Made by a program: the position numbers and the translations under genes. From assembly GCF_020181355.1 (NCBI RefSeq), contig NZ_CP084004.1:1798001-1862000 (forward strand): a stretch of 64,000 bases of DNA. The letters are read 5' to 3'. Below the pieces are notes generated by a model. That model saw nothing but the letters and a program-made list of their open reading frames with translations. It had not been told where the DNA came from and did no database searches. Position 1 is the first letter of the stretch, and the number at the start of each line of letters is the position of its first letter. Source of the DNA: Collinsella aerofaciens (GTDB lineage: Bacteria; Actinomycetota; Coriobacteriia; Coriobacteriales; Coriobacteriaceae). Positions 1-64,000 of the stretch are shown piece by piece.

Positions 1-348
1 CGTCGGCACCGTAAAGACAATCTTCTTGAGCTCGATTGCCGCTGTCTTGACGGTGTCGAGTGCCTTGCCGCCGCCACAGGCGATAAGCACGTCTGCCTGC
101 TGGCAAGCGGGGGAGTTCACGACCTTGGCGATATTGGCGCGCGTACTGTTGGTGCCGTAGACGCGCGTCTCCAGAATCTCGACGTCGGTACCTTCAAGCG
201 CCGCCTCGATGCCCGGCAGCGCCGCAGCTAGGGCTCGCTTGCCACCAATGATGGCGACTTTCTTCGCGCCGTACTCCGCCAGTGCGGCGGGCAGCTCGGT
301 AAAGCAATCCTCGCCGACGGTGTAGTCGCTCATTCCGATTGTGCGCAT
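1..348 (-). CDS. Iron-containing alcohol dehydrogenase / glycerol dehydrogenase-like protein, N-terminal part
   Basis: This is the first 116 codons of a gene that runs off the left edge of the window. The start is ATG at 348, preceded on the minus strand by an AGAAGG ribosome site. The visible protein begins MRTIGMSDYTVGEDCF and contains a KKVAIIGGKRA strand-turn and an ADVLIACGGGKALDTVK segment. The latter is the NAD(P)-binding GGGK(S/A)xD motif of the iron-type alcohol dehydrogenase / glycerol dehydrogenase superfamily. The metal-binding C-terminal half is outside the window, so the substrate (glycerol, an alcohol or another polyol) cannot be named. It is transcribed away from ileS and shares the intergenic region 349-494 with it. 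Confidence 0.75.
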   Translation of the reverse strand, partial: MRTIGMSDYTVGEDCFTELPAALAEYGAKKVAIIGGKRALAAALPGIEAALEGTDVEILETRVYGTNSTRANIAKVVNSPACQQADVLIACGGGKALDTVKTAAIELKKIVFTVPT

Positions 349-494
349 GGCAGCCTTCTTTCGTTAGTTAAAGTGCTTTCAGGTATTTTGCTCCTAGAGA
401 AGGCTAACGACCACGAGAAATTTCTTACGTATGAAACCAGTGTTGAGGGTTTTTCGCCGGCGCGGAACGTGCTAGCATACTCCGCATAAGCGTT

Positions 495-795
495 GATGGG
501 GACGAGTAGTCGGCCGTCCGCATGCCACAGAGAGCGGGGAGCGCTGAGAACCCGTGCATGCGACCGATGAAAATCACCCCGGAGCTGCGGTCCCAACGGA
601 CGTGCCGCGCAGGCACGTCTTAGTAGATATCGCCGAGATGGTCGTCGATACAGGCCAGCCGAGTAACGGATGCGAGCGCGCGAATACGCGGGCGAGGGCA
701 TCTAAGCTGGGTGGTTAAACGAAGAGCTTTTACGGGCGTATAGCCCGTTTTGTGGCGCTTCGTCCCAGCTTGTAGGGACGGGCGCTTTTTTGGTG
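495..795 (+). promoter_or_regulatory. T-box leader (tRNA-Ile sensing) of ileS
   Basis: The leader upstream of ileS has the ordered elements of a T-box riboswitch. A GACGAGTAG start lies at 501-509 and an AGAGAG/GCTGAGA internal-loop region at about 530-548. A candidate Ile specifier ATC sits at 573-575 in an AAAATCACC loop. The T-box bulge sequence TGGGTGGTTAAACG is at 708-721, and a terminator follows at 755-791. T-box leaders bind uncharged cognate tRNA and switch between antiterminator and terminator. By analogy this one should raise ileS expression when charged tRNA-Ile is scarce. A -10-like TAGCATACT lies near 472. The T-box sequence is a variant of the usual GGGTGGNACCGCG. Confidence 0.8.
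755..791 (+). terminator. T-box intrinsic terminator before ileS
   Basis: Stem GCGC-tt-CGTCCC (755-766) pairs with GGGACG-g-GCGC (775-785). It is followed by a T run at 786-791, about 44 bases before the ileS start. It is the expected termination arm of the T-box leader. Confidence 0.75.
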
Positions 796-834
796 CCCAA
801 CGGGCGTGCGCGCCCACGACATGAAAGGGGTACC

Positions 835-3636
835 GTGGCAAACGAGTACAAGCAGACGATGAATCTGCCCAAGACCGGTTTTCCCATGCGTGCCGGTCTT
901 TCCAAGTCCGAGCCCAAGCGACTCAAGGACTGGCAGGACAACAAGGTCTACGAGCAGGTTCTGAAGAAGAACGAGGGTCACAAGAAGTTCGTGCTGCACG
1001 ACGGCCCTCCGTACGCCAACGGCCCGATTCACATCGGCCACGCCATGAACAAGATCTCCAAGGACATGATCAACCGTTACTGGATGATGCAGGGCTATGA
1101 GGTTCCCTATGTCCCCGGTTGGGACTGCCATGGCCAGCCGATCGAGCATAAGGTCGAGGAGAAGCTCGGCACCGAGAAGTTCAACCAGACCTCCACGGCT
1201 AAGATCCGCGAGCTTTGCAACAAGTTCGCCGTCGAGAACATCGAGCTGCAGAAGGCCGGCTTCCGTCGCCTGGGCGTGCTCGGCGACTGGGATAACCCCT
1301 ACCTGACGCTCTATCACCAGCATGACGCTGCCGACATCGAGGTCTTCAAGGCCATGTTCGATAAGGGTATGATCTATCGCGGTCACAAGCCCGTCCATTG
1401 GTGCAAGCACTGCCACACCGCACTCGCTGAGGCCGAGATTGAGTACTCCGACGAGACGAGCCCGTCCATCTTCGTGCGCTTTGAGATGACCTCCAAGCCC
1501 GCAGGCCTCGAGAACTTCGACGGCCCGGTCGACTTTATCATCTGGACGACCACGCCGTGGACCATCCCCTCCGACCAGGCAGTTTCTCTCAAGCCCGGCG
1601 CCGCCTATGTCGCCGTTGAGCACGAGGGTCGTGCCGAGGTCATGCTCGAGGACCTGGCTCCCAAGTGCTGCGAGGAGTTTGGTTGGGAGTACACCCCGGT
1701 TATGGTCGACGGTAAGCCCTATGTGGTTCCCGCCGAGACCTTCCACCACATCCACTACAAGCAGCCGATCTTTGATGGTGTTGAGGGCGTGGCGCTGCTG
1801 GCCGATTACGTCGGTGTCGATGACGGTACCGGTATCGTCCACAACTCGCCCGGCCACGGCGTCGACGACTACTTTGCCTGCCTCAAGGAGGGCATTACCG
1901 ACATCTGCATGCCGGTCGATGACGACGGCAAGTTCTACACCGGCGAGGAGTTTGGCACCGGTGGCCCCTTCAGCGGTATGGATACCGATGAGGCCAACCC
2001 GCACATCATCGAGTTCCTGCGCGAGCGCGGCACCCTGGTCCTCGAGAAGAAGATCACGCACAGCTATCCGCACTGCTGGCGCTGCAAGCACCCGGTGCTC
2101 TTCCGTGCTACCGACCAGTGGTTTGTCTCTATGGACAAGACCGGTTTGCGTGAGCAGGCTGGCAAGGAGGTTCGCGAGAACGTCAAGTGGTATCCGGCTC
2201 ACGCCGCCAACCGCATTGGCGCCATGGTCGAGCAGCGTCCCGACTGGTGCATCAGCCGTCAGCGCAACTGGGGCGTGCCTATCCCCAGCTACACCTGCGC
2301 CGACTGCGGCGAGAAGGTCATGAACGACGCCACGCTCGACGCCGTCATCAAGCTCTTCCACGAGAAGGGCTCCGACGCCTGGTTCACCGACGCTCCCGAG
2401 AGCTACCTGGGTGAGGCCTGCGTCTGCCCCAAGTGTGGCGGCCATCACCTCAAGGCCGATAAGGACATCCTCGACGTGTGGTGGGATTCCGGCGTGTCCT
2501 GGAAGGCCGTCTGCGAGTATCGCCCCGAGCTTGAGTACCCGGCTGACGTGTATCTCGAGGGCTCCGACCAGCATCGCGGTTGGTTCCAGAGCTCGCTGCT
2601 CACTTCGGTGGGCGCCAACGGCCATGCTCCCTACAAGGCGGTCGTCTCGCAGGGCTTCACGCTCGACGGCCAGGGCCGCAAGATGTCCAAGTCGCTCGGC
2701 AACGTCATCGACCCCAATAAGGTCTGTGACGAGATGGGCGCCGACATCATCCGCCTGTGGGTTGCTTCCGTTGACACCAGCTCCGACGTGTCCATCGACC
2801 ACGAGATTCTTGCCCGTACGTCCGATGCCTACCGTCGTTTCCGCAACACGCTGCGCTTCCTGCTTTCCGAGCTCGAGGGCCAGTTTGAGCCTGAGACCGA
2901 CGGTGTCGCCTTTGCCGACCTGCTGCCGCTCGACAAGCTCATGGTTGCCCGTCTGACCCAGGTTCAGGCCGAGGTCGACGACGCTTACTCTTGCTACGAG
3001 TTCCCGCGCGCTTACCGTGCGCTTTATGACTTCGTGGTTACCGAGCTTTCCAACGTGTATCTCGACGCCCTGAAGGACCGCCTGTACTGCGACAAGCCCG
3101 GCTCGCTCGAGCGCCGCAGCGCCCAGACCGTGCTTGCCGAGCTCTTCTCGATGCTCATGCGCGACCTGCAGCCGATCCTGTCCTACACGGTCGACGAGGC
3201 CATGGCCTATGCGCCCGGCGGCTGCGTCGATCACCAGAAGTACGCCGCGCTGCTCGATTGGTACAAGTCGCCCATCACAATCGACGAGGCCAATGAGTTC
3301 GAGGGCGTGCTCGAGGCTTCGCTCGAGCTTCGTAGCGCCGTGACCAAGGCCCTCGAGGATGCCCGCTCCGCCGGCACCTTCACCAAGAGCCAGCAGGTCC
3401 GCGTTAAGGCGGTCGTTCCTGCCGAGATGTACGCGCTGCTGACCGGCGACAAGGCCGTCGACCTGGCCGAGTTCTACATCGTCTCCGATGTTGAGCTGAA
3501 CCAGGGCGAGGAGCTTTCCGTCGCTATCGAGGCTGCCGAGGGCGAGTGCTGCGATCGTTGCTGGAACTACCGCACCACCGTCGGCGAGTACAACGGCCAC
3601 GCGCATATCTGCAAGCGCTGCGCTGACGCGCTGTAA
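835..3636 (+). CDS. ileS: Isoleucyl-tRNA synthetase
   Basis: This 933-residue class I aminoacyl-tRNA synthetase charges tRNA-Ile with isoleucine in the cytoplasm. The HIGH signature (PIHIGHAMNK) is near residue 66 and the KMSKS loop (GRKMSKSLGN) near residue 616. The CP1 editing domain carries WTTTPWTIPSDQAV. The C-terminus has a Cys4 zinc site (CCDRCWNY ... CKRC), typical of bacterial-type IleS. The start is taken as GTG at 835, seven bases after AAAGGGG. The reading frame stays open a further 15 codons upstream to a TTG inside the leader terminator, which is unlikely to be used. A T-box leader controls the gene. Confidence 0.97.
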   Translation: MANEYKQTMNLPKTGFPMRAGLSKSEPKRLKDWQDNKVYEQVLKKNEGHKKFVLHDGPPYANGPIHIGHAMNKISKDMINRYWMMQGYEVPYVPGWDCHGQPIEHKVEEKLGTEKFNQTSTAKIRELCNKFAVENIELQKAGFRRLGVLGDWDNPYLTLYHQHDAADIEVFKAMFDKGMIYRGHKPVHWCKHCHTALAEAEIEYSDETSPSIFVRFEMTSKPAGLENFDGPVDFIIWTTTPWTIPSDQAVSLKPGAAYVAVEHEGRAEVMLEDLAPKCCEEFGWEYTPVMVDGKPYVVPAETFHHIHYKQPIFDGVEGVALLADYVGVDDGTGIVHNSPGHGVDDYFACLKEGITDICMPVDDDGKFYTGEEFGTGGPFSGMDTDEANPHIIEFLRERGTLVLEKKITHSYPHCWRCKHPVLFRATDQWFVSMDKTGLREQAGKEVRENVKWYPAHAANRIGAMVEQRPDWCISRQRNWGVPIPSYTCADCGEKVMNDATLDAVIKLFHEKGSDAWFTDAPESYLGEACVCPKCGGHHLKADKDILDVWWDSGVSWKAVCEYRPELEYPADVYLEGSDQHRGWFQSSLLTSVGANGHAPYKAVVSQGFTLDGQGRKMSKSLGNVIDPNKVCDEMGADIIRLWVASVDTSSDVSIDHEILARTSDAYRRFRNTLRFLLSELEGQFEPETDGVAFADLLPLDKLMVARLTQVQAEVDDAYSCYEFPRAYRALYDFVVTELSNVYLDALKDRLYCDKPGSLERRSAQTVLAELFSMLMRDLQPILSYTVDEAMAYAPGGCVDHQKYAALLDWYKSPITIDEANEFEGVLEASLELRSAVTKALEDARSAGTFTKSQQVRVKAVVPAEMYALLTGDKAVDLAEFYIVSDVELNQGEELSVAIEAAEGECCDRCWNYRTTVGEYNGHAHICKRCADAL

Positions 3637-3663
3637 GTTACGGCGTTCGTAGAACGCCGTAAC
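3637..3663. terminator. Perfect 12-bp hairpin just after ileS
   Basis: GTTACGGCGTTC (3637-3648) and its exact complement (3652-3663) are separated by three bases and overlap the end of ileS. There is no T run, so this is an RNA 3'-end or processing hairpin rather than a clear intrinsic terminator. A proper terminator follows at 3861-3897. Confidence 0.5.
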
Positions 3664-3682
3664 CTACCGACGCTGCAAACGC

Positions 3683-3768
3683 CCCTAAGCGGCAATCTGA
3701 CGTTCAATCGTCGGTCGCGTACCAAAGTACGCTTCCCTCCTCTTTCACGTCACCTTGCTCGCTTAGGG
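3683..3768. repeat. Interrupted 86-bp palindrome between ileS and lspA
   Basis: The outer arms CCCTAAGCG (3683-3691) and CGCTTAGGG (3760-3768) pair. Inside them CAA pairs with TTG and TGACGT with ACGTCA, giving blocks broken by 1-2 base mismatches. A second perfect palindrome, GCGTAC-caaa-GTACGC (3717-3732), sits in the centre. The interrupted, nested design resembles intergenic palindromic repeats rather than a terminator. No second copy was found in the window. The rest of 3637-4009 holds the terminator at 3861-3897 and the lspA promoter. Confidence 0.55.
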
Positions 3769-3860
3769 ACGTTTTCGCTGTTGGTGACGATAACGCGGCA
3801 TTTCCATTGCTGGAGCTAGAGGCTTTCTTTCGACTTGCGTTTTTAGTCGAAAGCTATTAA

Positions 3861-3897
3861 GCGACATTCCGTTATTCGGAATGTCGCTTTCGTTTTT
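3861..3897 (+). terminator. Intrinsic terminator downstream of ileS
   Basis: GCGACATTCCG and CGGAATGTCGC flank a short loop and are followed by tttcgttttt. It ends the ileS transcript before the lspA promoter (TATAAGAT near 3951). Confidence 0.8.
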
Positions 3898-4009
3898 AGC
3901 TGGTTATTTCGCTTGCGTTGGTGGATATGTCGTGCGTTCTGCGTATGGCAATATAAGATAGTTCTTTGTATTAAACGTAATTCGATGTTCTTGAGGGTAG
4001 GGGATTGAT

Positions 4010-4609
4010 TTGGGTCGTGCTGGGGATATGACGCCGCCTTTGCGTTGGCGGTTGGGTGTTGCTGGTGGGGTGGCGCTCGTTGTGCTGCTTGTTGACCAGT
4101 TGACCAAGCTTGCGGTTCGTGCCGTGGGCGACGCTTTGCATGTGACTGTTATCCCCGGCGTGATCGACTTCCTGTTTGTCCGCAATATCGGCGCTGCCTT
4201 TAGCATGGGCGAGGGGCATGGCATCGCGTTTGCCGTGCTGGCGCTGGCGGTCATTGTCGCTATTGCCGCGTACCTCATTCGTGCACCCCAGCTCGCCCAT
4301 CTTGAGGTTGTGGGCATGGCGATGGTTGCGGGCGGTGCTATCGGCAACGCTATCGATCGTTTGGCCTTTGGCTTCGTGACCGATTTTATTGCCACCACCT
4401 TCATCGACTTCCCCGTCTTCAATGTGGCCGATATCGGCATTACCTTGGGCGTCGTGCTCGCCCTCTTCGGATACATGTTCTTGAGCCCCGCGGCCCGCGA
4501 GGTTGATGCGACTGCCGAGCTCAATGCCCGTGATGAGGCCCGCGCTAAGCGCAAGGCCAAGCAGCGTGGGGAGCGTGCCCGCAAGATTCGCGAAAGGAAT
4601 GAGCGTTAA
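4010..4609 (+). CDS. lspA: Lipoprotein signal peptidase (signal peptidase II)
   Basis: LspA is an integral membrane aspartyl protease that cuts signal peptides from diacylglyceryl-modified prolipoproteins. Four hydrophobic segments are visible. The conserved motifs are VDQLTKL near the N-terminus, NIGAAFS, GGAIGNAIDR (first catalytic Asp) and FNVADIGITLG (second catalytic Asp). The C-terminal 35 residues are a highly charged tail (RDEARAKRKAKQRGER) beyond the usual end. The start is taken as TTG 4010, seven bases after AGGGG. ATG 4028 is the alternative but has a poorly spaced ribosome site. The gene meets rluD in a TAATG overlap. The lipoproteins encoded further along (CbiK, the BtuF-like protein and the small lipoprotein) would be substrates. 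Confidence 0.93.
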   Translation: MGRAGDMTPPLRWRLGVAGGVALVVLLVDQLTKLAVRAVGDALHVTVIPGVIDFLFVRNIGAAFSMGEGHGIAFAVLALAVIVAIAAYLIRAPQLAHLEVVGMAMVAGGAIGNAIDRLAFGFVTDFIATTFIDFPVFNVADIGITLGVVLALFGYMFLSPAAREVDATAELNARDEARAKRKAKQRGERARKIRERNER

Positions 4610-5622
4610 TGGCCGACATCCATATTCTTGTTGCCGACGATTCCGCTGGTCAGCGTCTTGACGCCTATTTGGGCGCCAACGATGGCTGTCCCACGCGCTC
4701 TGCCTGCGCGCATCTGATCGAGGGAGGCGCCGTTGCCGTCAACGGTGAGACTTGTCTCTCTAAAAAGTGCGCCGTACGCGCCGGCGATCGCATCTCGGTC
4801 GACTTGCCCGAGCCGCACGACCCGACCGACGTGATTCCCGAGGCCATTCCCCTCGATATCCGCTACGAGGACGACTACCTTATCGTGCTCTCCAAGCAGC
4901 GGGGCCTGGTGTGCCATCCCGCCCATGGCCACGAGAGCGGCACCCTTGCGAACGCTCTGGTCTACCACTGCGGCATCGACCATCTTGGTACCGTACAGGG
5001 TGAGGACCGCCCCGGGATCGTGCATCGCCTGGATCGCGATACCTCGGGTCTCATGCTTGCGGCAAAGGACGACGACACGCAGCGCGCGCTTCAAAATCTC
5101 ATTCGCACGCGCACGCTCGATCGTCGCTATATCACGCTCGTTCACGGGCACATCGCCATGGACGAGGGCACCATCAATACCGGTATCGCCCGTTCTACGC
5201 GCGACCGCGTCAAGATGGCGGTTTCGGACGACCCCTTTGCCCGTCAGGCCATTACGACCTTTAAAGTCCTCGAGCGCTTCGATTCCACGCGTTTCGACGA
5301 CGGCTATACGCTCGTCGAGTGCCACCTGTTTACGGGCCGCACACATCAGATTCGCGTGCATATGCGCCATATCAACCACGCCTGCGTGGGCGATCCGCTC
5401 TACGGTAAGTGCGATGCGCGTGCCGATCAGGGTCTGACCAGGCAATTCCTTCATTCCTGGCGCGTCGCATTCGACCATCCCGTGACGGGTGAGCGCATCG
5501 AATGCCGCGACGAGCTGCCTTGGGATCTTGCTGCGGTTCTTGACGACCTGGCCCCGCGCTCGCTTGGCCGCACCGCCGCCGGCGACGACATCGTCCCGCA
5601 GCTTGGCCTTCTCGAAGCCTAG
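4609..5622 (+). CDS. rluD: RluA/RluD-family 23S rRNA pseudouridine synthase
   Basis: This 337-residue enzyme converts uridine to pseudouridine in large-subunit rRNA. An N-terminal S4-like RNA-binding domain (about residues 10-75) is followed by the catalytic domain. The latter holds GIVHRLDRDTSGLMLAAK, whose Asp in HRLDRDT (near residue 140) is the catalytic nucleophile of the family, and TGRTHQIRVH near residue 245. The start codon overlaps the lspA stop, the common lspA-rluD pairing. The precise target uridine (RluD-type 1911/1915/1917 or another) cannot be fixed from sequence alone. Confidence 0.93.
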   Translation: MADIHILVADDSAGQRLDAYLGANDGCPTRSACAHLIEGGAVAVNGETCLSKKCAVRAGDRISVDLPEPHDPTDVIPEAIPLDIRYEDDYLIVLSKQRGLVCHPAHGHESGTLANALVYHCGIDHLGTVQGEDRPGIVHRLDRDTSGLMLAAKDDDTQRALQNLIRTRTLDRRYITLVHGHIAMDEGTINTGIARSTRDRVKMAVSDDPFARQAITTFKVLERFDSTRFDDGYTLVECHLFTGRTHQIRVHMRHINHACVGDPLYGKCDARADQGLTRQFLHSWRVAFDHPVTGERIECRDELPWDLAAVLDDLAPRSLGRTAAGDDIVPQLGLLEA

Positions 5623-5640
5623 CCGGTATTAGGTGGTTTC

Positions 5641-5667
5641 TTGAACTCGGTAAGCCTGCGGTATGAT
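5641..5667 (+). promoter_or_regulatory. Candidate promoter of the glycosyltransferase gene
   Basis: TTGAAC (5641-5646) and TATGAT (5662-5667) are separated by 15 bases; TGATAT gives 17. They lie about 38 bases before the chosen start at 5705. The -10 overlaps an upstream ATG at 5663, which argues against that ATG being the translation start. Confidence 0.45.
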
Positions 5668-5704
5668 ATACGGTTGTTTACGTAACGCGTTCTCGGGAGC
5701 CTGC

Positions 5705-7000
5705 ATGCTCGCCTTTTTACAAACTAACACGCCCATCGTGATCTTTAACCAGATTGTGGTTACGCTGCTCACGGTCTGCTTTCTGTACCAGGTGGTCTTC
5801 TTTGTCATTGGCGCTCTTCGTGGCGAGGTCGCGCCTCCCAAGGCCAAAAAACTTCACCGCTATGCCTTCTTTATCGCGGCGCATAACGAGGAGGCCGTGA
5901 TCGCCAACCTCGTTCGCTCCATCAAGGATCAGGATTATCCGTCCGAGCTTATCGAGGTCTTCGTGGTCGCCGATGCCTGCACCGACAACACGGCGCAGCT
6001 CGCGCGCGAGGCGGGCGCCATCGTTTATGAGCGCAACGACCTGGCCCGCAAGGGTAAGAGCTGGGTCATGGACTTTGGTTTTGATCGCATCCTTAACGAG
6101 TATCCCGACACGTTTGAGGGCTACTTTATCTTCGATGCCGATAACGTCATCTCCCGCGATTACGTGTCCAAGATGAACGATGCCTTTGACCAGGGATTCC
6201 ACGTGGTCACGAGCTATCGTAACTCCAAGAACTTCGGCAGCTCGTGGATCTCGGCAGCTAATGCCACTTGGTACCTGCGTGAGGCGCGCTTTCTCAACAA
6301 CGCGCGCAATATCTGCAAGACTTCTTGCGCTGTCTCGGGTTCGGGCTACCTCATCTCCGCCAGCGTTATCGAGGGCATGCACGGTTGGCAGTTCCACACG
6401 CTGACCGAGGACATTCAGTTCACCACGTTCTGCGCCATTCACGGCATTCGCATTGGCTATGCGCCGGCGGAGTTCTTTGACGAACAACCCGTGACGTTTA
6501 AGGCGTCCTGGAAACAGCGCATGCGTTGGACCAAGGGCTTCTACCAGGTGTTCTTTACTTACGGTAAGCACCTGGTCAAGTCGACCTTCCGCTACCATCG
6601 CTTTGCCGCCTACGACATGTTCATGACGATCGCCCCGGGTATGCTGCTGTCGCTCATCTTGATGCTCGCCAATGCGACGTTCCTGATCGTGGGTGGACTC
6701 TCGCACGGCTTTTTGGCTACCGAAGTCGAGATGCAGGCCTGTGCCGCTTCGCTCATTATGACCTTCGCCATGATGTATCTGACTTTCTTTATCCTGGCGC
6801 TGCTCACGACTATCTTTGAGTACAAGCACATTCACTGCCCGCAAAAGTGGCGTCTGGTGACTAACCTGTTTACCTTCCCGATCTTTATGTTCAGCTATAT
6901 CCCCATCACGGTGGCCGCGCTGTTCCTGAAGGTCGACTGGGTCCCGACGCAGCACGCCGTCAGCGTTACCCTTGACGAGGTCATGCAAGGCGCCAAATAA
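5705..7000 (+). CDS. Membrane-bound family 2 glycosyltransferase
   Basis: This 431-residue processive-type glycosyltransferase resembles the cellulose/poly-N-acetylglucosamine synthase fold. An N-terminal transmembrane helix is followed by a GT-A domain. That domain has the entry motif IAAHNEEAVIANLV, the metal-binding FDADNV (DxD), the acceptor-side TED of HTLTEDIQFT and the QxxRW motif (WKQRMRWTKG). Four further membrane helices follow (about residues 300-420). It would polymerise or transfer an activated sugar at the cytoplasmic membrane; donor and product are unknown. ATG 5705 is chosen because GGGAG precedes it by six bases. No polysaccharide operon is attached, and a terminator follows immediately. 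Confidence 0.85.
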   Translation: MLAFLQTNTPIVIFNQIVVTLLTVCFLYQVVFFVIGALRGEVAPPKAKKLHRYAFFIAAHNEEAVIANLVRSIKDQDYPSELIEVFVVADACTDNTAQLAREAGAIVYERNDLARKGKSWVMDFGFDRILNEYPDTFEGYFIFDADNVISRDYVSKMNDAFDQGFHVVTSYRNSKNFGSSWISAANATWYLREARFLNNARNICKTSCAVSGSGYLISASVIEGMHGWQFHTLTEDIQFTTFCAIHGIRIGYAPAEFFDEQPVTFKASWKQRMRWTKGFYQVFFTYGKHLVKSTFRYHRFAAYDMFMTIAPGMLLSLILMLANATFLIVGGLSHGFLATEVEMQACAASLIMTFAMMYLTFFILALLTTIFEYKHIHCPQKWRLVTNLFTFPIFMFSYIPITVAALFLKVDWVPTQHAVSVTLDEVMQGAK

Positions 7001-7008
7001 CCACCACC

Positions 7009-7050
7009 AAAACCACCGCAAAGGGGACAGGCACCTTTGTGGTGGTTTTT
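7009..7050 (+). terminator. Terminator after the glycosyltransferase
   Basis: AAAACCACCgCAAAGG pairs with CCTTTGtGGTGGTTTT around a short GGACAGGCA loop, followed by a T run. The inner part (ggggacaggcacctttgtgg) looks like a stock intergenic hairpin unit; no other copy was seen here. Confidence 0.75.
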
Positions 7051-7081
7051 GCTTTTGAGCAGCTGCTCAAGGAGGTTTTCG

Positions 7082-7504
7082 ATGATCTATATCCCGTTTT
7101 GGATTTGCATCTTTGCCGGCGCGTGGATTGATGCCCGTGAGCGGCGGTTTCCCAATGAGCTTGCCGGCGCATGTGCCGTGGCGGCGTTAGCAGGCGTTTG
7201 GCTCGACAGGGGCGTTAACACTGCACTTGATCATGCCGGTCTTGCGGTCATCGTCTACCTTGCCCTTATGCTTACTGAGTCGCTCTGGCGGCGCCTTCGT
7301 CAAGCCCCGGGGATTGGCATGGGGGACGCCAAAGCACTCTTCGCGCTTTGCACGCTCGACCCTATGGGTGGCATCGTGGCATTTGCCGTCGCACTCCTGG
7401 CCCTGGCCCTCTCCTGCCTCTTCACAAAATCGCGCTCCCTGCCATTGCTCCCGTTTTTAGTGCCGATTTTTGCCATAATCGAGGTCGTGGGCTGCACTCT
7501 GTAA
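7082..7504 (+). CDS. A24-type prepilin peptidase-like membrane protein
   Basis: This is a 140-residue polytopic membrane protein. It carries an acidic-basic loop after the first helix (WIDARERRFPNE) and the GxGD signature (GIGMGDAKALF, near residue 78) of type IV prepilin peptidase / FlaK aspartyl proteases. It corresponds to the C-terminal peptidase core only; the N-terminal methyltransferase domain of full PilD is absent. A strong AAGGAGG lies six bases before the ATG. No pilin genes are adjacent, so the substrate is not evident. It is followed closely by the HD-domain gene. Confidence 0.75.
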   Translation: MIYIPFWICIFAGAWIDARERRFPNELAGACAVAALAGVWLDRGVNTALDHAGLAVIVYLALMLTESLWRRLRQAPGIGMGDAKALFALCTLDPMGGIVAFAVALLALALSCLFTKSRSLPLLPFLVPIFAIIEVVGCTL

Positions 7505-7535
7505 CCGATTGCGCATCGTTCTTAAGGAGCATGCC

Positions 7536-8783
7536 ATGGCAACTAATCAAGAAACGGCCGCCATCAAGGCGCGTATGGACCGTATTCCTTCGGCGTTGTC
7601 GCCCGAGCTCGTCGAGCGCATTGCCGCCAATCGTGCTTCGGGCACTGTCAATCCGTATCGTTGCAACGACGACCAGGTCATTCGTCGTGTCGATCGCGAT
7701 GCGGACAAAGGCACGCTTATGCGTCCGGCGTTTATGCGCGATACCGAAAAAATCCTCCATCTACCGGCGTACACCCGTTATGCAGGCAAAACGCAGGTTT
7801 TTAGCTTTCGAAGCAACGACGACTTGTCGCGTCGTGGTCTACACGTGCAGCTCGTCTCGCGCATTGCGCGCGATATCGGTCGCGCCCTCGGGCTCAACTG
7901 CGATCTGATTGAAGCGATCGGTCTGGGTCACGACTTGGGGCACACGCCTTTCGGCCATGCCGGCGAGCGATTCCTCAACGATATCTATCACGAGCGCACG
8001 GGTCGTTATTTTTTCCATAACGTGCAGTCGGTCCGCGTGCTCGATGCGCTGTACGGTCGCAACGTGTCGCTTCAGACGCTCGATGGCGTGCTCTGCCACA
8101 ACGGCGAGTACGAGCAGCGTGTGTTCGAGCTCTCGGACATGGGTTCCTTTGACCAGTTCGATCGAACCGTCGAGGATTGCATTGCCACAGGCTATAGCGC
8201 AATTGAGCACTTGCGCCCCATGACGCTTGAGGGCTGTGTCGTTCGCATCTCGGATATTCTTGCCTATGCGGGGCGTGATCGCCAAGACGCCATTGCGGCG
8301 GGCCTGCTGTCACCCGACGCTTTTGACGATGGGCTTGGCGGAGCATACAACAGCTGGATTCTCACGCATGCCTCTATCGATATCGTCGAGCACAGCTATG
8401 GCAAGCCGCGCATCGAGATGAGCGAGGACCTGTTCGAGGAAATCCGCCGCGCTAAGCGCGAGAACTACGAGAAGATCTATAGCAAGGGCGGCATCGAGGG
8501 CGACTCCGAAACGGAGCTGCGCGAGGCGTTCGAAAAGCTCTATGACCGTTGCCTGCAGGATATAAACGAAGGCGACGAGTCTTCGTATATCTTTAAGCAT
8601 CACATTTCGCGCATTGAGCGGCAGCTTTCCTACTACAATCGCACCTATGCATGGCAGGATGATAAAGATCAGACCGTAGTGGATTACATTTCGAGCATGA
8701 CGGACGGCTATTTCTGTGAGCTGACGAGCAAGCTGTTCCCGGGGCTGAAGTTTCCGCATCGTACCTATATTAACGAACGGTAG
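7536..8783 (+). CDS. dgt: Deoxyguanosinetriphosphate triphosphohydrolase-like HD protein
   Basis: This 415-residue HD-superfamily hydrolase belongs to the dGTPase-like group, which removes triphosphate from dNTPs. The metal-binding HD motif lies in GLGHDLGHTPFGHAGE, preceded by the TRYAGKTQVF region and LHVQLVSRIARDIG. The internal LCHNGEYE block matches the second His cluster of this family. ATG 7536 follows TTAAGGAG at a good distance. An in-frame upstream start at 7509 lacks a ribosome site. Substrate preference among dNTPs cannot be judged from sequence. Confidence 0.85.
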   Translation: MATNQETAAIKARMDRIPSALSPELVERIAANRASGTVNPYRCNDDQVIRRVDRDADKGTLMRPAFMRDTEKILHLPAYTRYAGKTQVFSFRSNDDLSRRGLHVQLVSRIARDIGRALGLNCDLIEAIGLGHDLGHTPFGHAGERFLNDIYHERTGRYFFHNVQSVRVLDALYGRNVSLQTLDGVLCHNGEYEQRVFELSDMGSFDQFDRTVEDCIATGYSAIEHLRPMTLEGCVVRISDILAYAGRDRQDAIAAGLLSPDAFDDGLGGAYNSWILTHASIDIVEHSYGKPRIEMSEDLFEEIRRAKRENYEKIYSKGGIEGDSETELREAFEKLYDRCLQDINEGDESSYIFKHHISRIERQLSYYNRTYAWQDDKDQTVVDYISSMTDGYFCELTSKLFPGLKFPHRTYINER

Positions 8784-8828
8784 TTCGTATATTTTCGGTA
8801 TACTGTTGAGGAACAACGATTTTGATGG

Positions 8829-10193
8829 ATGCACGGGATGGCTATGGACGACCTTTTTTCTGCCTCGACGCGCGAGCGTTCCTTTAAAAATGCGCCGCTT
8901 GCGGTGCGCATGCGCCCCAATTCGCTCGACGAGTATGTGGGCCAGCAAAAGGCCGTCGGTAAGGGCTCATGGTTGCGTGCCGCGATCGAGCACGACGTGC
9001 TTTCGAGCGTGATTCTGTACGGGCCGGCCGGTACGGGTAAGACGACGCTGGCCCACATTATCGCCAACCATACCAAGAGCGAGTTTGTCGAGGTCAGCGC
9101 CGTCACGGGTACTGTGAAGGACCTGCGTCGCGTGATTGACGAGGCCAAGACGCGCCTGAATACCTACGACCGCCGCACCATTCTATTCATCGATGAGATT
9201 CACCGCTTCTCTAAGTCGCAGCAGGATGCCCTGCTGCATGCAGTTGAGAACCGTACCGTCATTATGATTGGCGCTACGACAGAGAACCCGTACTTTGAGG
9301 TCAACTCGGCACTGTTGTCGCGCGGGCGCGTGGTGGAGCTTGAACATCTGAAGGATGAGGCTATCGCCACGCTTATTGAGCGTGCGCTCGAGGCACCACA
9401 GGGCTTGAACGGAAAGTTCTCGGCCGATGAGGATACGGTCAAGACCATTTGCACGCTGGCAGCGGGTGACGCTCGCTCGGCGCTCACGACGCTCGAGCTT
9501 GCGAGCGAGATTGCCGTCACGCGTCCCGATACCGAGGGAACGCCAGCGCCTGCGGCGGGGGAGCGCTATCCCATCACCGTGGATGACGTGAAGATTGCCA
9601 ACCCGCGTCGCGGCTTTACGTATGACAAAAACGGCGACATGCACTACGACATCATCAGTGCGTTCATCAAGTCCATGCGCGGTAGTGACCCCGATGCCAC
9701 GATCTATTGGCTCGCGCGCATGATCGATGCTGGGGAGGATCCTAAGTTTATCGCTCGCCGCATTATGATTCACGCTTCTGAGGATGTTGGCAACGCCGAC
9801 CCGCAGGCGCTTTTGGTGGCGCATGCCGCGTTTAAGTCTGCCGAGGTCATTGGCTATCCCGAGTGCCGCATTAACCTGGCTCAGGCTGCACTCTATGTGT
9901 GCTTGGCGCCAAAATCCAACGCGTGTGAGGCTTCGATCGATGCGGCGCTGGCCGATATCCATTCTAGTGGGCTTCGCGAGGTGCCGAGTTATCTGCGCGA
10001 TCGCCATCGCCCGGGCAGCGATGAATACGGTGTGTATAAGTATCCACATGATTATCCCGAAGGCTGGGTCGATCAGCGCTATTTGCCCGAGGGACTGGAG
10101 CGCGGCGTGTTCTGGCAGCCTGCCGGCCGCGGTTGGGAAGAATGGCGCGTAGAGCAAAGCGAACGCGACCGCAGCGGGAATGCACCGAAGTAG
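8829..10193 (+). CDS. rarA: Replication-associated recombination protein A (MgsA/RarA AAA+ ATPase)
   Basis: This 454-residue AAA+ ATPase related to clamp loaders acts at stalled replication forks. Walker A is YGPAGTGKTTLAH near residue 65. Walker B with sensor is LFIDEIHRFSKSQQDALL, and sensor 1 is GATTENPYFEVNSALLSRG. The C-terminal MgsA domain includes RRIMIHASEDVGNADPQAL and the terminal HRPGSDEYGVYKYPHDYPEGW block. A -10-like TATACT is at about 8799. ATGs at 8829, 8838 and 8844 are all possible; 8829 is nearest the weak TTGAGGA site. Residues 235-250 are a short Pro/Ala-rich insertion in the lid. Confidence 0.92.
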   Translation: MHGMAMDDLFSASTRERSFKNAPLAVRMRPNSLDEYVGQQKAVGKGSWLRAAIEHDVLSSVILYGPAGTGKTTLAHIIANHTKSEFVEVSAVTGTVKDLRRVIDEAKTRLNTYDRRTILFIDEIHRFSKSQQDALLHAVENRTVIMIGATTENPYFEVNSALLSRGRVVELEHLKDEAIATLIERALEAPQGLNGKFSADEDTVKTICTLAAGDARSALTTLELASEIAVTRPDTEGTPAPAAGERYPITVDDVKIANPRRGFTYDKNGDMHYDIISAFIKSMRGSDPDATIYWLARMIDAGEDPKFIARRIMIHASEDVGNADPQALLVAHAAFKSAEVIGYPECRINLAQAALYVCLAPKSNACEASIDAALADIHSSGLREVPSYLRDRHRPGSDEYGVYKYPHDYPEGWVDQRYLPEGLERGVFWQPAGRGWEEWRVEQSERDRSGNAPK

Positions 10194-10293
10194 CTGCTGA
10201 TAATTTTGTCCCACGTTGCTGCTCTTGGCATGTTCGGTCCCCTTTGGGGTACCATGAAAAGCGTCTGTATTTCGATTCTTCCGGGAGGCTTGT

Positions 10294-10881
10294 ATGAGTC
10301 CCATTCAAATCGCCCTGCTGCTGCTCGCCGTTGCCGGCGTGTGGGCCATCGCTGAGCTCGCGCTTACCCTGCGCAAGACCCGCAATGTTGTCGACTCGCT
10401 CGATAAGACCGTGAACGACCTCAACAACACCATCGCCGAGGCTCAGCCTGTGGTGACAAAGCTCGATGGCGCTGTCGATGAGCTTACGCCGACGCTTGCC
10501 CAGATGGAGCCGCTGCTTAAGTCGAGCAAGACGGCAGTTGATGCCCTTACCTCCAATCTCGTAGAGGTCGAAGCCGTGGTTCGCGACATTTCCGAGGTTA
10601 CGGGCAGCATGGCCGAGGCCAGCAATGCTGTGTCGAGCGTGACCGACTCTGCCGCCGGTGCTGTGCAGAAGCTCTTCAATAAGGTGAAGGCTCCTGCAGC
10701 CGACGCCGATCGCAAGCTCGCCGCTGCCGCTGCGGAGGCCGAGCAGCCTACCGAGCGCGTCCTAATTGGCGAGGACGAGGCCGCCGCGGGCGACGATGAT
10801 GGTCAGAAGTCTGTATCCAAGCCGGCTCAGTATTACACCTATACGCCCGCCGAGACCTCTGAGGAGTCCTGCGATGAGTAG
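10294..10881 (+). CDS. DUF948-type membrane-anchored coiled-coil protein
   Basis: This is a 195-residue protein with one N-terminal transmembrane helix (residues 4-25). A long heptad-like region follows (VVDSLDKTVNDLNNTIAEAQ onwards) with repeated VxxLDxxVxxLxPxL units, then a low-complexity acidic tail. This is the DUF948 architecture, whose molecular function is unknown. A GGGAGG ribosome site precedes the ATG. The stop overlaps the start of the anti-sigma gene by eight bases, so it is cotranslated with the sigma module. A role in stress signalling at the membrane is only a contextual guess. Confidence 0.75.
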   Translation: MSPIQIALLLLAVAGVWAIAELALTLRKTRNVVDSLDKTVNDLNNTIAEAQPVVTKLDGAVDELTPTLAQMEPLLKSSKTAVDALTSNLVEVEAVVRDISEVTGSMAEASNAVSSVTDSAAGAVQKLFNKVKAPAADADRKLAAAAAEAEQPTERVLIGEDEAAAGDDDGQKSVSKPAQYYTYTPAETSEESCDE

Positions 10882-11251
10882 CGAAGCAAACTGCCCTATC
10901 ACGCTGACCGTTGCCGGTGACCCGCGTCTCGCTCGCCTTGTGCGCATGACGGCAGCCAACGTTGGTGCCCTGTGCTCTATGTCTGTCGATCGCATCGAGG
11001 ACATCCGCATGGCTGCTGAGGAGGCTTTCATCTTTGGTTGCACCGCGGTCGACTGCGATGACATCACCATCAAATTCGATGTCGATGAGACCCACGTTGG
11101 CATGACTATTACCTTTGGGGACCAGGCTACGGTCGATGAAGACGACCAGGCTGCGGTGTATGCCGAGCTCATCTTCGCGAGCGTGTGCGACTCCTACGAA
11201 AAGACTACGGCGCCCCTGACGCTTTCCCTCGACCTCAAGGCGGATATCTAA
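10874..11251 (+). CDS. RsbW/SpoIIAB-like anti-sigma factor (HATPase)
   Basis: This 125-residue protein has the pattern of the small GHKL-ATPase anti-sigma factors. The helix with the ATP-site N-box is VDRIEDIRMAAEEAFIFGCTA, followed by a beta-strand ITIKFDVDETHVGMTITF. The partner sigma gene starts two bases after its stop, the classic anti-sigma/sigma arrangement. The N-box lacks the usual Asn (N-x-x-x-H replaced by FIFGC), so ATP binding or kinase activity may be altered. No anti-anti-sigma (STAS) gene is adjacent. Confidence 0.65.
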   Translation: MSSEANCPITLTVAGDPRLARLVRMTAANVGALCSMSVDRIEDIRMAAEEAFIFGCTAVDCDDITIKFDVDETHVGMTITFGDQATVDEDDQAAVYAELIFASVCDSYEKTTAPLTLSLDLKADI

Positions 11252-11252
11252 T

Positions 11253-12044
11253 ATGACCGAACGTTCCCGGAGCGGTAAGACCGCTTGGGACAAGGAGAAA
11301 ACCCGCGAGCTGTTTCGTCGCTATAAAGAGACCGGTGACCCGGACGCACGCGAGCAGCTCGTCATGTCCCACATGAACCTGGTAAGGTTTCTTGCCAACA
11401 AGTTTAAGAACCGCGGCGAGCCGCTCGATGACCTGATGCAGGTTGGTTATTTGGGCCTGCTCAAGGCTATCGACCGCTTTGACCCTGAGCGCGGACTCGA
11501 GTTCACCACGTTTGCCACGCCTACCATCTTGGGCGAGATTAAGCGTCACTTCCGCGACAAGGGCTGGAGCGTGCGCGTGCCCCGTCGCTTGCAGGAGCTC
11601 TCGGCCAAGGTCAACCAGGCTACCGATAAGCTCACCAACGAGCTACAGCGCTCGCCTAAGGTTGAGGAAATCGCTGAGTACTTGGACGTGACGGTCGATG
11701 AGGTGCTGGAGGCTATGGAATCGTCTTCGGCCTATACCTCGGTGCCCATCGAGGCTCCTGGTGCGTCCGATTCCGACGATGCCCCCTCGATTCTCGACCG
11801 TTACGCCGACGACGACAACGAGCTCGACTTTACCGATGACCGTCTAGTGATCGAGGAAGCCATCCGTGATTTCTCGCCGCGCGAGCGCGAGGTGATCGAG
11901 CTGCGCTTTGTGAAGGGCATGACCCAGATTGAGATCGCCAAGAAGCTTGGTATTTCTCAGGTGCAGGTTTCGCGTCTGCTGCGCCGCACGCTTAAGAAGA
12001 TTCAGGACAAGATCGACCCCGACGGAGTGATGATTCGTTCATGA
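11253..12044 (+). CDS. SigB/SigF/SigG-type RNA polymerase sigma factor
   Basis: This is a 263-residue group 3 sigma-70 factor. Region 2 contains HMNLVRFLANKFKNRGEPLDDLMQVG and GLLKAIDRFDPERGLEFTTFATPTILGEIKRHFRDKGW, the -10-recognition and core-binding block. Region 3 has VPRRLQELS and region 4 ends with MTQIEIAKKLGISQVQVSRLLRRTLKKI, a helix-turn-helix. This is the SigB/SigF family pattern. The gene is translationally linked to the anti-sigma gene upstream and overlaps the AI-2E permease gene downstream by four bases. It probably directs a stress or envelope regulon. Confidence 0.92.
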   Translation: MTERSRSGKTAWDKEKTRELFRRYKETGDPDAREQLVMSHMNLVRFLANKFKNRGEPLDDLMQVGYLGLLKAIDRFDPERGLEFTTFATPTILGEIKRHFRDKGWSVRVPRRLQELSAKVNQATDKLTNELQRSPKVEEIAEYLDVTVDEVLEAMESSSAYTSVPIEAPGASDSDDAPSILDRYADDDNELDFTDDRLVIEEAIRDFSPREREVIELRFVKGMTQIEIAKKLGISQVQVSRLLRRTLKKIQDKIDPDGVMIRS

Positions 12045-13450
12045 GTGAGCACCCCCAACAAACCGATCGCGTGCTGCGCGACACCCGCATTCTGACGCTG
12101 CGCATTTGGGCTGTTGTCGGCTGCATTGTTATTGCTGCTGTCATCTTTAACCTTATGGGCATCCTGGCACCGGTTATCGAGTTTCTCGCTGTTGGTTCCA
12201 TCATTGCCTTTGTGATGTCCCCGATCACCAACTGGCTCGAGCACCATGGCGTGAATCGCGGCATCGGTTCGCTTATCGCGCTTATTGTTGTTGCCGTGCT
12301 CGTCGGTGTCGTTTGCATCTTGTCGCCGATTCTCTTTGGCCAGATCATGGAAGTCCTGAGCCGCCTGCCCGAGCAGCTTCGTGTTGCTGGTGGCGATCTC
12401 AACGAGATGATCTCGCATGCCAAGACGCTCAACAACACGCCGCTCAAGGAGTATTTGGACGATAATCTTTCGTCGCTTGTTACCGTGGCATCGAAGTACG
12501 TGTCTCAGATCGCTGCCGAGCTTGGCCGCGGTGTGTTCCCGCTCATCACCAATACGGCCTCGCAGTTGTTCGTGATCTTCCTTGGTCTGGTGCTTGCGTA
12601 CTGGATGGCCTGCGACTACCCTCGCATGCACCACGAGATTTGCACCATCATCGGTCAGGAGAAGGAGACCTCGTACCGCTTTATGGTCGCCATCCTTTCT
12701 CGCTCTGTCGGCGGCTACATGCGCGGTATGGTCGTGACGTCCATCTGCGGTGGTTTCCTCGCCTTTATCGGTTTTATGATCATCGGCCATCCGTATGCGG
12801 CGCTCATGGCTATCTTTACCGGCATCATGCATTTGGTTCCGGTCGTTGGTCCTTGGGTGAGCGCAGCAATCGCCACGGTGCTCGGTTTCATGTTCAGCCC
12901 CATGTTGGCGTTATGGACGCTCATCGTGACGATGGTCGCGCAAAACGTCACAGACAACGTGATTTCTCCTAAGGTCATGCAGAGCTCAGTGCAGGTGCAT
13001 CCCATCATGAGCCTCACGGCGCTCGTTATTGGCTCGGCACTCATGGGTCCCATCGGCATGATTATTGCCATCCCGCTGTGTGCGGCCCTCAAGGGTATCT
13101 TCGTGTACTACTTCGAGAATGAGACCGGCCGACAGCTTGTGGCCTATGACGGCGCCGTTTTTAAGGGCACACCGTACCGCGATGCCGATGACAACCCGGT
13201 CGCCGCCTACGACGCGCTCGGCGACGACACCTTCATTTATGAGTCCGAGCTCATCGGTAACGAGACTGCGCCCGAGGCCCAGGCCATGCCCAAGCCCGAG
13301 CTCGATAATCCCTGGATCAAGCTCTCGGGTCTGCAGCCCGATGCGACGGGCTTCTTCAAGAACCCCTTCGCCAAGGATGATGATTCCAATACGGACGACG
13401 ACACCAAAACCGGCATCGACGGTTCCATGGACGATTCGGATTCTAAATAG
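12041..13450 (+). CDS. AI-2E family transporter (UPF0118 permease)
   Basis: This 469-residue protein has about seven to eight transmembrane helices in residues 15-370, arranged as in the AI-2E/PerM family. The conserved GxxxLVPVVGPW-like turn appears as GIMHLVPVVGPWVSA. The roughly 110 C-terminal residues are a hydrophilic, Asp-rich extension (DDDSNTDDDTKTG) outside the family core. Family members have been linked to quorum-signal export and to sodium/proton exchange; substrate here is unknown. Its start overlaps the sigma factor stop, so the two are probably coexpressed. Confidence 0.85.
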   Translation: MSEHPQQTDRVLRDTRILTLRIWAVVGCIVIAAVIFNLMGILAPVIEFLAVGSIIAFVMSPITNWLEHHGVNRGIGSLIALIVVAVLVGVVCILSPILFGQIMEVLSRLPEQLRVAGGDLNEMISHAKTLNNTPLKEYLDDNLSSLVTVASKYVSQIAAELGRGVFPLITNTASQLFVIFLGLVLAYWMACDYPRMHHEICTIIGQEKETSYRFMVAILSRSVGGYMRGMVVTSICGGFLAFIGFMIIGHPYAALMAIFTGIMHLVPVVGPWVSAAIATVLGFMFSPMLALWTLIVTMVAQNVTDNVISPKVMQSSVQVHPIMSLTALVIGSALMGPIGMIIAIPLCAALKGIFVYYFENETGRQLVAYDGAVFKGTPYRDADDNPVAAYDALGDDTFIYESELIGNETAPEAQAMPKPELDNPWIKLSGLQPDATGFFKNPFAKDDDSNTDDDTKTGIDGSMDDSDSK

Positions 13451-13456
13451 GTCCTA

Positions 13457-13696
13457 TTAACGTTTCTTGAAGTTGTAAATGACAAGAAACGCGAGCAAAG
13501 CGATTGATAAGGGGCCGGCTACATAGAAAAAGAGAACGTCAATTGCGCGTAGAGTGTAGTAAGCCTTATCGCCGGACATTACTGCATACAATAAGTAGCC
13601 AAATGCTGGTTGGTTTGCGTACCAGCATGAGAAGGCCAAGAGCGCTAAAAGTGCTACAACCAGAAGTGCATTCAGGACAAATCGTTTACTTTTCAT
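13457..13696 (-). CDS. Small two-helix membrane protein, unknown function
   Basis: This 79-residue protein is encoded on the minus strand, convergent with the AI-2E gene. It has two clear hydrophobic helices (about residues 8-27 and 50-74) and ends in the basic NFKKR. The ATG at 13696 is preceded by GGAAGGAGCGATCG, a strong ribosome site, which supports a real gene despite its size. Its base composition is more AT-rich than its neighbours, which may indicate recent acquisition. No family was recognised. Confidence 0.6.
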   Translation of the reverse strand: MKSKRFVLNALLVVALLALLAFSCWYANQPAFGYLLYAVMSGDKAYYTLRAIDVLFFYVAGPLSIALLAFLVIYNFKKR

Positions 13697-13787
13697 CGAT
13701 CGCTCCTTCCGGGTGACTCTTATATGTAATTCTACAGCAGCCTTTTTTCAAAGGCTTGCTCGGTCCCAAATAACGTGCACTTTCGCT

Positions 13788-13818
13788 GGAGGGTCGCTGT
13801 TTGGCGGCCCTCTTTTTT
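13788..13818 (+). terminator. Intrinsic terminator in the alaS leader
   Basis: GAGGG-tcgc and gcgg-CCCTC pair and are followed by TCTTTTTT. It lies between the divergent small gene and alaS, about 75 bases before the alaS start, so it is either an attenuator in an alaS leader or the end of an unseen short transcript. The T-box consensus is not present. A second small hairpin (CCTTT/AAAGG, 13741-13753) precedes it, and a -10-like TAATAT lies near 13838. Confidence 0.55.
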
Positions 13819-13890
13819 GCATGGGCGCGGTGGGATGGTAATATCGTTACGTTTGAACTGTTTCGATGTGAAACCGAGGAGATTCCCTCT

Positions 13891-16548
13891 ATGAGTGCTG
13901 ACTACCCGTCAATGACTACGGCTGAGATTCGCTCCAAGTTCCTCAACTTCTTTGAGGAGCGCGGTCTTAAGCTCTATCCTTCTTCGTCCCTCGTCCCCGA
14001 CGATCCTTCGCTGCTGCTTGCCAACGCCGGCATGAACCAGTTTAAGGAGTATTACCAGGGCAAGAAGACCATGAAGGAGATCGGCGCGATCTCCTGCCAG
14101 AAGTGCGTCCGCACCAACGACATCGACTGCATCGGCGAGGACGGCCGTCACCTGTCCTTCTTTGAGATGCTCGGCGACTTCTCCTTTGGCGGCGTCTCCA
14201 AGCAGCAGGCCTGCGCCTGGGCCTTTGAGCTCATCACCAAGGAGTTCAAGCTGCCGCTCGACCGCCTGTACTTCACCGTCTTTACCGAGGACGACGAGAC
14301 CCACGACGTGTGGCGTTCCCTGGGCGTTGCCGAGGACCACATCTCGCGTCTGGGGGAGGACGACAACTTCTGGGCCGCCGGCCCCACCGGCCCCTGCGGT
14401 CCGTGCTCCGAGATCTACTTTGACATGGGCGAGGAGGTCGGCTGCGGCAGCCCCGACTGTAAGCCCGGCTGCGACTGCGACCGCTTCCTGGAGTTCTGGA
14501 ACCTCGTCTTTACCCAGTACGACCGCCAGGAGGACGGCTCCATGCCGGAGCTGCCGCACCGCAACCTCGATACGGGCATGGGCCTGGAGCGCATGGCCGC
14601 TATCATGCAGCACAAGACCGCCAACTACGACGGCGATCTGATGCAGCACCTCATCAAGCTGGGCGAGGAGATCAGCGGCAAGACCTATGACGCCGACGAT
14701 TACTCCGGTGCCAGCCGCTCGCTGCGTATCATCGCCGATCACTCCCGTGCCGTCGACTTTATGATTTCCGACGGCATCCTCCCCGGTAACGAGGGCCGCG
14801 AGTACGTCCTTCGCCGCCTGCTCCGCCGCGCCGTGTTCCACGGTCGCCTGCTGGGCATCGAGGGCGCCTTCCTGACCAAGTTTATCGACGAGGTCAACGC
14901 TCAGATGGGCGAGGCCTATCCTGAGCTGCTCAAGAACGTCGCGCTCGTCAAGGGTATCGTCGCCTCCGAGGAGGAGCGCTTCTCCACGACGCTCGACAAC
15001 GGTCGCGTCTACCTGGATGAGGCCCTGGCAGCGCTTGCCGACGGCTCCGTCCTTCCGGGCGACGTTGCCTTTAAGCTGCACGACACCTTTGGTTTCCCCA
15101 TTGACCTGACTGTCGAGATCGCCGGCGCTGCTGGCCACGACGTCGACATGGACGGCTTCACCGCCTGCATGGAGGACCAGAAGGCCCGCGCTCGTGCCAA
15201 CGCCAAGGGCGATGCCTGGGGCAGCTTCAACGACGTGTGGGTCGAGCTTTCCGACAAGGTCGCCGCGACCGAGTTCGACGGCTATGACAACGATGCGATC
15301 GAGGGTGCCAAGGTTGTCGCCATCGTTCGCAACGGCGAGTCCGTCGAGTCCGCTGCCGCCGGCGAGGACGTCGAGGTCGTGCTCGACCGCACCCCGTTCT
15401 ACGCCGAGATGGGCGGCCAGCAGGGTGACGCCGGCGAGCTTTCCGCCGAGGGCGTTGTTCTGACCGTTGCCGATACCAAGAACCACAACGGCCTGTATGC
15501 CCATGTCGCACACGTTGCCGAGGGCACGCTGACCGTCGGTGCTACCGTGACCGCCGCGCTCGACGCCGAGCGCCGTGGTTTCCTGCGCCGCAACCACACC
15601 GCCACCCACCTGCTCGACGCTGCCCTTAAGCAGGTCCTGGGCGAGCATGTCTCCCAGGCCGGCTCGCTGGTGACGCCCGAGCACCTGCGCTTTGACTTTA
15701 CGCACTTCGAGGCCCTGTCCTCCGAGCAGCTCAAGGCTGTTGAGGACCTGGTCAACCAGCAGATCTTCGCTTCCAAGCCGGTCGTGACCCGTGTCATGGG
15801 CATCGACGAGGCTAAGGCTGCCGGCGCTGTTGCCCTGTTTGGCGAGAAGTATGGCGACGTCGTCCGCGTCGTCTCCGTGGGCGCTGAGGACCAGCCGTTC
15901 TCCCGCGAACTCTGCGGTGGCACACACGCTGCCAACACCGCCGAGATCGGCCTGTTCAAGATCATTTCCGAGTCCTCCACGGGCTCCAATGTCCGCCGTA
16001 TCGAGGCCGTGACCTCTAAGGGTGCCCTCGACTATATGGCCGACCGCCTGGCACTCGTTGACGCCGCCGCCGCTGCGCTCAAGTGCCGCGTAGACGAGGT
16101 TCCCGCCCGCGTGGAGAACCTGCAGGCCGAGCTGCGCGAGACGTCCAATAAGCTCAAGAAGGCTCTGACCGGTGGCTCCTCCGACGCCATCTCCAGCGCC
16201 ATCGAGGACGCCGTCGAGCTTGACGGCTATAAGCTCGTTGTCGCTGAGCTCCAGGGCCTTGAGGCTGCCGACCTGCGCAACGTATGGGATACCGTGCATC
16301 AGAAGGTCGCCGGCCCTGTCGCTTGTGTCGTCGCCAGTGTGACTGAGAAGGGCACTCCGGCCCTGCTCGCTGCCGGCTCCGATGACGCCGTCAAGGCCGG
16401 TTTCCACGCCGGTAACGTGATCAAGCAGATCGCGGGTCTGGTCGACGGTCGCGGTGGCGGTCGTCCCAACATGGCCCAGGCCGGTGGCAAGAATGCTGCC
16501 GGCATCGCCGATGCCCTCGCGGCCGCTAAGACCGCGCTCGGCGCCTAA
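13891..16548 (+). CDS. alaS: Alanyl-tRNA synthetase
   Basis: This 885-residue class II synthetase charges tRNA-Ala. The catalytic domain begins with AEIRSKFLNFFEERG and contains HLSFFEMLGDFSFGG (motif 2 region) and GMGLERMA (motif 3). The editing domain has the zinc ligands of HTATHLL and the CGGTH block (RELCGGTHAANTAE). The C-Ala domain ends with GRGGGRPNMAQAGGK. ATG 13891 follows GAGGAG at a good distance; an upstream in-frame start at 13801 lies in the leader terminator. It is followed by ruvX and mltG, a common Gram-positive order. Confidence 0.97.
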   Translation: MSADYPSMTTAEIRSKFLNFFEERGLKLYPSSSLVPDDPSLLLANAGMNQFKEYYQGKKTMKEIGAISCQKCVRTNDIDCIGEDGRHLSFFEMLGDFSFGGVSKQQACAWAFELITKEFKLPLDRLYFTVFTEDDETHDVWRSLGVAEDHISRLGEDDNFWAAGPTGPCGPCSEIYFDMGEEVGCGSPDCKPGCDCDRFLEFWNLVFTQYDRQEDGSMPELPHRNLDTGMGLERMAAIMQHKTANYDGDLMQHLIKLGEEISGKTYDADDYSGASRSLRIIADHSRAVDFMISDGILPGNEGREYVLRRLLRRAVFHGRLLGIEGAFLTKFIDEVNAQMGEAYPELLKNVALVKGIVASEEERFSTTLDNGRVYLDEALAALADGSVLPGDVAFKLHDTFGFPIDLTVEIAGAAGHDVDMDGFTACMEDQKARARANAKGDAWGSFNDVWVELSDKVAATEFDGYDNDAIEGAKVVAIVRNGESVESAAAGEDVEVVLDRTPFYAEMGGQQGDAGELSAEGVVLTVADTKNHNGLYAHVAHVAEGTLTVGATVTAALDAERRGFLRRNHTATHLLDAALKQVLGEHVSQAGSLVTPEHLRFDFTHFEALSSEQLKAVEDLVNQQIFASKPVVTRVMGIDEAKAAGAVALFGEKYGDVVRVVSVGAEDQPFSRELCGGTHAANTAEIGLFKIISESSTGSNVRRIEAVTSKGALDYMADRLALVDAAAAALKCRVDEVPARVENLQAELRETSNKLKKALTGGSSDAISSAIEDAVELDGYKLVVAELQGLEAADLRNVWDTVHQKVAGPVACVVASVTEKGTPALLAAGSDDAVKAGFHAGNVIKQIAGLVDGRGGGRPNMAQAGGKNAAGIADALAAAKTALGA

Positions 16549-16565
16549 GAATCTAAGAAGTCGCT

Positions 16566-16994
16566 GTGGTTGCGCTCGCGCTGGACATAGGGGAGACCAG
16601 GATTGGCATCGCCGTCTCGAGCCGTGATGGCAAGATGGCGATGCCTGTCAAGGTGCTTCCGGCTGCCGAGGTCACCGGTGTGGCCAAGACGTTCCGCTAC
16701 CTGGTTGAGGACTATGAGCCCGACATCCTGGTAAGCGGACGTCCCCTGACCATGGCCGGTGAGCCCGGCCCTCAGGCCGAGCGCGTTGCCGCTGTGGCGC
16801 AAAAGATTGCCGACGAGCTCGATCTTCCGTTGGAGTTTGAGGACGAGCGTCTGTCCTCGCAAGAGGCCAAGCGTATCCTGCGCGAGCAGGGACTCAACGA
16901 AAAGCAGATGAGGGGCAAGATCGACATGATTGCCGCCAGCCTGTTTTTGCAGACGTGGCTCGATCGTAAAAACGAGGAGGTTTCGCATGCCTAG
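16566..16994 (+). CDS. ruvX: Holliday junction resolvase-like / pre-16S rRNA nuclease (YqgF)
   Basis: This 142-residue RNase H-fold protein contains the first catalytic Asp in ALALDIGETRIGIAVSS, a Glu/Arg block DERLSSQEAKRIL and the last Asp in KIDMIAASLFLQTWL. YqgF is required for 5'-end maturation of 16S rRNA and was earlier proposed as a Holliday resolvase. The GTG start at 16566 is preceded by AAGAAG. The stop overlaps the mltG start by eight bases. Confidence 0.9.
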   Translation: MVALALDIGETRIGIAVSSRDGKMAMPVKVLPAAEVTGVAKTFRYLVEDYEPDILVSGRPLTMAGEPGPQAERVAAVAQKIADELDLPLEFEDERLSSQEAKRILREQGLNEKQMRGKIDMIAASLFLQTWLDRKNEEVSHA

Positions 16995-18420
16995 TGCTTC
17001 CGATCCGCGCCAGCCGAATCGTACACAGCAGCCGGCGTCGCGCCCTGCCCAGCCTGGCCAGCGTCCGGCACAGCCGACGCAGCACGCAGCTCAGCCTGCC
17101 GCGCGCCCGGCGCAGTCCTTCTCTCGTTCGGCCCAACCTGTTCAACGGACGGGTCAGCAGCCTTCTGCTCGTTCGGTTCAGCATTCGGCTTCTCACGCGG
17201 CTCAGCAGCCCACTGCTCGTACGGCCCAGCCTGCAGGCGGCACCCGCTTTAAGCAGCAGGCACCTACCCAGCGAACGCAGGCCCCCCAATCGCATTCGCA
17301 TCACGCTCGTGGTTCGCATGGCGTTGCTCCGGCGACCCGCTCGAGCTACAACACGCATGCTCGTCGCGGTGCTCAAAAGAAAAGCTCCCCGGTGCCTATG
17401 ATTATCGGTGGCGTCGTCGCCGTGCTTGCGCTTGTCGCGATCGTTTTCTTTGTCGTGCCAGCCGTCAAGGGCTTCTTTGGCGGTGAGGATGCGAAAGTCG
17501 CTGCTGGCCAGCAAGTTACTATCACGATTCCCGACGGTGCCTCGGGCGATACTATCGCCTCGATTCTCTCTGAGAACCATATCGTCGAAAATCCCAAGGA
17601 TTACTATGCGGCGGTGAAAAAGCTCAACGCCGATATGTCGCTCAAGCCTGGTGATTATTCGTTCACCACACTCATGGATGCGACCAAGGTTGTTCAGCAG
17701 CTCATGGAAGGCCCCAACGCGGGCTCCAATGCGCTGACTATCCCTGAGGGCCTAACGGTCGATCAAGTCGCCGACCGTGTGGCCCAGGCCTACGACAGCA
17801 TCTCTAAGGAAGACTTCCTCAACCAGGCCAAGGCCTCCAACTACGTTGACGACTATAGCTTCCTTAAGGGCGCCGCCAACGATTCGCTCGAGGGTTTCTT
17901 GTTCCCCAAGACCTATTCGCTGGGCGATTCGCCGACGGCCGATGACGTGATTCGCGCCATGCTCGATCAGTTTAAGACCGAGTACAAGTCGCTTGACTTT
18001 GCGAGCTGCGAAGCCAAGATCAAGGAACGCTACGGCGTGGAGATGTCCGACTACGACATCGTCAACTTGGCCTCTATCGTTGAGCGCGAGGGCCTCAACG
18101 CCGATCAACGTGCGCACGTGGCCTCGGTCTTCTACAACCGCCTTGCCGGCAAACTCGACGGTCTGCGCTATCTCAACAGCGATGCGACCATGATGTATGT
18201 CACCGGTGGCGAGGTTACCGCCGACGACCTGCAGAGCGATAGTCCGTATAACACCTATAAGCACGAGGGCCTACCGCCCACGCCCATCTGCTCTCCGTCG
18301 CTCGAGGCACTCAAGGCCACGCTTGAGCCGACCGACTCCGATGACCTGTATTTCTACATTACGCAGGACGAGGAGTACTTCTCGCAAACCTACGAAGAGC
18401 ATCAACAGTCTTGGAATTAG
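16987..18420 (+). CDS. mltG: Endolytic murein transglycosylase MltG
   Basis: This 477-residue membrane-anchored protein terminates nascent peptidoglycan glycan strands. A low-complexity cytoplasmic tail (residues 1-130) is rich in Gln, Pro, Ala and Arg, with repeated xRxAQPxQ units. It precedes a single transmembrane helix (about 136-160). The extracytoplasmic YceG domain includes a LysM-like start (ITIPDGASGDTIASILSENH), the catalytic Glu region ASIVEREG and the YNTYKHEGLPPTPICSPS signature. The start ATG 16987 follows GAGGAGG and lies inside the ruvX end. The long repetitive tail is longer than in most MltG proteins. Confidence 0.93.
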   Translation: MPSASDPRQPNRTQQPASRPAQPGQRPAQPTQHAAQPAARPAQSFSRSAQPVQRTGQQPSARSVQHSASHAAQQPTARTAQPAGGTRFKQQAPTQRTQAPQSHSHHARGSHGVAPATRSSYNTHARRGAQKKSSPVPMIIGGVVAVLALVAIVFFVVPAVKGFFGGEDAKVAAGQQVTITIPDGASGDTIASILSENHIVENPKDYYAAVKKLNADMSLKPGDYSFTTLMDATKVVQQLMEGPNAGSNALTIPEGLTVDQVADRVAQAYDSISKEDFLNQAKASNYVDDYSFLKGAANDSLEGFLFPKTYSLGDSPTADDVIRAMLDQFKTEYKSLDFASCEAKIKERYGVEMSDYDIVNLASIVEREGLNADQRAHVASVFYNRLAGKLDGLRYLNSDATMMYVTGGEVTADDLQSDSPYNTYKHEGLPPTPICSPSLEALKATLEPTDSDDLYFYITQDEEYFSQTYEEHQQSWN

Positions 18421-18421
18421 C

Positions 18422-18919
18422 ATGAGGATTTTTAGCCCCAAACGATACGTTGCCTCGGTCGATCGCATCGACCTTAATACCCTCTGGGCCGACGGCAAAC
18501 GCGCCATTCTGCTCGATCGCGATAACACCCTGGTGCCGCGCGACACCGAGCAGGTCCCCGCCGCGATTTCCGCTTGGCTCGACGCCGCCCGCGCCAAAGG
18601 CTTTAAGCTGTGCATGGTGTCCAATAACTGGCATCGCGACCAGGTCATGGCATCGGCACGCGAGCTGGGACTCGAGGCCATCAGCCACGCCATGAAGCCG
18701 GCGCCGTTTGCCCTCAAGGCGGGTCTTAAGCGCCTCGGCGCCACGGCCGACGAGGCGGTGCTGATCGGTGATCAGCTCTACACGGACGTGTGGAGCGGCA
18801 ACTTCGCCGGCGTCGATACCATCCTGGTAAAGCCGCAGGCCACGCAGGACCTGTGGTATACGCAGATCTTCCGTATCTTTGAGCGCCGGGCCCTGCGCGA
18901 CCTTCCCTGCGAGGAATAG
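18422..18919 (+). CDS. YqeG-family HAD-IIIA phosphatase
   Basis: This 165-residue haloacid dehalogenase protein has the nucleophile motif AILLDRDNTLVP, in which the canonical DxDxT is a DRDNT variant. Motif II is CMVSNNW, a Lys-containing AMKPAPFAL motif III, and the acidic motif IV IGDQLYTDVWSGN. This matches the YqeG group of phosphatases found beside shikimate and ribosome-assembly genes in Gram-positives. Its start is one base after the mltG stop and aroK follows nine bases later, so the genes are one operon. Its substrate is unknown. Confidence 0.85.
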   Translation: MRIFSPKRYVASVDRIDLNTLWADGKRAILLDRDNTLVPRDTEQVPAAISAWLDAARAKGFKLCMVSNNWHRDQVMASARELGLEAISHAMKPAPFALKAGLKRLGATADEAVLIGDQLYTDVWSGNFAGVDTILVKPQATQDLWYTQIFRIFERRALRDLPCEE

Positions 18920-18927
18920 GTCTCGTC

Positions 18928-19461
18928 ATGTCCCAGCACACCAAACACGGCTGCGACCATATCTTCTTTATCGGCTTTTTGGGCGCGGGCAAATCGACGC
19001 TCGCGCGCAACGTCGGCACTATGTTCAAGCGGCGTTTTATCGATACCGACCGACTGGTCGTGCGCCGTTGCGGTAAGTCGGTAACCGAGATTTTTGAGAC
19101 CGAGGGCGAGGATCGTTTTCGCGAGCTCGAGACCTCGGCGCTCCGTTCGCTCCAAAGTGAGCGCAGCCTGTTGGTTTCGTGCGGGGGCGGCATTGTCGAG
19201 ACGCCGGTGAATATTGAGCTGATGCACGAAATGGGTACGTGCGTGTACCTCGAGGGCGACTTTGAGGATTCGATTCGCCAGATTCGTCGGTCCGACACGC
19301 GCCCCGATTTCCGCTCGCCCGAGCATGCCGCGCGCTTGTTTGAGCATCGCCGTCCGCTGTATCGCCAGGCCGCCGACCTTACCCTTGATATTCGCAACAA
19401 GTCCTTCGAGGACGTTTCCTACCTTTGTGCCGAGATGCTTTTGGAGCGTGGGCTGCTATGA
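18928..19461 (+). CDS. aroK: Shikimate kinase
   Basis: This 177-residue nucleoside-kinase-fold enzyme phosphorylates shikimate at the 3-hydroxyl. Walker A is IGFLGAGKSTLARN. The shikimate-binding residues are in DTDRLVVRRCGKSVTEIFETEGEDRFRELE, followed by SCGGGIV and the lid/base RRPLYRQAADL. All key motifs are intact, unlike the adjacent aroB-like gene, with which it overlaps by four bases. It lies in the mltG-yqeG-aroK-aroB run. Confidence 0.9.
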   Translation: MSQHTKHGCDHIFFIGFLGAGKSTLARNVGTMFKRRFIDTDRLVVRRCGKSVTEIFETEGEDRFRELETSALRSLQSERSLLVSCGGGIVETPVNIELMHEMGTCVYLEGDFEDSIRQIRRSDTRPDFRSPEHAARLFEHRRPLYRQAADLTLDIRNKSFEDVSYLCAEMLLERGLL

Positions 19462-20567
19462 TTCGCCGTCAACTGATCAATTTCCAAAACCGCAGCGTCG
19501 ATGTCCGTGTCGGATTGGGTGCGTTCGATGAACTGTCGCGTATGTTTGCCTCGGCCGTGGGCAAGCCTAAGCGCGCGATGGTCGTTTGGAACACCGCCAC
19601 ATCCGAGCGTTTTGGTGAAGTCGTCGAGCATGCGCTGGTCGACGCCGGTTTTGCCGTGTCGCCGCTAGTCCTCGAGGTTTCGCCTGCTGGTGCCACGCTT
19701 GCTGATGCCGATGCTATCTTTGGCGCCCTGACTGCCAATGGCATTACCTGTGACGATCTGGTTGTCGCCGTTGGCGATGCCGCAACCTGCTCGGTTGTTA
19801 GCTGGTGTGCCAATCAGTGGTGCGGCCGCACCGAGTGCGCGTTGCTGCCGACGACCTTCGACGCCATGCTCACGGTCGCGACGACCATGAAGCCGCTCGT
19901 CGCTTCGTCGGCCAATGCGCTTCCCGCTATCGCGTTCCGTCCTGAGCCGGGCTTGGTCGTGTGTGACCTCGACCTTGTTCGCGAGGCGGACCCCGAGTAC
20001 CTCAAGCTCGGCTATGTGGTACTTGTTGGTACCATGCTTTCGAGCAGCAAGTCCCGCTGGAATCAGTTTACTGAGACCGTTCCCGAGATTCTCGCGGGCG
20101 AGGAGGTCGCGCTCGTCAATGCAGTTCAATGGTCTCAGACTGCCCGTAAGGACGTACTGATGGCCACGAACCCGAGCGCCCGCCATGCGCTCGATTTTGG
20201 CAAGACGGGGGAGCGTACTCTGCGCGCTTGCTTGGGCGATGCTGCTTCGCAGGTTCCTGCCTATCAGCTGTTATCCGAGGGCATGCGCTTTGAGGCGCGC
20301 CTAGCACATGATGCCTGCGACTTCGATATCGATTACGTCTTTGAGGTCGATGACTGCCTGGAGGACTTTGGTATCGAGGAACTTGCCTTCGATCTGGAGC
20401 CTGCCGTATATATCGAGGAGTTCCGCAAGCAGCAGTTCGCTCGCTCGAACCGCAGCATGTTGCCGCTGCCCGCGGCACTCGGCGCCATTCGTCTAACGAG
20501 CGTTGAGGACGAGGTTCTTGAGCGCCATGCTCACGCCTACTTGGCTTCTCGCAAAGAACTTCTCTAA
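19458..20567 (+). CDS. 3-dehydroquinate synthase-like protein lacking catalytic residues
   Basis: This intact 369-residue reading frame aligns along its length to AroB, for example LVLEVSPAGATLADADAIFGAL, LPTTFDAMLT and VVCDLDLV. The diagnostic residues are gone. The NAD-binding GGGxxGD is AVGDAATCS. SVGGKT is replaced by VATTMKP, and the GLAEVIK zinc-ligand Glu by KLGYVVLV. The GHTxGH zinc-ligand His is a GKTGER, and HGEAV is absent. By family knowledge AroB needs NAD and a divalent metal held by one Glu and two His, so this copy should not catalyse the reaction. It may be a pseudoenzyme or a new activity on the same fold. It is cotranslated with an intact aroK. Start ATG 19458 overlaps the aroK stop. 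Confidence 0.8.
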   Translation: MIRRQLINFQNRSVDVRVGLGAFDELSRMFASAVGKPKRAMVVWNTATSERFGEVVEHALVDAGFAVSPLVLEVSPAGATLADADAIFGALTANGITCDDLVVAVGDAATCSVVSWCANQWCGRTECALLPTTFDAMLTVATTMKPLVASSANALPAIAFRPEPGLVVCDLDLVREADPEYLKLGYVVLVGTMLSSSKSRWNQFTETVPEILAGEEVALVNAVQWSQTARKDVLMATNPSARHALDFGKTGERTLRACLGDAASQVPAYQLLSEGMRFEARLAHDACDFDIDYVFEVDDCLEDFGIEELAFDLEPAVYIEEFRKQQFARSNRSMLPLPAALGAIRLTSVEDEVLERHAHAYLASRKELL

Positions 20568-20570
20568 GAT

Positions 20571-20690
20571 TTATTGACATCCATCGTCTTTCGTATCATG
20601 TTGTGGGACGGGTTTCCAATCGGTTGCGGATCGCATGCGATTCCGACGTTCGGTTGAGACCCGTCCCGTCTTTATAGAGACAATAAGAAA
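20571..20690 (+). promoter_or_regulatory. Promoter and structured leader of the M24 peptidase gene
   Basis: TTATTG (20571-20576) and TATCAT (20594-20599) are spaced 17 bases apart; a TTGACA at 20574 gives only 14. The transcript then enters GGGACGGGT ... ACCCGTCCC (about 20607-20670), which encloses a second palindrome around GGATCGCATGCGATTCC. Only a short GTCTTTATAG follows, so it is a weak attenuator or a 5'-stabilising structure. The AAGAAAGGA ribosome site is outside the stem. Confidence 0.45.
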
Positions 20691-20699
20691 GGAATCTGC

Positions 20700-21830
20700 A
20701 TGTCTGAGATTGCTGCCGGTCCTGCCGGTCGTATCGAACGTGTCCGTGCCCTGATGGTCGAGCGCGGCTACGACGCTATCGTGGTACGCGACGAGGCCAA
20801 TCTTCGTTGGCTCACGGGCGTGAAGGGCGTCTTCGACTACACCTTCGAGTTCCCGCACGCGGCGTTTATTACGGCTGACCAGTGCCTGTTCCATACCGAC
20901 TCGCGCTACCTCAACAGCTTTGAGGAGAACACGCCCGCCGGCAGCCCCTGGGTCTACGACATGGACGAGGGCACCATCCCCGGTTGGGTCGCCGGCAAAA
21001 TCGCGGCCAACAAGTGCCGCGTCTGCGCTGTCGAGGACGACATGCAGATCAACTTCTATCAGGGTATTCAGCGTGGTCTGGAGGATCATTCCGTCGCCTG
21101 CATGCTGCCGCTGATGCATGCCGACATTCGCAAGATGCGCGCCATCAAGGACGCCGAGGAGATCGAGCTCATGCGCCATGCGCAGTCGATCACCGACGCC
21201 GCCTTCCAGCACATGCTCGGCTTTATTAAGCCTGGTATGACCGAGAAGCAGGTTCGCAACGAGCTCGAGAACTTTATGTTCGCCAACGGCGCCGATAGCC
21301 TTGCCTTCGGCTCCATCGTGGCGAGCGGTCCCAACACCGCCAACCCGCATGCCGTGCCGAGCGACCGCGTGATCGAGAAGGGCGATTTCGTTCTCATGGA
21401 TTATGGCGCGGGTTATTGCGATTACCGCTCCGACATGACGCGCACTGTCGTGATGGGCGAGCCCACCCAGGAGCAGCTCGACCTGTACGCACTCGTGCGC
21501 CGTACGCACGAGGAGTGCGTCGCCGCCATCCATCCGGGCGTTGAGGGCAACGACATTTTCAAGCTTTCCAAGAAGATCATCGGCGATGCCGGCTATGGCG
21601 ATTACTACAACCATGGTCTGGGTCACGGCGTCGGTATCGACATCCACGAGCTGCCCAACTTTAACCGCAGCAAGAACACCATCGCGATCGGCTCAGTTAT
21701 CACCATGGAGCCCGGCGTGTACCTGCCCGGTGTGGGCGGCGTGCGCCTGGAGGACTACGGCGTCGTCACCGAGAACGGATATGAGCCCTTCACCAAGACC
21801 CCGCACGACCTGCACGTCATCGATTGCTAG
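20700..21830 (+). CDS. M24-family Xaa-Pro aminopeptidase
   Basis: This 376-residue pita-bread metallopeptidase removes N-terminal residues ahead of proline. A creatinase-like N-terminal domain (residues 1-140) precedes the catalytic domain. The five metal ligands are visible: Asp in [10 protein letters not shown], Asp in RSDMTRT, His in [13 protein letters not shown], Glu in TMEPGVYL and Glu in RLEDYGV. An AAGAAAGGA ribosome site lies before the ATG. It is often found just upstream of efp, as here. Prolidase versus aminopeptidase P specificity cannot be settled by sequence alone. Confidence 0.9.
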
Positions 21831-21849
21831 CCCATTTCGATAGATTTTT

Positions 21850-21896
21850 GGGGCGGGGCGTCCGAAATGATTCGGGCGCCCCGCGTTCTCTTTTTA
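21850..21896 (+). terminator. Terminator after the M24 peptidase gene
   Basis: GCGGGGCGTCCGAA pairs with TTCGGGCGCCCCGC around ATGA, followed by GTTCTCTTTTT. It separates the peptidase gene from efp. Confidence 0.8.
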
Positions 21897-21989
21897 TGCG
21901 CTCGCTGCAGGCGCCGTCTGCAAGTGTATAATTTCGGTCGTATGTAATTTGGACGCTTGTGCGTTCTGCCCATAACAAGAAAGGTCGCT

Positions 21990-22553
21990 ATGCCTACCAT
22001 TTCTACCGCCGACTTCAAGAACGGCCTCGGTCTCCGCATTAAGGACAAGGTCTACACCATCGTCGAGTTCCAGCATGTCAAGCCGGGCAAGGGCGGCGCG
22101 TTTGTGCGCTACAAGACCCGCGACATCAAGAGCGGCCGCGTCGTCGAGAACACCTGCAACGCCGGCACCAAGTTCGAGAGCGTCATGCTCACCACCCGTG
22201 AGTTCCAGTACCTCTACAACGATGGTACCGACTACATCTTCATGGACAATGAGTCCTATGAGCAGGTTCCCGTTCCCGAGGACATGGTGGGCGAGAACTC
22301 CAAGTGGCTGCGCGAGAATGACATCTGCCAGCTGCTCTTCGCCGACGATGAGCTCATGGGCGTGACCCCGCCGATGTTCATCGAGACCACCATCGTCCAG
22401 ACCGACCCGGGCTTTAAGGGCGATACCGTCCAGGGTTCCACCAAGCCGGCCACGATCGACACCGGCGCTGTCATCCAGGTCCCCATGTACCTCAACGAGG
22501 GCGAGGTCATCAAGGTTGACACCCGCGACGGCAAGTTCGTCTCCCGCGTTTAG
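21990..22553 (+). CDS. efp: Elongation factor P
   Basis: This 187-residue, three-domain translation factor relieves ribosome stalling at proline runs. The KOW-like N-terminal domain holds the loop KPGKGGAFVRYKTRD, whose Lys in GKGG is the position modified in other bacteria. The C-terminal OB domains include VQTDPGFKGDT and a terminal GEVIKVDTRDGKFVSRV, the EF-P signature. ATG 21990 follows AAGAAAGG. It begins the efp-asp23-nusB-xseB-tlyA-nadK-recN series. Confidence 0.95.
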   Translation: MPTISTADFKNGLGLRIKDKVYTIVEFQHVKPGKGGAFVRYKTRDIKSGRVVENTCNAGTKFESVMLTTREFQYLYNDGTDYIFMDNESYEQVPVPEDMVGENSKWLRENDICQLLFADDELMGVTPPMFIETTIVQTDPGFKGDTVQGSTKPATIDTGAVIQVPMYLNEGEVIKVDTRDGKFVSRV

Positions 22554-22577
22554 CAACCAACTCTTCTAGGAGGACTC

Positions 22578-22940
22578 ATGCCCCAAGAAATCAAGATTGA
22601 CGGCATCGGCATTTCGCCCGATGTTCTGACCGCCATCGTCTCGCGCGCCGTGTCCGATGTCGAGGGCATCGCCTCCGTTGGCGTCAAGGACCTTGCCACT
22701 AATCTTGTCTCCATGATGCTCTCGTCCAAGGCCCCGGCTTCCGAGCCGGCTGTCGAGGCCGAGGTCGTTGGCGACAAGCTCGCACTCACCGTGCGTGTCG
22801 TGGCGTTCTTTGGCTATCCGTTCAAGAAACTCGCCGAGGCCGTTCGCGCTGCCGTGGTCGCTGCCATCGATGCCCAGGTTGGCGTTGAGGTTGAGCGTGT
22901 TGACGTTTGCATCGACGGCCTCGTTTTCCCCAAGGAGTAA
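22578..22940 (+). CDS. Asp23/Gls24 family envelope stress protein
   Basis: This 120-residue protein has the Asp23 fold pattern: ISPDVLTAIVSRAVSDVEGIASVG near the start and a C-terminal VGVEVERVDVCIDGLVF. Members are membrane-associated alkaline-shock or envelope proteins. The usual position between efp and nusB is kept. A TAGGAGGACTC ribosome site precedes the ATG, and the gene ends three bases before the nusB start. Confidence 0.85.
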   Translation: MPQEIKIDGIGISPDVLTAIVSRAVSDVEGIASVGVKDLATNLVSMMLSSKAPASEPAVEAEVVGDKLALTVRVVAFFGYPFKKLAEAVRAAVVAAIDAQVGVEVERVDVCIDGLVFPKE

Positions 22941-22943
22941 CCT

Positions 22944-23531
22944 TTGAGCCTTAAGGTTTATCGCGGGCGTACGCTTGCCCGCAGTCAGGCGCTGCAGCTG
23001 CTGTTCCAGGCCGAGGCCACGGACAGCCCGCTCGAGCGCGTCCTCGAGGGTGATTTCCTGATCTCGAAGGGTCCCCTCGACCCCTATGCGCTGGAGCTGT
23101 GCCGCGGTGCCTACGAGCATATCGACCGCATCGACTGCGCTCTGCGCTCCGTTGCCAAGAACTGGGATCTTATGCGCATGCCCGGTGCCGACCGCAATCT
23201 GCTGCGTATCGCCGTTTACGAGATGCGTTTCCTCACCGACGAGGAGGTCTCGGACGCCATCGTGATCAACGAGGCCGTCGAGCTTGCCAAGGCCTATAGC
23301 ACCGACCAGTCCGCGTCGTTCGTCAACGGCGTGCTGGGCAAGATCGCTCGCAGCGAGGAGCTGCCGGGCGAGGACCTATACCAGGAGCTGCTGGCCGAGG
23401 ATCGCGCTCGCGAGGAGGCACAGGCTGCCGAGGCTGCCGCTAAGGTTGCGGTTGCCCAGGCTGAGGCTGGTGTGTTGGCCGAGGATGCGGACGCTGCTGA
23501 GGCCGTCGAGGCCGACTCCGTCGAGGAGTAG
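22944..23531 (+). CDS. nusB: Transcription antitermination factor NusB
   Basis: This 195-residue all-helical factor acts with NusE (S10) on rRNA antitermination. It begins with YRGRTLARSQALQLLFQAE, contains WDLMRMPGADRNLLRIAVYEM and the VSDAIVINEAVELAKAYSTDQSASFVNGVLGK signature. The C-terminal 50 residues are an Ala/Glu-rich extension (AQAAEAAAKVAVAQAEAG) beyond the conserved fold. The start is TTG 22944, after CAAGGAG. Confidence 0.92.
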   Translation: MSLKVYRGRTLARSQALQLLFQAEATDSPLERVLEGDFLISKGPLDPYALELCRGAYEHIDRIDCALRSVAKNWDLMRMPGADRNLLRIAVYEMRFLTDEEVSDAIVINEAVELAKAYSTDQSASFVNGVLGKIARSEELPGEDLYQELLAEDRAREEAQAAEAAAKVAVAQAEAGVLAEDADAAEAVEADSVEE

Positions 23532-23533
23532 CC

Positions 23534-23773
23534 ATGCCAGAGGGTTCTGTCCGTAACTTTGATGAGATTTCGGACCGTCTGGATCAGATCATCGCTACCG
23601 TTCGCTCCAAGGATACCTCCTTGGAGCGTTCGCTCGATTTGTTTGACGAAGCGATTGAGCTGGGCTCCCGCGCGGTCGATATGGTCGACAAGTTTGAGTT
23701 GACGCCGCGTGAGGCCGACAAGCTCGAGCAGGAATACGATGAGGATGCGGCAAACGAATCCCAGGATAGCTAG
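23534..23773 (+). CDS. xseB: Exodeoxyribonuclease VII small subunit
   Basis: This 79-residue helical protein has the XseB pattern NFDEISDRLDQIIATVRSKD, SLERSLDLFDEAIELGSRA. It is the small partner of the large exonuclease subunit XseA. No xseA is present in this window, so the large subunit must be encoded elsewhere or be missing. It starts two bases after the nusB stop. Confidence 0.85.
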   Translation: MPEGSVRNFDEISDRLDQIIATVRSKDTSLERSLDLFDEAIELGSRAVDMVDKFELTPREADKLEQEYDEDAANESQDS

Positions 23774-23799
23774 GCCGCATCTCCGGATACGAATGGTTG

Positions 23800-24612
23800 A
23801 TGGCATTCATGAAACGCGTGCGTCTTGATGACGAACTGATTTCACAGGGCATCTGCGCCGATCGCGCGGATGCCCTTCGCACTCTTATGGCCGGCTTGGT
23901 CTCGAGTGGCGGTGAGCGCTTGACTTCGCCGGGCCTCAAGGTGATCCCGGGGCTGCCGCTGCATGTGAAGGGGCGCATTCCCTATGTTGGCCGCGGCGGT
24001 CTTAAGCTCGAAGGCGCGCTTGATGCGTTTGGCATCAATCCGACGGGCCTTGCCTGTCTGGATGTGGGCTGCTCTACCGGCGGCTTTACCGATTGTCTGC
24101 TCAAGCGCGGAGCTGCGACCGTTGTCTCGGTGGACGTGGGTCGCGCCCAGTTCGATTGGTCGTTGCGCCAGGACGATCGCGTGACGCTGCATGAGCGCAC
24201 AAACGTGACGCAGCTGCCTGAGCTTGGCTATGCCGGCACTATCGACCTGGCTGTGTGTGATGTCTCGTTTACCAGCATCGCGAACATTATCGATGCGGTA
24301 CTGGCGTGCCTGGCGCCTACGGGTGCATTCTGCACGCTCGTAAAGCCGCAGTTTGAGGCTCCGGCGGCGCTGGTGGGCGAGGGCGGCATTGTGACCGATC
24401 CCGCCGTGCGCCGCGATACACTCGTGGCGGCGGTTGAACTCTTTGCTGCCAAGGGCCTGTTCCCGGTCGATGTGTGCGTGTCGCCCATTCATGGTGCCAA
24501 GGGCAACGTTGAGTTTTTCCTGTACGGCACGAGATTTGACCCCGGCGATCGCTCGCAAGACGAGCTGCAATCCCAGGTATCGGTTATGAGCGAGAAAGCT
24601 GCAACGCTATGA
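23800..24612 (+). CDS. tlyA: TlyA-family rRNA (cytidine-2'-O)-methyltransferase / hemolysin-like
   Basis: This 270-residue protein has an N-terminal S4 RNA-binding domain (RVRLDDELISQGICADRADA) and a C-terminal FtsJ-like SAM methyltransferase domain (CLDVGCSTGGFTDCLLKRGA). Its catalytic-region motifs are AVCDVSFTSI and LVKPQFEA. TlyA methylates 16S and 23S rRNA cytidines. The start may be TTG 23797, ATG 23800 or ATG 23809; 23800 is chosen. It overlaps nadK by four bases. Confidence 0.88.
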   Translation: MAFMKRVRLDDELISQGICADRADALRTLMAGLVSSGGERLTSPGLKVIPGLPLHVKGRIPYVGRGGLKLEGALDAFGINPTGLACLDVGCSTGGFTDCLLKRGAATVVSVDVGRAQFDWSLRQDDRVTLHERTNVTQLPELGYAGTIDLAVCDVSFTSIANIIDAVLACLAPTGAFCTLVKPQFEAPAALVGEGGIVTDPAVRRDTLVAAVELFAAKGLFPVDVCVSPIHGAKGNVEFFLYGTRFDPGDRSQDELQSQVSVMSEKAATL

Positions 24613-25469
24613 AGGTCTTTCTGGTTCCCAATTACTACAAGCAAGAGGCGGTCGAGAGCGGCCTGATGCTCGAGCTTTGGCTGACTCGCCAGGGCTATGA
24701 GGTCGCATGGGCTGCCGACCAGCGATCCAAGATTCAGAGCACGCCTGATATTGACGGCTCCGATCTGGTCATTACGCTCGGCGGCGACGGTACGTTGCTG
24801 CGCGCTGCCCGCATCCTCAACCATCGTGAGATTCCTATCCTCGGTCTTTCCTATGGTCACCTGGGCTTTCTAACTGCTGCGAGCCCCGAGGAGCGCGACA
24901 TCCTGCAGGTCGTGAGCGACGCCCTGTCCGGTGAGCTGCACGTGAGCCGTCGCGCCACCATCGCCGCGGATATCGTGTCCGTGCGCGAAGACGGTACGAA
25001 GGATGTCGTGCGCACCTTCGCCCTCAACGACATGGCGCTTACCCGCGGTCCGCTGTCCGATATGGTCGAGTTCGACATCACGGTGTCCGGCCATCATATC
25101 GACCGTCTGCGTGGCGACGGCGTGGTCGTGTCCACGGCGACTGGTTCTACGGGTTACGCGCTCAGTGCCGGTGGCCCCATCGTGAGCCCCGACTATACGG
25201 GCATGGTCTGCGTACCCATTGCGCCGCACACCATTCAGGCTCGTGCCTTTTTGACCTCGCCGAGTGATGTCGTCGAAATCTTTATGTCCGATGATCGCCC
25301 GAGCGTTCCGGCGATCGCTATCGATGGACAGTTTATTACCTGCGATGGCACCGTTGAGAGCGTGGCGGTGCGCCGCGGGCCCGGAGATGTGTTGCTGCTG
25401 GATTACGGCCCCGAGAGCTTCTATAACTCGGTGAGCCGCGTATTCTACGGAGTCCGTCATGATCGATGA
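24609..25469 (+). CDS. nadK: NAD kinase
   Basis: This 286-residue enzyme phosphorylates NAD to NADP. The GGDGT signature lies in VITLGGDGTLLRAAR, with LGLSYGHLGFL following. The C-terminal beta-sandwich contains GDGVVVSTATGSTGYALSAGGPIV, the NAD-binding site. It sits between tlyA and recN with overlaps at both ends, the standard Gram-positive order. Confidence 0.95.
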   Translation: MKVFLVPNYYKQEAVESGLMLELWLTRQGYEVAWAADQRSKIQSTPDIDGSDLVITLGGDGTLLRAARILNHREIPILGLSYGHLGFLTAASPEERDILQVVSDALSGELHVSRRATIAADIVSVREDGTKDVVRTFALNDMALTRGPLSDMVEFDITVSGHHIDRLRGDGVVVSTATGSTGYALSAGGPIVSPDYTGMVCVPIAPHTIQARAFLTSPSDVVEIFMSDDRPSVPAIAIDGQFITCDGTVESVAVRRGPGDVLLLDYGPESFYNSVSRVFYGVRHDR

Positions 25470-27087
25470 GCTGCAGGTTTATAACATTGCACTCATTCGC
25501 GAGGCGACGCTGGTGCCGAGTGCCGGCCTGACTGTCCTGACTGGCGAGACTGGCGCCGGCAAGACCGCGCTGCTCTCGGCCCTCAAGCTAATTTTGGGCG
25601 AGCGTGCGGATTCGTCGACGGTGCGCGAGGGCGAGGCACTGGCGAGCGTCGAGGCGCGACTCTTCGACGGGCCTCACGACACGGAGGGGTTCACCGTACA
25701 GCGCAGCCTTTCTGCCGAGGGCCGCAGCCGCGTGAAGATTGACGGTCGCATTGCCAGTGTGCGTGAGCTTTCGGAGCGCGTCGGCGTGATGATGGATCTG
25801 TGCGGCCAGCACGAGCACCAGCGCTTGCTCGATCCGGCGCATCACGTTGCGATGGTCGATGCCTGGGCGGGACGCTCTGCGCTCGAGGCGCTCGAGCACT
25901 ACCGTGCTTGCTTTAAAGCCTCGCGCGCGGCTGCCAAGGAGGTCCGTCGCGTCGAGGAGGCCTCACGTGCGCGGGGGAGTCGCGTCGAGGAAGCGCGCTT
26001 TGCGCTCGAGCGCATCGGCGAGGTCGACCCCAAACCGGGCGAGTATGAGGAACTCGAGGAACTGCTGCCGCGCTCCGAACATGCCGAGGTACTGGTTGCC
26101 ACAGCTAACGATGCCCATGCATCGCTTGCCTCCGAAGGGGGAGCGCTCGACGCCGTGAACAGCGCCGTGGCAGAACTTTCCCGAATGGCTACCGTCGATC
26201 GCAAACTGGGCGACATTGCCGATGCGCTTTCGGATGCCTGTATCTCCCTTGAGGATTGCGCGAACGAGCTTCGTACCTATCGCGATGGCGTCGCCTTCGA
26301 CCCGCGCGAGCTCGCACGCATGCGTGAGCGATATTCCGACCTCAAGGGCCTGTTGCGTCAGTGGGGTCCCACCATGGACGATGTTTTTGCCATGCGCGAT
26401 CGCTCGCAAGAGCTGCTGTCCCTGGTCGATGATGGCGATGAGCAGATCAAAAAGGCGCGTGAGGCACTCGGGAGCGCCGAGCGCGAGTTGTTTGCCGCTG
26501 CCAAGGCACTTAAGCGCGCACGCAATACGGCGGCCCCGCGCTTCTGCCACGAGGTTGGCCGCCAGATGGCGCGCTTGGAGATGGGTAGTGCCGAGCTCGT
26601 CTGGGAGTCGCGCGATCTTCCCCGTGCTGAGTGGACGCCCGTTGGTCCTTCGAGCTACGAGCTGCTATACCGCAGCGGTGCCGGCTTGACGCCACGTCCC
26701 CTGCGCCGCATTGCGTCGGGCGGCGAGCTCAGCCGCGTCATGCTTGCAAGCAAGGTTGTCCTCGGTAACGCGGACGGTGTCGATACGCTGGTGTTTGACG
26801 AGGTCGATGCCGGTGTCGGTGGCTCCACGGCGCGTGCACTCGCGGGCGTGCTGGCAGATCTCGCCTCTACGCATCAGGTGATTGTCGTAACCCACTTGGC
26901 GCAGGTCGCCGTCATGGCCGACAAGCATTATGTTGTCAGCAAGGAACCAGGCGATGTTCCCCAGACGCATTTGGACGAGGTAACCGGCGAAGCGCGTACC
27001 GCCGAGATCGCCCGCATGTTGAGCGGCGATCAGTCCGAGGCTAGCCTGGCGCACGCAAAGCAGATGCTCGAAGAAGCTCGAGGTTAG
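25459..27087 (+). CDS. recN: DNA repair protein RecN
   Basis: This 542-residue SMC-like ATPase acts in double-strand break repair. Walker A is TGETGAGKTALLSALKLILGE. The Q-loop region follows, and a coiled-coil middle spans about residues 150-350. The C-terminal ABC half has the signature IASGGELSRVMLASK and Walker B VFDEVDAGVGG. It begins within the end of nadK and is followed by a hairpin shared with the convergent rpiR-type gene. Confidence 0.95.
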   Translation: MIDELQVYNIALIREATLVPSAGLTVLTGETGAGKTALLSALKLILGERADSSTVREGEALASVEARLFDGPHDTEGFTVQRSLSAEGRSRVKIDGRIASVRELSERVGVMMDLCGQHEHQRLLDPAHHVAMVDAWAGRSALEALEHYRACFKASRAAAKEVRRVEEASRARGSRVEEARFALERIGEVDPKPGEYEELEELLPRSEHAEVLVATANDAHASLASEGGALDAVNSAVAELSRMATVDRKLGDIADALSDACISLEDCANELRTYRDGVAFDPRELARMRERYSDLKGLLRQWGPTMDDVFAMRDRSQELLSLVDDGDEQIKKAREALGSAERELFAAAKALKRARNTAAPRFCHEVGRQMARLEMGSAELVWESRDLPRAEWTPVGPSSYELLYRSGAGLTPRPLRRIASGGELSRVMLASKVVLGNADGVDTLVFDEVDAGVGGSTARALAGVLADLASTHQVIVVTHLAQVAVMADKHYVVSKEPGDVPQTHLDEVTGEARTAEIARMLSGDQSEASLAHAKQMLEEARG

Positions 27088-27105
27088 GTCGTATCAGCGG
27101 TGTTG

Positions 27106-27138
27106 GTGGGACAAAATAGACTGAATTTTTTGTCCCAC
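27106..27138. terminator. Bidirectional hairpin between recN and the RpiR-type gene
   Basis: GTGGGACAAAA (27106-27116) pairs with TTTTGTCCCAC (27128-27138), with T-rich sequence on both strands. It can end both converging transcripts. The same half-sequence TTTTGTCCCAC occurs alone at about 10204-10214. Confidence 0.7.
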
Positions 27139-27146
27139 TTCGCGTT

Positions 27147-28004
27147 TTACTCCACGACCTTATCCGGTTGGATGAGCTCTTCGTAGTAGCTGATATGCTC
27201 TCGGGCGTTCTCGATTTCGGGCAGCAGGAAGTTGTAGATGACCTCTATGATCATCGTGGCGCTCATCTTGGAGAATGCGAAGTCACCCGTTGTCAGCAGC
27301 GCTTCGTGATTGACGGTATTAAAGGTGTAGTCGGCGAGGCGCGCAAGTGGAGACTTGCTATCGCTGCTGATGACGACTACGGTTGCGCCGCAGTTGCGAG
27401 CCGCTTTTGCCATGCGATTCAGTCGGCGCGATTTGCCAGAGTTTGAGATTAGCACGATGACGTCACCCGGGCGTAACGTGAGCGCAAAGCCGATTGATGT
27501 CTCGCTAATGGTGCTCGCCATGCAGCGCAGGCCCAGCTGCGAGAACTTGAACGTCGCGTCGAGCGCGACGGCGTTGGTGTTGCCTACGGCCGCAAACTCA
27601 ATAACGCCGGCGTTCTTAAGCGCGTGTACAACTGCGGCCAACGTGTCGTGATCAATGCCGTCGATGGTCGCATTAAGCTCACTCACCTTGGCGGCGAGGA
27701 TATTTTTAAGGCTCTGCTCCATGTTGTCGAGCGAGACCTCGTCGGTCAGGCCCTCGTTGCGCTGACTCTCTAAGTCGCGCGCCAACGAAAACTGAAAGCT
27801 GCGGAAGCTGCCAAAGCCCAGCTTGCGGCAGAAACGCGAAACGGTCGCCTCGGACGTGGCGGCAGCGCGCGAGAGCTGAGCCGCCGTGAGGCGTGGCGCC
27901 TCGGACTGGTGCTCCAATATATAGTCGACAATGCGCTGCTCGGACTCGCTGTATCCCTGGTGGGTACTAATGAGGGAAAGTGCGCTTTTGCTACTATCGG
28001 TCAT
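27147..28004 (-). CDS. RpiR/MurR-family transcriptional regulator with SIS domain
   Basis: This 285-residue regulator has an N-terminal HTH_6 domain (SESEQRIVDYILEHQSEA ... LSRAAATSEATVSRFCRKLGF). Its C-terminal SIS sugar-phosphate isomerase domain contains DVIVLISNSGKSRRLNRMAKAARNCGATVVVIS. Such regulators sense phosphosugars. It is divergent from the fructose PTS gene fruA with 272 bases between them, so control of that locus is likely but inferred. ATG 28004 follows CAGGAG; an upstream in-frame ATG at 28052 lies in the promoter region. Confidence 0.85.
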   Translation of the reverse strand: MTDSSKSALSLISTHQGYSESEQRIVDYILEHQSEAPRLTAAQLSRAAATSEATVSRFCRKLGFGSFRSFQFSLARDLESQRNEGLTDEVSLDNMEQSLKNILAAKVSELNATIDGIDHDTLAAVVHALKNAGVIEFAAVGNTNAVALDATFKFSQLGLRCMASTISETSIGFALTLRPGDVIVLISNSGKSRRLNRMAKAARNCGATVVVISSDSKSPLARLADYTFNTVNHEALLTTGDFAFSKMSATMIIEVIYNFLLPEIENAREHISYYEELIQPDKVVE

Positions 28005-28084
28005 GGATGGCTCCTGGTTGGCATGAAAATCTAACTTGATTTGCAATGCCATAGTATACGGGCATTTTCAATTACAAGATACAC

Positions 28085-28149
28085 CTTGCCGTTTCAAGTG
28101 TTGATGGTAAACTTTCACTTGCCGTTTACGGTTATGAAAGAACCTTTCA
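28085..28149 (+). promoter_or_regulatory. Candidate operators and promoter of the fructose PTS operon
   Basis: CTTGCCGTTT occurs twice in direct orientation (28085-28094 and 28118-28127), exactly 33 bases apart, or about three helical turns. TTGCCG of the first copy with TAAACT (28108-28113) has -35/-10 spacing of 16. Downstream, TGAAAG-aac-CTTTCA (28135-28149) is a perfect inverted repeat of the GAAA...TTTC type seen for RpiR-family operators. This fits control by the divergent regulator, which is inference. Confidence 0.5.
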
Positions 28150-28276
28150 CCGGAGAATTGCGCCTTGTCTCTTCTCACGCGGACGGTAGGTTGGTATCTT
28201 TCAGTTGTGGAAAAACGCGCATCGAAGCGCGTGTAGGGGAGCGCCCGCGGGCGCTGTACTCAAGAAGGAGGGACAC

Positions 28277-30280
28277 ATGGCTAAGTTTGACATCATCGCC
28301 GCGACCGGTTGCCCGACCGGCATTGCGCACACCTTCATGGCGAAGGAGGCGCTGGAGAAGGCAGCTGCCGAGCGCGGTCTGACCATTAAGGTCGAGACTC
28401 ATGGCCAGGTCGGTGTCGAGAACGAGCTCACCAAGAGCGAGATCGCCGGTGCCAAGGCCGTCGTCGTCGCAGCCGATAAGGATGTCCAGGCTGAGCGTTT
28501 CGCCGGTAAGCCCATGGTTTCCGTTGGTGTTTCCAAGGCCCTGTCTGTCGAGGCTGCTGGTAAGCTGATCGACCGCGCGCTCGCCGCCAAGGGCGACGAC
28601 ACGGTTGCCGCTGCCGCCGATGTCGAGGACGAGGTCGAGGAGAAGGAGTCCATCGGCCACGTCATCTACAAGCACCTCATGAACGGCGTCAGCCACATGC
28701 TGGTCTTCGTCGTTGCCGGTGGTGTTCTGACCGCCATTTCGTTCCTGTGGGGCATCACGTCCTTTGATTCGACGGCTGCCGACTACAACAGCTTTGCTGC
28801 GATGCTCAAGATCATCGGCGGCATCGCCATGAACCTTATGGTTCCGGTGCTTTCCGCCTACATCGCCGAATCCATCGGCAAGCGCCCGGCGCTCGTCCCC
28901 GGTTTCGTTGCCGGTATGATTGCCATCCAGGGCCTGCCTGTTAACGCCGAGACCGGCATGATCGACGCCGGTGGCGCCGGCGTGGGCTTCGGCTTCCTGG
29001 GCGGCATCGTCGGCGGCTTCCTCGCCGGCTATGTCATCCTGCTGCTCGAGAAGGTTTTCTCTAAAATTCCCGCGAGCCTTAATGGCCTGAAGGCAATCTT
29101 CCTGTATCCGCTGTGCTCTACCGCCATCGTCGGCCTGGTCATGCTCGGTATTTCCGGCCCCATGGCTGCCATTAACCAGGGTATGATGGATTTCCTGCAG
29201 AGCCTCGGTAACTCCGGTCCGGTGATTCTTGGCCTGGCCATCGGCTGCATGTGCGCCTTTGATATGGGCGGCCCGGTCAACAAGGCTGCTTACGCTACTG
29301 GCACCTTCCTGCTCGGTACCGCTCTCGAAGCTGGCGTCGGCACCGAGACCTACAACTTCGGCACCAACTTCATGGCTGCCGTCTCCGCCGCTTGCATCGT
29401 TCCGCCGCTGATCACCACCTTCGCCGTCGTTGTCGGCAAGAAGTACTTCAGCCAGGAGGATCATGACGCCGGTATCGTCAACCTCATCCTTGGTTGCACC
29501 CACATCACCGAGGGCGCCATTCCGTTCATGACCAAGAACATCTGGCCCGTCATGCCCATCATGATGCTCGGTTCTTCCATCGCTTCCATCTTGACCATCT
29601 TCTTCAACGTTCACGATCCGGCGCCTCACGGCGGCTTCCTGGTCCTGCCTGTTGTCGAGAACGGTCCGCTGTGGGTCCTCGCGATCCTCATCGGCGCTGT
29701 GGTCGGTGGCATCCTGTTCGTGGCCTTCAAGAAGTACGACTTCGAGAAGAATCAGAAGGCCGCTCCTGTAGCCAAGCCCGTTGAGGCCCCCAAGGCCGCT
29801 GCCGTCGAGGCCCCCAAGGCCGAGGCTGCCGACTTCGTGAAGGTCGAGAATGTCTTTGTCGCCGAGGACTTCGCTTCTCGTGACGAGGCTCTGAGCTTCG
29901 TTTCCAACCAGGCCGTCAAGGCAGGTATCGCCAGCGACGCCGACGCCGTGATGAACGCCTTCCTGGCTCGCGAGGCCGAGGGCACCACGGGCATGATGGA
30001 GGGCTTCGCCATCCCGCATGCCAAGTCCGACGCCATTACCGAGGCTGCCGTCATCGTCGTTAAGGACGAGTCCGGCGTGACCGGTTGGGACACCATGGAC
30101 GGCGCTCCCGTTAACGTGGCTATCGCCCTGCTCATCCCGGGTGCCCAGGCTGGCACCACGCACCTCAAGATCCTGTCCAAGGTCGCCGAGGCGCTCATGG
30201 ACGAGGACTTCCGTGCCACCGTCAAGGGTTCCACCGACGCCGCCGAGATCGCCAAGACGATCAACGCCCGCCTGGTCTAA
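28277..30280 (+). CDS. fruA: Fructose-specific PTS permease, IIB-IIC-IIA fusion
   Basis: This 667-residue membrane permease imports and phosphorylates fructose to fructose-1-phosphate. Domain order is IIB (phospho-Cys12 in ATGCPTGIAHT), IIC (about residues 130-480, with IAYAT-like MGGPVNKAAYATGT and a run of membrane helices) and IIA at the C-terminus (about 525-667, phospho-His near 581 in FAIPHAKSDAI). IIC and IIA are joined by a Pro/Ala/Lys linker (KAAPVAKPVEAPKAA). ATG 28277 follows AAGGAGG. It heads a locus with ptsH, ptsI and two 1-phosphofructokinase genes. Confidence 0.93.
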   Translation: MAKFDIIAATGCPTGIAHTFMAKEALEKAAAERGLTIKVETHGQVGVENELTKSEIAGAKAVVVAADKDVQAERFAGKPMVSVGVSKALSVEAAGKLIDRALAAKGDDTVAAAADVEDEVEEKESIGHVIYKHLMNGVSHMLVFVVAGGVLTAISFLWGITSFDSTAADYNSFAAMLKIIGGIAMNLMVPVLSAYIAESIGKRPALVPGFVAGMIAIQGLPVNAETGMIDAGGAGVGFGFLGGIVGGFLAGYVILLLEKVFSKIPASLNGLKAIFLYPLCSTAIVGLVMLGISGPMAAINQGMMDFLQSLGNSGPVILGLAIGCMCAFDMGGPVNKAAYATGTFLLGTALEAGVGTETYNFGTNFMAAVSAACIVPPLITTFAVVVGKKYFSQEDHDAGIVNLILGCTHITEGAIPFMTKNIWPVMPIMMLGSSIASILTIFFNVHDPAPHGGFLVLPVVENGPLWVLAILIGAVVGGILFVAFKKYDFEKNQKAAPVAKPVEAPKAAAVEAPKAEAADFVKVENVFVAEDFASRDEALSFVSNQAVKAGIASDADAVMNAFLAREAEGTTGMMEGFAIPHAKSDAITEAAVIVVKDESGVTGWDTMDGAPVNVAIALLIPGAQAGTTHLKILSKVAEALMDEDFRATVKGSTDAAEIAKTINARLV

Positions 30281-30316
30281 TCCCCCAGCCCGCGAATAAC
30301 ATCGCCCCCTGTATAT

Positions 30317-30353
30317 AAGGCGGAGTCCCTCCCCAGGGCCTCCGCCTTTTTTC
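30317..30353 (+). terminator. Terminator after fruA
   Basis: AAGGCGGA pairs with TCCGCCTT with an inner CCCT/AGGG match, followed by TTTTTT. Between here and ptsH (30830) the 480-base gap holds only the two palindromic elements listed next and the ptsH promoter region. Confidence 0.85.
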
Positions 30354-30365
30354 TATCCCTCCCAT

Positions 30366-30434
30366 AAGTTGCGGTGAAATAGGGACTGTTTAAACGATTC
30401 AACTCCAAATGCAGTCCCTATTTCACCGCAACTT
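30366..30434. repeat. 69-bp palindromic element, copy 1
   Basis: The arms AAGTTGCGGTGAAATAGGGA and their complement are 23 bp long and perfect, with a 23-base loop. A second element of exactly the same 69-bp length and arm sequence is at 62737-62805, but its loop differs completely. The fixed length with conserved arms and free loop suggests a mobile palindrome or REP/MITE-like element rather than a simple terminator. Confidence 0.75.
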
Positions 30435-30539
30435 ACAAAAGGGCATAGAGGGGGCTACCTATCGAGTCTTTGTCGCGAACAGATCATTAGCCAGAATTCC
30501 GTTCGCACGATATTGCTCTGGACCGACCGAGTTTCTGCA

Positions 30540-30691
30540 GCTTGCTCGCCCACAGGGGGCCGGGCGCGGCCAGTGAGATTTATCGCGAGTTCCGCACGAG
30601 CCGAAGAGCACTTAATGTGCTCTTCGTGCGAGCAGGACTGTAGAGCAGGAAATCTCACTGGCCGCACCCGGCCCCCTGTGGGCGAGCAAGC
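30540..30691. repeat. 152-bp nested palindrome upstream of ptsH
   Basis: Two 42-base arms (30540-30581 and 30650-30691) are complementary at 41 positions. Inside is a second hairpin: CGCAC-gagcc-GAAGAGCAC against GTGCTCTTCGTGCG (30593-30630). The centre (AGTTCCGCACGAGCCGAA ... TTCGTGCGAGC) recurs inside the ABC ATPase gene at 41963-42023. Weak reading frames cross the element on both strands but have no gene-like features. Confidence 0.8.
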
Positions 30692-30829
30692 GGACGACAA
30701 ACACATCTGTCCAACAATTCGTCCGAAACATAATGAAAAACCGTTTGATGTGAGTTAATATAAACAACGTCGTGAATCTGACTCCTGCCACATACATGAC
30801 AGGGGTTAAACACAAAAAAGGAGTCAACT

Positions 30830-31093
30830 ATGGTTTCTGAGAAGGCTACCCTCGTTAATCCTCAGGGTCTGCACATGCGTCCGGCTGGTCTGTTCGCCTC
30901 CACCATGGGCAAGTACGCCTGTGACGTGACGGTCGTCACCCCCGAGAAGGAGGTCAACGGCAAGTCCCCGATGGCCCTCATGGCTGCTGGTATCCCCTGC
31001 GGCACCGAGGTCGAGGTCAAGTGTGACGGCGCTGACGAGGCCGAGGCTCTGGCTGCTGCCATCGAGCTCATCAAGAGCGGTCTTGGCGAGTAG
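30830..31093 (+). CDS. ptsH: PTS phosphocarrier protein HPr
   Basis: This 87-residue carrier takes phosphate from enzyme I to the EII proteins. The active-site His15 lies in NPQGLHMRPAGLF. Ser46 lies in VNGKSPMALMAAG, the site that HPr kinase phosphorylates in many Gram-positives; whether a kinase exists here is not visible. An AAAAAAGGAG site precedes the ATG. A terminator separates it from ptsI. Confidence 0.95.
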   Translation: MVSEKATLVNPQGLHMRPAGLFASTMGKYACDVTVVTPEKEVNGKSPMALMAAGIPCGTEVEVKCDGADEAEALAAAIELIKSGLGE

Positions 31094-31138
31094 AACTCAA
31101 ACGGGTCGCATGTTGAACAACTAAGTTCATATTTGGGG

Positions 31139-31174
31139 GCGCAGTGACCTGTTGTAAGGTAGCTGCGCTCTTTT
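31139..31174 (+). terminator. Terminator between ptsH and ptsI
   Basis: GCGCAG-tg-ACCT pairs with AGGT-ag-CTGCGC, followed by TCTTTT. It may allow partial read-through so that HPr is made in excess over enzyme I. Confidence 0.75.
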
Positions 31175-31226
31175 GTCATGGATATGGCAAAACGCTTTAT
31201 CACATGACACGGAGAGAGGAATGGGA

Positions 31227-32930
31227 ATGTATCAGGGAGTCAACGCTTCCGAGGGCATCGGTATCGGCACCGTCATGGTCGCCGTCGATCCCGACTTGAC
31301 GTTTGAGCCGCACGAGGTTGCTGATTCGGCAGCAGAGAAGGAGCGCTATCAGTCCGCTCTTTCGGTCTTCTGCGAGAAGACCCAGGCTCAGGCCGACCAC
31401 ATGAAGGAGACGGTGGGCGAGGCCGAGGCCGAGATCATGAGTGGACACATTGTCCTGGCTCAGGACCCGGGCATGACCGACGCCATCAACGCCGCCATTG
31501 ACGGCGGTACCTGCGCCGAGCAGGCGCTCATGGACACCTCGACCATGTTCGAGAACATGTTCCTGTCCATGGACGACGAGATGTTCCGTCTGCGCGCGGC
31601 CGACATCGCCGACATCCGCACCGGTATTCTGGCCGAGCTGCTGGGCAAGGAGGTCGTCGACCTCTCCGTCCTGCCCGAGAACACCGTCGTTGTCGTGCAT
31701 GACCTCACGCCGTCCATGACCGCCACGATCGATAAGGCCCACGTTGCCGGTATCGTCACCGAGACCGGTGGCCGCACGTCGCACTCCGCGATCATCGCGC
31801 GCGCCCTCGAGATTCCGGCTGTCCTTTCGGTTTCCAACAGCTGCACCGCGCTGCGCAACGGTATGACCGTTGTCGTCGATGGTGGCAAGGGTATCGTTGA
31901 GGCCGATCCCGACGAGGAGACGCTCGCTGCCTACACCGCCAAGGCCGAGGCCTTCGCTGCCGAGAAGGCAGCCCTCGAGGCCTTCCGTGGCAAGCCGTCC
32001 GTGACTGCCGATGGCATCAAGAAGATCATCGCCTGCAACATCGGTAACCCCGATGACGTGCCCAACGCGCTCGATCACGACGCCGAGGCCATCGGCCTGT
32101 TCCGCTCCGAGTTCCTGTTCATGGACTCCGCTGAGCTTCCTTCCGAGGAGGAGCAGTTCAACGCCTACCGTAAGGTCGCCAGCGCGCTCAAGGGTGCTCC
32201 GGTCATCATCCGCACGCTCGATGTGGGTGGCGACAAGAAGATTCCGTATCTGCATATGGTCAAGGAAGACAACCCCTTCATGGGCTTCCGCGCCGTGCGT
32301 TACTGCCTGGCCAATCCCGACCAGTACAAGGTCCAGCTCCGCGCTCTGCTGCGCGCTAGCGCCTTCGGTGACGTCAAGATCATGATCCCGCTCGTCACCT
32401 GCGTCGAGGAGGTCTTGGCTGTCAAGGAGCTCGTCGAGCAGTGCAAGGCCGAGCTGACCGAAGAGGGTCGCAAGTTCAACGAGAACATCGAGGTCGGCAT
32501 CATGGTCGAGACGCCCGCCGCTTCGCTGCTCGCAGACCGTCTTGCCGAGGTTGCCGACTTCTTCTCCATCGGCACCAACGACCTGATCGGCTACACCATG
32601 TGCGCCGACCGTGGCAACGACACCATCTCCAACCTGTACCAGGTGTACTATCCCGCCGTGCTCCGCTCGCTCAAGAACATCATCGAGAGCGGCGTGAAGG
32701 CCGGCATCATGGTCGGTATGTGCGGCGAGGCCGCTGCCGATCCGCTGCTCGAGCCGCTGCTGATCAGCTGGGGCCTGGAGGAGTTCTCGATGAGCGCTCC
32801 GTCGATCCTGCGCGCCCGCAAGACCATCAGTCAGTGGACCAAGGCCGAGTGCGACGAGCTCGCCGAGAAGGCGCTCGCCTGCAACACCGCCGCCGAGGTC
32901 AAGGCTCTGCTCGAGTCCGCAGCTCGCTAA
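31227..32930 (+). CDS. ptsI: PTS enzyme I (phosphoenolpyruvate-protein phosphotransferase)
   Basis: This 567-residue cytoplasmic enzyme starts the PTS phosphate relay from PEP. The HPr-binding N-terminal domain is followed by the phospho-His loop GGRTSHSAIIARALEIPAV (His near 186). The PEP-binding barrel has GLFRSEFLFM, IRTLDVGGDKKIPYL and DFFSIGTNDLIGYTMCADRG, and ends with GMCGEAAADPL. ATG 31227 is eight bases after GAGAGAGG and is preferred over ATG 31221. Confidence 0.95.
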   Translation: MYQGVNASEGIGIGTVMVAVDPDLTFEPHEVADSAAEKERYQSALSVFCEKTQAQADHMKETVGEAEAEIMSGHIVLAQDPGMTDAINAAIDGGTCAEQALMDTSTMFENMFLSMDDEMFRLRAADIADIRTGILAELLGKEVVDLSVLPENTVVVVHDLTPSMTATIDKAHVAGIVTETGGRTSHSAIIARALEIPAVLSVSNSCTALRNGMTVVVDGGKGIVEADPDEETLAAYTAKAEAFAAEKAALEAFRGKPSVTADGIKKIIACNIGNPDDVPNALDHDAEAIGLFRSEFLFMDSAELPSEEEQFNAYRKVASALKGAPVIIRTLDVGGDKKIPYLHMVKEDNPFMGFRAVRYCLANPDQYKVQLRALLRASAFGDVKIMIPLVTCVEEVLAVKELVEQCKAELTEEGRKFNENIEVGIMVETPAASLLADRLAEVADFFSIGTNDLIGYTMCADRGNDTISNLYQVYYPAVLRSLKNIIESGVKAGIMVGMCGEAAADPLLEPLLISWGLEEFSMSAPSILRARKTISQWTKAECDELAEKALACNTAAEVKALLESAAR

Positions 32931-32947
32931 TTTGGTATCAGAGGTAA

Positions 32948-32977
32948 CCGCGTGGTTGGAATGGGCCGGCCACGCGG
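32948..32977 (+). other. Hairpin between ptsI and the first 1-phosphofructokinase gene
   Basis: CCGCGTGG pairs with CCACGCGG around a 14-base loop. There is no T run. It lies in the 74-base gap, so it may mark RNA processing or stabilise the downstream message rather than end transcription. Confidence 0.45.
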
Positions 32978-33004
32978 CCCTCATATATACAGGGGGTACT
33001 GTAA

Positions 33005-33937
33005 ATGTTCTACACGCTAACCGCTAACCCGGCTGTCGACATGACGGTTTCGAGCTCTCCGCTCGAGCCCGACGAGAACGTCCGCACCGGCTCGGCCAGC
33101 TACACGGCTAACGGCAAGGGCCTCGACGTGTCCTTCGCCTTTAAGAAGATGGGCGTCGACACCGTCGCGCTCGGCTTCTTCGCCGGCTTCACGGGCAAGT
33201 TCATCGTCGAGGAGGTCATGAACCTGGGTTGCCTCTGCCGCCCGGTCTGGACCGACGGTATCACGCGCATTAACACCTACGTCAACGATGGCCAGCACGA
33301 GTACGGCATCCTGAACCCGGGTGCTCCGATCACGCCGCAGCACCAGGAGGAGCTCTACAACATCCTGGACACCGCGGGCGATCTCGAGTGCCTGATCGTT
33401 TCCGGCTCCGTGCCTCCCAAAGCTACGCCCGACTTCCTGGCTCAGGTCATGGAGCACGCTCAGGCCCGTGGCGCCGACGTCGTCCTGGACCTGTCCTCCG
33501 ACAAGCTCAAGGAGCTCGCTCACAAGAAGCCGCTGCTCATCAAGCCGAACCATCACGAGATGAAGGCCATCTTCGGCGTGCCGGTCGACACCGACGACGA
33601 GGTTCGCGTTGCCATGAAGATGGCTCACGACGCTGGCGTTCAGAACGTGCTGCTCACCCGTGGTAGCCGCGGCGACGCTTACTTCTCCAACGGCGAGGAC
33701 ATCTGGTACGCCAAGCGTGAGTTCAACATCAAGCTGGTTTCTTCCGTCTGCGCCGGCGACTGCACCCTCGCTGCGTTCCTGCACAAGTGGTACAGGGATC
33801 GCGACAACGTCGAGGAGGCCATGAAGCTCGCTATGGCCACCGGCGCTAACGTTGCCGAGTCCGTCGGCATTGGCGACTTTGGTCACGTCGACGAGTACAG
33901 CAAGCGCGTTGCTGTCCGCAAGCTCGATCGTCAGTAA
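33005..33937 (+). CDS. 1-phosphofructokinase family sugar kinase (paralogue 1)
   Basis: This 310-residue PfkB-fold kinase is expected to convert fructose-1-phosphate to fructose-1,6-bisphosphate after import by FruA. It begins FYTLTANPAVDMTV and contains VVLDLSSDKLKEL and LLIKPNHHEMKAIFG. The usual GGKGxN anion motif is ANGKGLDVS, and the catalytic GAGDS is CAGDC, keeping the catalytic Asp but replacing both flanking residues. The second paralogue (35663) shares the same departures except for AGDS. The pair is split by an IS110 element. Confidence 0.85.
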   Translation: MFYTLTANPAVDMTVSSSPLEPDENVRTGSASYTANGKGLDVSFAFKKMGVDTVALGFFAGFTGKFIVEEVMNLGCLCRPVWTDGITRINTYVNDGQHEYGILNPGAPITPQHQEELYNILDTAGDLECLIVSGSVPPKATPDFLAQVMEHAQARGADVVLDLSSDKLKELAHKKPLLIKPNHHEMKAIFGVPVDTDDEVRVAMKMAHDAGVQNVLLTRGSRGDAYFSNGEDIWYAKREFNIKLVSSVCAGDCTLAAFLHKWYRDRDNVEEAMKLAMATGANVAESVGIGDFGHVDEYSKRVAVRKLDRQ

Positions 33938-33965
33938 TCGAAACGCGACATATTCGTGCACATGC

Positions 33966-33996
33966 GGCGCCCCGGTTTCGGCCGGGGCGCCTTTTT
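33966..33996 (+). terminator. Terminator after the first phosphofructokinase gene
   Basis: GGCGCCCCGG pairs perfectly with CCGGGGCGCC around TTTCGG, followed by TTTTT. It ends the fruA-side transcript just before the IS110 element. Confidence 0.9.
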
Positions 33997-34120
33997 GTTC
34001 CGCCAGGGGGGTGTTCCTATAGTTTTGTCAACTGGGCAATGCTGTTTTCGAGATTGAATCGCGACATGCTAACGCCAGGCCTTTCGGCCGATGGGCTCCA
34101 ATCTGTTCGGAGCGCTTCGA

Positions 34121-35293
34121 CTAGGCGGCGTAGGGCACCCTGTCCCGCATGATCGCGTAGATGACCTTCAGCCTCTTTCGTGCCAGCGCCTTGAGCGCCT
34201 TGCCGTGCGGCATGCCCCGCTCTCGGCACCTAGCGTAGTAATCGCCCCATCTTCCCTCTGTCCGGGTAAGGCAGTTGCACGAGAATATGAGCAGGTTCTT
34301 CAGCCTCTTGTTGCCTTGGCGCGATGCCGTCACCGAGGAGATCGAGGTCCCCGACTGGCGGTTGCGCGGCGCCAGGCCGCAGTACGACGCGAGCCTGTCG
34401 TGGCTTGGGAAGTCTTCGATATCTATGGAGATCGCGAGCTCGGAAGCGGTTTTGGGGCCGATCCCCGGCACCGTCAGGAGGCATCGGTAGGTATCGTCGC
34501 CCTCGAGGAGGGCGGATATCTCCGCCGTGATCACATCGATCTCCGCCGAGTTCTCGGAGATCCTGCGCGCGAGCAGCCTCACCGCCCGGTCCTCGGCGGC
34601 GATGGCCGCCGCGTCCGGCCTTGTCGAGGAGGCCGTCGAGCGGACGAGGGCCTCGATCTTGCCGCGCGCCGCCCCGCGCGTGAGCGCCGCCGCCCTGCGG
34701 GGCCCGGCGTCGGCCACCGACCAGGCCCCGCCGAGGGATGCCATGAGCCTCAGCTGGGGACCGTCGGACAGGTCGACCAACGCCTCGAAGGCGGGGCACG
34801 ATTCCAGCAGGATGCTGCGCAGCCGGTTCTTGCTCCTGGTGTTTTCGCAGGTCAGGAAGTTTCTCTGGGCGGCCAGCGCCCTCGCCGCCGCGACCGTCGG
34901 GCCCGGATCCCCGACCGGCAGGAGTGCGTCGGGGATGCCCAGCGCCGTCTTCGCGATGACCATTGCGTCCCGCTCGTCGGTCTTGGCGTCGCCGGCGAAG
35001 AGCCTGGCGGCCCCGTGTGCCGCGAGTCCCGGTAGGTACGCCGCCGACATCCCGGCCGCCTTGGCGCGGGCGAGCGCGAGGGCGCCTATGTTGCGCGACT
35101 GGTCGACGACCACGAGCGCGTCGGGGAAGCGGCCGAACAGCGAGTCCAGATCGCCCTCCCTGTTCGCGACGGGGGCGCTCAGCAGTATCTCGCCGTCCCG
35201 GGTCGCGACGCATGCCCAATGGGACAATTTCCCGACATCGAGCCCGATGACGGCTTCCGGCATTCTAGGTGGTGCCACGGTGTTATCCTCCAA
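34121..35293 (-). CDS. IS110-family transposase (DEDD recombinase)
   Basis: This is a 390-residue transposase. The N-terminal RuvC-like domain starts VIGLDVGKLSHWACVATRDGE, with a further acidic residue in VVVDQSRN and KTDERDAMVIAK. The C-terminal Tnp_20 domain has LLTVPGIGPKTASELAISI, ASYCGLAPRNRQSGTS and the conserved Ser region. The reading frame looks complete. The element is probably recent or active, though only one copy is in the window. Confidence 0.93.
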   Translation of the reverse strand: MEDNTVAPPRMPEAVIGLDVGKLSHWACVATRDGEILLSAPVANREGDLDSLFGRFPDALVVVDQSRNIGALALARAKAAGMSAAYLPGLAAHGAARLFAGDAKTDERDAMVIAKTALGIPDALLPVGDPGPTVAAARALAAQRNFLTCENTRSKNRLRSILLESCPAFEALVDLSDGPQLRLMASLGGAWSVADAGPRRAAALTRGAARGKIEALVRSTASSTRPDAAAIAAEDRAVRLLARRISENSAEIDVITAEISALLEGDDTYRCLLTVPGIGPKTASELAISIDIEDFPSHDRLASYCGLAPRNRQSGTSISSVTASRQGNKRLKNLLIFSCNCLTRTEGRWGDYYARCRERGMPHGKALKALARKRLKVIYAIMRDRVPYAA

Positions 35294-35598
35294 TCGGTAG
35301 GCCGATCGGAACCCCTCCCTGCGACACCCACATTACCTGGCCGTGGCGCTTGCGCCCGGCAGTTTCCTATCAGTCGTCCGGAGCGGCGAGCGCCCCCGGT
35401 GGCAACACCCCCCGGGCCCTCTACGGGGCAGGGGCAGACGGCCATCCGGAGGCGCCCGATCGGCGGCCCCTCGGGGCTTGCCCGTATCGTAGGCAATGCG
35501 CCGAATGCTCGCCATCGAAATTTATCGGTGGCCCACTTCAGACTGTAATGGGGTGTCCTGCCGTACTTCATCGCTTCCACACCGTTCACCGAGTTGTC
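35294..35598 (-). ncRNA. Putative IS110 bridge-RNA region (5' non-coding end)
   Basis: This is 305 bases without a convincing gene between the transposase start and the right end of the element. In IS110-group elements the long non-coding end upstream of the transposase encodes the bridge RNA that pairs with donor and target DNA. Several GC-rich hairpin segments occur here (for example near 35345-35365 and 35395-35445). The RNA boundaries and loops are not resolved by eye; the assignment rests on element type and position. Confidence 0.35.
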
Positions 35599-35662
35599 CT
35601 AGCCTTTTGTCGATGCGTGGAATATACTTTCATTAACACGTTGCTTCGTGAAAGGAACATTC

Positions 35663-36595
35663 ATGATTTACACGCTCACTGCAAATCCCGCCATTGACTA
35701 CAACATCGCCTGCGACGGTCTTGACGCCAATACCGTCACGCGTACCCGCAACGCCGTCTACACGCCCAACGGCAAGGGCCTCAACGTCTCGTTTACGCTT
35801 GACCACTACGGTGTCGACACCACGATCCTGGGTTTCTTCGCCGGCTTCTCGGGTGAGTTCATCGTTAAGGGCGCCGAGGCCCTGGGCGTGCCCGTCAAGC
35901 CTGTGTGGACCGACGGCATCACGCGCGTCAACGTGTTCCTTAATGCCGGCCCCGACACCGAGTACAACATGGTCAACGCCGGTGCCGCCATCAACGAGGC
36001 CAATGAGCAGGAGATGTTTGAGCTCATCGATTCGCTCGATGACATGACCTGCCTGGTAATCAGCGGCTCGCTGCCTCCCAACACTTCCGAGGGCTTCCTG
36101 GCCGAGGTTCTGCGCCGCGTCAAGGCCAAGGGTGCCGAGTTCGTTCTCGACATTTCGAGCCATCAGCTGGCAGATCTCATTGTCATGGAGCCGCTGCTGA
36201 TCAAGCCCAATGACGACGAGTTGCTCGATATCTTTGGCATTAAGGTGAGCGGTGGCGACGATGAGTCTGTTAAGGGCGCAATGGCTGAGCTTCATGCCAA
36301 GGGCGCCAAGAACGTGCTGCTGACCCTTGGTGGCGCCGGTGCGTACTTCTCCAACGGCAAGCACATCTGGTTTGCTAACCGCACCTTCGACGTCAAGCTG
36401 CTGTCGACGGTGTGTGCTGGCGATTCCTCGCTCGCTGCCTTCCTGTCCGTGTGGCATGACGCCCCCGAGCGCGTCGAGGACGCCCTGCGCCTGTCGATGG
36501 CCACCGGCGCCAACGTGGTCGAGTGCCCCGGTTTGGGCGAATTTGCCAAGGTGGACGAATACAAGAAGAACATCGAAGTTCGCCAGGTCTGCTAG
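35663..36595 (+). CDS. 1-phosphofructokinase family sugar kinase (paralogue 2)
   Basis: This 310-residue PfkB-fold kinase is the same length as the gene at 33005. It opens IYTLTANPAIDYNIACDGLD and carries PNGKGLNVSFTL, FVLDISSHQLADL, LLIKPNDDELLDIFG and CAGDSSLAAF with the catalytic Asp. It differs from canonical FruK in the same GGKG and GAGD positions as paralogue 1. A GAAAGGAAC site precedes ATG 35663; a GTG five codons upstream is less likely. TATACT near 35627 is a candidate -10, so it may have its own promoter just outside the IS element. Confidence 0.85.
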   Translation: MIYTLTANPAIDYNIACDGLDANTVTRTRNAVYTPNGKGLNVSFTLDHYGVDTTILGFFAGFSGEFIVKGAEALGVPVKPVWTDGITRVNVFLNAGPDTEYNMVNAGAAINEANEQEMFELIDSLDDMTCLVISGSLPPNTSEGFLAEVLRRVKAKGAEFVLDISSHQLADLIVMEPLLIKPNDDELLDIFGIKVSGGDDESVKGAMAELHAKGAKNVLLTLGGAGAYFSNGKHIWFANRTFDVKLLSTVCAGDSSLAAFLSVWHDAPERVEDALRLSMATGANVVECPGLGEFAKVDEYKKNIEVRQVC

Positions 36596-36628
36596 TTTCG
36601 GCACCTCGCCTGAATAGTTCGATTAATT

Positions 36629-36664
36629 CGCATCCGTCTTAAACCAAGACGGATGCGTTTTTGT
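36629..36664 (+). terminator. Terminator after the second phosphofructokinase gene
   Basis: CGCATCCGTCTT pairs perfectly with AAGACGGATGCG around AAACC, followed by TTTTTG. Confidence 0.9.
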
Positions 36665-36759
36665 TTATCGGACTTGCGTGTGCAGTAGAGGCTGTTTCTT
36701 GCTAGACTTCTTGCAGATGCAATCGATAGCCAATTTGATAGTCGCAGGAGGCCATAGGC

Positions 36760-38154
36760 ATGTGCAATGTTTCGCTCAACGGTACGCAGCCGACCGATGC
36801 CTCCATCCGTGTCCTACGCGCGCTTGAGGCGGCTGGTCTTGAGGCTTGGTACGTAGGCGGTTGGGTACGTGATGCCCTGATGGGGCGCCCCAGCCACGAT
36901 GTGGACATGTGTTGCAGCGGCCTGTGGCAGGAGTCCAAGGCGGCGCTCGAGGCGGCTGATATTGCCGTGGTTGAGTCGGGCATTAAATTTGGCGGCATCA
37001 CGGCCATTTGCGATGACGAGCGCATTGAGGTCACCACCTACCGCCTGGACGGCTTTTACACCGATGGCCGTCACCCCCAGAGTGTGGAGCGTGCGGCGTC
37101 GCTTGAGGACGATCTGGCGCGCCGCGACTTTACCGTTAACGCTATGGCCTGGCATCCCGAGCGCGGTCTTGTCGACCGCTACGATGGCCAGGGCGACCTG
37201 AAGCGCAAGCTCATCCGCGCCGTTGGAGATCCCAAGCGTCGTTTTAACGAGGACGCGCTTCGCATGCTGCGCGCGGTGCGTTTTGCCTGCCGTCTCGATT
37301 TTATGATCGAGCCTAAGACCAAACAGGCGCTTGCCGAGTGCGCGCCGCTGCTCGATGCCGTGGCACGCGAGCGCGTGGGCATTGAGCTCGAAGGCATTCT
37401 TTCGACCGGCCACGGGGGAGACGCGATGCTTCGCTACCCCGAGCTTGTTTGCGCCGCCGTGCCCGAGCTCGCGCCCGCTCGCGGGTTTGACCAGCGCAGC
37501 GTCTACCATGCGTTTAACGTCTACGAGCATATCGCCCGCGTGTTGACGGTGGCAGGGGAGCTGGCGCTGTGCGATGGTGTCGCGCCCTCGTCGAGCCTTA
37601 TGTGGGCGGCGTTTTTGCACGATGTTTCCAAGCCCGATTGCTTTACGGTCGATCATGCCGGAAGCGGACACTTCTTCGGTCATCCCGAGCTCGGCGCCAA
37701 GAAGGCGCGTGTCATCATGGATCGTCTGGCACTCTCGCACGACCTGGTGCGCGACGTTTGCCTGCTCATCAAATATCACGATAAGGCGCTGCGCCCCGAG
37801 CGCTCCTGCCTGCTCAATATGATGCGCGCACTTTCGGGTGAGGGCGTCGACACGGCCCGCCTGATTGACGAGCTCATGGACCTCAAGCGTGCTGACACGC
37901 TTGGCAAGGCCCCATCGTGCTTCTATTACGTTGAGACGATTGAGGAGATGCGCGCGCTGGCGCACGAGCTGCTGAAGGCAGGGGAGCCCCATACGCTCAA
38001 GATGCTCGCCATCAACGGCGGCGACCTGATCCGTGCCGGAGTCAAGCCCGGGCCGGAACTGGGTCAGCTTCTCAACTCCGCCCTCGACGCCGTGATCGAA
38101 GACAATATTCCCAACGATCGCGAAGCTCTTTTGGTCCATCTCAACTTGAATTAG
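36760..38154 (+). CDS. cca: CCA tRNA nucleotidyltransferase with HD domain
   Basis: This 464-residue class II CCA-adding enzyme repairs or completes tRNA 3' ends. Its nucleotidyltransferase head has AWYVGGWVRDALMGRPSHDVDM (GG...RD and DxD). The flexible RRDFTVNAMAW block, the NTP-recognition EDALRMLRAVRFACRLDF and the tRNA-binding region follow. An HD domain (FLHDVSKPDCF and later His/Asp) may act as a phosphohydrolase. CAGGAGG lies before the ATG. The two tRNA-Glu genes follow. Confidence 0.93.
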   Translation: MCNVSLNGTQPTDASIRVLRALEAAGLEAWYVGGWVRDALMGRPSHDVDMCCSGLWQESKAALEAADIAVVESGIKFGGITAICDDERIEVTTYRLDGFYTDGRHPQSVERAASLEDDLARRDFTVNAMAWHPERGLVDRYDGQGDLKRKLIRAVGDPKRRFNEDALRMLRAVRFACRLDFMIEPKTKQALAECAPLLDAVARERVGIELEGILSTGHGGDAMLRYPELVCAAVPELAPARGFDQRSVYHAFNVYEHIARVLTVAGELALCDGVAPSSSLMWAAFLHDVSKPDCFTVDHAGSGHFFGHPELGAKKARVIMDRLALSHDLVRDVCLLIKYHDKALRPERSCLLNMMRALSGEGVDTARLIDELMDLKRADTLGKAPSCFYYVETIEEMRALAHELLKAGEPHTLKMLAINGGDLIRAGVKPGPELGQLLNSALDAVIEDNIPNDREALLVHLNLN

Positions 38155-38281
38155 CTACCCAGTTTACCTGCGTGTTCCATAACCTGACGACAATTTTTCG
38201 GCAATTTGGAATTTCTTCTTGCGCTGACGTTTTTTGTCTCGTAATATATTTCCTCGCAGCACGGCAGTGCAGATGTCATGT

Positions 38282-38358
38282 GGCCCGTTCGTCTAGCGGT
38301 TTAGGACGCCGCCCTCTCAAGGCGGAGATCACCAGTTCGAATCTGGTACGGGCTACCA
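38282..38358 (+). tRNA. tRNA-Glu (anticodon CTC), copy 1
   Basis: This is a 77-base cloverleaf with encoded CCA. The acceptor arm GGCCCGT pairs with ACGGGCT (one G-T at the end). The D arm contains CTAGCGGTTTAGG. The anticodon stem CCGCC/GGCGG encloses CTCTCAA, giving anticodon CTC. The T arm is CCAGTTCGAATCTGG. Identical to copy 2, 22 bases downstream. Confidence 0.95.
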
Positions 38359-38380
38359 CTTCTTTTCTGCTGAGGCTTAT

Positions 38381-38457
38381 GGCCCGTTCGTCTAGCGGTT
38401 TAGGACGCCGCCCTCTCAAGGCGGAGATCACCAGTTCGAATCTGGTACGGGCTACCA
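38381..38457 (+). tRNA. tRNA-Glu (anticodon CTC), copy 2
   Basis: This is base-for-base the same as copy 1, including the CCA end. The 22-base spacer and shared downstream terminator imply one transcript holding both tRNAs, probably from a recent duplication. Confidence 0.95.
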
Positions 38458-38467
38458 CGCATCTGAT

Positions 38468-38500
38468 ACCCGGACTTCCCATGGAAGTCCGGGTTTTTTG
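38468..38500 (+). terminator. Terminator after the tRNA-Glu pair
   Basis: ACCCGGACTTCC pairs with GGAAGTCCGGGT around CAT, followed by TTTTTT. Confidence 0.9.
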
Positions 38501-38607
38501 TTATCAAACAACCGTCTGCAATTCCCGTTTGAACCAGAGCTTTGCGTTCTGCCTATGGCCCTTACGGGTACAATATCCAAGATATTTTGACTGTTAGAAG
38601 GAGTCTC

Positions 38608-39915
38608 ATGACGGAGTCCTCTCAGCATACGTCTAAGCCCCAGGTCGAGGTTGAGGCCTCGGGCGGAGATGACAATAAGAGCGCACGCCGCGGCGCCATC
38701 TTTATCGGCGTCGTGCTGGTAGGTTATATCGTCTATCTGGTGGTAACCGGGCAGATGGGGCAGTTCTGGGCCGCTATGTCGAGCGTCCAGGCGTCATGGC
38801 TCGTTGTCGCGTGTCTTTGCATGTTCATGTACCTGTTCTTTGGCATTGTGGCCTATGCGATCGCCGTCTGGCTCGATCCCAATTCGCCCGTCGGCATCCG
38901 CGACCTGATCTCGGTCGAGGCGAGTGGCATCTTCTTTGGTAACCTGACGCCCATGATGATGGGCTCCACCCCGGCTCAAATCTATCGCCTGACCAAGGCC
39001 GGCCAAAACGTGGGCGAGGCCGGCGCCACGCAATTCACGCGTTTTATCGTGTACCAGTTTGGCCTCGTTGCCTGGGGCGCTATCCTACTGCTTGCTCGCA
39101 TGCCGTTTTTTGCCGAGCGCTATGGCGACATGACGTTGCTGTGCGTCTTTAGCTTTGGTGGGCACTGCTGCATCTTGCTGGGCATCTTCGCCGTCGCGCT
39201 CATGCCTAAGACCGTCACGCGCGTCGCCCATTGCATCATCAATTGGCTTGAGCGCATTGGTGTCTCGGCCACTAAGATCGAGGGATGGCGCACGTTTGTC
39301 GATGGCGAGATCTACTCCTTCTCCGAGAAGTTCAAGCTTTCGGCCGGACATTTTTCTTCCATGCTGCTCACCGTGTTTATCACCATGCTGCAGCTCGCGT
39401 TTTTCTATCTGGTTCCGTATTTCCTGATGCTTGCCTTTGGCCACCACGAGGTCGACTTTTTCTCGGTCATGGCCGCGAGCGCCTTTGTCCAGCTGCTGAG
39501 CTCTGCGGTCCCCCTGCCCGGTGGAACTGGTGGCGCTGAGGGCGGCTTTGCATTGTTCTTGGGTCATTTCTTTGGGTCGGCTTCGACCGCTGGCTATCTG
39601 CTGTGGCGCCTCATTACGTTTATTGCGCCGACCATTTTGGCTGCGCCCCTGCTGGGCCTTAAGAGCGCCCACAACGAGAGCATCCATGCGCGCTGGGATC
39701 GCGTGATGCGCAAGCTCGGCCGCACGCCTCAGACGCCCTCTACGCCCACTAAGCCGCACCCCGCGAATGCTGTAACTGTTGATCCCAAGATGCAGGCTCA
39801 GAAGGCTTCTGGGACCGCTAAGCCGGCTCATAAAGCCTATGTGCGCCAGACAGGCGATGGTATTCGCGTATCTCCGTCGGCACTCAATAAGAAGAAGCAC
39901 CCTAAGTCGCAGTAG
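38608..39915 (+). CDS. Lysylphosphatidylglycerol synthase TM-region / flippase-like membrane protein
   Basis: This 435-residue protein matches the UPF0104 (MprF transmembrane-like) family. It has about eight membrane helices in residues 25-360, a motif region with NLTPMMMGSTPAQIYRL and the C-terminal PLPGGTGGAEGGFALFL segment typical of the family. The cytoplasmic synthase domain of MprF is absent, so a lipid flippase or transporter role is more likely than lipid aminoacylation. ATG 38608 follows AAGGAG. The last 70 residues are a Lys/Pro-rich tail. Confidence 0.8.
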   Translation: MTESSQHTSKPQVEVEASGGDDNKSARRGAIFIGVVLVGYIVYLVVTGQMGQFWAAMSSVQASWLVVACLCMFMYLFFGIVAYAIAVWLDPNSPVGIRDLISVEASGIFFGNLTPMMMGSTPAQIYRLTKAGQNVGEAGATQFTRFIVYQFGLVAWGAILLLARMPFFAERYGDMTLLCVFSFGGHCCILLGIFAVALMPKTVTRVAHCIINWLERIGVSATKIEGWRTFVDGEIYSFSEKFKLSAGHFSSMLLTVFITMLQLAFFYLVPYFLMLAFGHHEVDFFSVMAASAFVQLLSSAVPLPGGTGGAEGGFALFLGHFFGSASTAGYLLWRLITFIAPTILAAPLLGLKSAHNESIHARWDRVMRKLGRTPQTPSTPTKPHPANAVTVDPKMQAQKASGTAKPAHKAYVRQTGDGIRVSPSALNKKKHPKSQ

Positions 39916-39964
39916 GGCAGTCGTGCGTTCTTCATGATGCGAGGCATATTTGTGCTGTATGGGG

Positions 39965-39988
39965 GATAATCCTCTTACGTAGATTATC
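39965..39988 (+). promoter_or_regulatory. Candidate TetR operator
   Basis: GATAATC (39965-39971) and GATTATC (39982-39988) are an inverted repeat with a 10-base spacer, 44 bases upstream of the tetR-type start. It fits autoregulation by that TetR protein; no target gene other than itself is obvious. Confidence 0.45.
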
Positions 39989-40031
39989 TCTCATCTGTTG
40001 ATGAACGCTCGCATATCGAAGGGACACGCCC

Positions 40032-40643
40032 ATGGCAACCAGCAAACCGCGTCTTGATCGTCGCATCGTTCGCAGCCGTAATGCCATCCTTTCGGCTTTC
40101 GAGCGCCTGCTCATGGAAAAGCCGCTGGCAGACATTACGGTGAGTGCCATCGCGCGCGAGGCCAATGTCGACCGCAAGACCTTCTACGTTCACTTTGGTA
40201 CGGTTGACGGCCTGCTTGATGCCATTGCCGTTGATGTGGTGGAGATGATTGTCGACTCGGTCGAGAAAACGCTTGCTTCAATGGACGGCGACACCAATGA
40301 GCGCGCTCTTGGCGCGGCGGCGACCTTCTTTAAAACCGTTAACGAGGCACTGTGCAACAACTTGGTGCTCAATCGTCAGCTGATCGAGAACATTCCGCTC
40401 GATGATTTTATGGCTCGTCTTCGTGCGCCGCTCGAGCACGAGATTGCCGAACGCGATCTGCTGCCCCAAGGTCTCAAGGACGAGATGTTCGACTATTATC
40501 TGGCGTTTTTGCTGTCGGGTATTATCGGTATCTATCGCACGTGGGCGCTGTCTGACGGCTCGGTTCCTATCGAGCGCGTCTCTGAGGTCGCCAACGACCT
40601 GACTCTTAATGGCCTGTCGAGTCTGGAATCTCGCTTGGATTAG
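40032..40643 (+). CDS. TetR-family transcriptional regulator
   Basis: This 203-residue regulator has an N-terminal helix-turn-helix (RNAILSAFERLLMEKPLADITVSAIAREANVDRKTFYVHFGT). Its C-terminal ligand domain resembles TetR_C_7/DhaS-like regulators. The regulated genes and ligand are unknown. It is the last ordinary chromosomal gene before the IS3 scrap and cobalamin island, and could be related to the upstream flippase-like gene. Confidence 0.88.
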   Translation: MATSKPRLDRRIVRSRNAILSAFERLLMEKPLADITVSAIAREANVDRKTFYVHFGTVDGLLDAIAVDVVEMIVDSVEKTLASMDGDTNERALGAAATFFKTVNEALCNNLVLNRQLIENIPLDDFMARLRAPLEHEIAERDLLPQGLKDEMFDYYLAFLLSGIIGIYRTWALSDGSVPIERVSEVANDLTLNGLSSLESRLD

Positions 40644-40645
40644 GC

Positions 40646-40738
40646 CTAGTTGGGCTCGTCGGCGTGGAAATCCCTGTTCACGAGGTTCTCCGGCGCCTTG
40701 GAGACCTCGCCGGTGTAGGAGCTGTAGCCTGAGGATCC
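40646..40738 (-). pseudogene. IS3-family (IS150-like) transposase remnant
   Basis: About 30 codons on the minus strand read YSSYTGEVSKAPENLVNRDF then HADEPN and a stop. This is the stretch just before the catalytic rve domain in IS3/IS150-type OrfB proteins, which normally continues with KWLTDITEF. Nothing else of the element remains. It marks the left edge of the cobalamin island. Confidence 0.65.
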
Positions 40739-40755
40739 TTAAAAGAAAGTCCAGT

Positions 40756-42072
40756 TTATTCTTCCCACTCCAAATGGGAATCCTCCGATGCGCCTTCGCA
40801 TACTCGCATGACCTCGATACCATGCGAGCGTGCGAACTCGACGAGTTCTGCGTTGCGGGCGTTTATGGTGCCGAAGGCGGAGGGGCACACGATAAGGCGC
40901 GCGCAGTGGACGAGGAGCTCTTTGGCGCGGGCTATGGTTTTATCCCCGATCGGCTCGAAGGCGCGCTCGGCCACGCATTCCGTCGCCAGGTCGCGCGCGA
41001 GCTCGCAGTCGATGTCCCCTTCGTGCAGAACGCCCGCGTAGAACGCCTTGCCCTGTCGGATGAGCTGGCGAAACACAGCCGACCCCGTACCTGCGCCAGC
41101 GATGACGAACGTGTGCGCATCGCCGTGTGGGCGCCCAATTTCCACGCTGCCGAAGCGCTCGTTGAAGGTGCCATGTTTAAGGCCGTAGAGCTCGCCAATC
41201 GTCTCGCGCGTGAATATGTCCTCGGGTGCGCCGGCGCGGAAGACCCGGCCGTCCTTCACGCAAATCACCTTGTCGGCGCTTTTCTGCGCGAGCTCGAGTT
41301 CGTGGATGGACATGATGATAGCCACATTCCGCGATTTCGCAAGGTGGCGAAGTATTCGCAGCAGGTCGATCTGGTAGCGGATATCGAGATACGACGTGGG
41401 CTCGTCGAGCACGAGCACGCGCGGATCCTGCGCGATGGCGCGTGCGAGCATGACGCGCTGGCGTTGCCCGTCGCTTATCTGCATGAAGTCGCGCTCGGCG
41501 AGCTCTTCCACATGTGCGGTTTTCATGGCCTCGTCGACCCGACTATGGTCGTCGGGCGAGAGTGTGCCCATTCGCCCGGTGTAGGGATGCCTTCCCGCCT
41601 CTACGATATCGCGGCAGGTGAGGAGCTCGGTCCGGGGGCGATCTGTCAGCATAACGGCAAGGTTCCTTGCGAACTCCGCCGTCTTCCATCGGGAAATCTC
41701 CCGCCCGTCGAGCTCGACCGCGCCGGCAAGCGGTGCCAGATGGCGTGTGATGGTTTTCAAGATGGTCGACTTGCCCGAGCCGTTCGGCCCGATGAGCGCC
41801 ACGACGTCGCCCGCGCGAACCTCCAGATCGACGCCTTCGACTACGACCTTCTTGTCGTAGCCCGCCGACAGGTCGCTTATGCGGAAAAGCGGCGCTCCGT
41901 CAGCCTGCGTTTCGACCGGGGTTTCGAGGTTCGACTCCGCTCGAAGGAGGCGTTCCGCACGCAGTTCCGCACGAGCCGAAAGTGTCTTCTGGCGCTTTCG
42001 TGCGAGCTCAGGACTGTCTAAGCATGGAATGTCCCCTCCGAGCGTTTTGGGCCGCGGCACGAATTCCCCCAT
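40756..42072 (-). CDS. ABC transporter ATPase, cobalamin/Fe-siderophore (BtuD-like) with extra C-terminal domain
   Basis: This is a 438-residue ATPase. The ABC domain (about residues 62-290) has Walker A LIGPNGSGKST near 94-103, signature ISDGQRQRVMLARAIAQDP and Walker B VLVLDEPTSYLD. The roughly 140-residue C-terminus (TFVIAGAGTGSAVFRQLI ... LVEFARSHGIEVMRV) is outside the ABC domain, looks Rossmann-like and is of unknown function. The N-terminal region (residues 19-38) is encoded by a palindromic repeat that looks inserted in frame. The start codon abuts the BtuC-like stop. It is the last gene of the cbiK-to-btuD operon. Confidence 0.82.
   Translation of the reverse strand: MGEFVPRPKTLGGDIPCLDSPELARKRQKTLSARAELRAERLLRAESNLETPVETQADGAPLFRISDLSAGYDKKVVVEGVDLEVRAGDVVALIGPNGSGKSTILKTITRHLAPLAGAVELDGREISRWKTAEFARNLAVMLTDRPRTELLTCRDIVEAGRHPYTGRMGTLSPDDHSRVDEAMKTAHVEELAERDFMQISDGQRQRVMLARAIAQDPRVLVLDEPTSYLDIRYQIDLLRILRHLAKSRNVAIIMSIHELELAQKSADKVICVKDGRVFRAGAPEDIFTRETIGELYGLKHGTFNERFGSVEIGRPHGDAHTFVIAGAGTGSAVFRQLIRQGKAFYAGVLHEGDIDCELARDLATECVAERAFEPIGDKTIARAKELLVHCARLIVCPSAFGTINARNAELVEFARSHGIEVMRVCEGASEDSHLEWEE
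41963..42023. repeat. Palindromic repeat core inside the ABC ATPase gene
   Basis: AGTTCCGCACGAGCCGAA (41963-41980), a 16-base centre and TTCGTGCGAGC, then AGGACTGT, repeat the core of the 152-bp palindrome at 30588-30646. On the minus strand it encodes residues 19-37 of the ATPase without a stop, so it behaves like an in-frame coding insertion between the N-terminus and the ABC domain. Confidence 0.7.
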
Positions 42073-43113
42073 CTACCTCACCCGCTTCTTCAGCATGAGC
42101 GCGATAACCACCGGCGCGCCGAAGATGGCAGTGACGGCGCTGATGGAAAGCTCGACGGGAGAGAACAGCGTGCGCGCGATCAAATCGCAACCCGCGCAGA
42201 AGATGGCGCCTCCCAAGAAGCACGCAGGAATCACGCGGATGGGCTTCGACGACTTCAGCGCCGACTTCACGAGATGCGGAACCGCGATGCCTACGAACGA
42301 CACCGGACCAGCGAACGCGGTCACGCAGGCGGAGAGCATGCTCGCTAGAAGGACGAGCACCACGCGGAAGCGTGCGACGTTCACGCCGACGCTTTTCGCG
42401 TAGGCTTCTCCCAGCTGGAAGGCGGAAAGGGGCTTCGATATCGCGAATACGCATGCGCTCACGGTGATCACCACGACCACGATGACCGCGATGTCGTCCC
42501 AGCTCGAACCCGAGAAGCTACCCAAAGACCAGTTGTGCAGGTTCACGATGGACTGGTCGTCGGCGAAGGCGATGAGAAAGTTCGTCGCCGCCGAGCAGAT
42601 GTATCCCACCATGACGCCCGCCACGATGAGCATGGCCATGGAACTTATGCGCCGTGCGATGAGGAGCACGAAGCCGATGGTGATAAGCGATCCCAGAAAC
42701 GCTGCGGCCACCATGGCCGGCGAGGACATAGCCTGGTTCGCGCCCAGAAGCACGATCATCGTAAGCGCGACGACGAACTTTGCGCCCGAGGAGACGCCCA
42801 AGATGAACGGGTCGGCGATGGGGTTGTTGAAAAACGTCTGCAGCAGGAACCCGGAGAGCGAAAGTGCCCCGCCGAGAAGCACGGCTGAAAGCACGCGCGG
42901 CAGGCGAATCTCCCAGATGACTTGGCTTTCCATGGAATTGGCCGCGCCGCCCGAAAGGATGCCGGGGATGTGGTCTGCGGGCACGAGCACGCTCCCGATG
43001 CACAGGTTGGCCCCGACGAGCACGATGAGGGCAACGGCGAGCAGCGCCGTCACGACGCGACACCGCGCGGCGCGCCCCGATTCGTCGTATGTCATGGAAA
43101 GTCGGCTTCTCAT
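42073..43113 (-). CDS. ABC transporter permease, BtuC/FecCD family
   Basis: This 346-residue permease has about ten membrane helices. It has the family motifs RLPRVLSAVLLGGALSLSGFLLQ near residue 75 and GPVSFVGIAVPHLVK in the coupling region, followed by LLGGAIF-type CFLGGAIFCAGCDLIARTLF. It moves a corrinoid, siderophore or heme-like ligand. The start overlaps the BtuF-type gene's end region by four bases spacing and the stop abuts the ATPase start. Substrate is inferred as corrinoid from the riboswitch. Confidence 0.88.
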   Translation of the reverse strand: MRSRLSMTYDESGRAARCRVVTALLAVALIVLVGANLCIGSVLVPADHIPGILSGGAANSMESQVIWEIRLPRVLSAVLLGGALSLSGFLLQTFFNNPIADPFILGVSSGAKFVVALTMIVLLGANQAMSSPAMVAAAFLGSLITIGFVLLIARRISSMAMLIVAGVMVGYICSAATNFLIAFADDQSIVNLHNWSLGSFSGSSWDDIAVIVVVVITVSACVFAISKPLSAFQLGEAYAKSVGVNVARFRVVLVLLASMLSACVTAFAGPVSFVGIAVPHLVKSALKSSKPIRVIPACFLGGAIFCAGCDLIARTLFSPVELSISAVTAIFGAPVVIALMLKKRVR

Positions 43114-43117
43114 GGTG

Positions 43118-44689
43118 CTAGCCGAGCTTCCTCAGATAATGGAAGTCGCTCGCGTCATCGCCGGTGAACGCCCCGTGCAGCTCGTCGATAATGTCGGCGG
43201 TAGAAGTCATCTGCTGGTACATGTCGGCGCTTGTGACCCAGACGTTGCCGTTCTTCACGGCTTTGAACTGCGACAATAGCGCGTTTTTGCCTACAAAGTC
43301 GTTCAAGGTGGCAACCGATTCGTCGATGGTGCCGTTGTAGACGATGATGTCGGCATCCTTCGCCGTCGCGTAGAAGCGCTCCATTTCGAGCGTTACTGAC
43401 GAACCTGACGTCGACGCCGTCTGCGCGTCATCGAGCGCGTAGTTGCCGCCTGCAAGCTCGATCATCTGCGCCACGTAGTCGCCCGCCCGCCGCGTGACGG
43501 CGGCCCCGTTCGAGTTAATGTAGAAATACGCCACGGTTTTACCTGACGACGCAAGCCTCGACGTTTGCTCGACGCGGGCCTTCTGCTCGTTGAACAGGTG
43601 CGCGGCCTCGTCTTCCTTGTCGAACAGGACGCCGAAAAGCTTAATCCACTCGACGCGCCCGAGTGCTTCGGGCTCGCTCGACGACTGTTCGGTGAGCACG
43701 ACGAGTCCGAGCTTCTGCAGCTTTTCCTTCACATCGGGTGTGTGGTTGATCATGGTGTTCTCGATGGCGAGCGTGCAGCCCGAGGCCGATATTCGCTCGT
43801 AGTCGGGCGCGCTGTACTTGCCGCCGTAGGCGATCGCCCCACTTTCGAGCGCGCTTTTGAAGCCCGCGACCGAGCAATCGTCGGCCTTCGTGCCCGACAT
43901 GAAGATATTGTCGTTCGCATCGAGCGCGTCGACCAGGCACATCGTCGCCGACGACACGAGGTACACCTTGTCGGCGGGGCGCCTTATGACCGCGATGTCA
44001 GAGCTCAACCCATCAGGTACCTTCGCATCTTGCGGTACCACGAGGAAGCGCTCCCCGTTCGAAACGCAGATAAGCCGCAGGCCGCCTTCGAACTCGTCGA
44101 CAGTGAAGTGCTTGGCGTATTCAAGCTGAAGCGTCCCCGTCGGCTCCCAGCCGCAGCCCAAATCTGGGTTGTGGAAGTCGGCCGCGGCGCTTGAAGCCGT
44201 TCCCGCGGGGGAGTCGCCGCTTGCATCGTCGCCCGATTTCTCCTTCATGGTGGATGAGTCGAAGTGGAGCGTGTAGTCGATGGTGTGCGGCGTCGACATG
44301 GCGACGGTCTCGGCCGACACGGCGATGTCCTCGTCGAGCGTGACGGGTATCTCGAACGTGGAGTTGCCGCCGTCGTTTATGGGCGCGTAGTCCACGCCGT
44401 CGATGGTCATCTTGTCGTAGTTCGAACTCGACCAGGTGATGGTCGCGGTGTAGGTGTCGCCATCCTTCACAATTGTGGTGGGTGAGGCGATGCTTGCGCG
44501 CCCTGACCCGCCGGAAAGCGAGACGCTCACAGTGTATTCCTGAGAGCCCGTCGTGGCACCGGTCGCGTTCGGGCTCGCACTGCACCCCGCGAAGGGAAGC
44601 GCGAGCAGGGCGACGAGAACGCAGGCGATCGCGCGCGCCGCGATTCTGTGGCGCTTCCTGTTTTCCCCCTTGGGAAGAATCGACCGCAT
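43118..44689 (-). CDS. Corrinoid/metalloporphyrin-binding lipoprotein, N-terminal beta-domain fused to BtuF-type binding domain
   Basis: This is a 523-residue secreted lipoprotein. The signal peptide is unusually long in its n-region, then hydrophobic, with lipobox LPFAGC near 35. An N-terminal domain (about 50-150, VKDGDTYTATITWSSSNYDKM ... FEIPVTLDED) is clearly related to the neighbouring small lipoprotein. It is followed by a Ser/Ala linker and a type III periplasmic-binding domain (about 180-523) with ISASGCTLAIENTMINHTPDV and GRVEWIKLFGVLFD. It would pass its ligand to the BtuC/BtuD pair. The exact ligand is unproven. Confidence 0.75.
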   Translation of the reverse strand: MRSILPKGENRKRHRIAARAIACVLVALLALPFAGCSASPNATGATTGSQEYTVSVSLSGGSGRASIASPTTIVKDGDTYTATITWSSSNYDKMTIDGVDYAPINDGGNSTFEIPVTLDEDIAVSAETVAMSTPHTIDYTLHFDSSTMKEKSGDDASGDSPAGTASSAAADFHNPDLGCGWEPTGTLQLEYAKHFTVDEFEGGLRLICVSNGERFLVVPQDAKVPDGLSSDIAVIRRPADKVYLVSSATMCLVDALDANDNIFMSGTKADDCSVAGFKSALESGAIAYGGKYSAPDYERISASGCTLAIENTMINHTPDVKEKLQKLGLVVLTEQSSSEPEALGRVEWIKLFGVLFDKEDEAAHLFNEQKARVEQTSRLASSGKTVAYFYINSNGAAVTRRAGDYVAQMIELAGGNYALDDAQTASTSGSSVTLEMERFYATAKDADIIVYNGTIDESVATLNDFVGKNALLSQFKAVKNGNVWVTSADMYQQMTSTADIIDELHGAFTGDDASDFHYLRKLG

Positions 44690-44693
44690 GGCG

Positions 44694-45227
44694 TTACTTC
44701 AGTGCGTCGGCGCGCAGATCGACGCCGGCGGATTCGAACACGAGCGTGCGGTCGTACCACTGCTCTTTTCTAATACTCCACGCGGCGCAGGCGGTGTCCT
44801 CGTCGAGCGCTTCAACGGGCACGTCGTAGGTGTACTTGCCTTCCGCGTTTTCCACATAGGGGATGAAGTCGGCCTCGCTCGCGGTGGCAGCCTCGTCACC
44901 CGTGCCCATGAAGAGCTTGCCGTAGCCCGTGCCGGAAAGTGTCATCACGCAGTGCATGGAGCCGTTTTCCACGATGAGCTGGGCGTCCACAATCCTGAAC
45001 ATGTTCGAGCTGGAATCTACGGTGATCGGATAGGTGCCGTCGGCCACCTTGTCGGCGGTGATGGGGGCAGCGCTTGCGCCCTCGGGCGCATCGGCCGCCT
45101 GTTCGGTCTTTTCCTGGGAATCGGCATCGCTTGCCTTTGCGCTGTCGATTGAATTTCCGCCGCAGCCGGCGAGCGAGAACGCGAAAAGCGCCGCTGACAG
45201 GGCGAAGGCGAGGGTTTTCTTCAACAT
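44694..45227 (-). CDS. Small surface lipoprotein with NEAT-like/iron-transport-associated beta-domain
   Basis: This is a 177-residue lipoprotein with signal peptide and lipobox (FSLAGC). An acidic spacer (SDADSQEKTEQAADAP) is followed by a beta-rich domain with DGTYPITVDSSSNMFRIVDA, MTLSGTGYGKLFMGTG and YTYDVPVEALDED. The same pattern (VxDGxxxxxxTxSSxxYxKM, ... xIPVxLDE) occurs in the N-terminus of the adjacent binding protein. It is likely an extracellular ligand-capture partner. It follows cbiK by 145 bases holding a strong hairpin and precedes the binding protein by four bases. Confidence 0.65.
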   Translation of the reverse strand: MLKKTLAFALSAALFAFSLAGCGGNSIDSAKASDADSQEKTEQAADAPEGASAAPITADKVADGTYPITVDSSSNMFRIVDAQLIVENGSMHCVMTLSGTGYGKLFMGTGDEAATASEADFIPYVENAEGKYTYDVPVEALDEDTACAAWSIRKEQWYDRTLVFESAGVDLRADALK

Positions 45228-45290
45228 GGAGGGGGTTCCTTTCAATCGCTTCGACCGCCCGCGCCGTGCGGTGGGCGGGCGGGATGCGAA

Positions 45291-45337
45291 TGCAACGGGC
45301 ATGCGCCGTCGGTCGGGGAAGGCGCATGCCCGTTGCA
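45291..45337 (-). other. 17-bp perfect hairpin between cbiK and the small lipoprotein gene
   Basis: TGCAACGGGCATGCGCC (45291-45307) pairs perfectly with 45321-45337 around 13 bases. There is no T run on the minus strand, so it may be a processing or stability element letting cbiK and the downstream genes be expressed at different levels. Confidence 0.55.
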
Positions 45338-45372
45338 CGGGGACGCGACCGGCGCCCCCGTGCGCGGCGAGT

Positions 45373-46299
45373 TTACAGCTTGGCGATGGCGTCGTCCACG
45401 TGCGAGACGTAGATGTCGTCGACCGCGGCGTTCTGTCCCAGACCCTGGAGCAGGCACGTCACTTCGAAGCCAGCGGCCACGAACTTCGCAGCCCAGCTGT
45501 CGGGGTCGGTCTCGTCTGCCATGTCGTTGTTCGCGTGGTCGCCCGCGACCACCATGAACGGCGCGAGCACGGCCTTCTTGTACCCTGCGGCGCTCGCGGC
45601 GGCGATAACATCCTCGCAGGTCGGCTCAGCCTCGACGGTGCCGACGAAGAACTGCGTCAAGCCCTCGTTCTTGAACACTTCCTGCATCTTGGCATAGTCG
45701 GCGTTGGAATCGGCTTCGGTGCCGTGGCCCATGAGGCACAGCGCCGTCTTGCCGTCGTCGAAGGACGCCATGTTCTCATTAATGGCTGCGGCCACCTTCT
45801 TGTAGTCGTCGTCGGAGGTGAGCAGCGGGTCGCCGAGCGAGATCTTGTCGAACTTGTCGGCGTACTTGTCGAGCTCGTCTTTCACGTCGGCGTATTCCAA
45901 GCCAGCCATGAGATGCGTCGGCTGCACGACAATTTCCTTCACGCCGTCTTCCACGCAGCGGTCGAGCGCCTCGGTCATGTTGTCGATCGTGATGCCGTCG
46001 CGCTTCTTCAGCTTGTCGATGATGATCTGCGCGGTGAAGGCGCGGCGGATGTCGTAGTCCTGCCAGTACTTCTCGCGGATAGCGTCTTCGATGGCGCCGA
46101 TGGTGATGTGGCGCGAGTCGTTGTAGCTCGTGCCGAAGCTCGTGACGAGGATGACCGGCTTCACGGCCTTCTCCTTTTCACTCGATTTCTCGGAACTCGC
46201 GGAGGTGCTGGAGCAGCCCGCGAGCGCGACTCCGGCGAGCGCGAATGCTCCGGTTGCTGCGGCGCCCATGAAGCCGCGGCGTGACATCTGGTCGGACAT
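45373..46299 (-). CDS. cbiK: Exported sirohydrochlorin cobaltochelatase CbiK (Tat-signal lipoprotein)
   Basis: This 308-residue chelatase inserts Co2+ into sirohydrochlorin. It begins with a twin-arginine motif (MSRRGFMGAAA) and ends its signal with a lipobox (ALAGC, Cys29), so the enzyme should be folded before export and anchored outside the membrane. The mature part has ILVTSFGTSYND, a metal-site His in LCLMGHGTEAD, Glu in TVEAEPTCEDVI and a second His in VVAGDHANNDMAD. These match the two metal-binding His of CbiK. ATG 46299 follows GAGGAAAGG; the longer upstream frame is in the riboswitch tail. Exported CbiK forms are known in Desulfovibrio. Confidence 0.85.
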   Translation of the reverse strand: MSDQMSRRGFMGAAATGAFALAGVALAGCSSTSASSEKSSEKEKAVKPVILVTSFGTSYNDSRHITIGAIEDAIREKYWQDYDIRRAFTAQIIIDKLKKRDGITIDNMTEALDRCVEDGVKEIVVQPTHLMAGLEYADVKDELDKYADKFDKISLGDPLLTSDDDYKKVAAAINENMASFDDGKTALCLMGHGTEADSNADYAKMQEVFKNEGLTQFFVGTVEAEPTCEDVIAAASAAGYKKAVLAPFMVVAGDHANNDMADETDPDSWAAKFVAAGFEVTCLLQGLGQNAAVDDIYVSHVDDAIAKL

Positions 46300-46399
46300 G
46301 GTTTTTCCTTTCCTCGGTTTGCCGGTCCCCCGGCGACAGTTGCTTGTCGGCACAAGCGAAAGAAAAGCGCACCCCTCGGGGTTCACAAGGAGCTAACGC

Positions 46400-46550
46400 C
46401 ACGGCGATGCCGTGAGGAAAAGGCGAAGCAGTCTGGCTTGGGGCGCGAGGCGGTTCGCCTGCGCGTCCTACACAGTAATGTCCCTTGCCCAGGATTCCCA
46501 CCTGGTTCCCTCCGCAAGCCAGCGCGGGCTGTGCGGGCGCCGCGCCGGTC
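46400..46550 (-). promoter_or_regulatory. Cobalamin riboswitch upstream of cbiK
   Basis: On the minus strand the region carries the conserved AdoCbl-riboswitch core: GGAGGGAAccaGGTGgGAATCC, then GGGaCATtACTGTG, then the B12-box-type AAGCCAGActGC, in the right order and spacing. Downstream hairpins (CCCCGAGGGG and neighbours near 46370) could be the expression platform. It should shut off cbiK, the lipoprotein and the ABC genes when cobalamin is abundant. No equivalent core was seen on the plus strand for cbiF. Confidence 0.85.
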
Positions 46551-46757
46551 ATTTCCTTTTATCCGATTGTCATATGCTCGTTGCCGAAACTTTTACTATG
46601 ATAGTGGGCACTTGTGAACGTGTCAAAGCCAGGGCGGGCGGCATTGCGCCTCCTGCCTGCGTATTTGCGCCGATTGCCGCCGCAGGCGCCGTGTTTTGTC
46701 CGCTGCGCGAATGGCGGCGTCAACGGTTGCGATGAGAAACGGGAAGGGAAGGCTCGG

Positions 46758-47549
46758 ATGATTCATATCGTTGGCGCTGGCTCGGGCGCCGCCGACCTTA
46801 TCACGCTGCGCGGGGCGCGCCTTCTGCGCGCGGCCGACGTGGTCGTTTGGGCGGGGAGCCTTGTGAACCCCGAGCTGCTCGCTGAGTGCAAGGAATCCTG
46901 CATCGTCTACGACAGCGCGCACATGACCTTGGAGGAAGTGCTCGACGTGATGTGCGCGGCGGATGCGCGGGGCGAGGAAGTGGTGCGCCTGCACACGGGC
47001 GACCCGTGCCTGTACGGCGCCATCCAGGAGCAGATGGACGCACTCGACGCGCGCGGCGTGGACTACGAGGTGGTGCCCGGCGTGTCGAGCTTTTGCGGTG
47101 CCGCGGCGGCGCTTCGCCAGGAATACACGCTGCCGGGAATCAGCCAGTCGGTCGTGATCACGCGGCTTTCCGGACGTACCCCCATGCCCGCGGGCGAGGG
47201 CATGCGCACCATGGCGGAAAGCGGCTCGACTATGGTCATCTTCCTGAGCTCGGGTATGCTCGCCGAGCTTTCCGCCGAGCTTTTGGCCGCGGGCCGCAGC
47301 TCCGATGAGCCGGCGGCGCTCGTGTACAAGGCGACCTGGCCTGAGGAGCGCGTGGTGCGATGCACAGTGGGCACGCTCGCCGATGCGGGCGCGCGAGAGG
47401 GCATCGACCGCACGGCGCTCGTGGTGGTGGGCCGCGTGCTCGGAGCTCGCGGCAGGCTTGCACACAACGGCGCGCAAGCGGAGTCGTACGAGCGCAGCAA
47501 GCTTTACGACCCTTCGTTTTCCACGGGGTATCGGAAGGCGAGCAGCTAG
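46758..47549 (+). CDS. cbiF: Cobalt-precorrin-4 C11-methyltransferase CbiF
   Basis: This is a 263-residue SAM-dependent methyltransferase of the tetrapyrrole family. It has MIHIVGAGSGAADLITLRGARLL, the aspartate-containing LHTGDPCLYGA and VPGVSSFCGAAAALRQEYTLPGISQ, and VIFLSSGML, which fit CbiF/CobM. It adds the C11 methyl group. The start at 46758 follows GGGAAGGGAAGG. It is the first gene of the rightward cobalamin operon; the 200 bases before it hold a divergent promoter area and no riboswitch core. Confidence 0.88.
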   Translation: MIHIVGAGSGAADLITLRGARLLRAADVVVWAGSLVNPELLAECKESCIVYDSAHMTLEEVLDVMCAADARGEEVVRLHTGDPCLYGAIQEQMDALDARGVDYEVVPGVSSFCGAAAALRQEYTLPGISQSVVITRLSGRTPMPAGEGMRTMAESGSTMVIFLSSGMLAELSAELLAAGRSSDEPAALVYKATWPEERVVRCTVGTLADAGAREGIDRTALVVVGRVLGARGRLAHNGAQAESYERSKLYDPSFSTGYRKASS

Positions 47550-47550
47550 C

Positions 47551-48735
47551 GTGGCCTTCGAGCACTACATATATACCGGGACGACCCGCCTGCGCTGCGG
47601 CTACACCACGGGGAGCTGCGCCGCGCTCGCGGCGAAGGCGGCCTGCGAGATGCTTTTGTCACGAAAGCCCGTCGGCCGCGTGTCGATCGTCACCCCCGGC
47701 GGGCTGCCCGTCGAGGCGAACGTGGTCGACGCATGCATCGGCGAGGGGTGCGCCCAGTGCGCCGTGCGAAAGGACGCAGGCGACGATGCCGATGTGACTG
47801 ACGGCGTACTCGTGTACGCGCACGTGGAACATGCGGGGTCGGGCACGGGTGCTGCGGGCAGCAAGGACGTGCCCGCGCGCGAATCGGAAGTTTCCGTCGA
47901 TGGCGGCGTGGGCGTGGGGCGCGTGACATTGCCCGGGCTCGAGCAGCCGGTGGGGGCGGCCGCCATCAACGCGACGCCGCGCGCGATGATCACTTCGGCG
48001 GTGCGCGAGGTGTGCGCCGCGCACGGCTTTTCTGGAAATATTGCTGTGACGATTTCGGTACCCGAGGGTGTTGCCCTTGCCAAAAAGACCTTCAACCCGC
48101 ATCTGGGGATAGAGGGCGGCATCTCCATCCTGGGCACGACGGGCATCGTCGAGCCGCGCAGCCTCGCTGCCTTGCGCGACAGCATCGAGCTCGAGATCCG
48201 GCAGCATGCGGCTATGGGGCGGCGCGGAGTCGTGCTCACGCCCGGCAACTACGGCGGGCAGTTCATCTCGGGGCATTTCCACCTAAACGGTGCGCCGGTG
48301 GTCTTCATCTCCAACTTTGTGGGCGATGCGATTGACTGCTGCGTTCGCGAGGGATTTACCAATGTCCTTCTTGTGGGACACATCGGCAAGTTGGTGAAGG
48401 TCGCGGGCGGCATCATGGACACCCATTCGCGTACCGCCGACTGCCGCGCGGAGATTCTGGCCGCCCACGCGGCCATGGCCGGCGCGGGCGCGAAGACCGT
48501 GCGCGAGATCATGTCGTCCGTCACGACCACGGCGGCGCTCGAGGTAATCGAGGCCGCCGGCGTTGGGGACGCTGCGCGCGCCTCGCTCGCTGCGGCAATT
48601 GAGGACAGGTTGCGCCGTCGCGCGGCGGGCGCATGCGACATCGCCGCGGTCGTGTTCGACGCCGAGCGCCGCGAGCTTTTCCGCACGTCGGGCGCCGATG
48701 CAGTTATCGGGAAATTGGGGGCGACGTATGAGTAA
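47551..48735 (+). CDS. cbiD: Cobalt-precorrin-5B C1-methyltransferase CbiD
   Basis: This 394-residue enzyme methylates C1 in the anaerobic pathway. The CbiD signature LRCGYTTGSCAALAAKAA is near residue 13. The central LTPGNYGGQFISG-like block (GVVLTPGNYGGQFI) and LLVGHIGKLVKVAGGIMDTHS are also typical. The GTG start is two bases after the cbiF stop. The 3' end overlaps the cbiL remnant by eight bases, preserving translational coupling. Confidence 0.92.
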   Translation: MAFEHYIYTGTTRLRCGYTTGSCAALAAKAACEMLLSRKPVGRVSIVTPGGLPVEANVVDACIGEGCAQCAVRKDAGDDADVTDGVLVYAHVEHAGSGTGAAGSKDVPARESEVSVDGGVGVGRVTLPGLEQPVGAAAINATPRAMITSAVREVCAAHGFSGNIAVTISVPEGVALAKKTFNPHLGIEGGISILGTTGIVEPRSLAALRDSIELEIRQHAAMGRRGVVLTPGNYGGQFISGHFHLNGAPVVFISNFVGDAIDCCVREGFTNVLLVGHIGKLVKVAGGIMDTHSRTADCRAEILAAHAAMAGAGAKTVREIMSSVTTTAALEVIEAAGVGDAARASLAAAIEDRLRRRAAGACDIAAVVFDAERRELFRTSGADAVIGKLGATYE

Positions 48736-48961
48736 AGGCGTTCTGTACGGGGTGCGCCGTGCAATCGGCTGGCCGGGGACGAAGGTGGTCATGAAGGCGC
48801 GCCGCTCGCTTGCGGACACGAAGCGCTTCCTTTGCGAGGAGGGTGCCTTCGACGGTGCCGAGCTTGTAGAGGACTGTGGGCTTCCGGGCGAGCGCGTGTA
48901 CCGCTCGCTCGACGATGTGCCCGATCGGGGCAGCTACTTCTCGACGATGGTGGTGCGCTAG
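48728..48961 (+). pseudogene. cbiL: cbiL remnant with internal deletion (precorrin-2 C20-methyltransferase)
   Basis: This is a 77-codon frame with a good start that overlaps the cbiD stop. Its first nine residues (MSKGVLYGV) match the N-terminus of CbiL/CobI. After a short junction (RRAIGWPG) the rest matches only the CbiL C-terminal strand and tail (TKVVMKARRSLADTKRF; VEDCGLPGERVYRSLDDVPD; YFSTMVVR). Normal CbiL is about 230 residues, so roughly 150 internal residues including the SAM-binding core are missing. The deletion is in frame and keeps coupling to cbiG. No other CbiL is in the window. It cannot act as a methyltransferase. Confidence 0.78.
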
Positions 48962-50095
48962 ATGAGGGTTTCCTGCATAGCGTTCACTGAGAGGGGGTAT
49001 GCGTTGGCGGTGCGCACCGCACATGCGCTTTCCGATTGCGCGCAGACAGGTGAAGACGACCCTGGCTGGGACGTTTCCGTTTCGCGCGGGTTCGGCGAGG
49101 GGAAGGCCGACCTGCGCGCATGGACGGCGCTCGCGTGGGAAGCGTCGGACGCGCTTCTGTTCGTGGGCGCGGCGGGCATCGCCGTGCGGGCGATCGCGCC
49201 GCATGTCGCCTCGAAGGCAAACGATCCCGCGGTTGTGGCGATCGACGAGGCGGGGCGCTTTGCCGTCCCGCTTTTGTCGGGGCATTTGGGCGGTGCGAAC
49301 GAGCTTGCGCAAACTGTGGCACGCGCGGCAGGGGCCATCCCCGTCATCACCACGGCGACCGACGTCCGCGGCGTGTGGGCGGTGGATACGTGGGCGCGCT
49401 GTGCGGGGCTCGCCGTTTCGAATCCCGAGGCCATCAAGCGAGTGTCGGCGCGGTTGCTTTCGGGCGGGCGCGTGGCGCTCTATTCCGACATGCCGATTTC
49501 GGGACAGCCGCCTGAGGGGGTTGACATTGCGTCCGACCGCGCTCGGGCCGATATCGTCGTGTCGCCGTTCGCTGGCGCGAATGCAGGTGCGTCCGTTCGT
49601 GCGGCGGAGACAACGGGCGAGGTCGTGCCCGCCGGTGAGACGGGGAAGCCGGCGGGCGTGCGGGCGCAGGCGCCTGCGCCCGAGCCGCTTCGCCTTGTCG
49701 TGCCCTGCATCGTTGCGGGCATAGGATGCCGTCGCGGTGCGTGCGCCGAAGCGATCGAGGAGGCGTTTCTTCTCGCGTGCGGGCAGGTGGGTATCTCGCC
49801 TTCGGCCGTGCGCGAGGCGGCGACGATCGACGTGAAGGCGCACGAGGAGGGTCTGCTCGCCTTCTGCTGCGCGCGCAATATCCCGCTTGCGACGTATTCC
49901 GCAGAGGAGTTGTCGCAGGTCGAAGGCAGCGTTTCGCCATCTGATTTCGTGCGCGCGACGGTGGGGGTCGACAACGTGTGCGAGCGGGCAGCGCTCGCGG
50001 AGGGGGGCAAACTTATCTTCCCGAAGCTCGCTCACGGCGGCGTGACCGTCGCGTTTTCCAAGGTAACTATTAAACTTTCGTTTAAGGAACGGTGA
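48962..50095 (+). CDS. cbiG: Cobalt-precorrin-5A hydrolase CbiG
   Basis: This 377-residue enzyme opens the ring-contraction lactone and releases acetaldehyde. The N-terminal domain has LLFVGAAGIAVRAIAPHV and LLSGHLGGANELAQTVA. A central Ala/Gly-rich stretch leads to the C-terminal CbiG domain IVAGIGCRRGACAEAIEEAF. The ATG directly follows the remnant's stop. The gene overlaps cbiH by one base. Confidence 0.9.
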   Translation: MRVSCIAFTERGYALAVRTAHALSDCAQTGEDDPGWDVSVSRGFGEGKADLRAWTALAWEASDALLFVGAAGIAVRAIAPHVASKANDPAVVAIDEAGRFAVPLLSGHLGGANELAQTVARAAGAIPVITTATDVRGVWAVDTWARCAGLAVSNPEAIKRVSARLLSGGRVALYSDMPISGQPPEGVDIASDRARADIVVSPFAGANAGASVRAAETTGEVVPAGETGKPAGVRAQAPAPEPLRLVVPCIVAGIGCRRGACAEAIEEAFLLACGQVGISPSAVREAATIDVKAHEEGLLAFCCARNIPLATYSAEELSQVEGSVSPSDFVRATVGVDNVCERAALAEGGKLIFPKLAHGGVTVAFSKVTIKLSFKER

Positions 50096-50838
50096 TGGGA
50101 AAGCTCTTCGTGGTGGGAATCGGCCCGGGCGGCCCCGACGGCATGACGATTGCGGCTCGGCGTGCGCTCGAGGCGTCCGACGTCGTTGTGGGTTACACGA
50201 AATACGTGGAGCTCGCGCTCGCCGCCGTGCCCGACGCGGCGCATCTCGCGACGCCGATGATGCACGAGGTCGAACGGTGCCGCCTTGCGCTTTCGCGCGC
50301 GCAGAGTGGAGAAGCCGTGGCGCTCGTGTGCAGCGGCGACGCGGGCGTGTACGGCATGGCGAGCCCCGTGCTGGAGCTTGCGGAGGACTACCCCGATGTA
50401 GACGTGGAAGTTATCGCCGGGGCCACCGCGGCTCAGAGCGGGTCGGCGGTGCTCGGCGCCCCGCTTGCCCACGACTTCGCGGTCGTGTCGCTCTCCGACC
50501 TGCTCACGCCATGGGAGGTCATCGAGCGCAGGCTCGCCGCCGTGGCGAGCGCCGACTTCTGCATCTGTTTGTACAACCCGCGCAGCAGAAAGCGCGCCGA
50601 CAGGCTCTCACGCGCGGCGAAGATTATGCTCGAATGGAAGGCCCCCGACACGCTCTGCGGCTGGGTGCGCAACATCGGGCGCGAGGGGCAGCAGTCGGGC
50701 ATGTGCAGGCTCTCCGAGCTGGGGGAGATCGACGCCGATATGTTCACCACCGTGTTCGTCGGCAACGCGGACACGAAGCTCGTAGGCGGCCGTATGGTCA
50801 CGCCGCGCGGGTATCGGGAGATTCCATGCGAAAGGTAA
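50095..50838 (+). CDS. cbiH: Cobalt-precorrin-3 C17-methyltransferase CbiH
   Basis: This is a 247-residue SAM methyltransferase. KLFVVGIGPGGPDGMTIAARRALEASDVVVGY, VCSGDAGVYGMA and VIAGATAAQSGSAVLGAPLAHDFAVVSLSDLLTPW are family hallmarks. LYNPRSRKR follows. It methylates C17 with ring contraction. A GTG one codon upstream is the alternative start. It ends inside the cbiET start region (13-base overlap). Confidence 0.93.
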   Translation: MGKLFVVGIGPGGPDGMTIAARRALEASDVVVGYTKYVELALAAVPDAAHLATPMMHEVERCRLALSRAQSGEAVALVCSGDAGVYGMASPVLELAEDYPDVDVEVIAGATAAQSGSAVLGAPLAHDFAVVSLSDLLTPWEVIERRLAAVASADFCICLYNPRSRKRADRLSRAAKIMLEWKAPDTLCGWVRNIGREGQQSGMCRLSELGEIDADMFTTVFVGNADTKLVGGRMVTPRGYREIPCER

Positions 50839-52175
50839 CGATCATCGGGGCGGGGCCCGGAAACCCCGACTTGCTCTCGCGCGCGGCGCTCGACGCGATC
50901 GACATCGCCGACGTGGTCATCGGCGCTCATCGCGCGCTTGCCGGCATCGACGTGCCGCCCGACGTGGTGAGATGCGAGCTCGTGAAGACGGCGGACATCG
51001 TCGCCGCGCTCACCGATGCGGCGTCGTGGCAGCGCGCCGTGGTCGTGATGACGGGCGATGTGGGGCTGTTCAGCGGCGCGCGCCGCCTGGTGGAGGCGCT
51101 CTCCGGCGACGCGCAGGTGGACGTGCGCGTCATTCCCGGCATAAGCTCAGTGTCGTATCTCGCCGCGCGCCTCGCGCGTCCATGGCAGGATTGGCGCTTC
51201 GCGAGCGCTCACGGCGTGGCGTGCGACATCGTGGCCGAGGCCGAGCGCGCAGGTGAGCTCTTCCTCGTCACGTCGGGCGGGGAAGATCCCTCGCGGCTTT
51301 CGGGCGAGCTTGTGCAGGCGGGCTTCGGGGACGCGTGCGTGACGGTGGCCGAGCGCCTGTCGTACCCCGACGAGCGCATCACCTGCGCGACCGCAAGTGA
51401 AATCACAGGTCAGACGTTCGACGACTTGAACGTGATGCTTATCGATTTCGCAGGCGGCGCCGGGTCGCCTGCGGGCTCTAGCGCAGCCTCCGAGGTGCCG
51501 GCCGGCGTGTCTGCGCCCGCGGCGGCTTCTTCCGCGGCGGACTCTGCGGGCGCATCCCGCGCCGCGAGTTCCCGCTGGCCGTACGCTTCCTCGGGCATTC
51601 CCGACGAGCTCTTCATCCGCGGCGACGTTCCCATGACCAAGCAGGAGGTGCGCGCCGTCGCGCTCGCGAAGCTGCGCCTTACCGCGACCGACACCGTGTG
51701 GGACGTCGGCGCCGGCACGGGGAGCGTGTCGATCGAGGCGGCGCTCGTCGCGCGAGCGGGGTCGGTATGGGCGGTCGAGCGCAACGCGGCCGGCGTGCGG
51801 CTCATCCGAGAGAACGCGGATGCATTCGGGTGCGGCAACGTGCATGCGGTCCCCGGCGTCGCCCCCGAAGCGCTCGCGATACTGCCCGTCCCCGACGCCG
51901 TGTTCGTCGGCGGGAGCGCGGGCGAGCTTCCCTCCATCGTGGAGGTGGCGCTCGAGAAGAACTCGCAGGTTCGCCTGTGCGTGCCATGCGTCACCGTTGA
52001 GACGCTCACCGAGGCGTGCGCGCTCCTCTCGGGTTCGCGCTTTAAGGGGTTCGAGGCTTGCCAGGTGTCGGCCGCCCGCGCCGAGGCTGTAGGCTCGCAC
52101 CATCTTATGAAGGCGCAAAACCCCGTGTTCCTCGTCAGCGCGCGTGGTGCAGGTGGGGAAGGCGGCGCCCGGTGA
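50826..52175 (+). CDS. cbiET: Cobalt-precorrin-7 methyltransferase / decarboxylase fusion CbiE-CbiT
   Basis: This is a 449-residue bifunctional enzyme. Residues 1-200 are CbiE (C5 methylation; KVTIIGAGPGNPDLLSRAALDAI, GDVGLFSGARRL, PGISSVSYLAARL). About residues 245-449 are CbiT (C15 methylation and C12 decarboxylation; VWDVGAGTGSVSIEAALVA). A long Ala/Ser-rich linker (about 205-240) joins them. Separate CbiE and CbiT genes occur in many anaerobes; the fusion parallels CobL. Confidence 0.92.
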   Translation: MRKVTIIGAGPGNPDLLSRAALDAIDIADVVIGAHRALAGIDVPPDVVRCELVKTADIVAALTDAASWQRAVVVMTGDVGLFSGARRLVEALSGDAQVDVRVIPGISSVSYLAARLARPWQDWRFASAHGVACDIVAEAERAGELFLVTSGGEDPSRLSGELVQAGFGDACVTVAERLSYPDERITCATASEITGQTFDDLNVMLIDFAGGAGSPAGSSAASEVPAGVSAPAAASSAADSAGASRAASSRWPYASSGIPDELFIRGDVPMTKQEVRAVALAKLRLTATDTVWDVGAGTGSVSIEAALVARAGSVWAVERNAAGVRLIRENADAFGCGNVHAVPGVAPEALAILPVPDAVFVGGSAGELPSIVEVALEKNSQVRLCVPCVTVETLTEACALLSGSRFKGFEACQVSAARAEAVGSHHLMKAQNPVFLVSARGAGGEGGAR

Positions 52176-53554
52176 GCACGACCATCCCGCGCTTCATGGT
52201 CGCTGCGCCCTCGAGCGGGAGCGGCAAGACGGTCGTTACGTGCGCGCTCCTGCGCGCGCTCGCGCGCCGCGGCCTTGCATGCGCGGCCTTCAAATGCGGC
52301 CCCGACTACATTGATCCGCTCTTTCATCGTCGCGTCGTGGGCGCGCGCTCGGGCAACTTAGACGGCTTCTTCACCGACGCCCCGACGCTGCGCGCCCTGC
52401 TCGCACGCGGCGCCGCGGGCGCGGATGTCGCGGTGCTCGAGGGGGTCATGGGCTTCTACGACGGCATGGCGCCCGGCGTGGCCGATGCGAGCAGCTACCA
52501 GGTTGCGTGCGACACGGAAACGCCGGTCGTTTTAGTGGTGAACGGGCGCGGGGCGTCTTTATCGCTCGCCGCCGTAATCCGCGGCATCGCCGAGTTCCTG
52601 CCTTGTGCGAACGTGCGCGGCGTCGTGCTGAACAAGACGAGCGCCGCTGCCTGCGCCTACGCGAAGCCTGCGATCGAGAAGCACACGGGTGTCGCGGTTT
52701 TGGGGAATATCCCCGCCGACGATGCGTTCTCGCTCGAAAGCCGGCATTTGGGGCTTGTGACCGCCGACGAGGTCGAGCAGCTCTCCGCGCGCATCGACAA
52801 GATGGCCGAGCTGGTGGAAAAGAGCGTCGACGTCGACCGCTTGCTCGAAATAGCGGCGACGGCATCCGATATCCGCGAGGAACCTTACCGGTTGGAGCCG
52901 ATCGCGGGAGCGCGGCCCATCGTCGCCGTCGCACGTGACGAGGCGTTCTCGTTCTACTACGAGGAGAACCTGCGCGCGCTCGAGGACCTGGGTTGCGAGC
53001 TGGCCTTTTTCAGCCCCCTGTGTGATAGCGAGTTGCCCCGGGGGACAAGCGCCCTCTATCTGGGAGGCGGCTACCCGGAGCTCCATGCGCGGCAGCTCTC
53101 CGAGAACGCGCCGATGCGCGAGGCGGTGCGGCGTGCGGTGGAATCCGGCATGCCGACGGTTGCCGAATGCGGTGGGTTTCTGTACCTGCAGCGCGAAATC
53201 TCCGATAGCGAGGGGCGGCGCTGGCCTGTTGCGGGCGCCCTTGAGGGCGCAAGCGAGAACGGGGGAAGGCTGTCCCATTTCGGGTACGTGGAGCTCACTT
53301 CCCAACGCTACGGGCTCTACGGGCCGCGCGGCACACGCATCCGCGCGCACGAGTTCCACTACTGGCAGTCCACCTGCCCGGGCGGCGACTTCTGGGCGCA
53401 GAAGCCCCGGCGCGACAAGGGCTGGCCGTGCATGACGACCACCCCGGCCCTGGTTGCGGGCTTCCCGCATGTGTACTATCCTGCGAACCCCGACGTTGCG
53501 CGCGCGTTCGCGTCTGCCACAGCGTCGTTCGCAGAGAGGAGACGGCATGGCTGA
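52172..53554 (+). CDS. cbiA: Cobyrinate a,c-diamide synthase CbiA
   Basis: This 460-residue enzyme amidates the a and c carboxylates using glutamine and ATP. The N-terminal P-loop MVAAPSSGSGKTVVTCALLRAL and FKCGPDYIDP are diagnostic. The C-terminal class I glutaminase has the active Cys in AECGGFLYLQ and a His in HEFHYW. The GTG start overlaps the cbiET stop by four bases, and the end overlaps cobT by eight. Confidence 0.93.
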   Translation: MSTTIPRFMVAAPSSGSGKTVVTCALLRALARRGLACAAFKCGPDYIDPLFHRRVVGARSGNLDGFFTDAPTLRALLARGAAGADVAVLEGVMGFYDGMAPGVADASSYQVACDTETPVVLVVNGRGASLSLAAVIRGIAEFLPCANVRGVVLNKTSAAACAYAKPAIEKHTGVAVLGNIPADDAFSLESRHLGLVTADEVEQLSARIDKMAELVEKSVDVDRLLEIAATASDIREEPYRLEPIAGARPIVAVARDEAFSFYYEENLRALEDLGCELAFFSPLCDSELPRGTSALYLGGGYPELHARQLSENAPMREAVRRAVESGMPTVAECGGFLYLQREISDSEGRRWPVAGALEGASENGGRLSHFGYVELTSQRYGLYGPRGTRIRAHEFHYWQSTCPGGDFWAQKPRRDKGWPCMTTTPALVAGFPHVYYPANPDVARAFASATASFAERRRHG

Positions 53555-54689
53555 AGCAACCGAAACCGCGCTTGCCTACATCCGCGAGGAAGTCGAGCGC
53601 GCGTTCTCGTCGGCGCCGGGCGCCGTGCTCGAAGCCGCGCTCTCCCGGATCGCGCCCGCAGATGAGTGTGCCCGCGCCGCCGCGTACGCCGCGTGGGATT
53701 CCATCGCGCATCCTTTGGGGGGATTGGGCGACTTTGAAGACGCCGTCGCGCGTATCGCCGCAGCTCAGGGGAGCGCCGAGGTGGCCGAGTTTCCCCGTGC
53801 GCTCGCGGTATTCTTCTCCGACAACGGGGTCGTTGCCGAGGGCGTGTCGCAAAGCGGGCAAGACGTGACGCGAGCCGTCGCGCGCAACATGTGCGAGGGG
53901 GCCACGAGCGCCTGCCGCATGGCGGCGTTCGCGGGTGCCGAGGTCGTGCCCGTCGACGTGGGTATGGCCCGGGGCATAGAAGACGCTCGCATGGTGCGCG
54001 CGAACGTGCGGCGGGGGAGCGGCAACATCGCGCACGGCTCCGCCATGTCTCGCGATGGGGCCGTGCGCGCAATCGAGGTCGGAATCGCCGTCGCGTGCGG
54101 GCTTGCCCGCGCCGGCGTGCGCCTTCTCGCCGCGGGCGAGATGGGCATCGGCAACACGACCACCTCGGCGGCGGTGGCCGCAGTGCTCATCCGAGCGGAC
54201 GCGCGGAGCCTCGTCGGGCGCGGCGCGGGGCTCTCGGACACCTCGCTCGCGCGCAAGCGCGACGTGGTCGAGCGCGCTATCGACGCGAACTCGCCCGATC
54301 CCGCCGACCCGATCGACGTGCTCTCGAAGGTGGGCGGCTTCGACATCGCGGCGATGTGTGGCTTCTACCTGGGGGCCGCGGCCTCGAAGGCGCCGGCGCT
54401 CCTCGACGGGGTCATATCCTGCACGGCGGCCCTGTGCGCGGTGCGCCTGTGCCCCAACGCCTTGGGCTACCTCGTGGGCACCCACGCATCTAGCGAACCC
54501 GCAAGCCAGGAGCTCCTTCGCGAGCTCGGCATAAAGGCACCCCTCGACGCAGGCATGCACTTGGGCGAGGGCGCGGGCGCCATGGCGTATCTGCCCCTTC
54601 TGGATTCGGCGCTGCGCGTGTACCGGGATGGGAAGACGTTCACGGCGACTGGCATGGCTGCTTACGAGCATTTCGAGGCCGGGAAATGA
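53547..54689 (+). CDS. cobT: Nicotinate-nucleotide-dimethylbenzimidazole phosphoribosyltransferase CobT
   Basis: This 380-residue enzyme activates the lower-ligand base as its alpha-ribazole phosphate. VFFSDNGVVAEGVSQSGQDVTRAVARNM, GEMGIGNTTTSAAVAAVL and the catalytic-Glu motif MHLGEGAGAMAYLPLLD are clear. The lower ligand (benzimidazole, phenol or purine) cannot be predicted from this sequence. It overlaps cobU by four bases. Confidence 0.93.
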   Translation: MAEATETALAYIREEVERAFSSAPGAVLEAALSRIAPADECARAAAYAAWDSIAHPLGGLGDFEDAVARIAAAQGSAEVAEFPRALAVFFSDNGVVAEGVSQSGQDVTRAVARNMCEGATSACRMAAFAGAEVVPVDVGMARGIEDARMVRANVRRGSGNIAHGSAMSRDGAVRAIEVGIAVACGLARAGVRLLAAGEMGIGNTTTSAAVAAVLIRADARSLVGRGAGLSDTSLARKRDVVERAIDANSPDPADPIDVLSKVGGFDIAAMCGFYLGAAASKAPALLDGVISCTAALCAVRLCPNALGYLVGTHASSEPASQELLRELGIKAPLDAGMHLGEGAGAMAYLPLLDSALRVYRDGKTFTATGMAAYEHFEAGK

Positions 54690-55234
54690 CGGTGACGTTC
54701 GTTATCGGCGCCGCCGCGAGCGGCAAGAGCGCCTATGCCGAGTCCCTGTGCCTCGGGCACGACGGCCCCCGCGTGTACCTGGCAACGATGGAGCCCTTCG
54801 GGGAAGAGGGCACCCGCCGTATCGCGCGCCATCGGGCGATGCGCGAGGGCAAGGGGTTTTCCACCCTCGAGCGCACGCGTGACGTGGGCGCCGCAGTGCC
54901 CGGGCTTCCGCGCGGCTGCACGCTTCTTTTGGAGGACGTGGGCAACCTGGTTGCGAACGAGCTCTTCGCGGAAGGCGGCTTGTCCCCACGTGACCCCGAC
55001 GCTGTGGCGCGCGAGGTGCTCGGAGGCATCGAACGACTCACTCAGGCCGCTGCGTATACGGTGGTGGTCTCCGTCGACGTGTTCGCCGATGGGATGCGCT
55101 ACGATGAGGGGACCGAGGGATGGAGGCGCGCGCTCGCGCGCGTGAACGCGGGCGTGGCGGCGCTGGCCGACCGCGCAGTCGAAGTGGTATGCGGGATTCC
55201 CGTGTGGATGAAAGGCGAAGGACCTACAAGGTGA
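54686..55234 (+). CDS. cobU: Adenosylcobinamide kinase/guanylyltransferase CobU-like protein
   Basis: This 182-residue CobU has an intact P-loop VIGAAASGKSAYAES, YLATMEPFGEEGTRRIARHRAMR with the guanylylated-His region, and LLLEDVGNLVANELFAEGG. The EVGxGxVP loop of CobU is replaced by DVFADGMRY, but the C-terminal CGIPVWMKG remains. A second CobU-like domain with the opposite pattern is in the cobC fusion at 55995. It overlaps cobS by four bases. Confidence 0.8.
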   Translation: MTVTFVIGAAASGKSAYAESLCLGHDGPRVYLATMEPFGEEGTRRIARHRAMREGKGFSTLERTRDVGAAVPGLPRGCTLLLEDVGNLVANELFAEGGLSPRDPDAVAREVLGGIERLTQAAAYTVVVSVDVFADGMRYDEGTEGWRRALARVNAGVAALADRAVEVVCGIPVWMKGEGPTR

Positions 55235-55998
55235 AGATAGCAGAGGCAATCGGCGCGGCGTTCGGAACGTTCTCGCGCATCCCCGTCCCGAAATCGGCCT
55301 GGACCGATTTCGGATCAACCCATGCGCTTGCCGCGTTTCCCCTGGTGGGCGTTGCGGAAGGCTTCCTTATGACGGCGTGGGGGCACATGGCGAACCTGCT
55401 CGGCGCGCCCGCGACCATCGTCGCGGCCGTGCTCGTGGCGTTGCCTGTGGCGGTGACGGGAGGCATCCACCTAGACGGGCTCTGCGACACCTCCGATGCG
55501 CTTGCAAGTTGGGCCCCGCGCGAGCGAAAGCTCGAGATCATGCACGACCCGCGGGCGGGCGCCTTCGGGGTCATTGGTGTTGTCGTGTACCTTATTCTGC
55601 AGTTTTCCCTGTTCACCGCGCTGCCGCTTACGGCGGGGTCGTTCCTCGCACTTCTGTGCTCGCTCGTGTTCTCCCGCGCGCTTTCGGGGCTCGCCGTAGA
55701 ATGCTGGCCTGCCGCGCGGGCGGACGGCATGGCCGTGGGGCTCTCGCCTGCGAAGAAGCGCGCGGCGATCGTCGTGCCGCTTTGCGCTTTCGCTGCGGCT
55801 TCGGCTGCAGGGATGGTCGCGTGCGCTCAGGCCGTCGGCGCCCTTATGGCGGTGGCGGGGCTTTTGGCGCTCGCGTGGTACCGCCATGTTGCCCTGTCCC
55901 GCTTCGGCGGGGTGACGGGTGATTTGGCCGGATGGTTTCTGCAATGGGCCGAGCTCGCGATGCTTGCCATGCTGGTGGCGGGGGGCATGCTCCTATGA
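55231..55998 (+). CDS. cobS: Cobalamin-5'-phosphate synthase CobS
   Basis: This 255-residue membrane enzyme joins the activated ring to the lower-ligand nucleotide. The metal motif GGIHLDGLCDTSDALASW and RKLEIMHDPRAGAFGV are diagnostic, followed by several membrane helices. The GTG start overlaps the cobU stop. It ends four bases into the next gene. Confidence 0.92.
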   Translation: MKIAEAIGAAFGTFSRIPVPKSAWTDFGSTHALAAFPLVGVAEGFLMTAWGHMANLLGAPATIVAAVLVALPVAVTGGIHLDGLCDTSDALASWAPRERKLEIMHDPRAGAFGVIGVVVYLILQFSLFTALPLTAGSFLALLCSLVFSRALSGLAVECWPAARADGMAVGLSPAKKRAAIVVPLCAFAAASAAGMVACAQAVGALMAVAGLLALAWYRHVALSRFGGVTGDLAGWFLQWAELAMLAMLVAGGMLL

Positions 55999-56996
55999 TT
56001 CTCGTGGTAGGTGGCGCGCATTCGGGGAAGAGGACCTTCGTGCGCGAAAGGCTCGGGTTCGCGGCGGACGATTTCGTCGACGCGGCGCAGCTTGCGGAGG
56101 GCGGCGTGCCCGCGGCTTTTGCCGGCCGTGTCGCGTACCGTGCTGAGGAACTCGTACGCGCGCTCGACGCTGACCGGGCGCTCGAGCGGCTGATCGGCTT
56201 CGACGCAGTGATTCTGCCCTTGGTCGGCTCGGGGGTCGTCCCCATGCGTGCGGAAGACGCCCAATGGCGCGAGCGCGCGGGGCGCCTGGGATGCGCGCTC
56301 GCTGCGCGCGCCGACGTCGTCGTGCGCATGACGTGCGGGATTCCCCAGGTCATCAAAGGAAACCTTGCCGATGCGCCTCGAGGGACGCAGGGCGCGGGCG
56401 CGCCTTTGGAAGTCGTCTTCGTGCGCCATGGTGCCACGGCGGGCACGGAAGACCATCGCTACAGCGGGGCGGGCACCGACGAGCCCCTGTCGAGTGCGGG
56501 CGAGCGCGCTTTGCGCGACCTCGCGTGCGATCGTGACGTGTTCCGTGTTATCACGAGCGGCATGGCCCGCACCGACCAGACGGCTCGCATCCTCTTCCCG
56601 AACGCGGAGCTTATGGCGTGCCCCGGTCTGCGCGAGATGGATTTCGGTGACTTCGAGGGGCGAAGCGCCGCCGAGCTTAAAGAGGATGTGCGCTACCACG
56701 CCTGGGTAGACTCCTGGTGCGAGACGCGCTGCCCGCATGGCGAGGGCAAGAGCGATTTCACCCGCCGCGTCGTCGCGGCGTTTCGGGAGGCGTGCGAATC
56801 GGAGCGCGCCCAGGGGAGTAGGCGCGCCGTCTTCGTCGTTCACGCGGGTACCGTGAAAGCGCTACTCTCCGAGCTAGCTGTCCCGAAAATGGGATATTTC
56901 GACGTGCATACCGAGCCGGGCGGCGCATGGGCCGCCACCTGGGATGGGCGCTGCCTTCGCGACGTTCGCCCCGCTTCGGGGGGCGATGCCCGGTGA
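55995..56996 (+). CDS. cobC: CobU-like domain fused to CobC-type histidine phosphatase
   Basis: This is a 333-residue two-domain protein. Residues 1-125 are CobU-like: P-loop GGAHSGKR (Ser replaced by Arg), VGSGVVP matching the EVGxGxVP loop, and RMTCGIPQVIKG. They lack the middle YxAT and RIxxH motifs. Residues 145-333 are a histidine phosphatase with VVFVRHGATAG and a later VVHAGTVKALL, fitting alpha-ribazole-5'-phosphate phosphatase. The phosphatase half should complete the lower-ligand loop; the CobU half may be a partner or relic. Confidence 0.75.
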   Translation: MILVVGGAHSGKRTFVRERLGFAADDFVDAAQLAEGGVPAAFAGRVAYRAEELVRALDADRALERLIGFDAVILPLVGSGVVPMRAEDAQWRERAGRLGCALAARADVVVRMTCGIPQVIKGNLADAPRGTQGAGAPLEVVFVRHGATAGTEDHRYSGAGTDEPLSSAGERALRDLACDRDVFRVITSGMARTDQTARILFPNAELMACPGLREMDFGDFEGRSAAELKEDVRYHAWVDSWCETRCPHGEGKSDFTRRVVAAFREACESERAQGSRRAVFVVHAGTVKALLSELAVPKMGYFDVHTEPGGAWAATWDGRCLRDVRPASGGDAR

Positions 56997-57970
56997 TGAC
57001 GATTCTTGCCGTCGCCGCCGGGTTCGCGGCCGACCTTGCCTTCGGCGACCCGCGCTGGCTTCCCCATCCCGTCGTCGCCATGGGGCGCGCGATCACGTGG
57101 GCCGAAGGCCGCCTTCGAGGCGCATTCCCGCAAACGTCCGCGGGCACGCGTGCCGCAGGGCTTGTGCTCGCCGTGGCGCTTCCGCTTGCGTGTGGGCTTT
57201 TGACCTGGGGTATCCTACATCTTTGCGGCATGGTTCACTCCGGCTTGCGCTTCGTGGCCGAGGCATGGGCGAGCTATCAGGTTCTCGCGACATGCGAGCT
57301 GCGCCGCCAGAGCCTGGCCGTGGCCCACGCGTTCTCGAAGGGCGGCCTTGTCGCGGCGCGCGAAGCCGTCGGGCTCATCGTGGGACGCGACACGTCTGTT
57401 CTCGACGAGCAGGGCGTCGCGCGCGCCGCCGTGGAAACGGTGGCGGAGAACGCGAGCGACGGCGTCATCGCGCCACTTTTCTACCTTATGATCGGGGGTG
57501 CGCCCTTGGGCATGGCGTACAAGGCGGTGAACACGCTCGACAGCATGGTGGGCTACAAAAACGAGCGCTACATCGACTTCGGTCGCGCCTCGGCGCGCCT
57601 CGACGATGCGGTGAACTGGATTCCCTCGCGCTTATCGGCCCTGTTCATGATCGCCGTGTGCCCGATCGTCGGGCTCGACGCGCGCGGGGCGGCGCGCATC
57701 TGGCGCCGCGACAGGCGTCGCCATGCGAGCCCCAACTCGGCGCAGACCGAGTCAGCGTGTGCGGGCGCGCTCGGGCTGCGCCTGGCAGGACCCGCGGTGT
57801 ATTTCGGCAAGCTCGTTGAGAAACCGACGATAGGCGACGCGTCCCGCGAAATCGAGTGGGGCGACATCGCCCGGGCGACAAGGCTCATGCTCGCCGCGTC
57901 CGTATGCGCGCTCGTCGTCTTCGGCGCCGCGCGCGCGGCGGTCGTGCTCGCCTTGGGGGCGATGGCATGA
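56996..57970 (+). CDS. cbiB: Adenosylcobinamide-phosphate synthase CbiB
   Basis: This 324-residue membrane protein attaches the aminopropanol linker to adenosylcobyric acid. It has GFAADLAFGDPRWLPHPVVAMGRAI near the start and VAENASDGVIAPLFYLMIGGAPLGMAYKAVNTLDSMVGYKNERY, the CbiB signature. ATG 56996 overlaps the preceding stop in TGATG; GTG 56993 is possible. It works with cobD, which follows and overlaps by four bases. Confidence 0.93.
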   Translation: MTILAVAAGFAADLAFGDPRWLPHPVVAMGRAITWAEGRLRGAFPQTSAGTRAAGLVLAVALPLACGLLTWGILHLCGMVHSGLRFVAEAWASYQVLATCELRRQSLAVAHAFSKGGLVAAREAVGLIVGRDTSVLDEQGVARAAVETVAENASDGVIAPLFYLMIGGAPLGMAYKAVNTLDSMVGYKNERYIDFGRASARLDDAVNWIPSRLSALFMIAVCPIVGLDARGAARIWRRDRRRHASPNSAQTESACAGALGLRLAGPAVYFGKLVEKPTIGDASREIEWGDIARATRLMLAASVCALVVFGAARAAVVLALGAMA

Positions 57971-59190
57971 GGGAAGACCACGCCGCGCTCCGGGCTGCCG
58001 GGGGAATCCTGCGCGCCCGTACGCATGGGGGCAGCGCGCAATCGCTCGGCATCGGTTGCGAAGGGGGCGCCTCCGATCTCATCGACTTCTCGGTGAACGT
58101 GAATCCGGCAGGCCCCTCGCCGCGCGCCGTCGCCGCAGCTTGCAAGTCGCTTTCTCGAATCGACGCCTACCCCGATAGGGAAAGCCTCGCCCTCGTTCGC
58201 GCCCTAGCGCGCGCCCAGGGCATTCCCGAAGATACTATCGTCTGCGGCGCGGGCGCGTCCGACATCATCTGGCGGCTCGCTGCGGCGGTGCGCCCGAAAC
58301 GCATCGTCGTGTGCGCGCCGACGTTCTCTGAATATGCGGAGGCGGCATCGTACTACGGTGCATGCGTGCAGGAGTTCCCGCTCTCCGAAGCGGACGACTT
58401 CGACGTGCCCGCCTCCTTCGCCCGCGCGATCGAGGGGCCGGGAGACGTGGCGTACCTCTGCAATCCGAACAACCCGACGGGGCGCCTCGTCGACCCCAGC
58501 GTGATCGATGCCGCGGCTTGCCGCTGCGAGCAGGTGGGCGCGCTGCTCGTCGTGGACGAGTGCTTCCTCGGATTTGCGCCCGACGCCCGCGAAAGGAGCG
58601 TGGCCGCACGCGCCGCGTGTTCGCACCATGTGGCCGTGCTCTCCGCGTTCACCAAGCTCTACGGAATGGCAGGGTTGCGGTTGGGGTATCTGATCAGCGG
58701 AAACGCCCAACTCCTCGAGGGGATTCGCCGGGCGGGACAGGCGTGGCCCGTCTCCTCGGTCGCCGAGGCCGCAGGCATCGCCGCCCTGGAAGACGTCGAA
58801 TACGTCTCGCGCACGCGCGATGTACTGGCGGGCGAGCGAGCGTGGCTTTCCCACGAGCTCTCCTCGCTCGGGCTTTCCGTCGTGCCGTCGGATGCGAACT
58901 TCCTTTTAGTCCGCATGCCGGCGAAAGACATCCCCGAGCGCCTGTATAAACAGGGGGTTTTGGTCCGCACGTGCGACTCGTTTTCGGTACTGTCCCGTTT
59001 CTGGTGCCGCGTCGCGGTGCGCACGCGCAAGGAGAACGCCCGGCTTGCGATGGCGTTCAGCCGCGCGCTTCGGGCGGAAGGCGCATCGGGCGAAGGCGAA
59101 CCCGACGAACGGGGCGGCGCTTCTTGCAGCGACGCTATGGCGGGCGCGGATGGCCGAGGCTCGGCGAAGGAGGTCGATACCCGTGGGTAG
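57967..59190 (+). CDS. cobD: L-threonine-O-3-phosphate decarboxylase CobD
   Basis: This 407-residue fold-type I PLP enzyme makes aminopropanol phosphate. DFSVNVNPAGPS, CGAGASDIIWRLA, CNPNNPTGRLV and the PLP Lys in AFTKLYGMAGLRLGY are visible. The last 40 residues are a Gly/Ser-rich tail outside the fold. The 3' end overlaps cbiP by eight bases. Confidence 0.9.
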   Translation: MREDHAALRAAGGILRARTHGGSAQSLGIGCEGGASDLIDFSVNVNPAGPSPRAVAAACKSLSRIDAYPDRESLALVRALARAQGIPEDTIVCGAGASDIIWRLAAAVRPKRIVVCAPTFSEYAEAASYYGACVQEFPLSEADDFDVPASFARAIEGPGDVAYLCNPNNPTGRLVDPSVIDAAACRCEQVGALLVVDECFLGFAPDARERSVAARAACSHHVAVLSAFTKLYGMAGLRLGYLISGNAQLLEGIRRAGQAWPVSSVAEAAGIAALEDVEYVSRTRDVLAGERAWLSHELSSLGLSVVPSDANFLLVRMPAKDIPERLYKQGVLVRTCDSFSVLSRFWCRVAVRTRKENARLAMAFSRALRAEGASGEGEPDERGGASCSDAMAGADGRGSAKEVDTRG

Positions 59191-60682
59191 GGCGAAGCCC
59201 ATCATGATCCAGGGCACCATGTCGAACGCGGGGAAGAGCCTGCTTGCGGCGGGGCTGTGCCGTGTGCTTTCGCAGGACGGCCTGCGCGTGGCTCCCTTCA
59301 AGAGCCAGAACATGGCGCTCAACAGCGGTGTCACGGCCGATGGGCTCGAGATGGGGCGCGCCCAGATCATGCAGGCCGAGGCGTGCGGCATCGCGCCCGA
59401 CGTGCGCATGAACCCCATCCTGCTCAAGCCCGAAAGCGACCACCGAAGCCAGCTCATCATGGCCGGCAAGGCGCAGGGAGCCTTCGCTGCGAGGGACTAC
59501 TTCGCGCGAAAGAAGGCGTTCATGCCGCAGATTTTGGAGGCGTTCGATTCGCTCGCGGAGGAAAACGACGTCATCGTCATCGAGGGCGCCGGCAGCCCCG
59601 TCGAAATCAACCTTGCCGAAAACGACATCGTCAACATGGGGCTCGCGCGCGCCGTGTCCTCCCCCGTGCTGCTCGCGGGCGACATCGACCCAGGCGGGGT
59701 GTTTGCCCAGCTCTACGGCACGGTCGCGCTCTTTGCGCCCGAGGATCGCGCTCTTTTGCGGGGGCTTGTGGTGAACAAGTTCCGCGGCGATGTGGAAATC
59801 CTGCGCCCGGGTTTGGCCCCGCTCGAGAAGATGTGCGGGGTTCCCGTCGTGGGGGTCGTGCCGTATCTTACGCTCGACCTGGACGACGAGGACTCGCTCG
59901 CGCCGCGCCTATCTGCCCGCGAGGCGCGCGGCGTCATCGACGTCGCCGTCGTGCGCCTTCCACATCTGTCGAACTTCACCGACTTCGACCCGCTTTCGCG
60001 CGTGCCCGGCGTGGGCGTGCGCTACGTTTCCTCGACGACCGATCTGGGCCGACCCGACCTGGTGGTGCTCCCCGGCTCGAAGACCACGCTCGACGACGCG
60101 CGCTGGCTTGCGGCTAGCGGCATCGGAGCCTGTGTACGCGCGCTTTCGGGTGCGGGCACGCCGGTGCTCGGCATATGCGGAGGCTACCAGCTTTTGGGTG
60201 ACGAGCTTTCCGACCCGCACGGCAGGGAAGGCGCTGGCACCGCGCGCGGGCTCGGGCTCATCCCTGCAAGTACGGTGTTCAGGGAGGAAAAGCGCCTCGC
60301 CCAGTCGGAGCTGCGCATCACAGGCGCCCAAGGCGCGTTCTCGGTGTGGAACGGCATGACGGCTCGCGGGTACGAGATCCACGACGGCGAAACGATCGTC
60401 TCCTGCGCCCCTGCGGGCACGATTGGCGGCAAACCAGACGGCGCGGCCTGCGGAAACGTGTTTGGAACCTATCTCCACGGCCTGTTCGACGAACCGGGGG
60501 TGGCGCTCGCCCTCGCGCGCTCGCTCGCGCGCATGCGTGGCCTGCCCGAGAGCGTCGTGGGTGCTGTGGGCGCGGCGTCCGCGGCCGATCACCGTGCGCG
60601 CGAGTTCGACCGCCTGGCCGACTCCGTGCGCGTGGCGCTCGACATGGAGTATGTCTACCGCATTATCGAGGAGGGCGTATGA
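59183..60682 (+). CDS. cbiP: Cobyric acid synthase CbiP
   Basis: This 499-residue glutamine-dependent amidase makes the four remaining side-chain amides. IMIQGTMSNAGKSLLAAGLCR, FKSQNMALNSGVT and EGAGSPVEINL are from the synthetase. GICGGYQLLG (active Cys) and GTYLHGLFD (His) are from the glutaminase. GTG 59183 follows AAGGAGG. It overlaps btuR by four bases. Confidence 0.95.
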   Translation: MGRAKPIMIQGTMSNAGKSLLAAGLCRVLSQDGLRVAPFKSQNMALNSGVTADGLEMGRAQIMQAEACGIAPDVRMNPILLKPESDHRSQLIMAGKAQGAFAARDYFARKKAFMPQILEAFDSLAEENDVIVIEGAGSPVEINLAENDIVNMGLARAVSSPVLLAGDIDPGGVFAQLYGTVALFAPEDRALLRGLVVNKFRGDVEILRPGLAPLEKMCGVPVVGVVPYLTLDLDDEDSLAPRLSAREARGVIDVAVVRLPHLSNFTDFDPLSRVPGVGVRYVSSTTDLGRPDLVVLPGSKTTLDDARWLAASGIGACVRALSGAGTPVLGICGGYQLLGDELSDPHGREGAGTARGLGLIPASTVFREEKRLAQSELRITGAQGAFSVWNGMTARGYEIHDGETIVSCAPAGTIGGKPDGAACGNVFGTYLHGLFDEPGVALALARSLARMRGLPESVVGAVGAASAADHRAREFDRLADSVRVALDMEYVYRIIEEGV

Positions 60683-61194
60683 TCCACGTGTATCATGGCG
60701 ACGGCAAAGGCAAGACCACGGCGGCGATGGGCCTCGCCCTTCGCATGCTCGCCGCAGGCCGCCGCGTCGTCGTCGTGCAGTTCCTGAAAGACGGCGAAAG
60801 CGGGGAGGTGCGCCTGCTCGCCGAGCATTTCGGCGTGCCCGTGTTCGCGGGGAAGGCGTCGGACAAGTTTACCTGGTCCATGACGTCGGAAGAACTTGCC
60901 GCGACGCGCGAGCTGCACGATGGGAACCTCGCTTCCGCGCTCGCCGAGCTCGAGGGCGCGCAGGAGGGACTGCTCGTGCTCGACGAGGCGCTCGACGCGC
61001 TTTCGAAGGGGCTTGTCGACGAGGCGCTCGTGGACCGCGCGCTCGATATGTCCGCGCGCGGCGTCGAAGTAGCGCTCACCGGGCGCGCGCCTTCCCGCAA
61101 GATCGTGGAGAAGGCCGACTACATAACCGAGATGCGGTGCGAGAAACACCCCTACGCTCAGGGGATAGGTGCAAGGGAAGGAGTGGAGTACTAG
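60679..61194 (+). CDS. btuR: Cob(I)yrinic acid a,c-diamide adenosyltransferase (CobO/BtuR type)
   Basis: This 171-residue P-loop enzyme adds the upper adenosyl ligand. YHGDGKGKTTAAMGLALRML is its nucleotide loop, with VVQFLKDGESGEV, LLVLDEALDALSKGLV and the C-terminal EMRCEKHPYAQGI. Required before cobyric acid formation and for salvage. It abuts cbiC directly. Confidence 0.95.
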   Translation: MIHVYHGDGKGKTTAAMGLALRMLAAGRRVVVVQFLKDGESGEVRLLAEHFGVPVFAGKASDKFTWSMTSEELAATRELHDGNLASALAELEGAQEGLLVLDEALDALSKGLVDEALVDRALDMSARGVEVALTGRAPSRKIVEKADYITEMRCEKHPYAQGIGAREGVEY

Positions 61195-61836
61195 ATGGAT
61201 TCCAAGGAGATGGCGCCCGGCGACATCGAGCGGCGCAGCTTCGAGATCATCACCGAAGAGCTCGGCGGCCGCACGTTCCCGCCGCTTGAAGAGCCCGTCG
61301 TGAAGCGCGTCATTCACACCACTGCCGACTTCTCGTACGCCGATTCCCTCGTATTCACCCATGACGCCGCGCACTGTGCTCTCGACGCACTGCGCGCAGG
61401 GGCCACGGTGCTCACCGACACGAACATGGCGCTCGCAGGCATAAGCAAGCCCGCGCTCGCAAAGCTCGGCTGCAAGGCCGTGTGCTACATGGCCGACCCT
61501 AATGTCGCCGCGGCTGCGCGCGCCGCGGGCACGACTCGCGCCGTTGCGAGCATGGACAAAGCTTGCGGCATCGAGGGTCCGCTCATCGTGACCGTCGGTA
61601 ACGCCCCCACGGCACTTCTGCGCCTCGCCGAGCTCATGGACGCGGGGAAGATCGCGCCCGCGCTCGTCGTTGGGGTGCCGGTCGGGTTTGTGAACGTGGT
61701 CGAGGCGAAAGAGGAGCTACTCGCGCGACGCGTGCCGGCCATCGTCGCGAGGGGTCGCAAGGGCGGTTCGACCGTGGCGGCCGCCATTATGAACGCGCTG
61801 CTCTACCAGATCACGCGCCCAGGCGGCCCGAAGTGA
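61195..61836 (+). CDS. cbiC: Cobalt-precorrin-8 methylmutase CbiC
   Basis: This 213-residue enzyme moves the C11 methyl to C12. RVIHTTADFSYADSLVF carries the catalytic His, and GATVLTDTNMALAGISK and VGNAPTALLRLAEL follow. The family's KGGSTVAAAIMNALL end is present. It overlaps cbiJ by four bases. Confidence 0.95.
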   Translation: MDSKEMAPGDIERRSFEIITEELGGRTFPPLEEPVVKRVIHTTADFSYADSLVFTHDAAHCALDALRAGATVLTDTNMALAGISKPALAKLGCKAVCYMADPNVAAAARAAGTTRAVASMDKACGIEGPLIVTVGNAPTALLRLAELMDAGKIAPALVVGVPVGFVNVVEAKEELLARRVPAIVARGRKGGSTVAAAIMNALLYQITRPGGPK

Positions 61837-62606
61837 CGGCGCCCGCATCCGCGCCGGCGCTGCGCATCTTCGCCGGCACCACCGAGGGCCGCCTTCTGTG
61901 CGAATGGGCGAGCGGGGCGGGCATCCCCGCCCGTGCCTACGCGGCAACCGAGTACGGAGGCGAGCTTTTGGGCCAGCTTCCGGGCATCGAGGTGCATGCG
62001 GGCAGGCTCGACGAGGCCGACATGGAGCGCGAGCTTTCCGGCGCGTGCATCGTCGTCGATGCCACGCATCCCTTCGCCACGCTCGCAAGCGGCAACATCC
62101 GGGCCGCTTCGCTCGCCGTGGGTGCACGATGCCTGCGCCTTGCGCGCCCGGCCGAGGCGCTGCCCAAAGGCGTCGTGCCGGTCGCGTCGATCGCCTGCGC
62201 GGCGCGCTTTCTCTCCGAGAACCCGGGTCGCGCGCTTCTCACGACGGGGAGCAAGGAGCTTGCTCCCTACACGCGCGTCGCCGATTTCGCGGAGCGCTTC
62301 TTCGTGCGTGTGCTCCCGCTGCCCGGTGCTATAACGAAGTGCATCGACGCGGGGTTTTCGCCGTCGCACGTCATCGGCATGCAGGGGCCCTTCACCCGCG
62401 AGCTCAACGAGGCGATGCTTCGGCAGGTGGGCGCCCAGTGGCTTGTGACCAAGGACTCGGGAACCGTAGGCGGCACGGCTGAGAAGCTCGCCGCAGCGCG
62501 CGACGCTGGAGCGCGCTGCATCGTGGTCACCCGTCCCGCCGAGGGAGGCGGGGCCCTTTCGCTTCGGGAAGTGGAAGACGCACTTTTACGCGAGTTCGCG
62601 CGCTAG
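61833..62606 (+). CDS. cbiJ: Cobalt-precorrin-6A reductase CbiJ
   Basis: This 257-residue NAD(P)H-dependent reductase opens with LRIFAGTTEGRLLCEW. VVDATHPFA, LLTTGSKEL and VTKDSGTVGGTAEKLAAARDAGARCIVV are the CbiJ/CobK hallmarks. The GTG start overlaps the cbiC stop. It is the last gene of the island; a transposase scrap follows. Confidence 0.92.
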   Translation: MTAPASAPALRIFAGTTEGRLLCEWASGAGIPARAYAATEYGGELLGQLPGIEVHAGRLDEADMERELSGACIVVDATHPFATLASGNIRAASLAVGARCLRLARPAEALPKGVVPVASIACAARFLSENPGRALLTTGSKELAPYTRVADFAERFFVRVLPLPGAITKCIDAGFSPSHVIGMQGPFTRELNEAMLRQVGAQWLVTKDSGTVGGTAEKLAAARDAGARCIVVTRPAEGGGALSLREVEDALLREFAR

Positions 62607-62628
62607 GCGCTCGCCGCGCCTGCGCGCC

Positions 62629-62733
62629 CTCCCACCCGCGAGGAGGAGCGCCCCGAGCAAGCTCGACCCGTATAAGCCCGTCATCCGCCAAAAGCTCGAG
62701 CACGACGCCCGGAACTGGCGCAAGCAGCCCTTC
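62629..62733 (+). pseudogene. IS21-family IstA transposase remnant
   Basis: About 30 codons read PSKLDPYKPVIRQKLEHDAR then NWRKQ, the stretch following the helix-turn-helix in IstA transposases (SKLDPYKPxIxxxLE). The frame then runs into the palindromic element and stops. No other part of the IS remains. It marks the right edge of the cobalamin island. Confidence 0.7.
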
Positions 62734-62736
62734 AAT

Positions 62737-62805
62737 AAGTTGCGGTGAAATAGTGTCTGTTTTTGCTGCTAGATAGCGTATTCAGTCCCTAATTCACCGC
62801 AACTT
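62737..62805. repeat. 69-bp palindromic element, copy 2
   Basis: It has the same length and arms as 30366-30434 (AAGTTGCGGTGAAATAG ... CACCGCAACTT), with three arm differences and an unrelated loop. It lies immediately after the IS21 scrap and before the MacB-type gene. Confidence 0.75.
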
Positions 62806-62817
62806 GTTGGTGGTGGC

Positions 62818-64000
62818 TTACTGGTAGCGTAGGCACTCCACCGGGTCGAGCTTTGCCGCGCGGCGAGCGGGGTAGAAGCCAAAGATTACGCCGATGCCGA
62901 CGGAGACGGCGAAGGCCAGCAGCACCGTGGCGATTGAAAAGCTCGGTGTGATTTGCCCGCTGGCACCGAGCTCGCCAAGAATCCCTGATCCTGCGGCAAA
63001 CATCGCAAGAGCCCAGGCCAGCAGATAGCCAATCAGGACACCCAGCAGACCGCCGGTGATGCACAATGCCGAAGACTCGGCCAAAAACTGGGCGGTGATA
63101 TCGCGACGACTGGCGCCCAGAGCGCGGCGGATGCCGATCTCGCGGATGCGCTCAGTCACGTTGGTGAGCATCATGTTCATAATGCCGATACCGCCGACAA
63201 GCAGCGAGAGACTGGCGACAGCACCCATGATGAGTGAGAACGCGCCCATAAAGGAGTTGAGCGCATCGATGGCGCTTTTCATGGAGGTCGCCGATACACT
63301 GTCGTACTCATCATCCTCCGCGATGCCCTTCATCGCGCGCACCTTGGACTCGATGGTCTTACAAAGCTCGTCCATGTCCGTGCCCTCGGCGGCAAGTGCC
63401 GTCACGCTGGGGAATGAGGGATTCTCGTCGCCAAACAGACCTGAGATGGTTTCGCGTGGCATATACAGCGTGAGAGAGCCCATGGAGTCGCTGCCGCCAT
63501 CAATCACGCCTACAATCTGCACCTCGCCGTTGGACACCTTGATGGTTTTCCCCAGCGCATCCTGTTCGTTGCCGTACAGCTGATCGGCGCCGCCGCGGCT
63601 GATGAGCGCCACGCGCGAGCCTGATTGAGACTCGGCCTGGGAATAGGTACGCCCCGCAACGAGCTTGCTGGCCCCCACGGCGTCGAGCATGTCGCTATCG
63701 ACACCCTGTGCCATGACGGTATAGCTTTTATCGCCGGTCTTATACTCGGTATACGCGCTGTCGACAATGCCGATCTGCTCTATCTGCGGCACCAGTTTTT
63801 GAAGCTTCTCGATGTCCGACTCGGTGAGTTCTTGCGACGAATAGATTTGCACCATGCGTGCCGCATTGAGGCCCAGACTGTTGACCAGGCTGTTTTGGAT
63901 ACCGCCGATGAGCGAAGTCATGGCGATAACCGAGGCGATGCCGATGACAATGCCCAGGATGGTGAGCAGGCTGCGCCCCTTGTTGGCTTCGAGCGAGTGA
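62818..64000 (-). CDS. MacB-family ABC transporter permease (5' end outside window)
   Basis: At least 394 codons are visible. The frame enters from the right edge with LLTILGIVIGIASVIAMTSLIGG, the first transmembrane helix of MacB/FtsX-like permeases. A large extracytoplasmic MacB_PCD domain follows (about 30-240). Three C-terminal helices include the ERIREIGIRRALGASRRDITAQFLAESSAL signature. It should work with a separate ATPase gene beyond the window. The substrate (peptide, antibiotic or lipoprotein) is unknown. Confidence 0.88.
   Translation of the reverse strand, partial: HSLEANKGRSLLTILGIVIGIASVIAMTSLIGGIQNSLVNSLGLNAARMVQIYSSQELTESDIEKLQKLVPQIEQIGIVDSAYTEYKTGDKSYTVMAQGVDSDMLDAVGASKLVAGRTYSQAESQSGSRVALISRGGADQLYGNEQDALGKTIKVSNGEVQIVGVIDGGSDSMGSLTLYMPRETISGLFGDENPSFPSVTALAAEGTDMDELCKTIESKVRAMKGIAEDDEYDSVSATSMKSAIDALNSFMGAFSLIMGAVASLSLLVGGIGIMNMMLTNVTERIREIGIRRALGASRRDITAQFLAESSALCITGGLLGVLIGYLLAWALAMFAAGSGILGELGASGQITPSFSIATVLLAFAVSVGIGVIFGFYPARRAAKLDPVECLRYQ

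Follow-up and report, generated by a model that had tools for sequence, protein, structure and literature searches.

The locus raises the question of how an anaerobic cobalamin operon is kept when one of its ring-building enzymes is missing. The window, a stretch of 64,000 nucleotides, comes from a genome (2.28 Mb, 99.9% complete) of the Collinsella aerofaciens complex, and this species is a frequent inhabitant of the human gut. It carries a cobalamin cluster in which the slot of cbiL holds a frame of 77 codons. The families from CbiK to CbiP were recognised by NCBIfam models, several of them under the curated cut-offs. As the earlier note had claimed, the remaining ring genes from cobalt insertion onward (CbiK, F, D, G, H, ET, C, J and A) are present. 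The features are as follows.

40775..62646, no strand assigned: cluster moved by horizontal transfer; outside N runs, the copies in Gordonibacter, Senegalimassilia and Ellagibacter share about 98% identity with it (sequence comparison)
40756..42072, minus strand: ABC ATPase (PF00005)
42073..43113, minus strand: FecCD-type permease (PF01032)
43118..44689, minus strand: ABC substrate-binding protein (PF01497), N-terminal domain homologous to the product of 44694-45338 (profile match and domain comparison)
44694..45338, minus strand: small protein resembling a lipoprotein, with a single NEAT-like domain that scores under the Pfam NEAT cut-off
45373..46386, minus strand: putatively exported CbiK, PF06180 cobaltochelatase domain; SRRGFM twin-arginine-like motif and lipobox LAGC (by eye), probable start about 46299
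46710..47549, plus strand: cbiF, over the TIGR01465 cut-off; start codon chosen in the analysis
47554..48735, plus strand: cbiD, over the TIGR00312 cut-off; its end overlaps mini-cbiL by 8 bp
48728..48961, plus strand: mini-cbiL of 77 codons, in which CbiL residues 1-9 run directly into the last 68 (profile match and congener comparison)
48752..48755, plus strand: deletion junction; 456 bp are lost, and the exact breakpoint is ambiguous inside GTG (congener comparison)
48962..50095, plus strand: cbiG, cobalt-precorrin-5A hydrolase family (profile match)
50092..50838, plus strand: cbiH, over the TIGR01466 cut-off
50832..52175, plus strand: cbiET fusion (profile match); linker length differs between genomes
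52175..53554, plus strand: cbiA (profile match)
53535..61194, plus strand: late-step and salvage genes cobT, cobU, cobS, cobC, cbiB, cobD, cbiP and one for a btuR-type adenosyltransferase; start codons chosen in the analysis
61195..61836, plus strand: cbiC, cobalt-precorrin-8 methylmutase family (profile match)
61833..62606, plus strand: cbiJ, over the TIGR00715 cut-off

The CbiE-CbiT fusion (50832-52175) varies from 413 to 488 residues among close genomes through its linker. Tandem tRNA genes of equal score lie at 38282-38355 and 38381-38454, shortly upstream of the moved cluster. No B12 riboswitch was found at the gathering threshold within the window.

The mini-cbiL frame starts with the ATG at 48728, overlapping the stop of cbiD by 8 bp (ATGAGTAA), and ends with the TAG at 48961, directly followed by the ATG of cbiG at 48962. 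The start and stop coupling described in the earlier note is therefore kept on both sides. Residues 10-77 matched positions 161-229 of the 230 positions of TIGR01467 (CobI/CbiL) with an E-value of 7.7e-10. The score was 38.6 bits against a curated cut-off of 163.25, which is below the level of a full-length member. This profile search indicates that the C-terminal part of the frame is CbiL beyond chance, as had been supposed. The N-terminal part consists of nine residues (MSKGVLYGV) and was assigned by comparison with full-length relatives, three of four of which start with MSKGVLYGVGTGPGDPELLT. Four congeners hold a CbiL of 229 residues in the same slot. Against them exactly 456 bp (152 codons) are absent, and the fusion of the two ends of CbiL in frame is borne out. 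The best-fitting breakpoint lies after base 24-27 of cbiL, within the repeat GTG[G/C]GC. Two junction variants, CGC and GGC, occur among the mini copies, and they could reflect two deletion events or one event and a point change. The deleted codons include GxGPGDPELLT and GDPS, which we take to be the N-terminal SAM-binding loop and the central motif of CbiL/CobI. Both are kept in the full-length relatives and were aligned with PDB 2qbu. Judged by its family, the remnant cannot be an active methyltransferase, and the predicted loss of CbiL activity agrees with the earlier note.

The preserved frame is a weak argument for selection: of the direct repeats of 6-8 bp within cbiL, 65-77% lie a multiple of three nucleotides apart. 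Given this spacing, in-frame deletions were set aside as proof of frame selection. Changes across 14 mini copies (18 synonymous and 13 non-synonymous) hint at some constraint on the mini-protein; this polymorphism is partly common with full-length alleles, and no conclusion was drawn. Most likely, the mini gene persists only to carry translation over from cbiD to cbiG.

A CbiL match was found in 17 of the 43 genus genomes, as 12 mini, four full-length and one divergent full-length form (G031). The same 456-bp deletion is present in 12 of these 17. Two further mini records were taken from a named genome collection and may represent some of the same species; two collection records with an identical mini-CbiL protein are named C. 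aerofaciens. The deletion sits on contigs of 2.2, 1.4 and 2.4 Mb in G000, G007 and G014. The earlier note had named an assembly error at this junction as grounds for rejecting its reading. A local error of this kind is not reasonable because the same deletion is found in 12 separate genomes and on megabase-size contigs; nothing was found that favours an assembly or sequencing artefact, which has next to no probability. The deletion is no strain accident and is common to the species complex. The divergence of the close genomes is shallow, with a pooled dS of about 0.06 for the operon genes. Among 781 informative SNPs in the 12 mini and 4 full-length genomes, 302 occur in all four combinations with the deletion. 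The haplotypes around the junction are shuffled, and recombination is strong around and across the deletion. A single recent sweep of the deletion was unsupported, given the shuffled haplotypes and the absence of any perfectly linked SNP (0/781). The 12 mini genomes are not 12 independent observations because they are close and recombining.

Gordonibacter, Ellagibacter, Senegalimassilia and one MAG carry almost identical operons. cbiL is full-length in Gordonibacter and the MAG. The in-frame deletions of the other two differ from the Collinsella one: 285 bp are gone in Ellagibacter and 315 bp in Senegalimassilia, the latter within two imperfect 23-nt repeats that are 315 nt apart in a full-length copy. 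The sequences show at least three separate truncations of cbiL among near-identical copies of the cluster. A cbiG search in the class sample of 396 genomes gave 20 operons of at least 95% identity, and all of them have a cbiL slot with a mini, shortened or full cbiL. Of 22 loci, 21-22 have complete cbiK, cbiD, cbiG, cbiH and cbiA genes, and 21 have a complete cobT. The genes from cobU to cbiC are complete in the 16 Collinsella loci, and cbiJ in 12 mini genomes. Disrupting deletions in other cluster genes were not seen in the stretches in view, which exclude the ATPase and cover the permease in part. Gordonibacter cbiD and parts of cbiF, cbiET and cobT fall in N runs or gaps. The length of the cbiET linker differs in 8 loci, and the ends of cbiF also differ.

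The similarity of about 98% spans the window from 40775-40786 to about 62606-62646 in Gordonibacter, Senegalimassilia and Ellagibacter. Beyond these borders, no similarity to the window was found in the compared stretches of the three genera. In Collinsella G058, the flanks of the cluster match the window too. In the moved unit, the genes of the ATPase, FecCD permease, binding protein, small lipoprotein and CbiK share the minus strand, and the cbi/cob genes are read from the plus strand. Because of the 98% identity with sharp borders, this 21.8-kb B12 cluster with its importer is judged to be a recent transfer between the orders Coriobacteriales and Eggerthellales. The deletion has independent counterparts in other genera. 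The earlier note had missed these, and also that the deletion is shared within a species complex.

CbiL is the cobalt-factor II C20-methyltransferase. A second full-length or split cbiL was not found elsewhere in the 99.9% complete source genome, which leaves the second copy that had been suggested without support. The members of PF00590 (tetrapyrrole methylase) in this genome are four: CbiF, CbiH, CbiE and one RsmI-like protein, the last being taken to be RsmI from its length and place. The same set was obtained in all six mini genomes examined, and five CbiL-positive genomes of the genus have these four members and CbiL. The start of the pathway is missing too. CobA (SUMT) gave no match in the source genome or in any genus genome of the class sample, and HemB was not found in any of the 14 genus genomes examined. 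HemB is also absent from Ellagibacter, Senegalimassilia and the MAG and is present in Gordonibacter. The source genome is therefore no de novo producer by HemB and CobA. The absence of HemB and CobA and the presence of the late genes would fit a tetrapyrrole precursor salvager, whereas CbiL, one of the ring markers, is dead. Since neither HemB nor CobA is present, the macrocycle must come from outside whether CbiL is intact or not. This dependence of the pathway on an imported precursor was overlooked in the earlier note.

The loss of CbiL was also followed in more distant relatives. In the class sample, CbiL was over the cut-off in 44 genomes and just under it in G228. Eight diverged CbiL-less genomes were found, seven of genus g50 and one of g86. 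Their PF00590 members are exactly CbiF, CbiH, CbiE and the RsmI-like protein, and neither CbiL nor CobA gave a match in any of the eight. The genes cbiD, F, G, H, J, ET and A are present in all of them. cbiC is in view in five (G202, G354, G380, G388 and, in part, G312) and falls beyond the stretch or contig in G242, G273 and G347. These genomes are drafts of 86-99% completeness; one absence of CbiL might be an assembly gap, and eight such gaps together are unlikely. In seven of these genomes the importer genes lead into cbiD without a change of strand, and the contig of G347 ends near cbiD. The lipoprotein was not recognised in G388, and the late genes of G273 have a different order.

In four sister genomes (G228, G267, G311 and G386), cbiL lies on a separate contig from the ring operon. 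The unlinked cbiL of G267 and G311 (stretches L139 and L141) is placed between topA and an AhpD-like gene near metG, as named from the translations, and that of G228 and G386 has a different setting. A small ArsC/Spx-like frame was seen by eye between cbiF and cbiD in G267 and G311 (L148:15005-15379 and L149:14942-15316). CbiL-less and CbiL-positive genomes are interleaved on the ring-gene tree of 22 rows. Six state changes are needed, at least five of them with good branch support, and the CbiL-less tips outside the island mostly have long branches. CobA matched in none of the 22 CbiL-less ring genomes (12 Collinsella, Ellagibacter, Senegalimassilia and 8 others; kinship uncorrected). It matched in 17 of 45 CbiL-positive genomes, a count that is also uncorrected for kinship and was obtained with a threshold that may miss split matches. 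G049, a 23rd CbiL-less ring genome, which is 85% complete in about 430 contigs, has CobA.

C20 might be methylated by a methyltransferase encoded elsewhere, either unrelated or re-specialised, or by a second action of CbiH, instead of by CbiL. Such a replacement accounts for the loss of cbiL alone, and CbiH is near-identical (97-100%) in CbiL-positive and CbiL-less island genomes. However, no extra PF00590 member exists in the six mini and eight diverged CbiL-less genomes, no recurring gene was noticed in the gaps of the diverged operons (partial annotation), and no column of CbiH, F, G, D, ET or A splits CbiL-less from CbiL-positive genomes outside the island. We consider the replacement improbable. 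The suggestion of another methyltransferase in the earlier note thus has no candidate in the tetrapyrrole-methylase family; an unrelated enzyme might still serve. Special residues in the ring enzymes of CbiL-less genomes were sought, and none were found.

Selection on the ring genes was determined from changes present in one sequence only. In eight ring genes, including cbiK, of 14 mini genomes, 257 synonymous changes, 174 non-synonymous changes and no stops were counted. About 19 stops were expected under neutrality from the mutation spectrum of fourfold sites. The ring-gene omega is 0.32 in the 14 mini genomes and 0.22 in the four full-length ones. The respective values are 0.40 and 0.28 for the late and salvage genes, and 0.58 and 0.35 for the two importer proteins in view. 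The rise in the mini genomes is not ring-specific because late and importer genes rise too. The ring genes of the cbiL-deleted genomes look to be still under purifying selection. In four Eggerthellaceae-type copies, two cbiL-deleted and two full, the ring omega is 0.53 (40 synonymous, 45 non-synonymous) and that of the late genes in view is 0.33 (23 synonymous, 16 non-synonymous). The higher ring value could come from early relaxation or small numbers. Stops had been tallied once each in cobT, cobS and the small lipoprotein, and none was taken as disruption. On checking, no codon within cobT is a stop, the cobS stop lies at codon 4 counted from a start chosen in the analysis, and the small-lipoprotein stops at codons 10 and 32 are ahead of its likely start.

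These values bear on the possibility that the ring-building part is unused in cbiL-deleted genomes, which would salvage corrinoids through cobT, cobU, cobS and other late genes. The ring genes would then be intact since the loss is recent and cbiL-positive relatives reintroduce good copies. The shallow divergence of the species complex and the strong recombination across the deletion fit such a decay, as does the ring omega of the Eggerthellaceae-type copies with its small numbers. Recombination with cbiL-positive genomes could keep ring genes intact without function in the deleted cells. A B12 requirement of C. aerofaciens is also reported in the consulted part of Rodionov et al. (2019, PMC6593275). 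In contrast, at least three different deletions struck cbiL and none struck the other ring genes in view. None of the expected stops appeared in the mini genomes, relaxation is not ring-specific, and the eight diverged CbiL-less genomes retain the other ring genes over long branches. We regard decay as rather unlikely. The selection pattern thus gives no support to the unproductive operon that the earlier note had offered as an alternative, and does not refute it.

The cluster also includes genes for an importer. All seven genomes inspected encode a CbiK with an export signal and a lipobox, as judged by eye: the signal is twin-arginine-like in six (the window genome and five relatives) and that of a plain lipoprotein in G273. 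CbiK aligns with Salmonella CbiK 1qgo, FetB 9b86 and 2xvx, and the active-site His/Glu/His are kept in the alignment to 1qgo. By hhalign, the small lipoprotein is homologous to the N-terminal domain of the binding protein (probability 96.9). Their membership in NEAT (PF05031) was not accepted under the Pfam cut-off: three of five domains scored 12.6 to 15.5 bits against a gathering threshold of 32.8, and two had no match. Next to cob genes in G202 (L129:3107-3676) and G380 (L150:663-1514), a surface domain of the binding-protein type is also found on a protein of its own, which has a hydrophobic C-terminus.

The importer genes adjoin the ring genes in all 14 assessable CobA-minus genomes outside the island (G202, G354, G242, G312, G380, G273, G267, G311, G228, G386, G388, G083, G298 and G031), in several of which the importer is only partly in view or CbiK is out of view. 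G251 has the importer and a doubtful CobA state, and the importer was not assessable in G347, G318, G350, G334 and G384. Among ten CobA-positive genomes, three have the importer (G166, G315 and, beside cbiL only, G297), and G276 has CbiK and small proteins beside cbiL. It was not seen in the other six, some stretches of which are cut.

The known substrate of CbiK is sirohydrochlorin, which would still need CbiL, a point against the import of a compound already past C20 methylation. It is conceivable that imported cobalt-sirohydrochlorin is contracted by CbiH and CbiG with C20 never methylated, so that CbiL is optional and C20 is released as a one-carbon fragment instead of acetaldehyde. In the known route, the C20 methyl group is lost together with C20. 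In addition, the exported CbiK is of the sirohydrochlorin type, and CbiH and CbiG are kept in every CbiL-less operon viewed. However, in Collinsella the cluster SNPs associate freely with either form of cbiL, distinguishing residues were not found, and cbiL/cobI is essential in classical producers. A skipped methylation is therefore highly improbable in our view. If it were true, the seemingly wasteful CbiL step of textbook B12 synthesis would be optional.

The explanation that we prefer, with about an even chance of being right, is a B12 pathway that has no CbiL of its own, is still used, and is fed by an imported tetrapyrrole already past C20 methylation. The sequences themselves show gene content, deletions, selection pattern and linkage; we infer the imported substrate, the direction of cross-feeding and the activity. 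A tetrapyrrole from other bacteria would be bound at the cell surface by the surface domains. The exported CbiK would insert cobalt into it outside the cell, and the ABC system would import the cobalt complex. The complex would join the pathway at CbiH, and the ring enzymes would complete the corrin. CbiL would be dispensable because the imported tetrapyrrole would already carry the C20 methyl group. In cbiL-deleted genomes, the compound would be at the level of factor III or cobalt-factor III, because CbiH needs a C20-methylated substrate where CbiL is lacking. Cluster alleles are exchanged between cbiL-positive and cbiL-deleted genomes, which favours one and the same substrate for CbiH in both. 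Possible suppliers would be cbiL-positive members of the same population. In the literature consulted on factor III salvage, no report was found for any organism. That import-fed corrin operons have repeatedly and specifically lost CbiL is unexpected.

The cluster shares the gene families from CbiK to CbiP with the anaerobic cobalamin pathway. It differs from that pathway in the 77-residue CbiL remnant, in having no CobA and no HemB, and in the export signal and lipobox of CbiK. The Collinsella CbiK also matches PDB 9b86, the heme-binding protein FetB of the Porphyromonas comparison, which we take to be the same protein as IhtB. A counterpart of the TonB-dependent receptor IhtA is not to be expected, because these cells have no outer membrane. 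The Iht system of Porphyromonas gingivalis comprises, in the part of PMC10913741 consulted, the CbiK-like lipoprotein IhtB, the binding protein IhtC, the permease IhtD and the ATPase IhtE. Likewise, Collinsella has an exported CbiK-like lipoprotein (signal by eye) with a binding protein, a permease and an ATPase. The Collinsella set lies in a corrin cluster, whereas the Porphyromonas system is discussed there as heme/iron uptake.

In the sections of Shelton et al. (2018, PMC6461909) consulted, CbiL/CobI is present in 87.1% of 201 genomes of tetrapyrrole precursor salvagers against 99.2% of 4209 producers, and CbiF/CobM is at 93.5% in the salvagers. The lower CbiL share fits CbiL loss and may partly come from annotation. 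Like these salvagers, Collinsella has the late pathway and apparently no precursor synthesis, HemB and CobA being absent. The experiments described in those sections tested dependence on 5-aminolevulinic acid, whereas the gap in Collinsella reaches past precorrin-2 to C20 methylation. C. aerofaciens ATCC 25986 was predicted as a B12 producer from gene presence, according to the consulted text of PMC4403557. In the text of Rodionov et al. (2019, PMC6593275) that was consulted, B12-requiring C. aerofaciens was suggested to be a precorrin-2 auxotroph. The species group and the inference of a missing pathway start are the same as here; that text counts the B12 gene set as complete, whereas cbiL is truncated in 12 of 16 close genomes here. 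The reported B12 need fits precursor auxotrophy, but it fits a dead pathway too. No mention of a truncated cbiL or of recurrent CbiL loss was found in the consulted portions of the literature on Collinsella and cobalamin or on missing cbiL.

With 12 of 16 close genomes without a working CbiL, and none examined with HemB or CobA, models of vitamin exchange in the gut change. If the pathway is fed by an imported C20-methylated cobalt-tetrapyrrole, this would be a new cross-fed metabolite and would give a function to exported chelatases of the Iht type. If true, the old puzzle of the corrin pathway of Porphyromonas without precorrin-2 synthesis becomes testable. Recurrent loss of a single enzyme in a guarded pathway would mark the step where the community supplies the intermediate.
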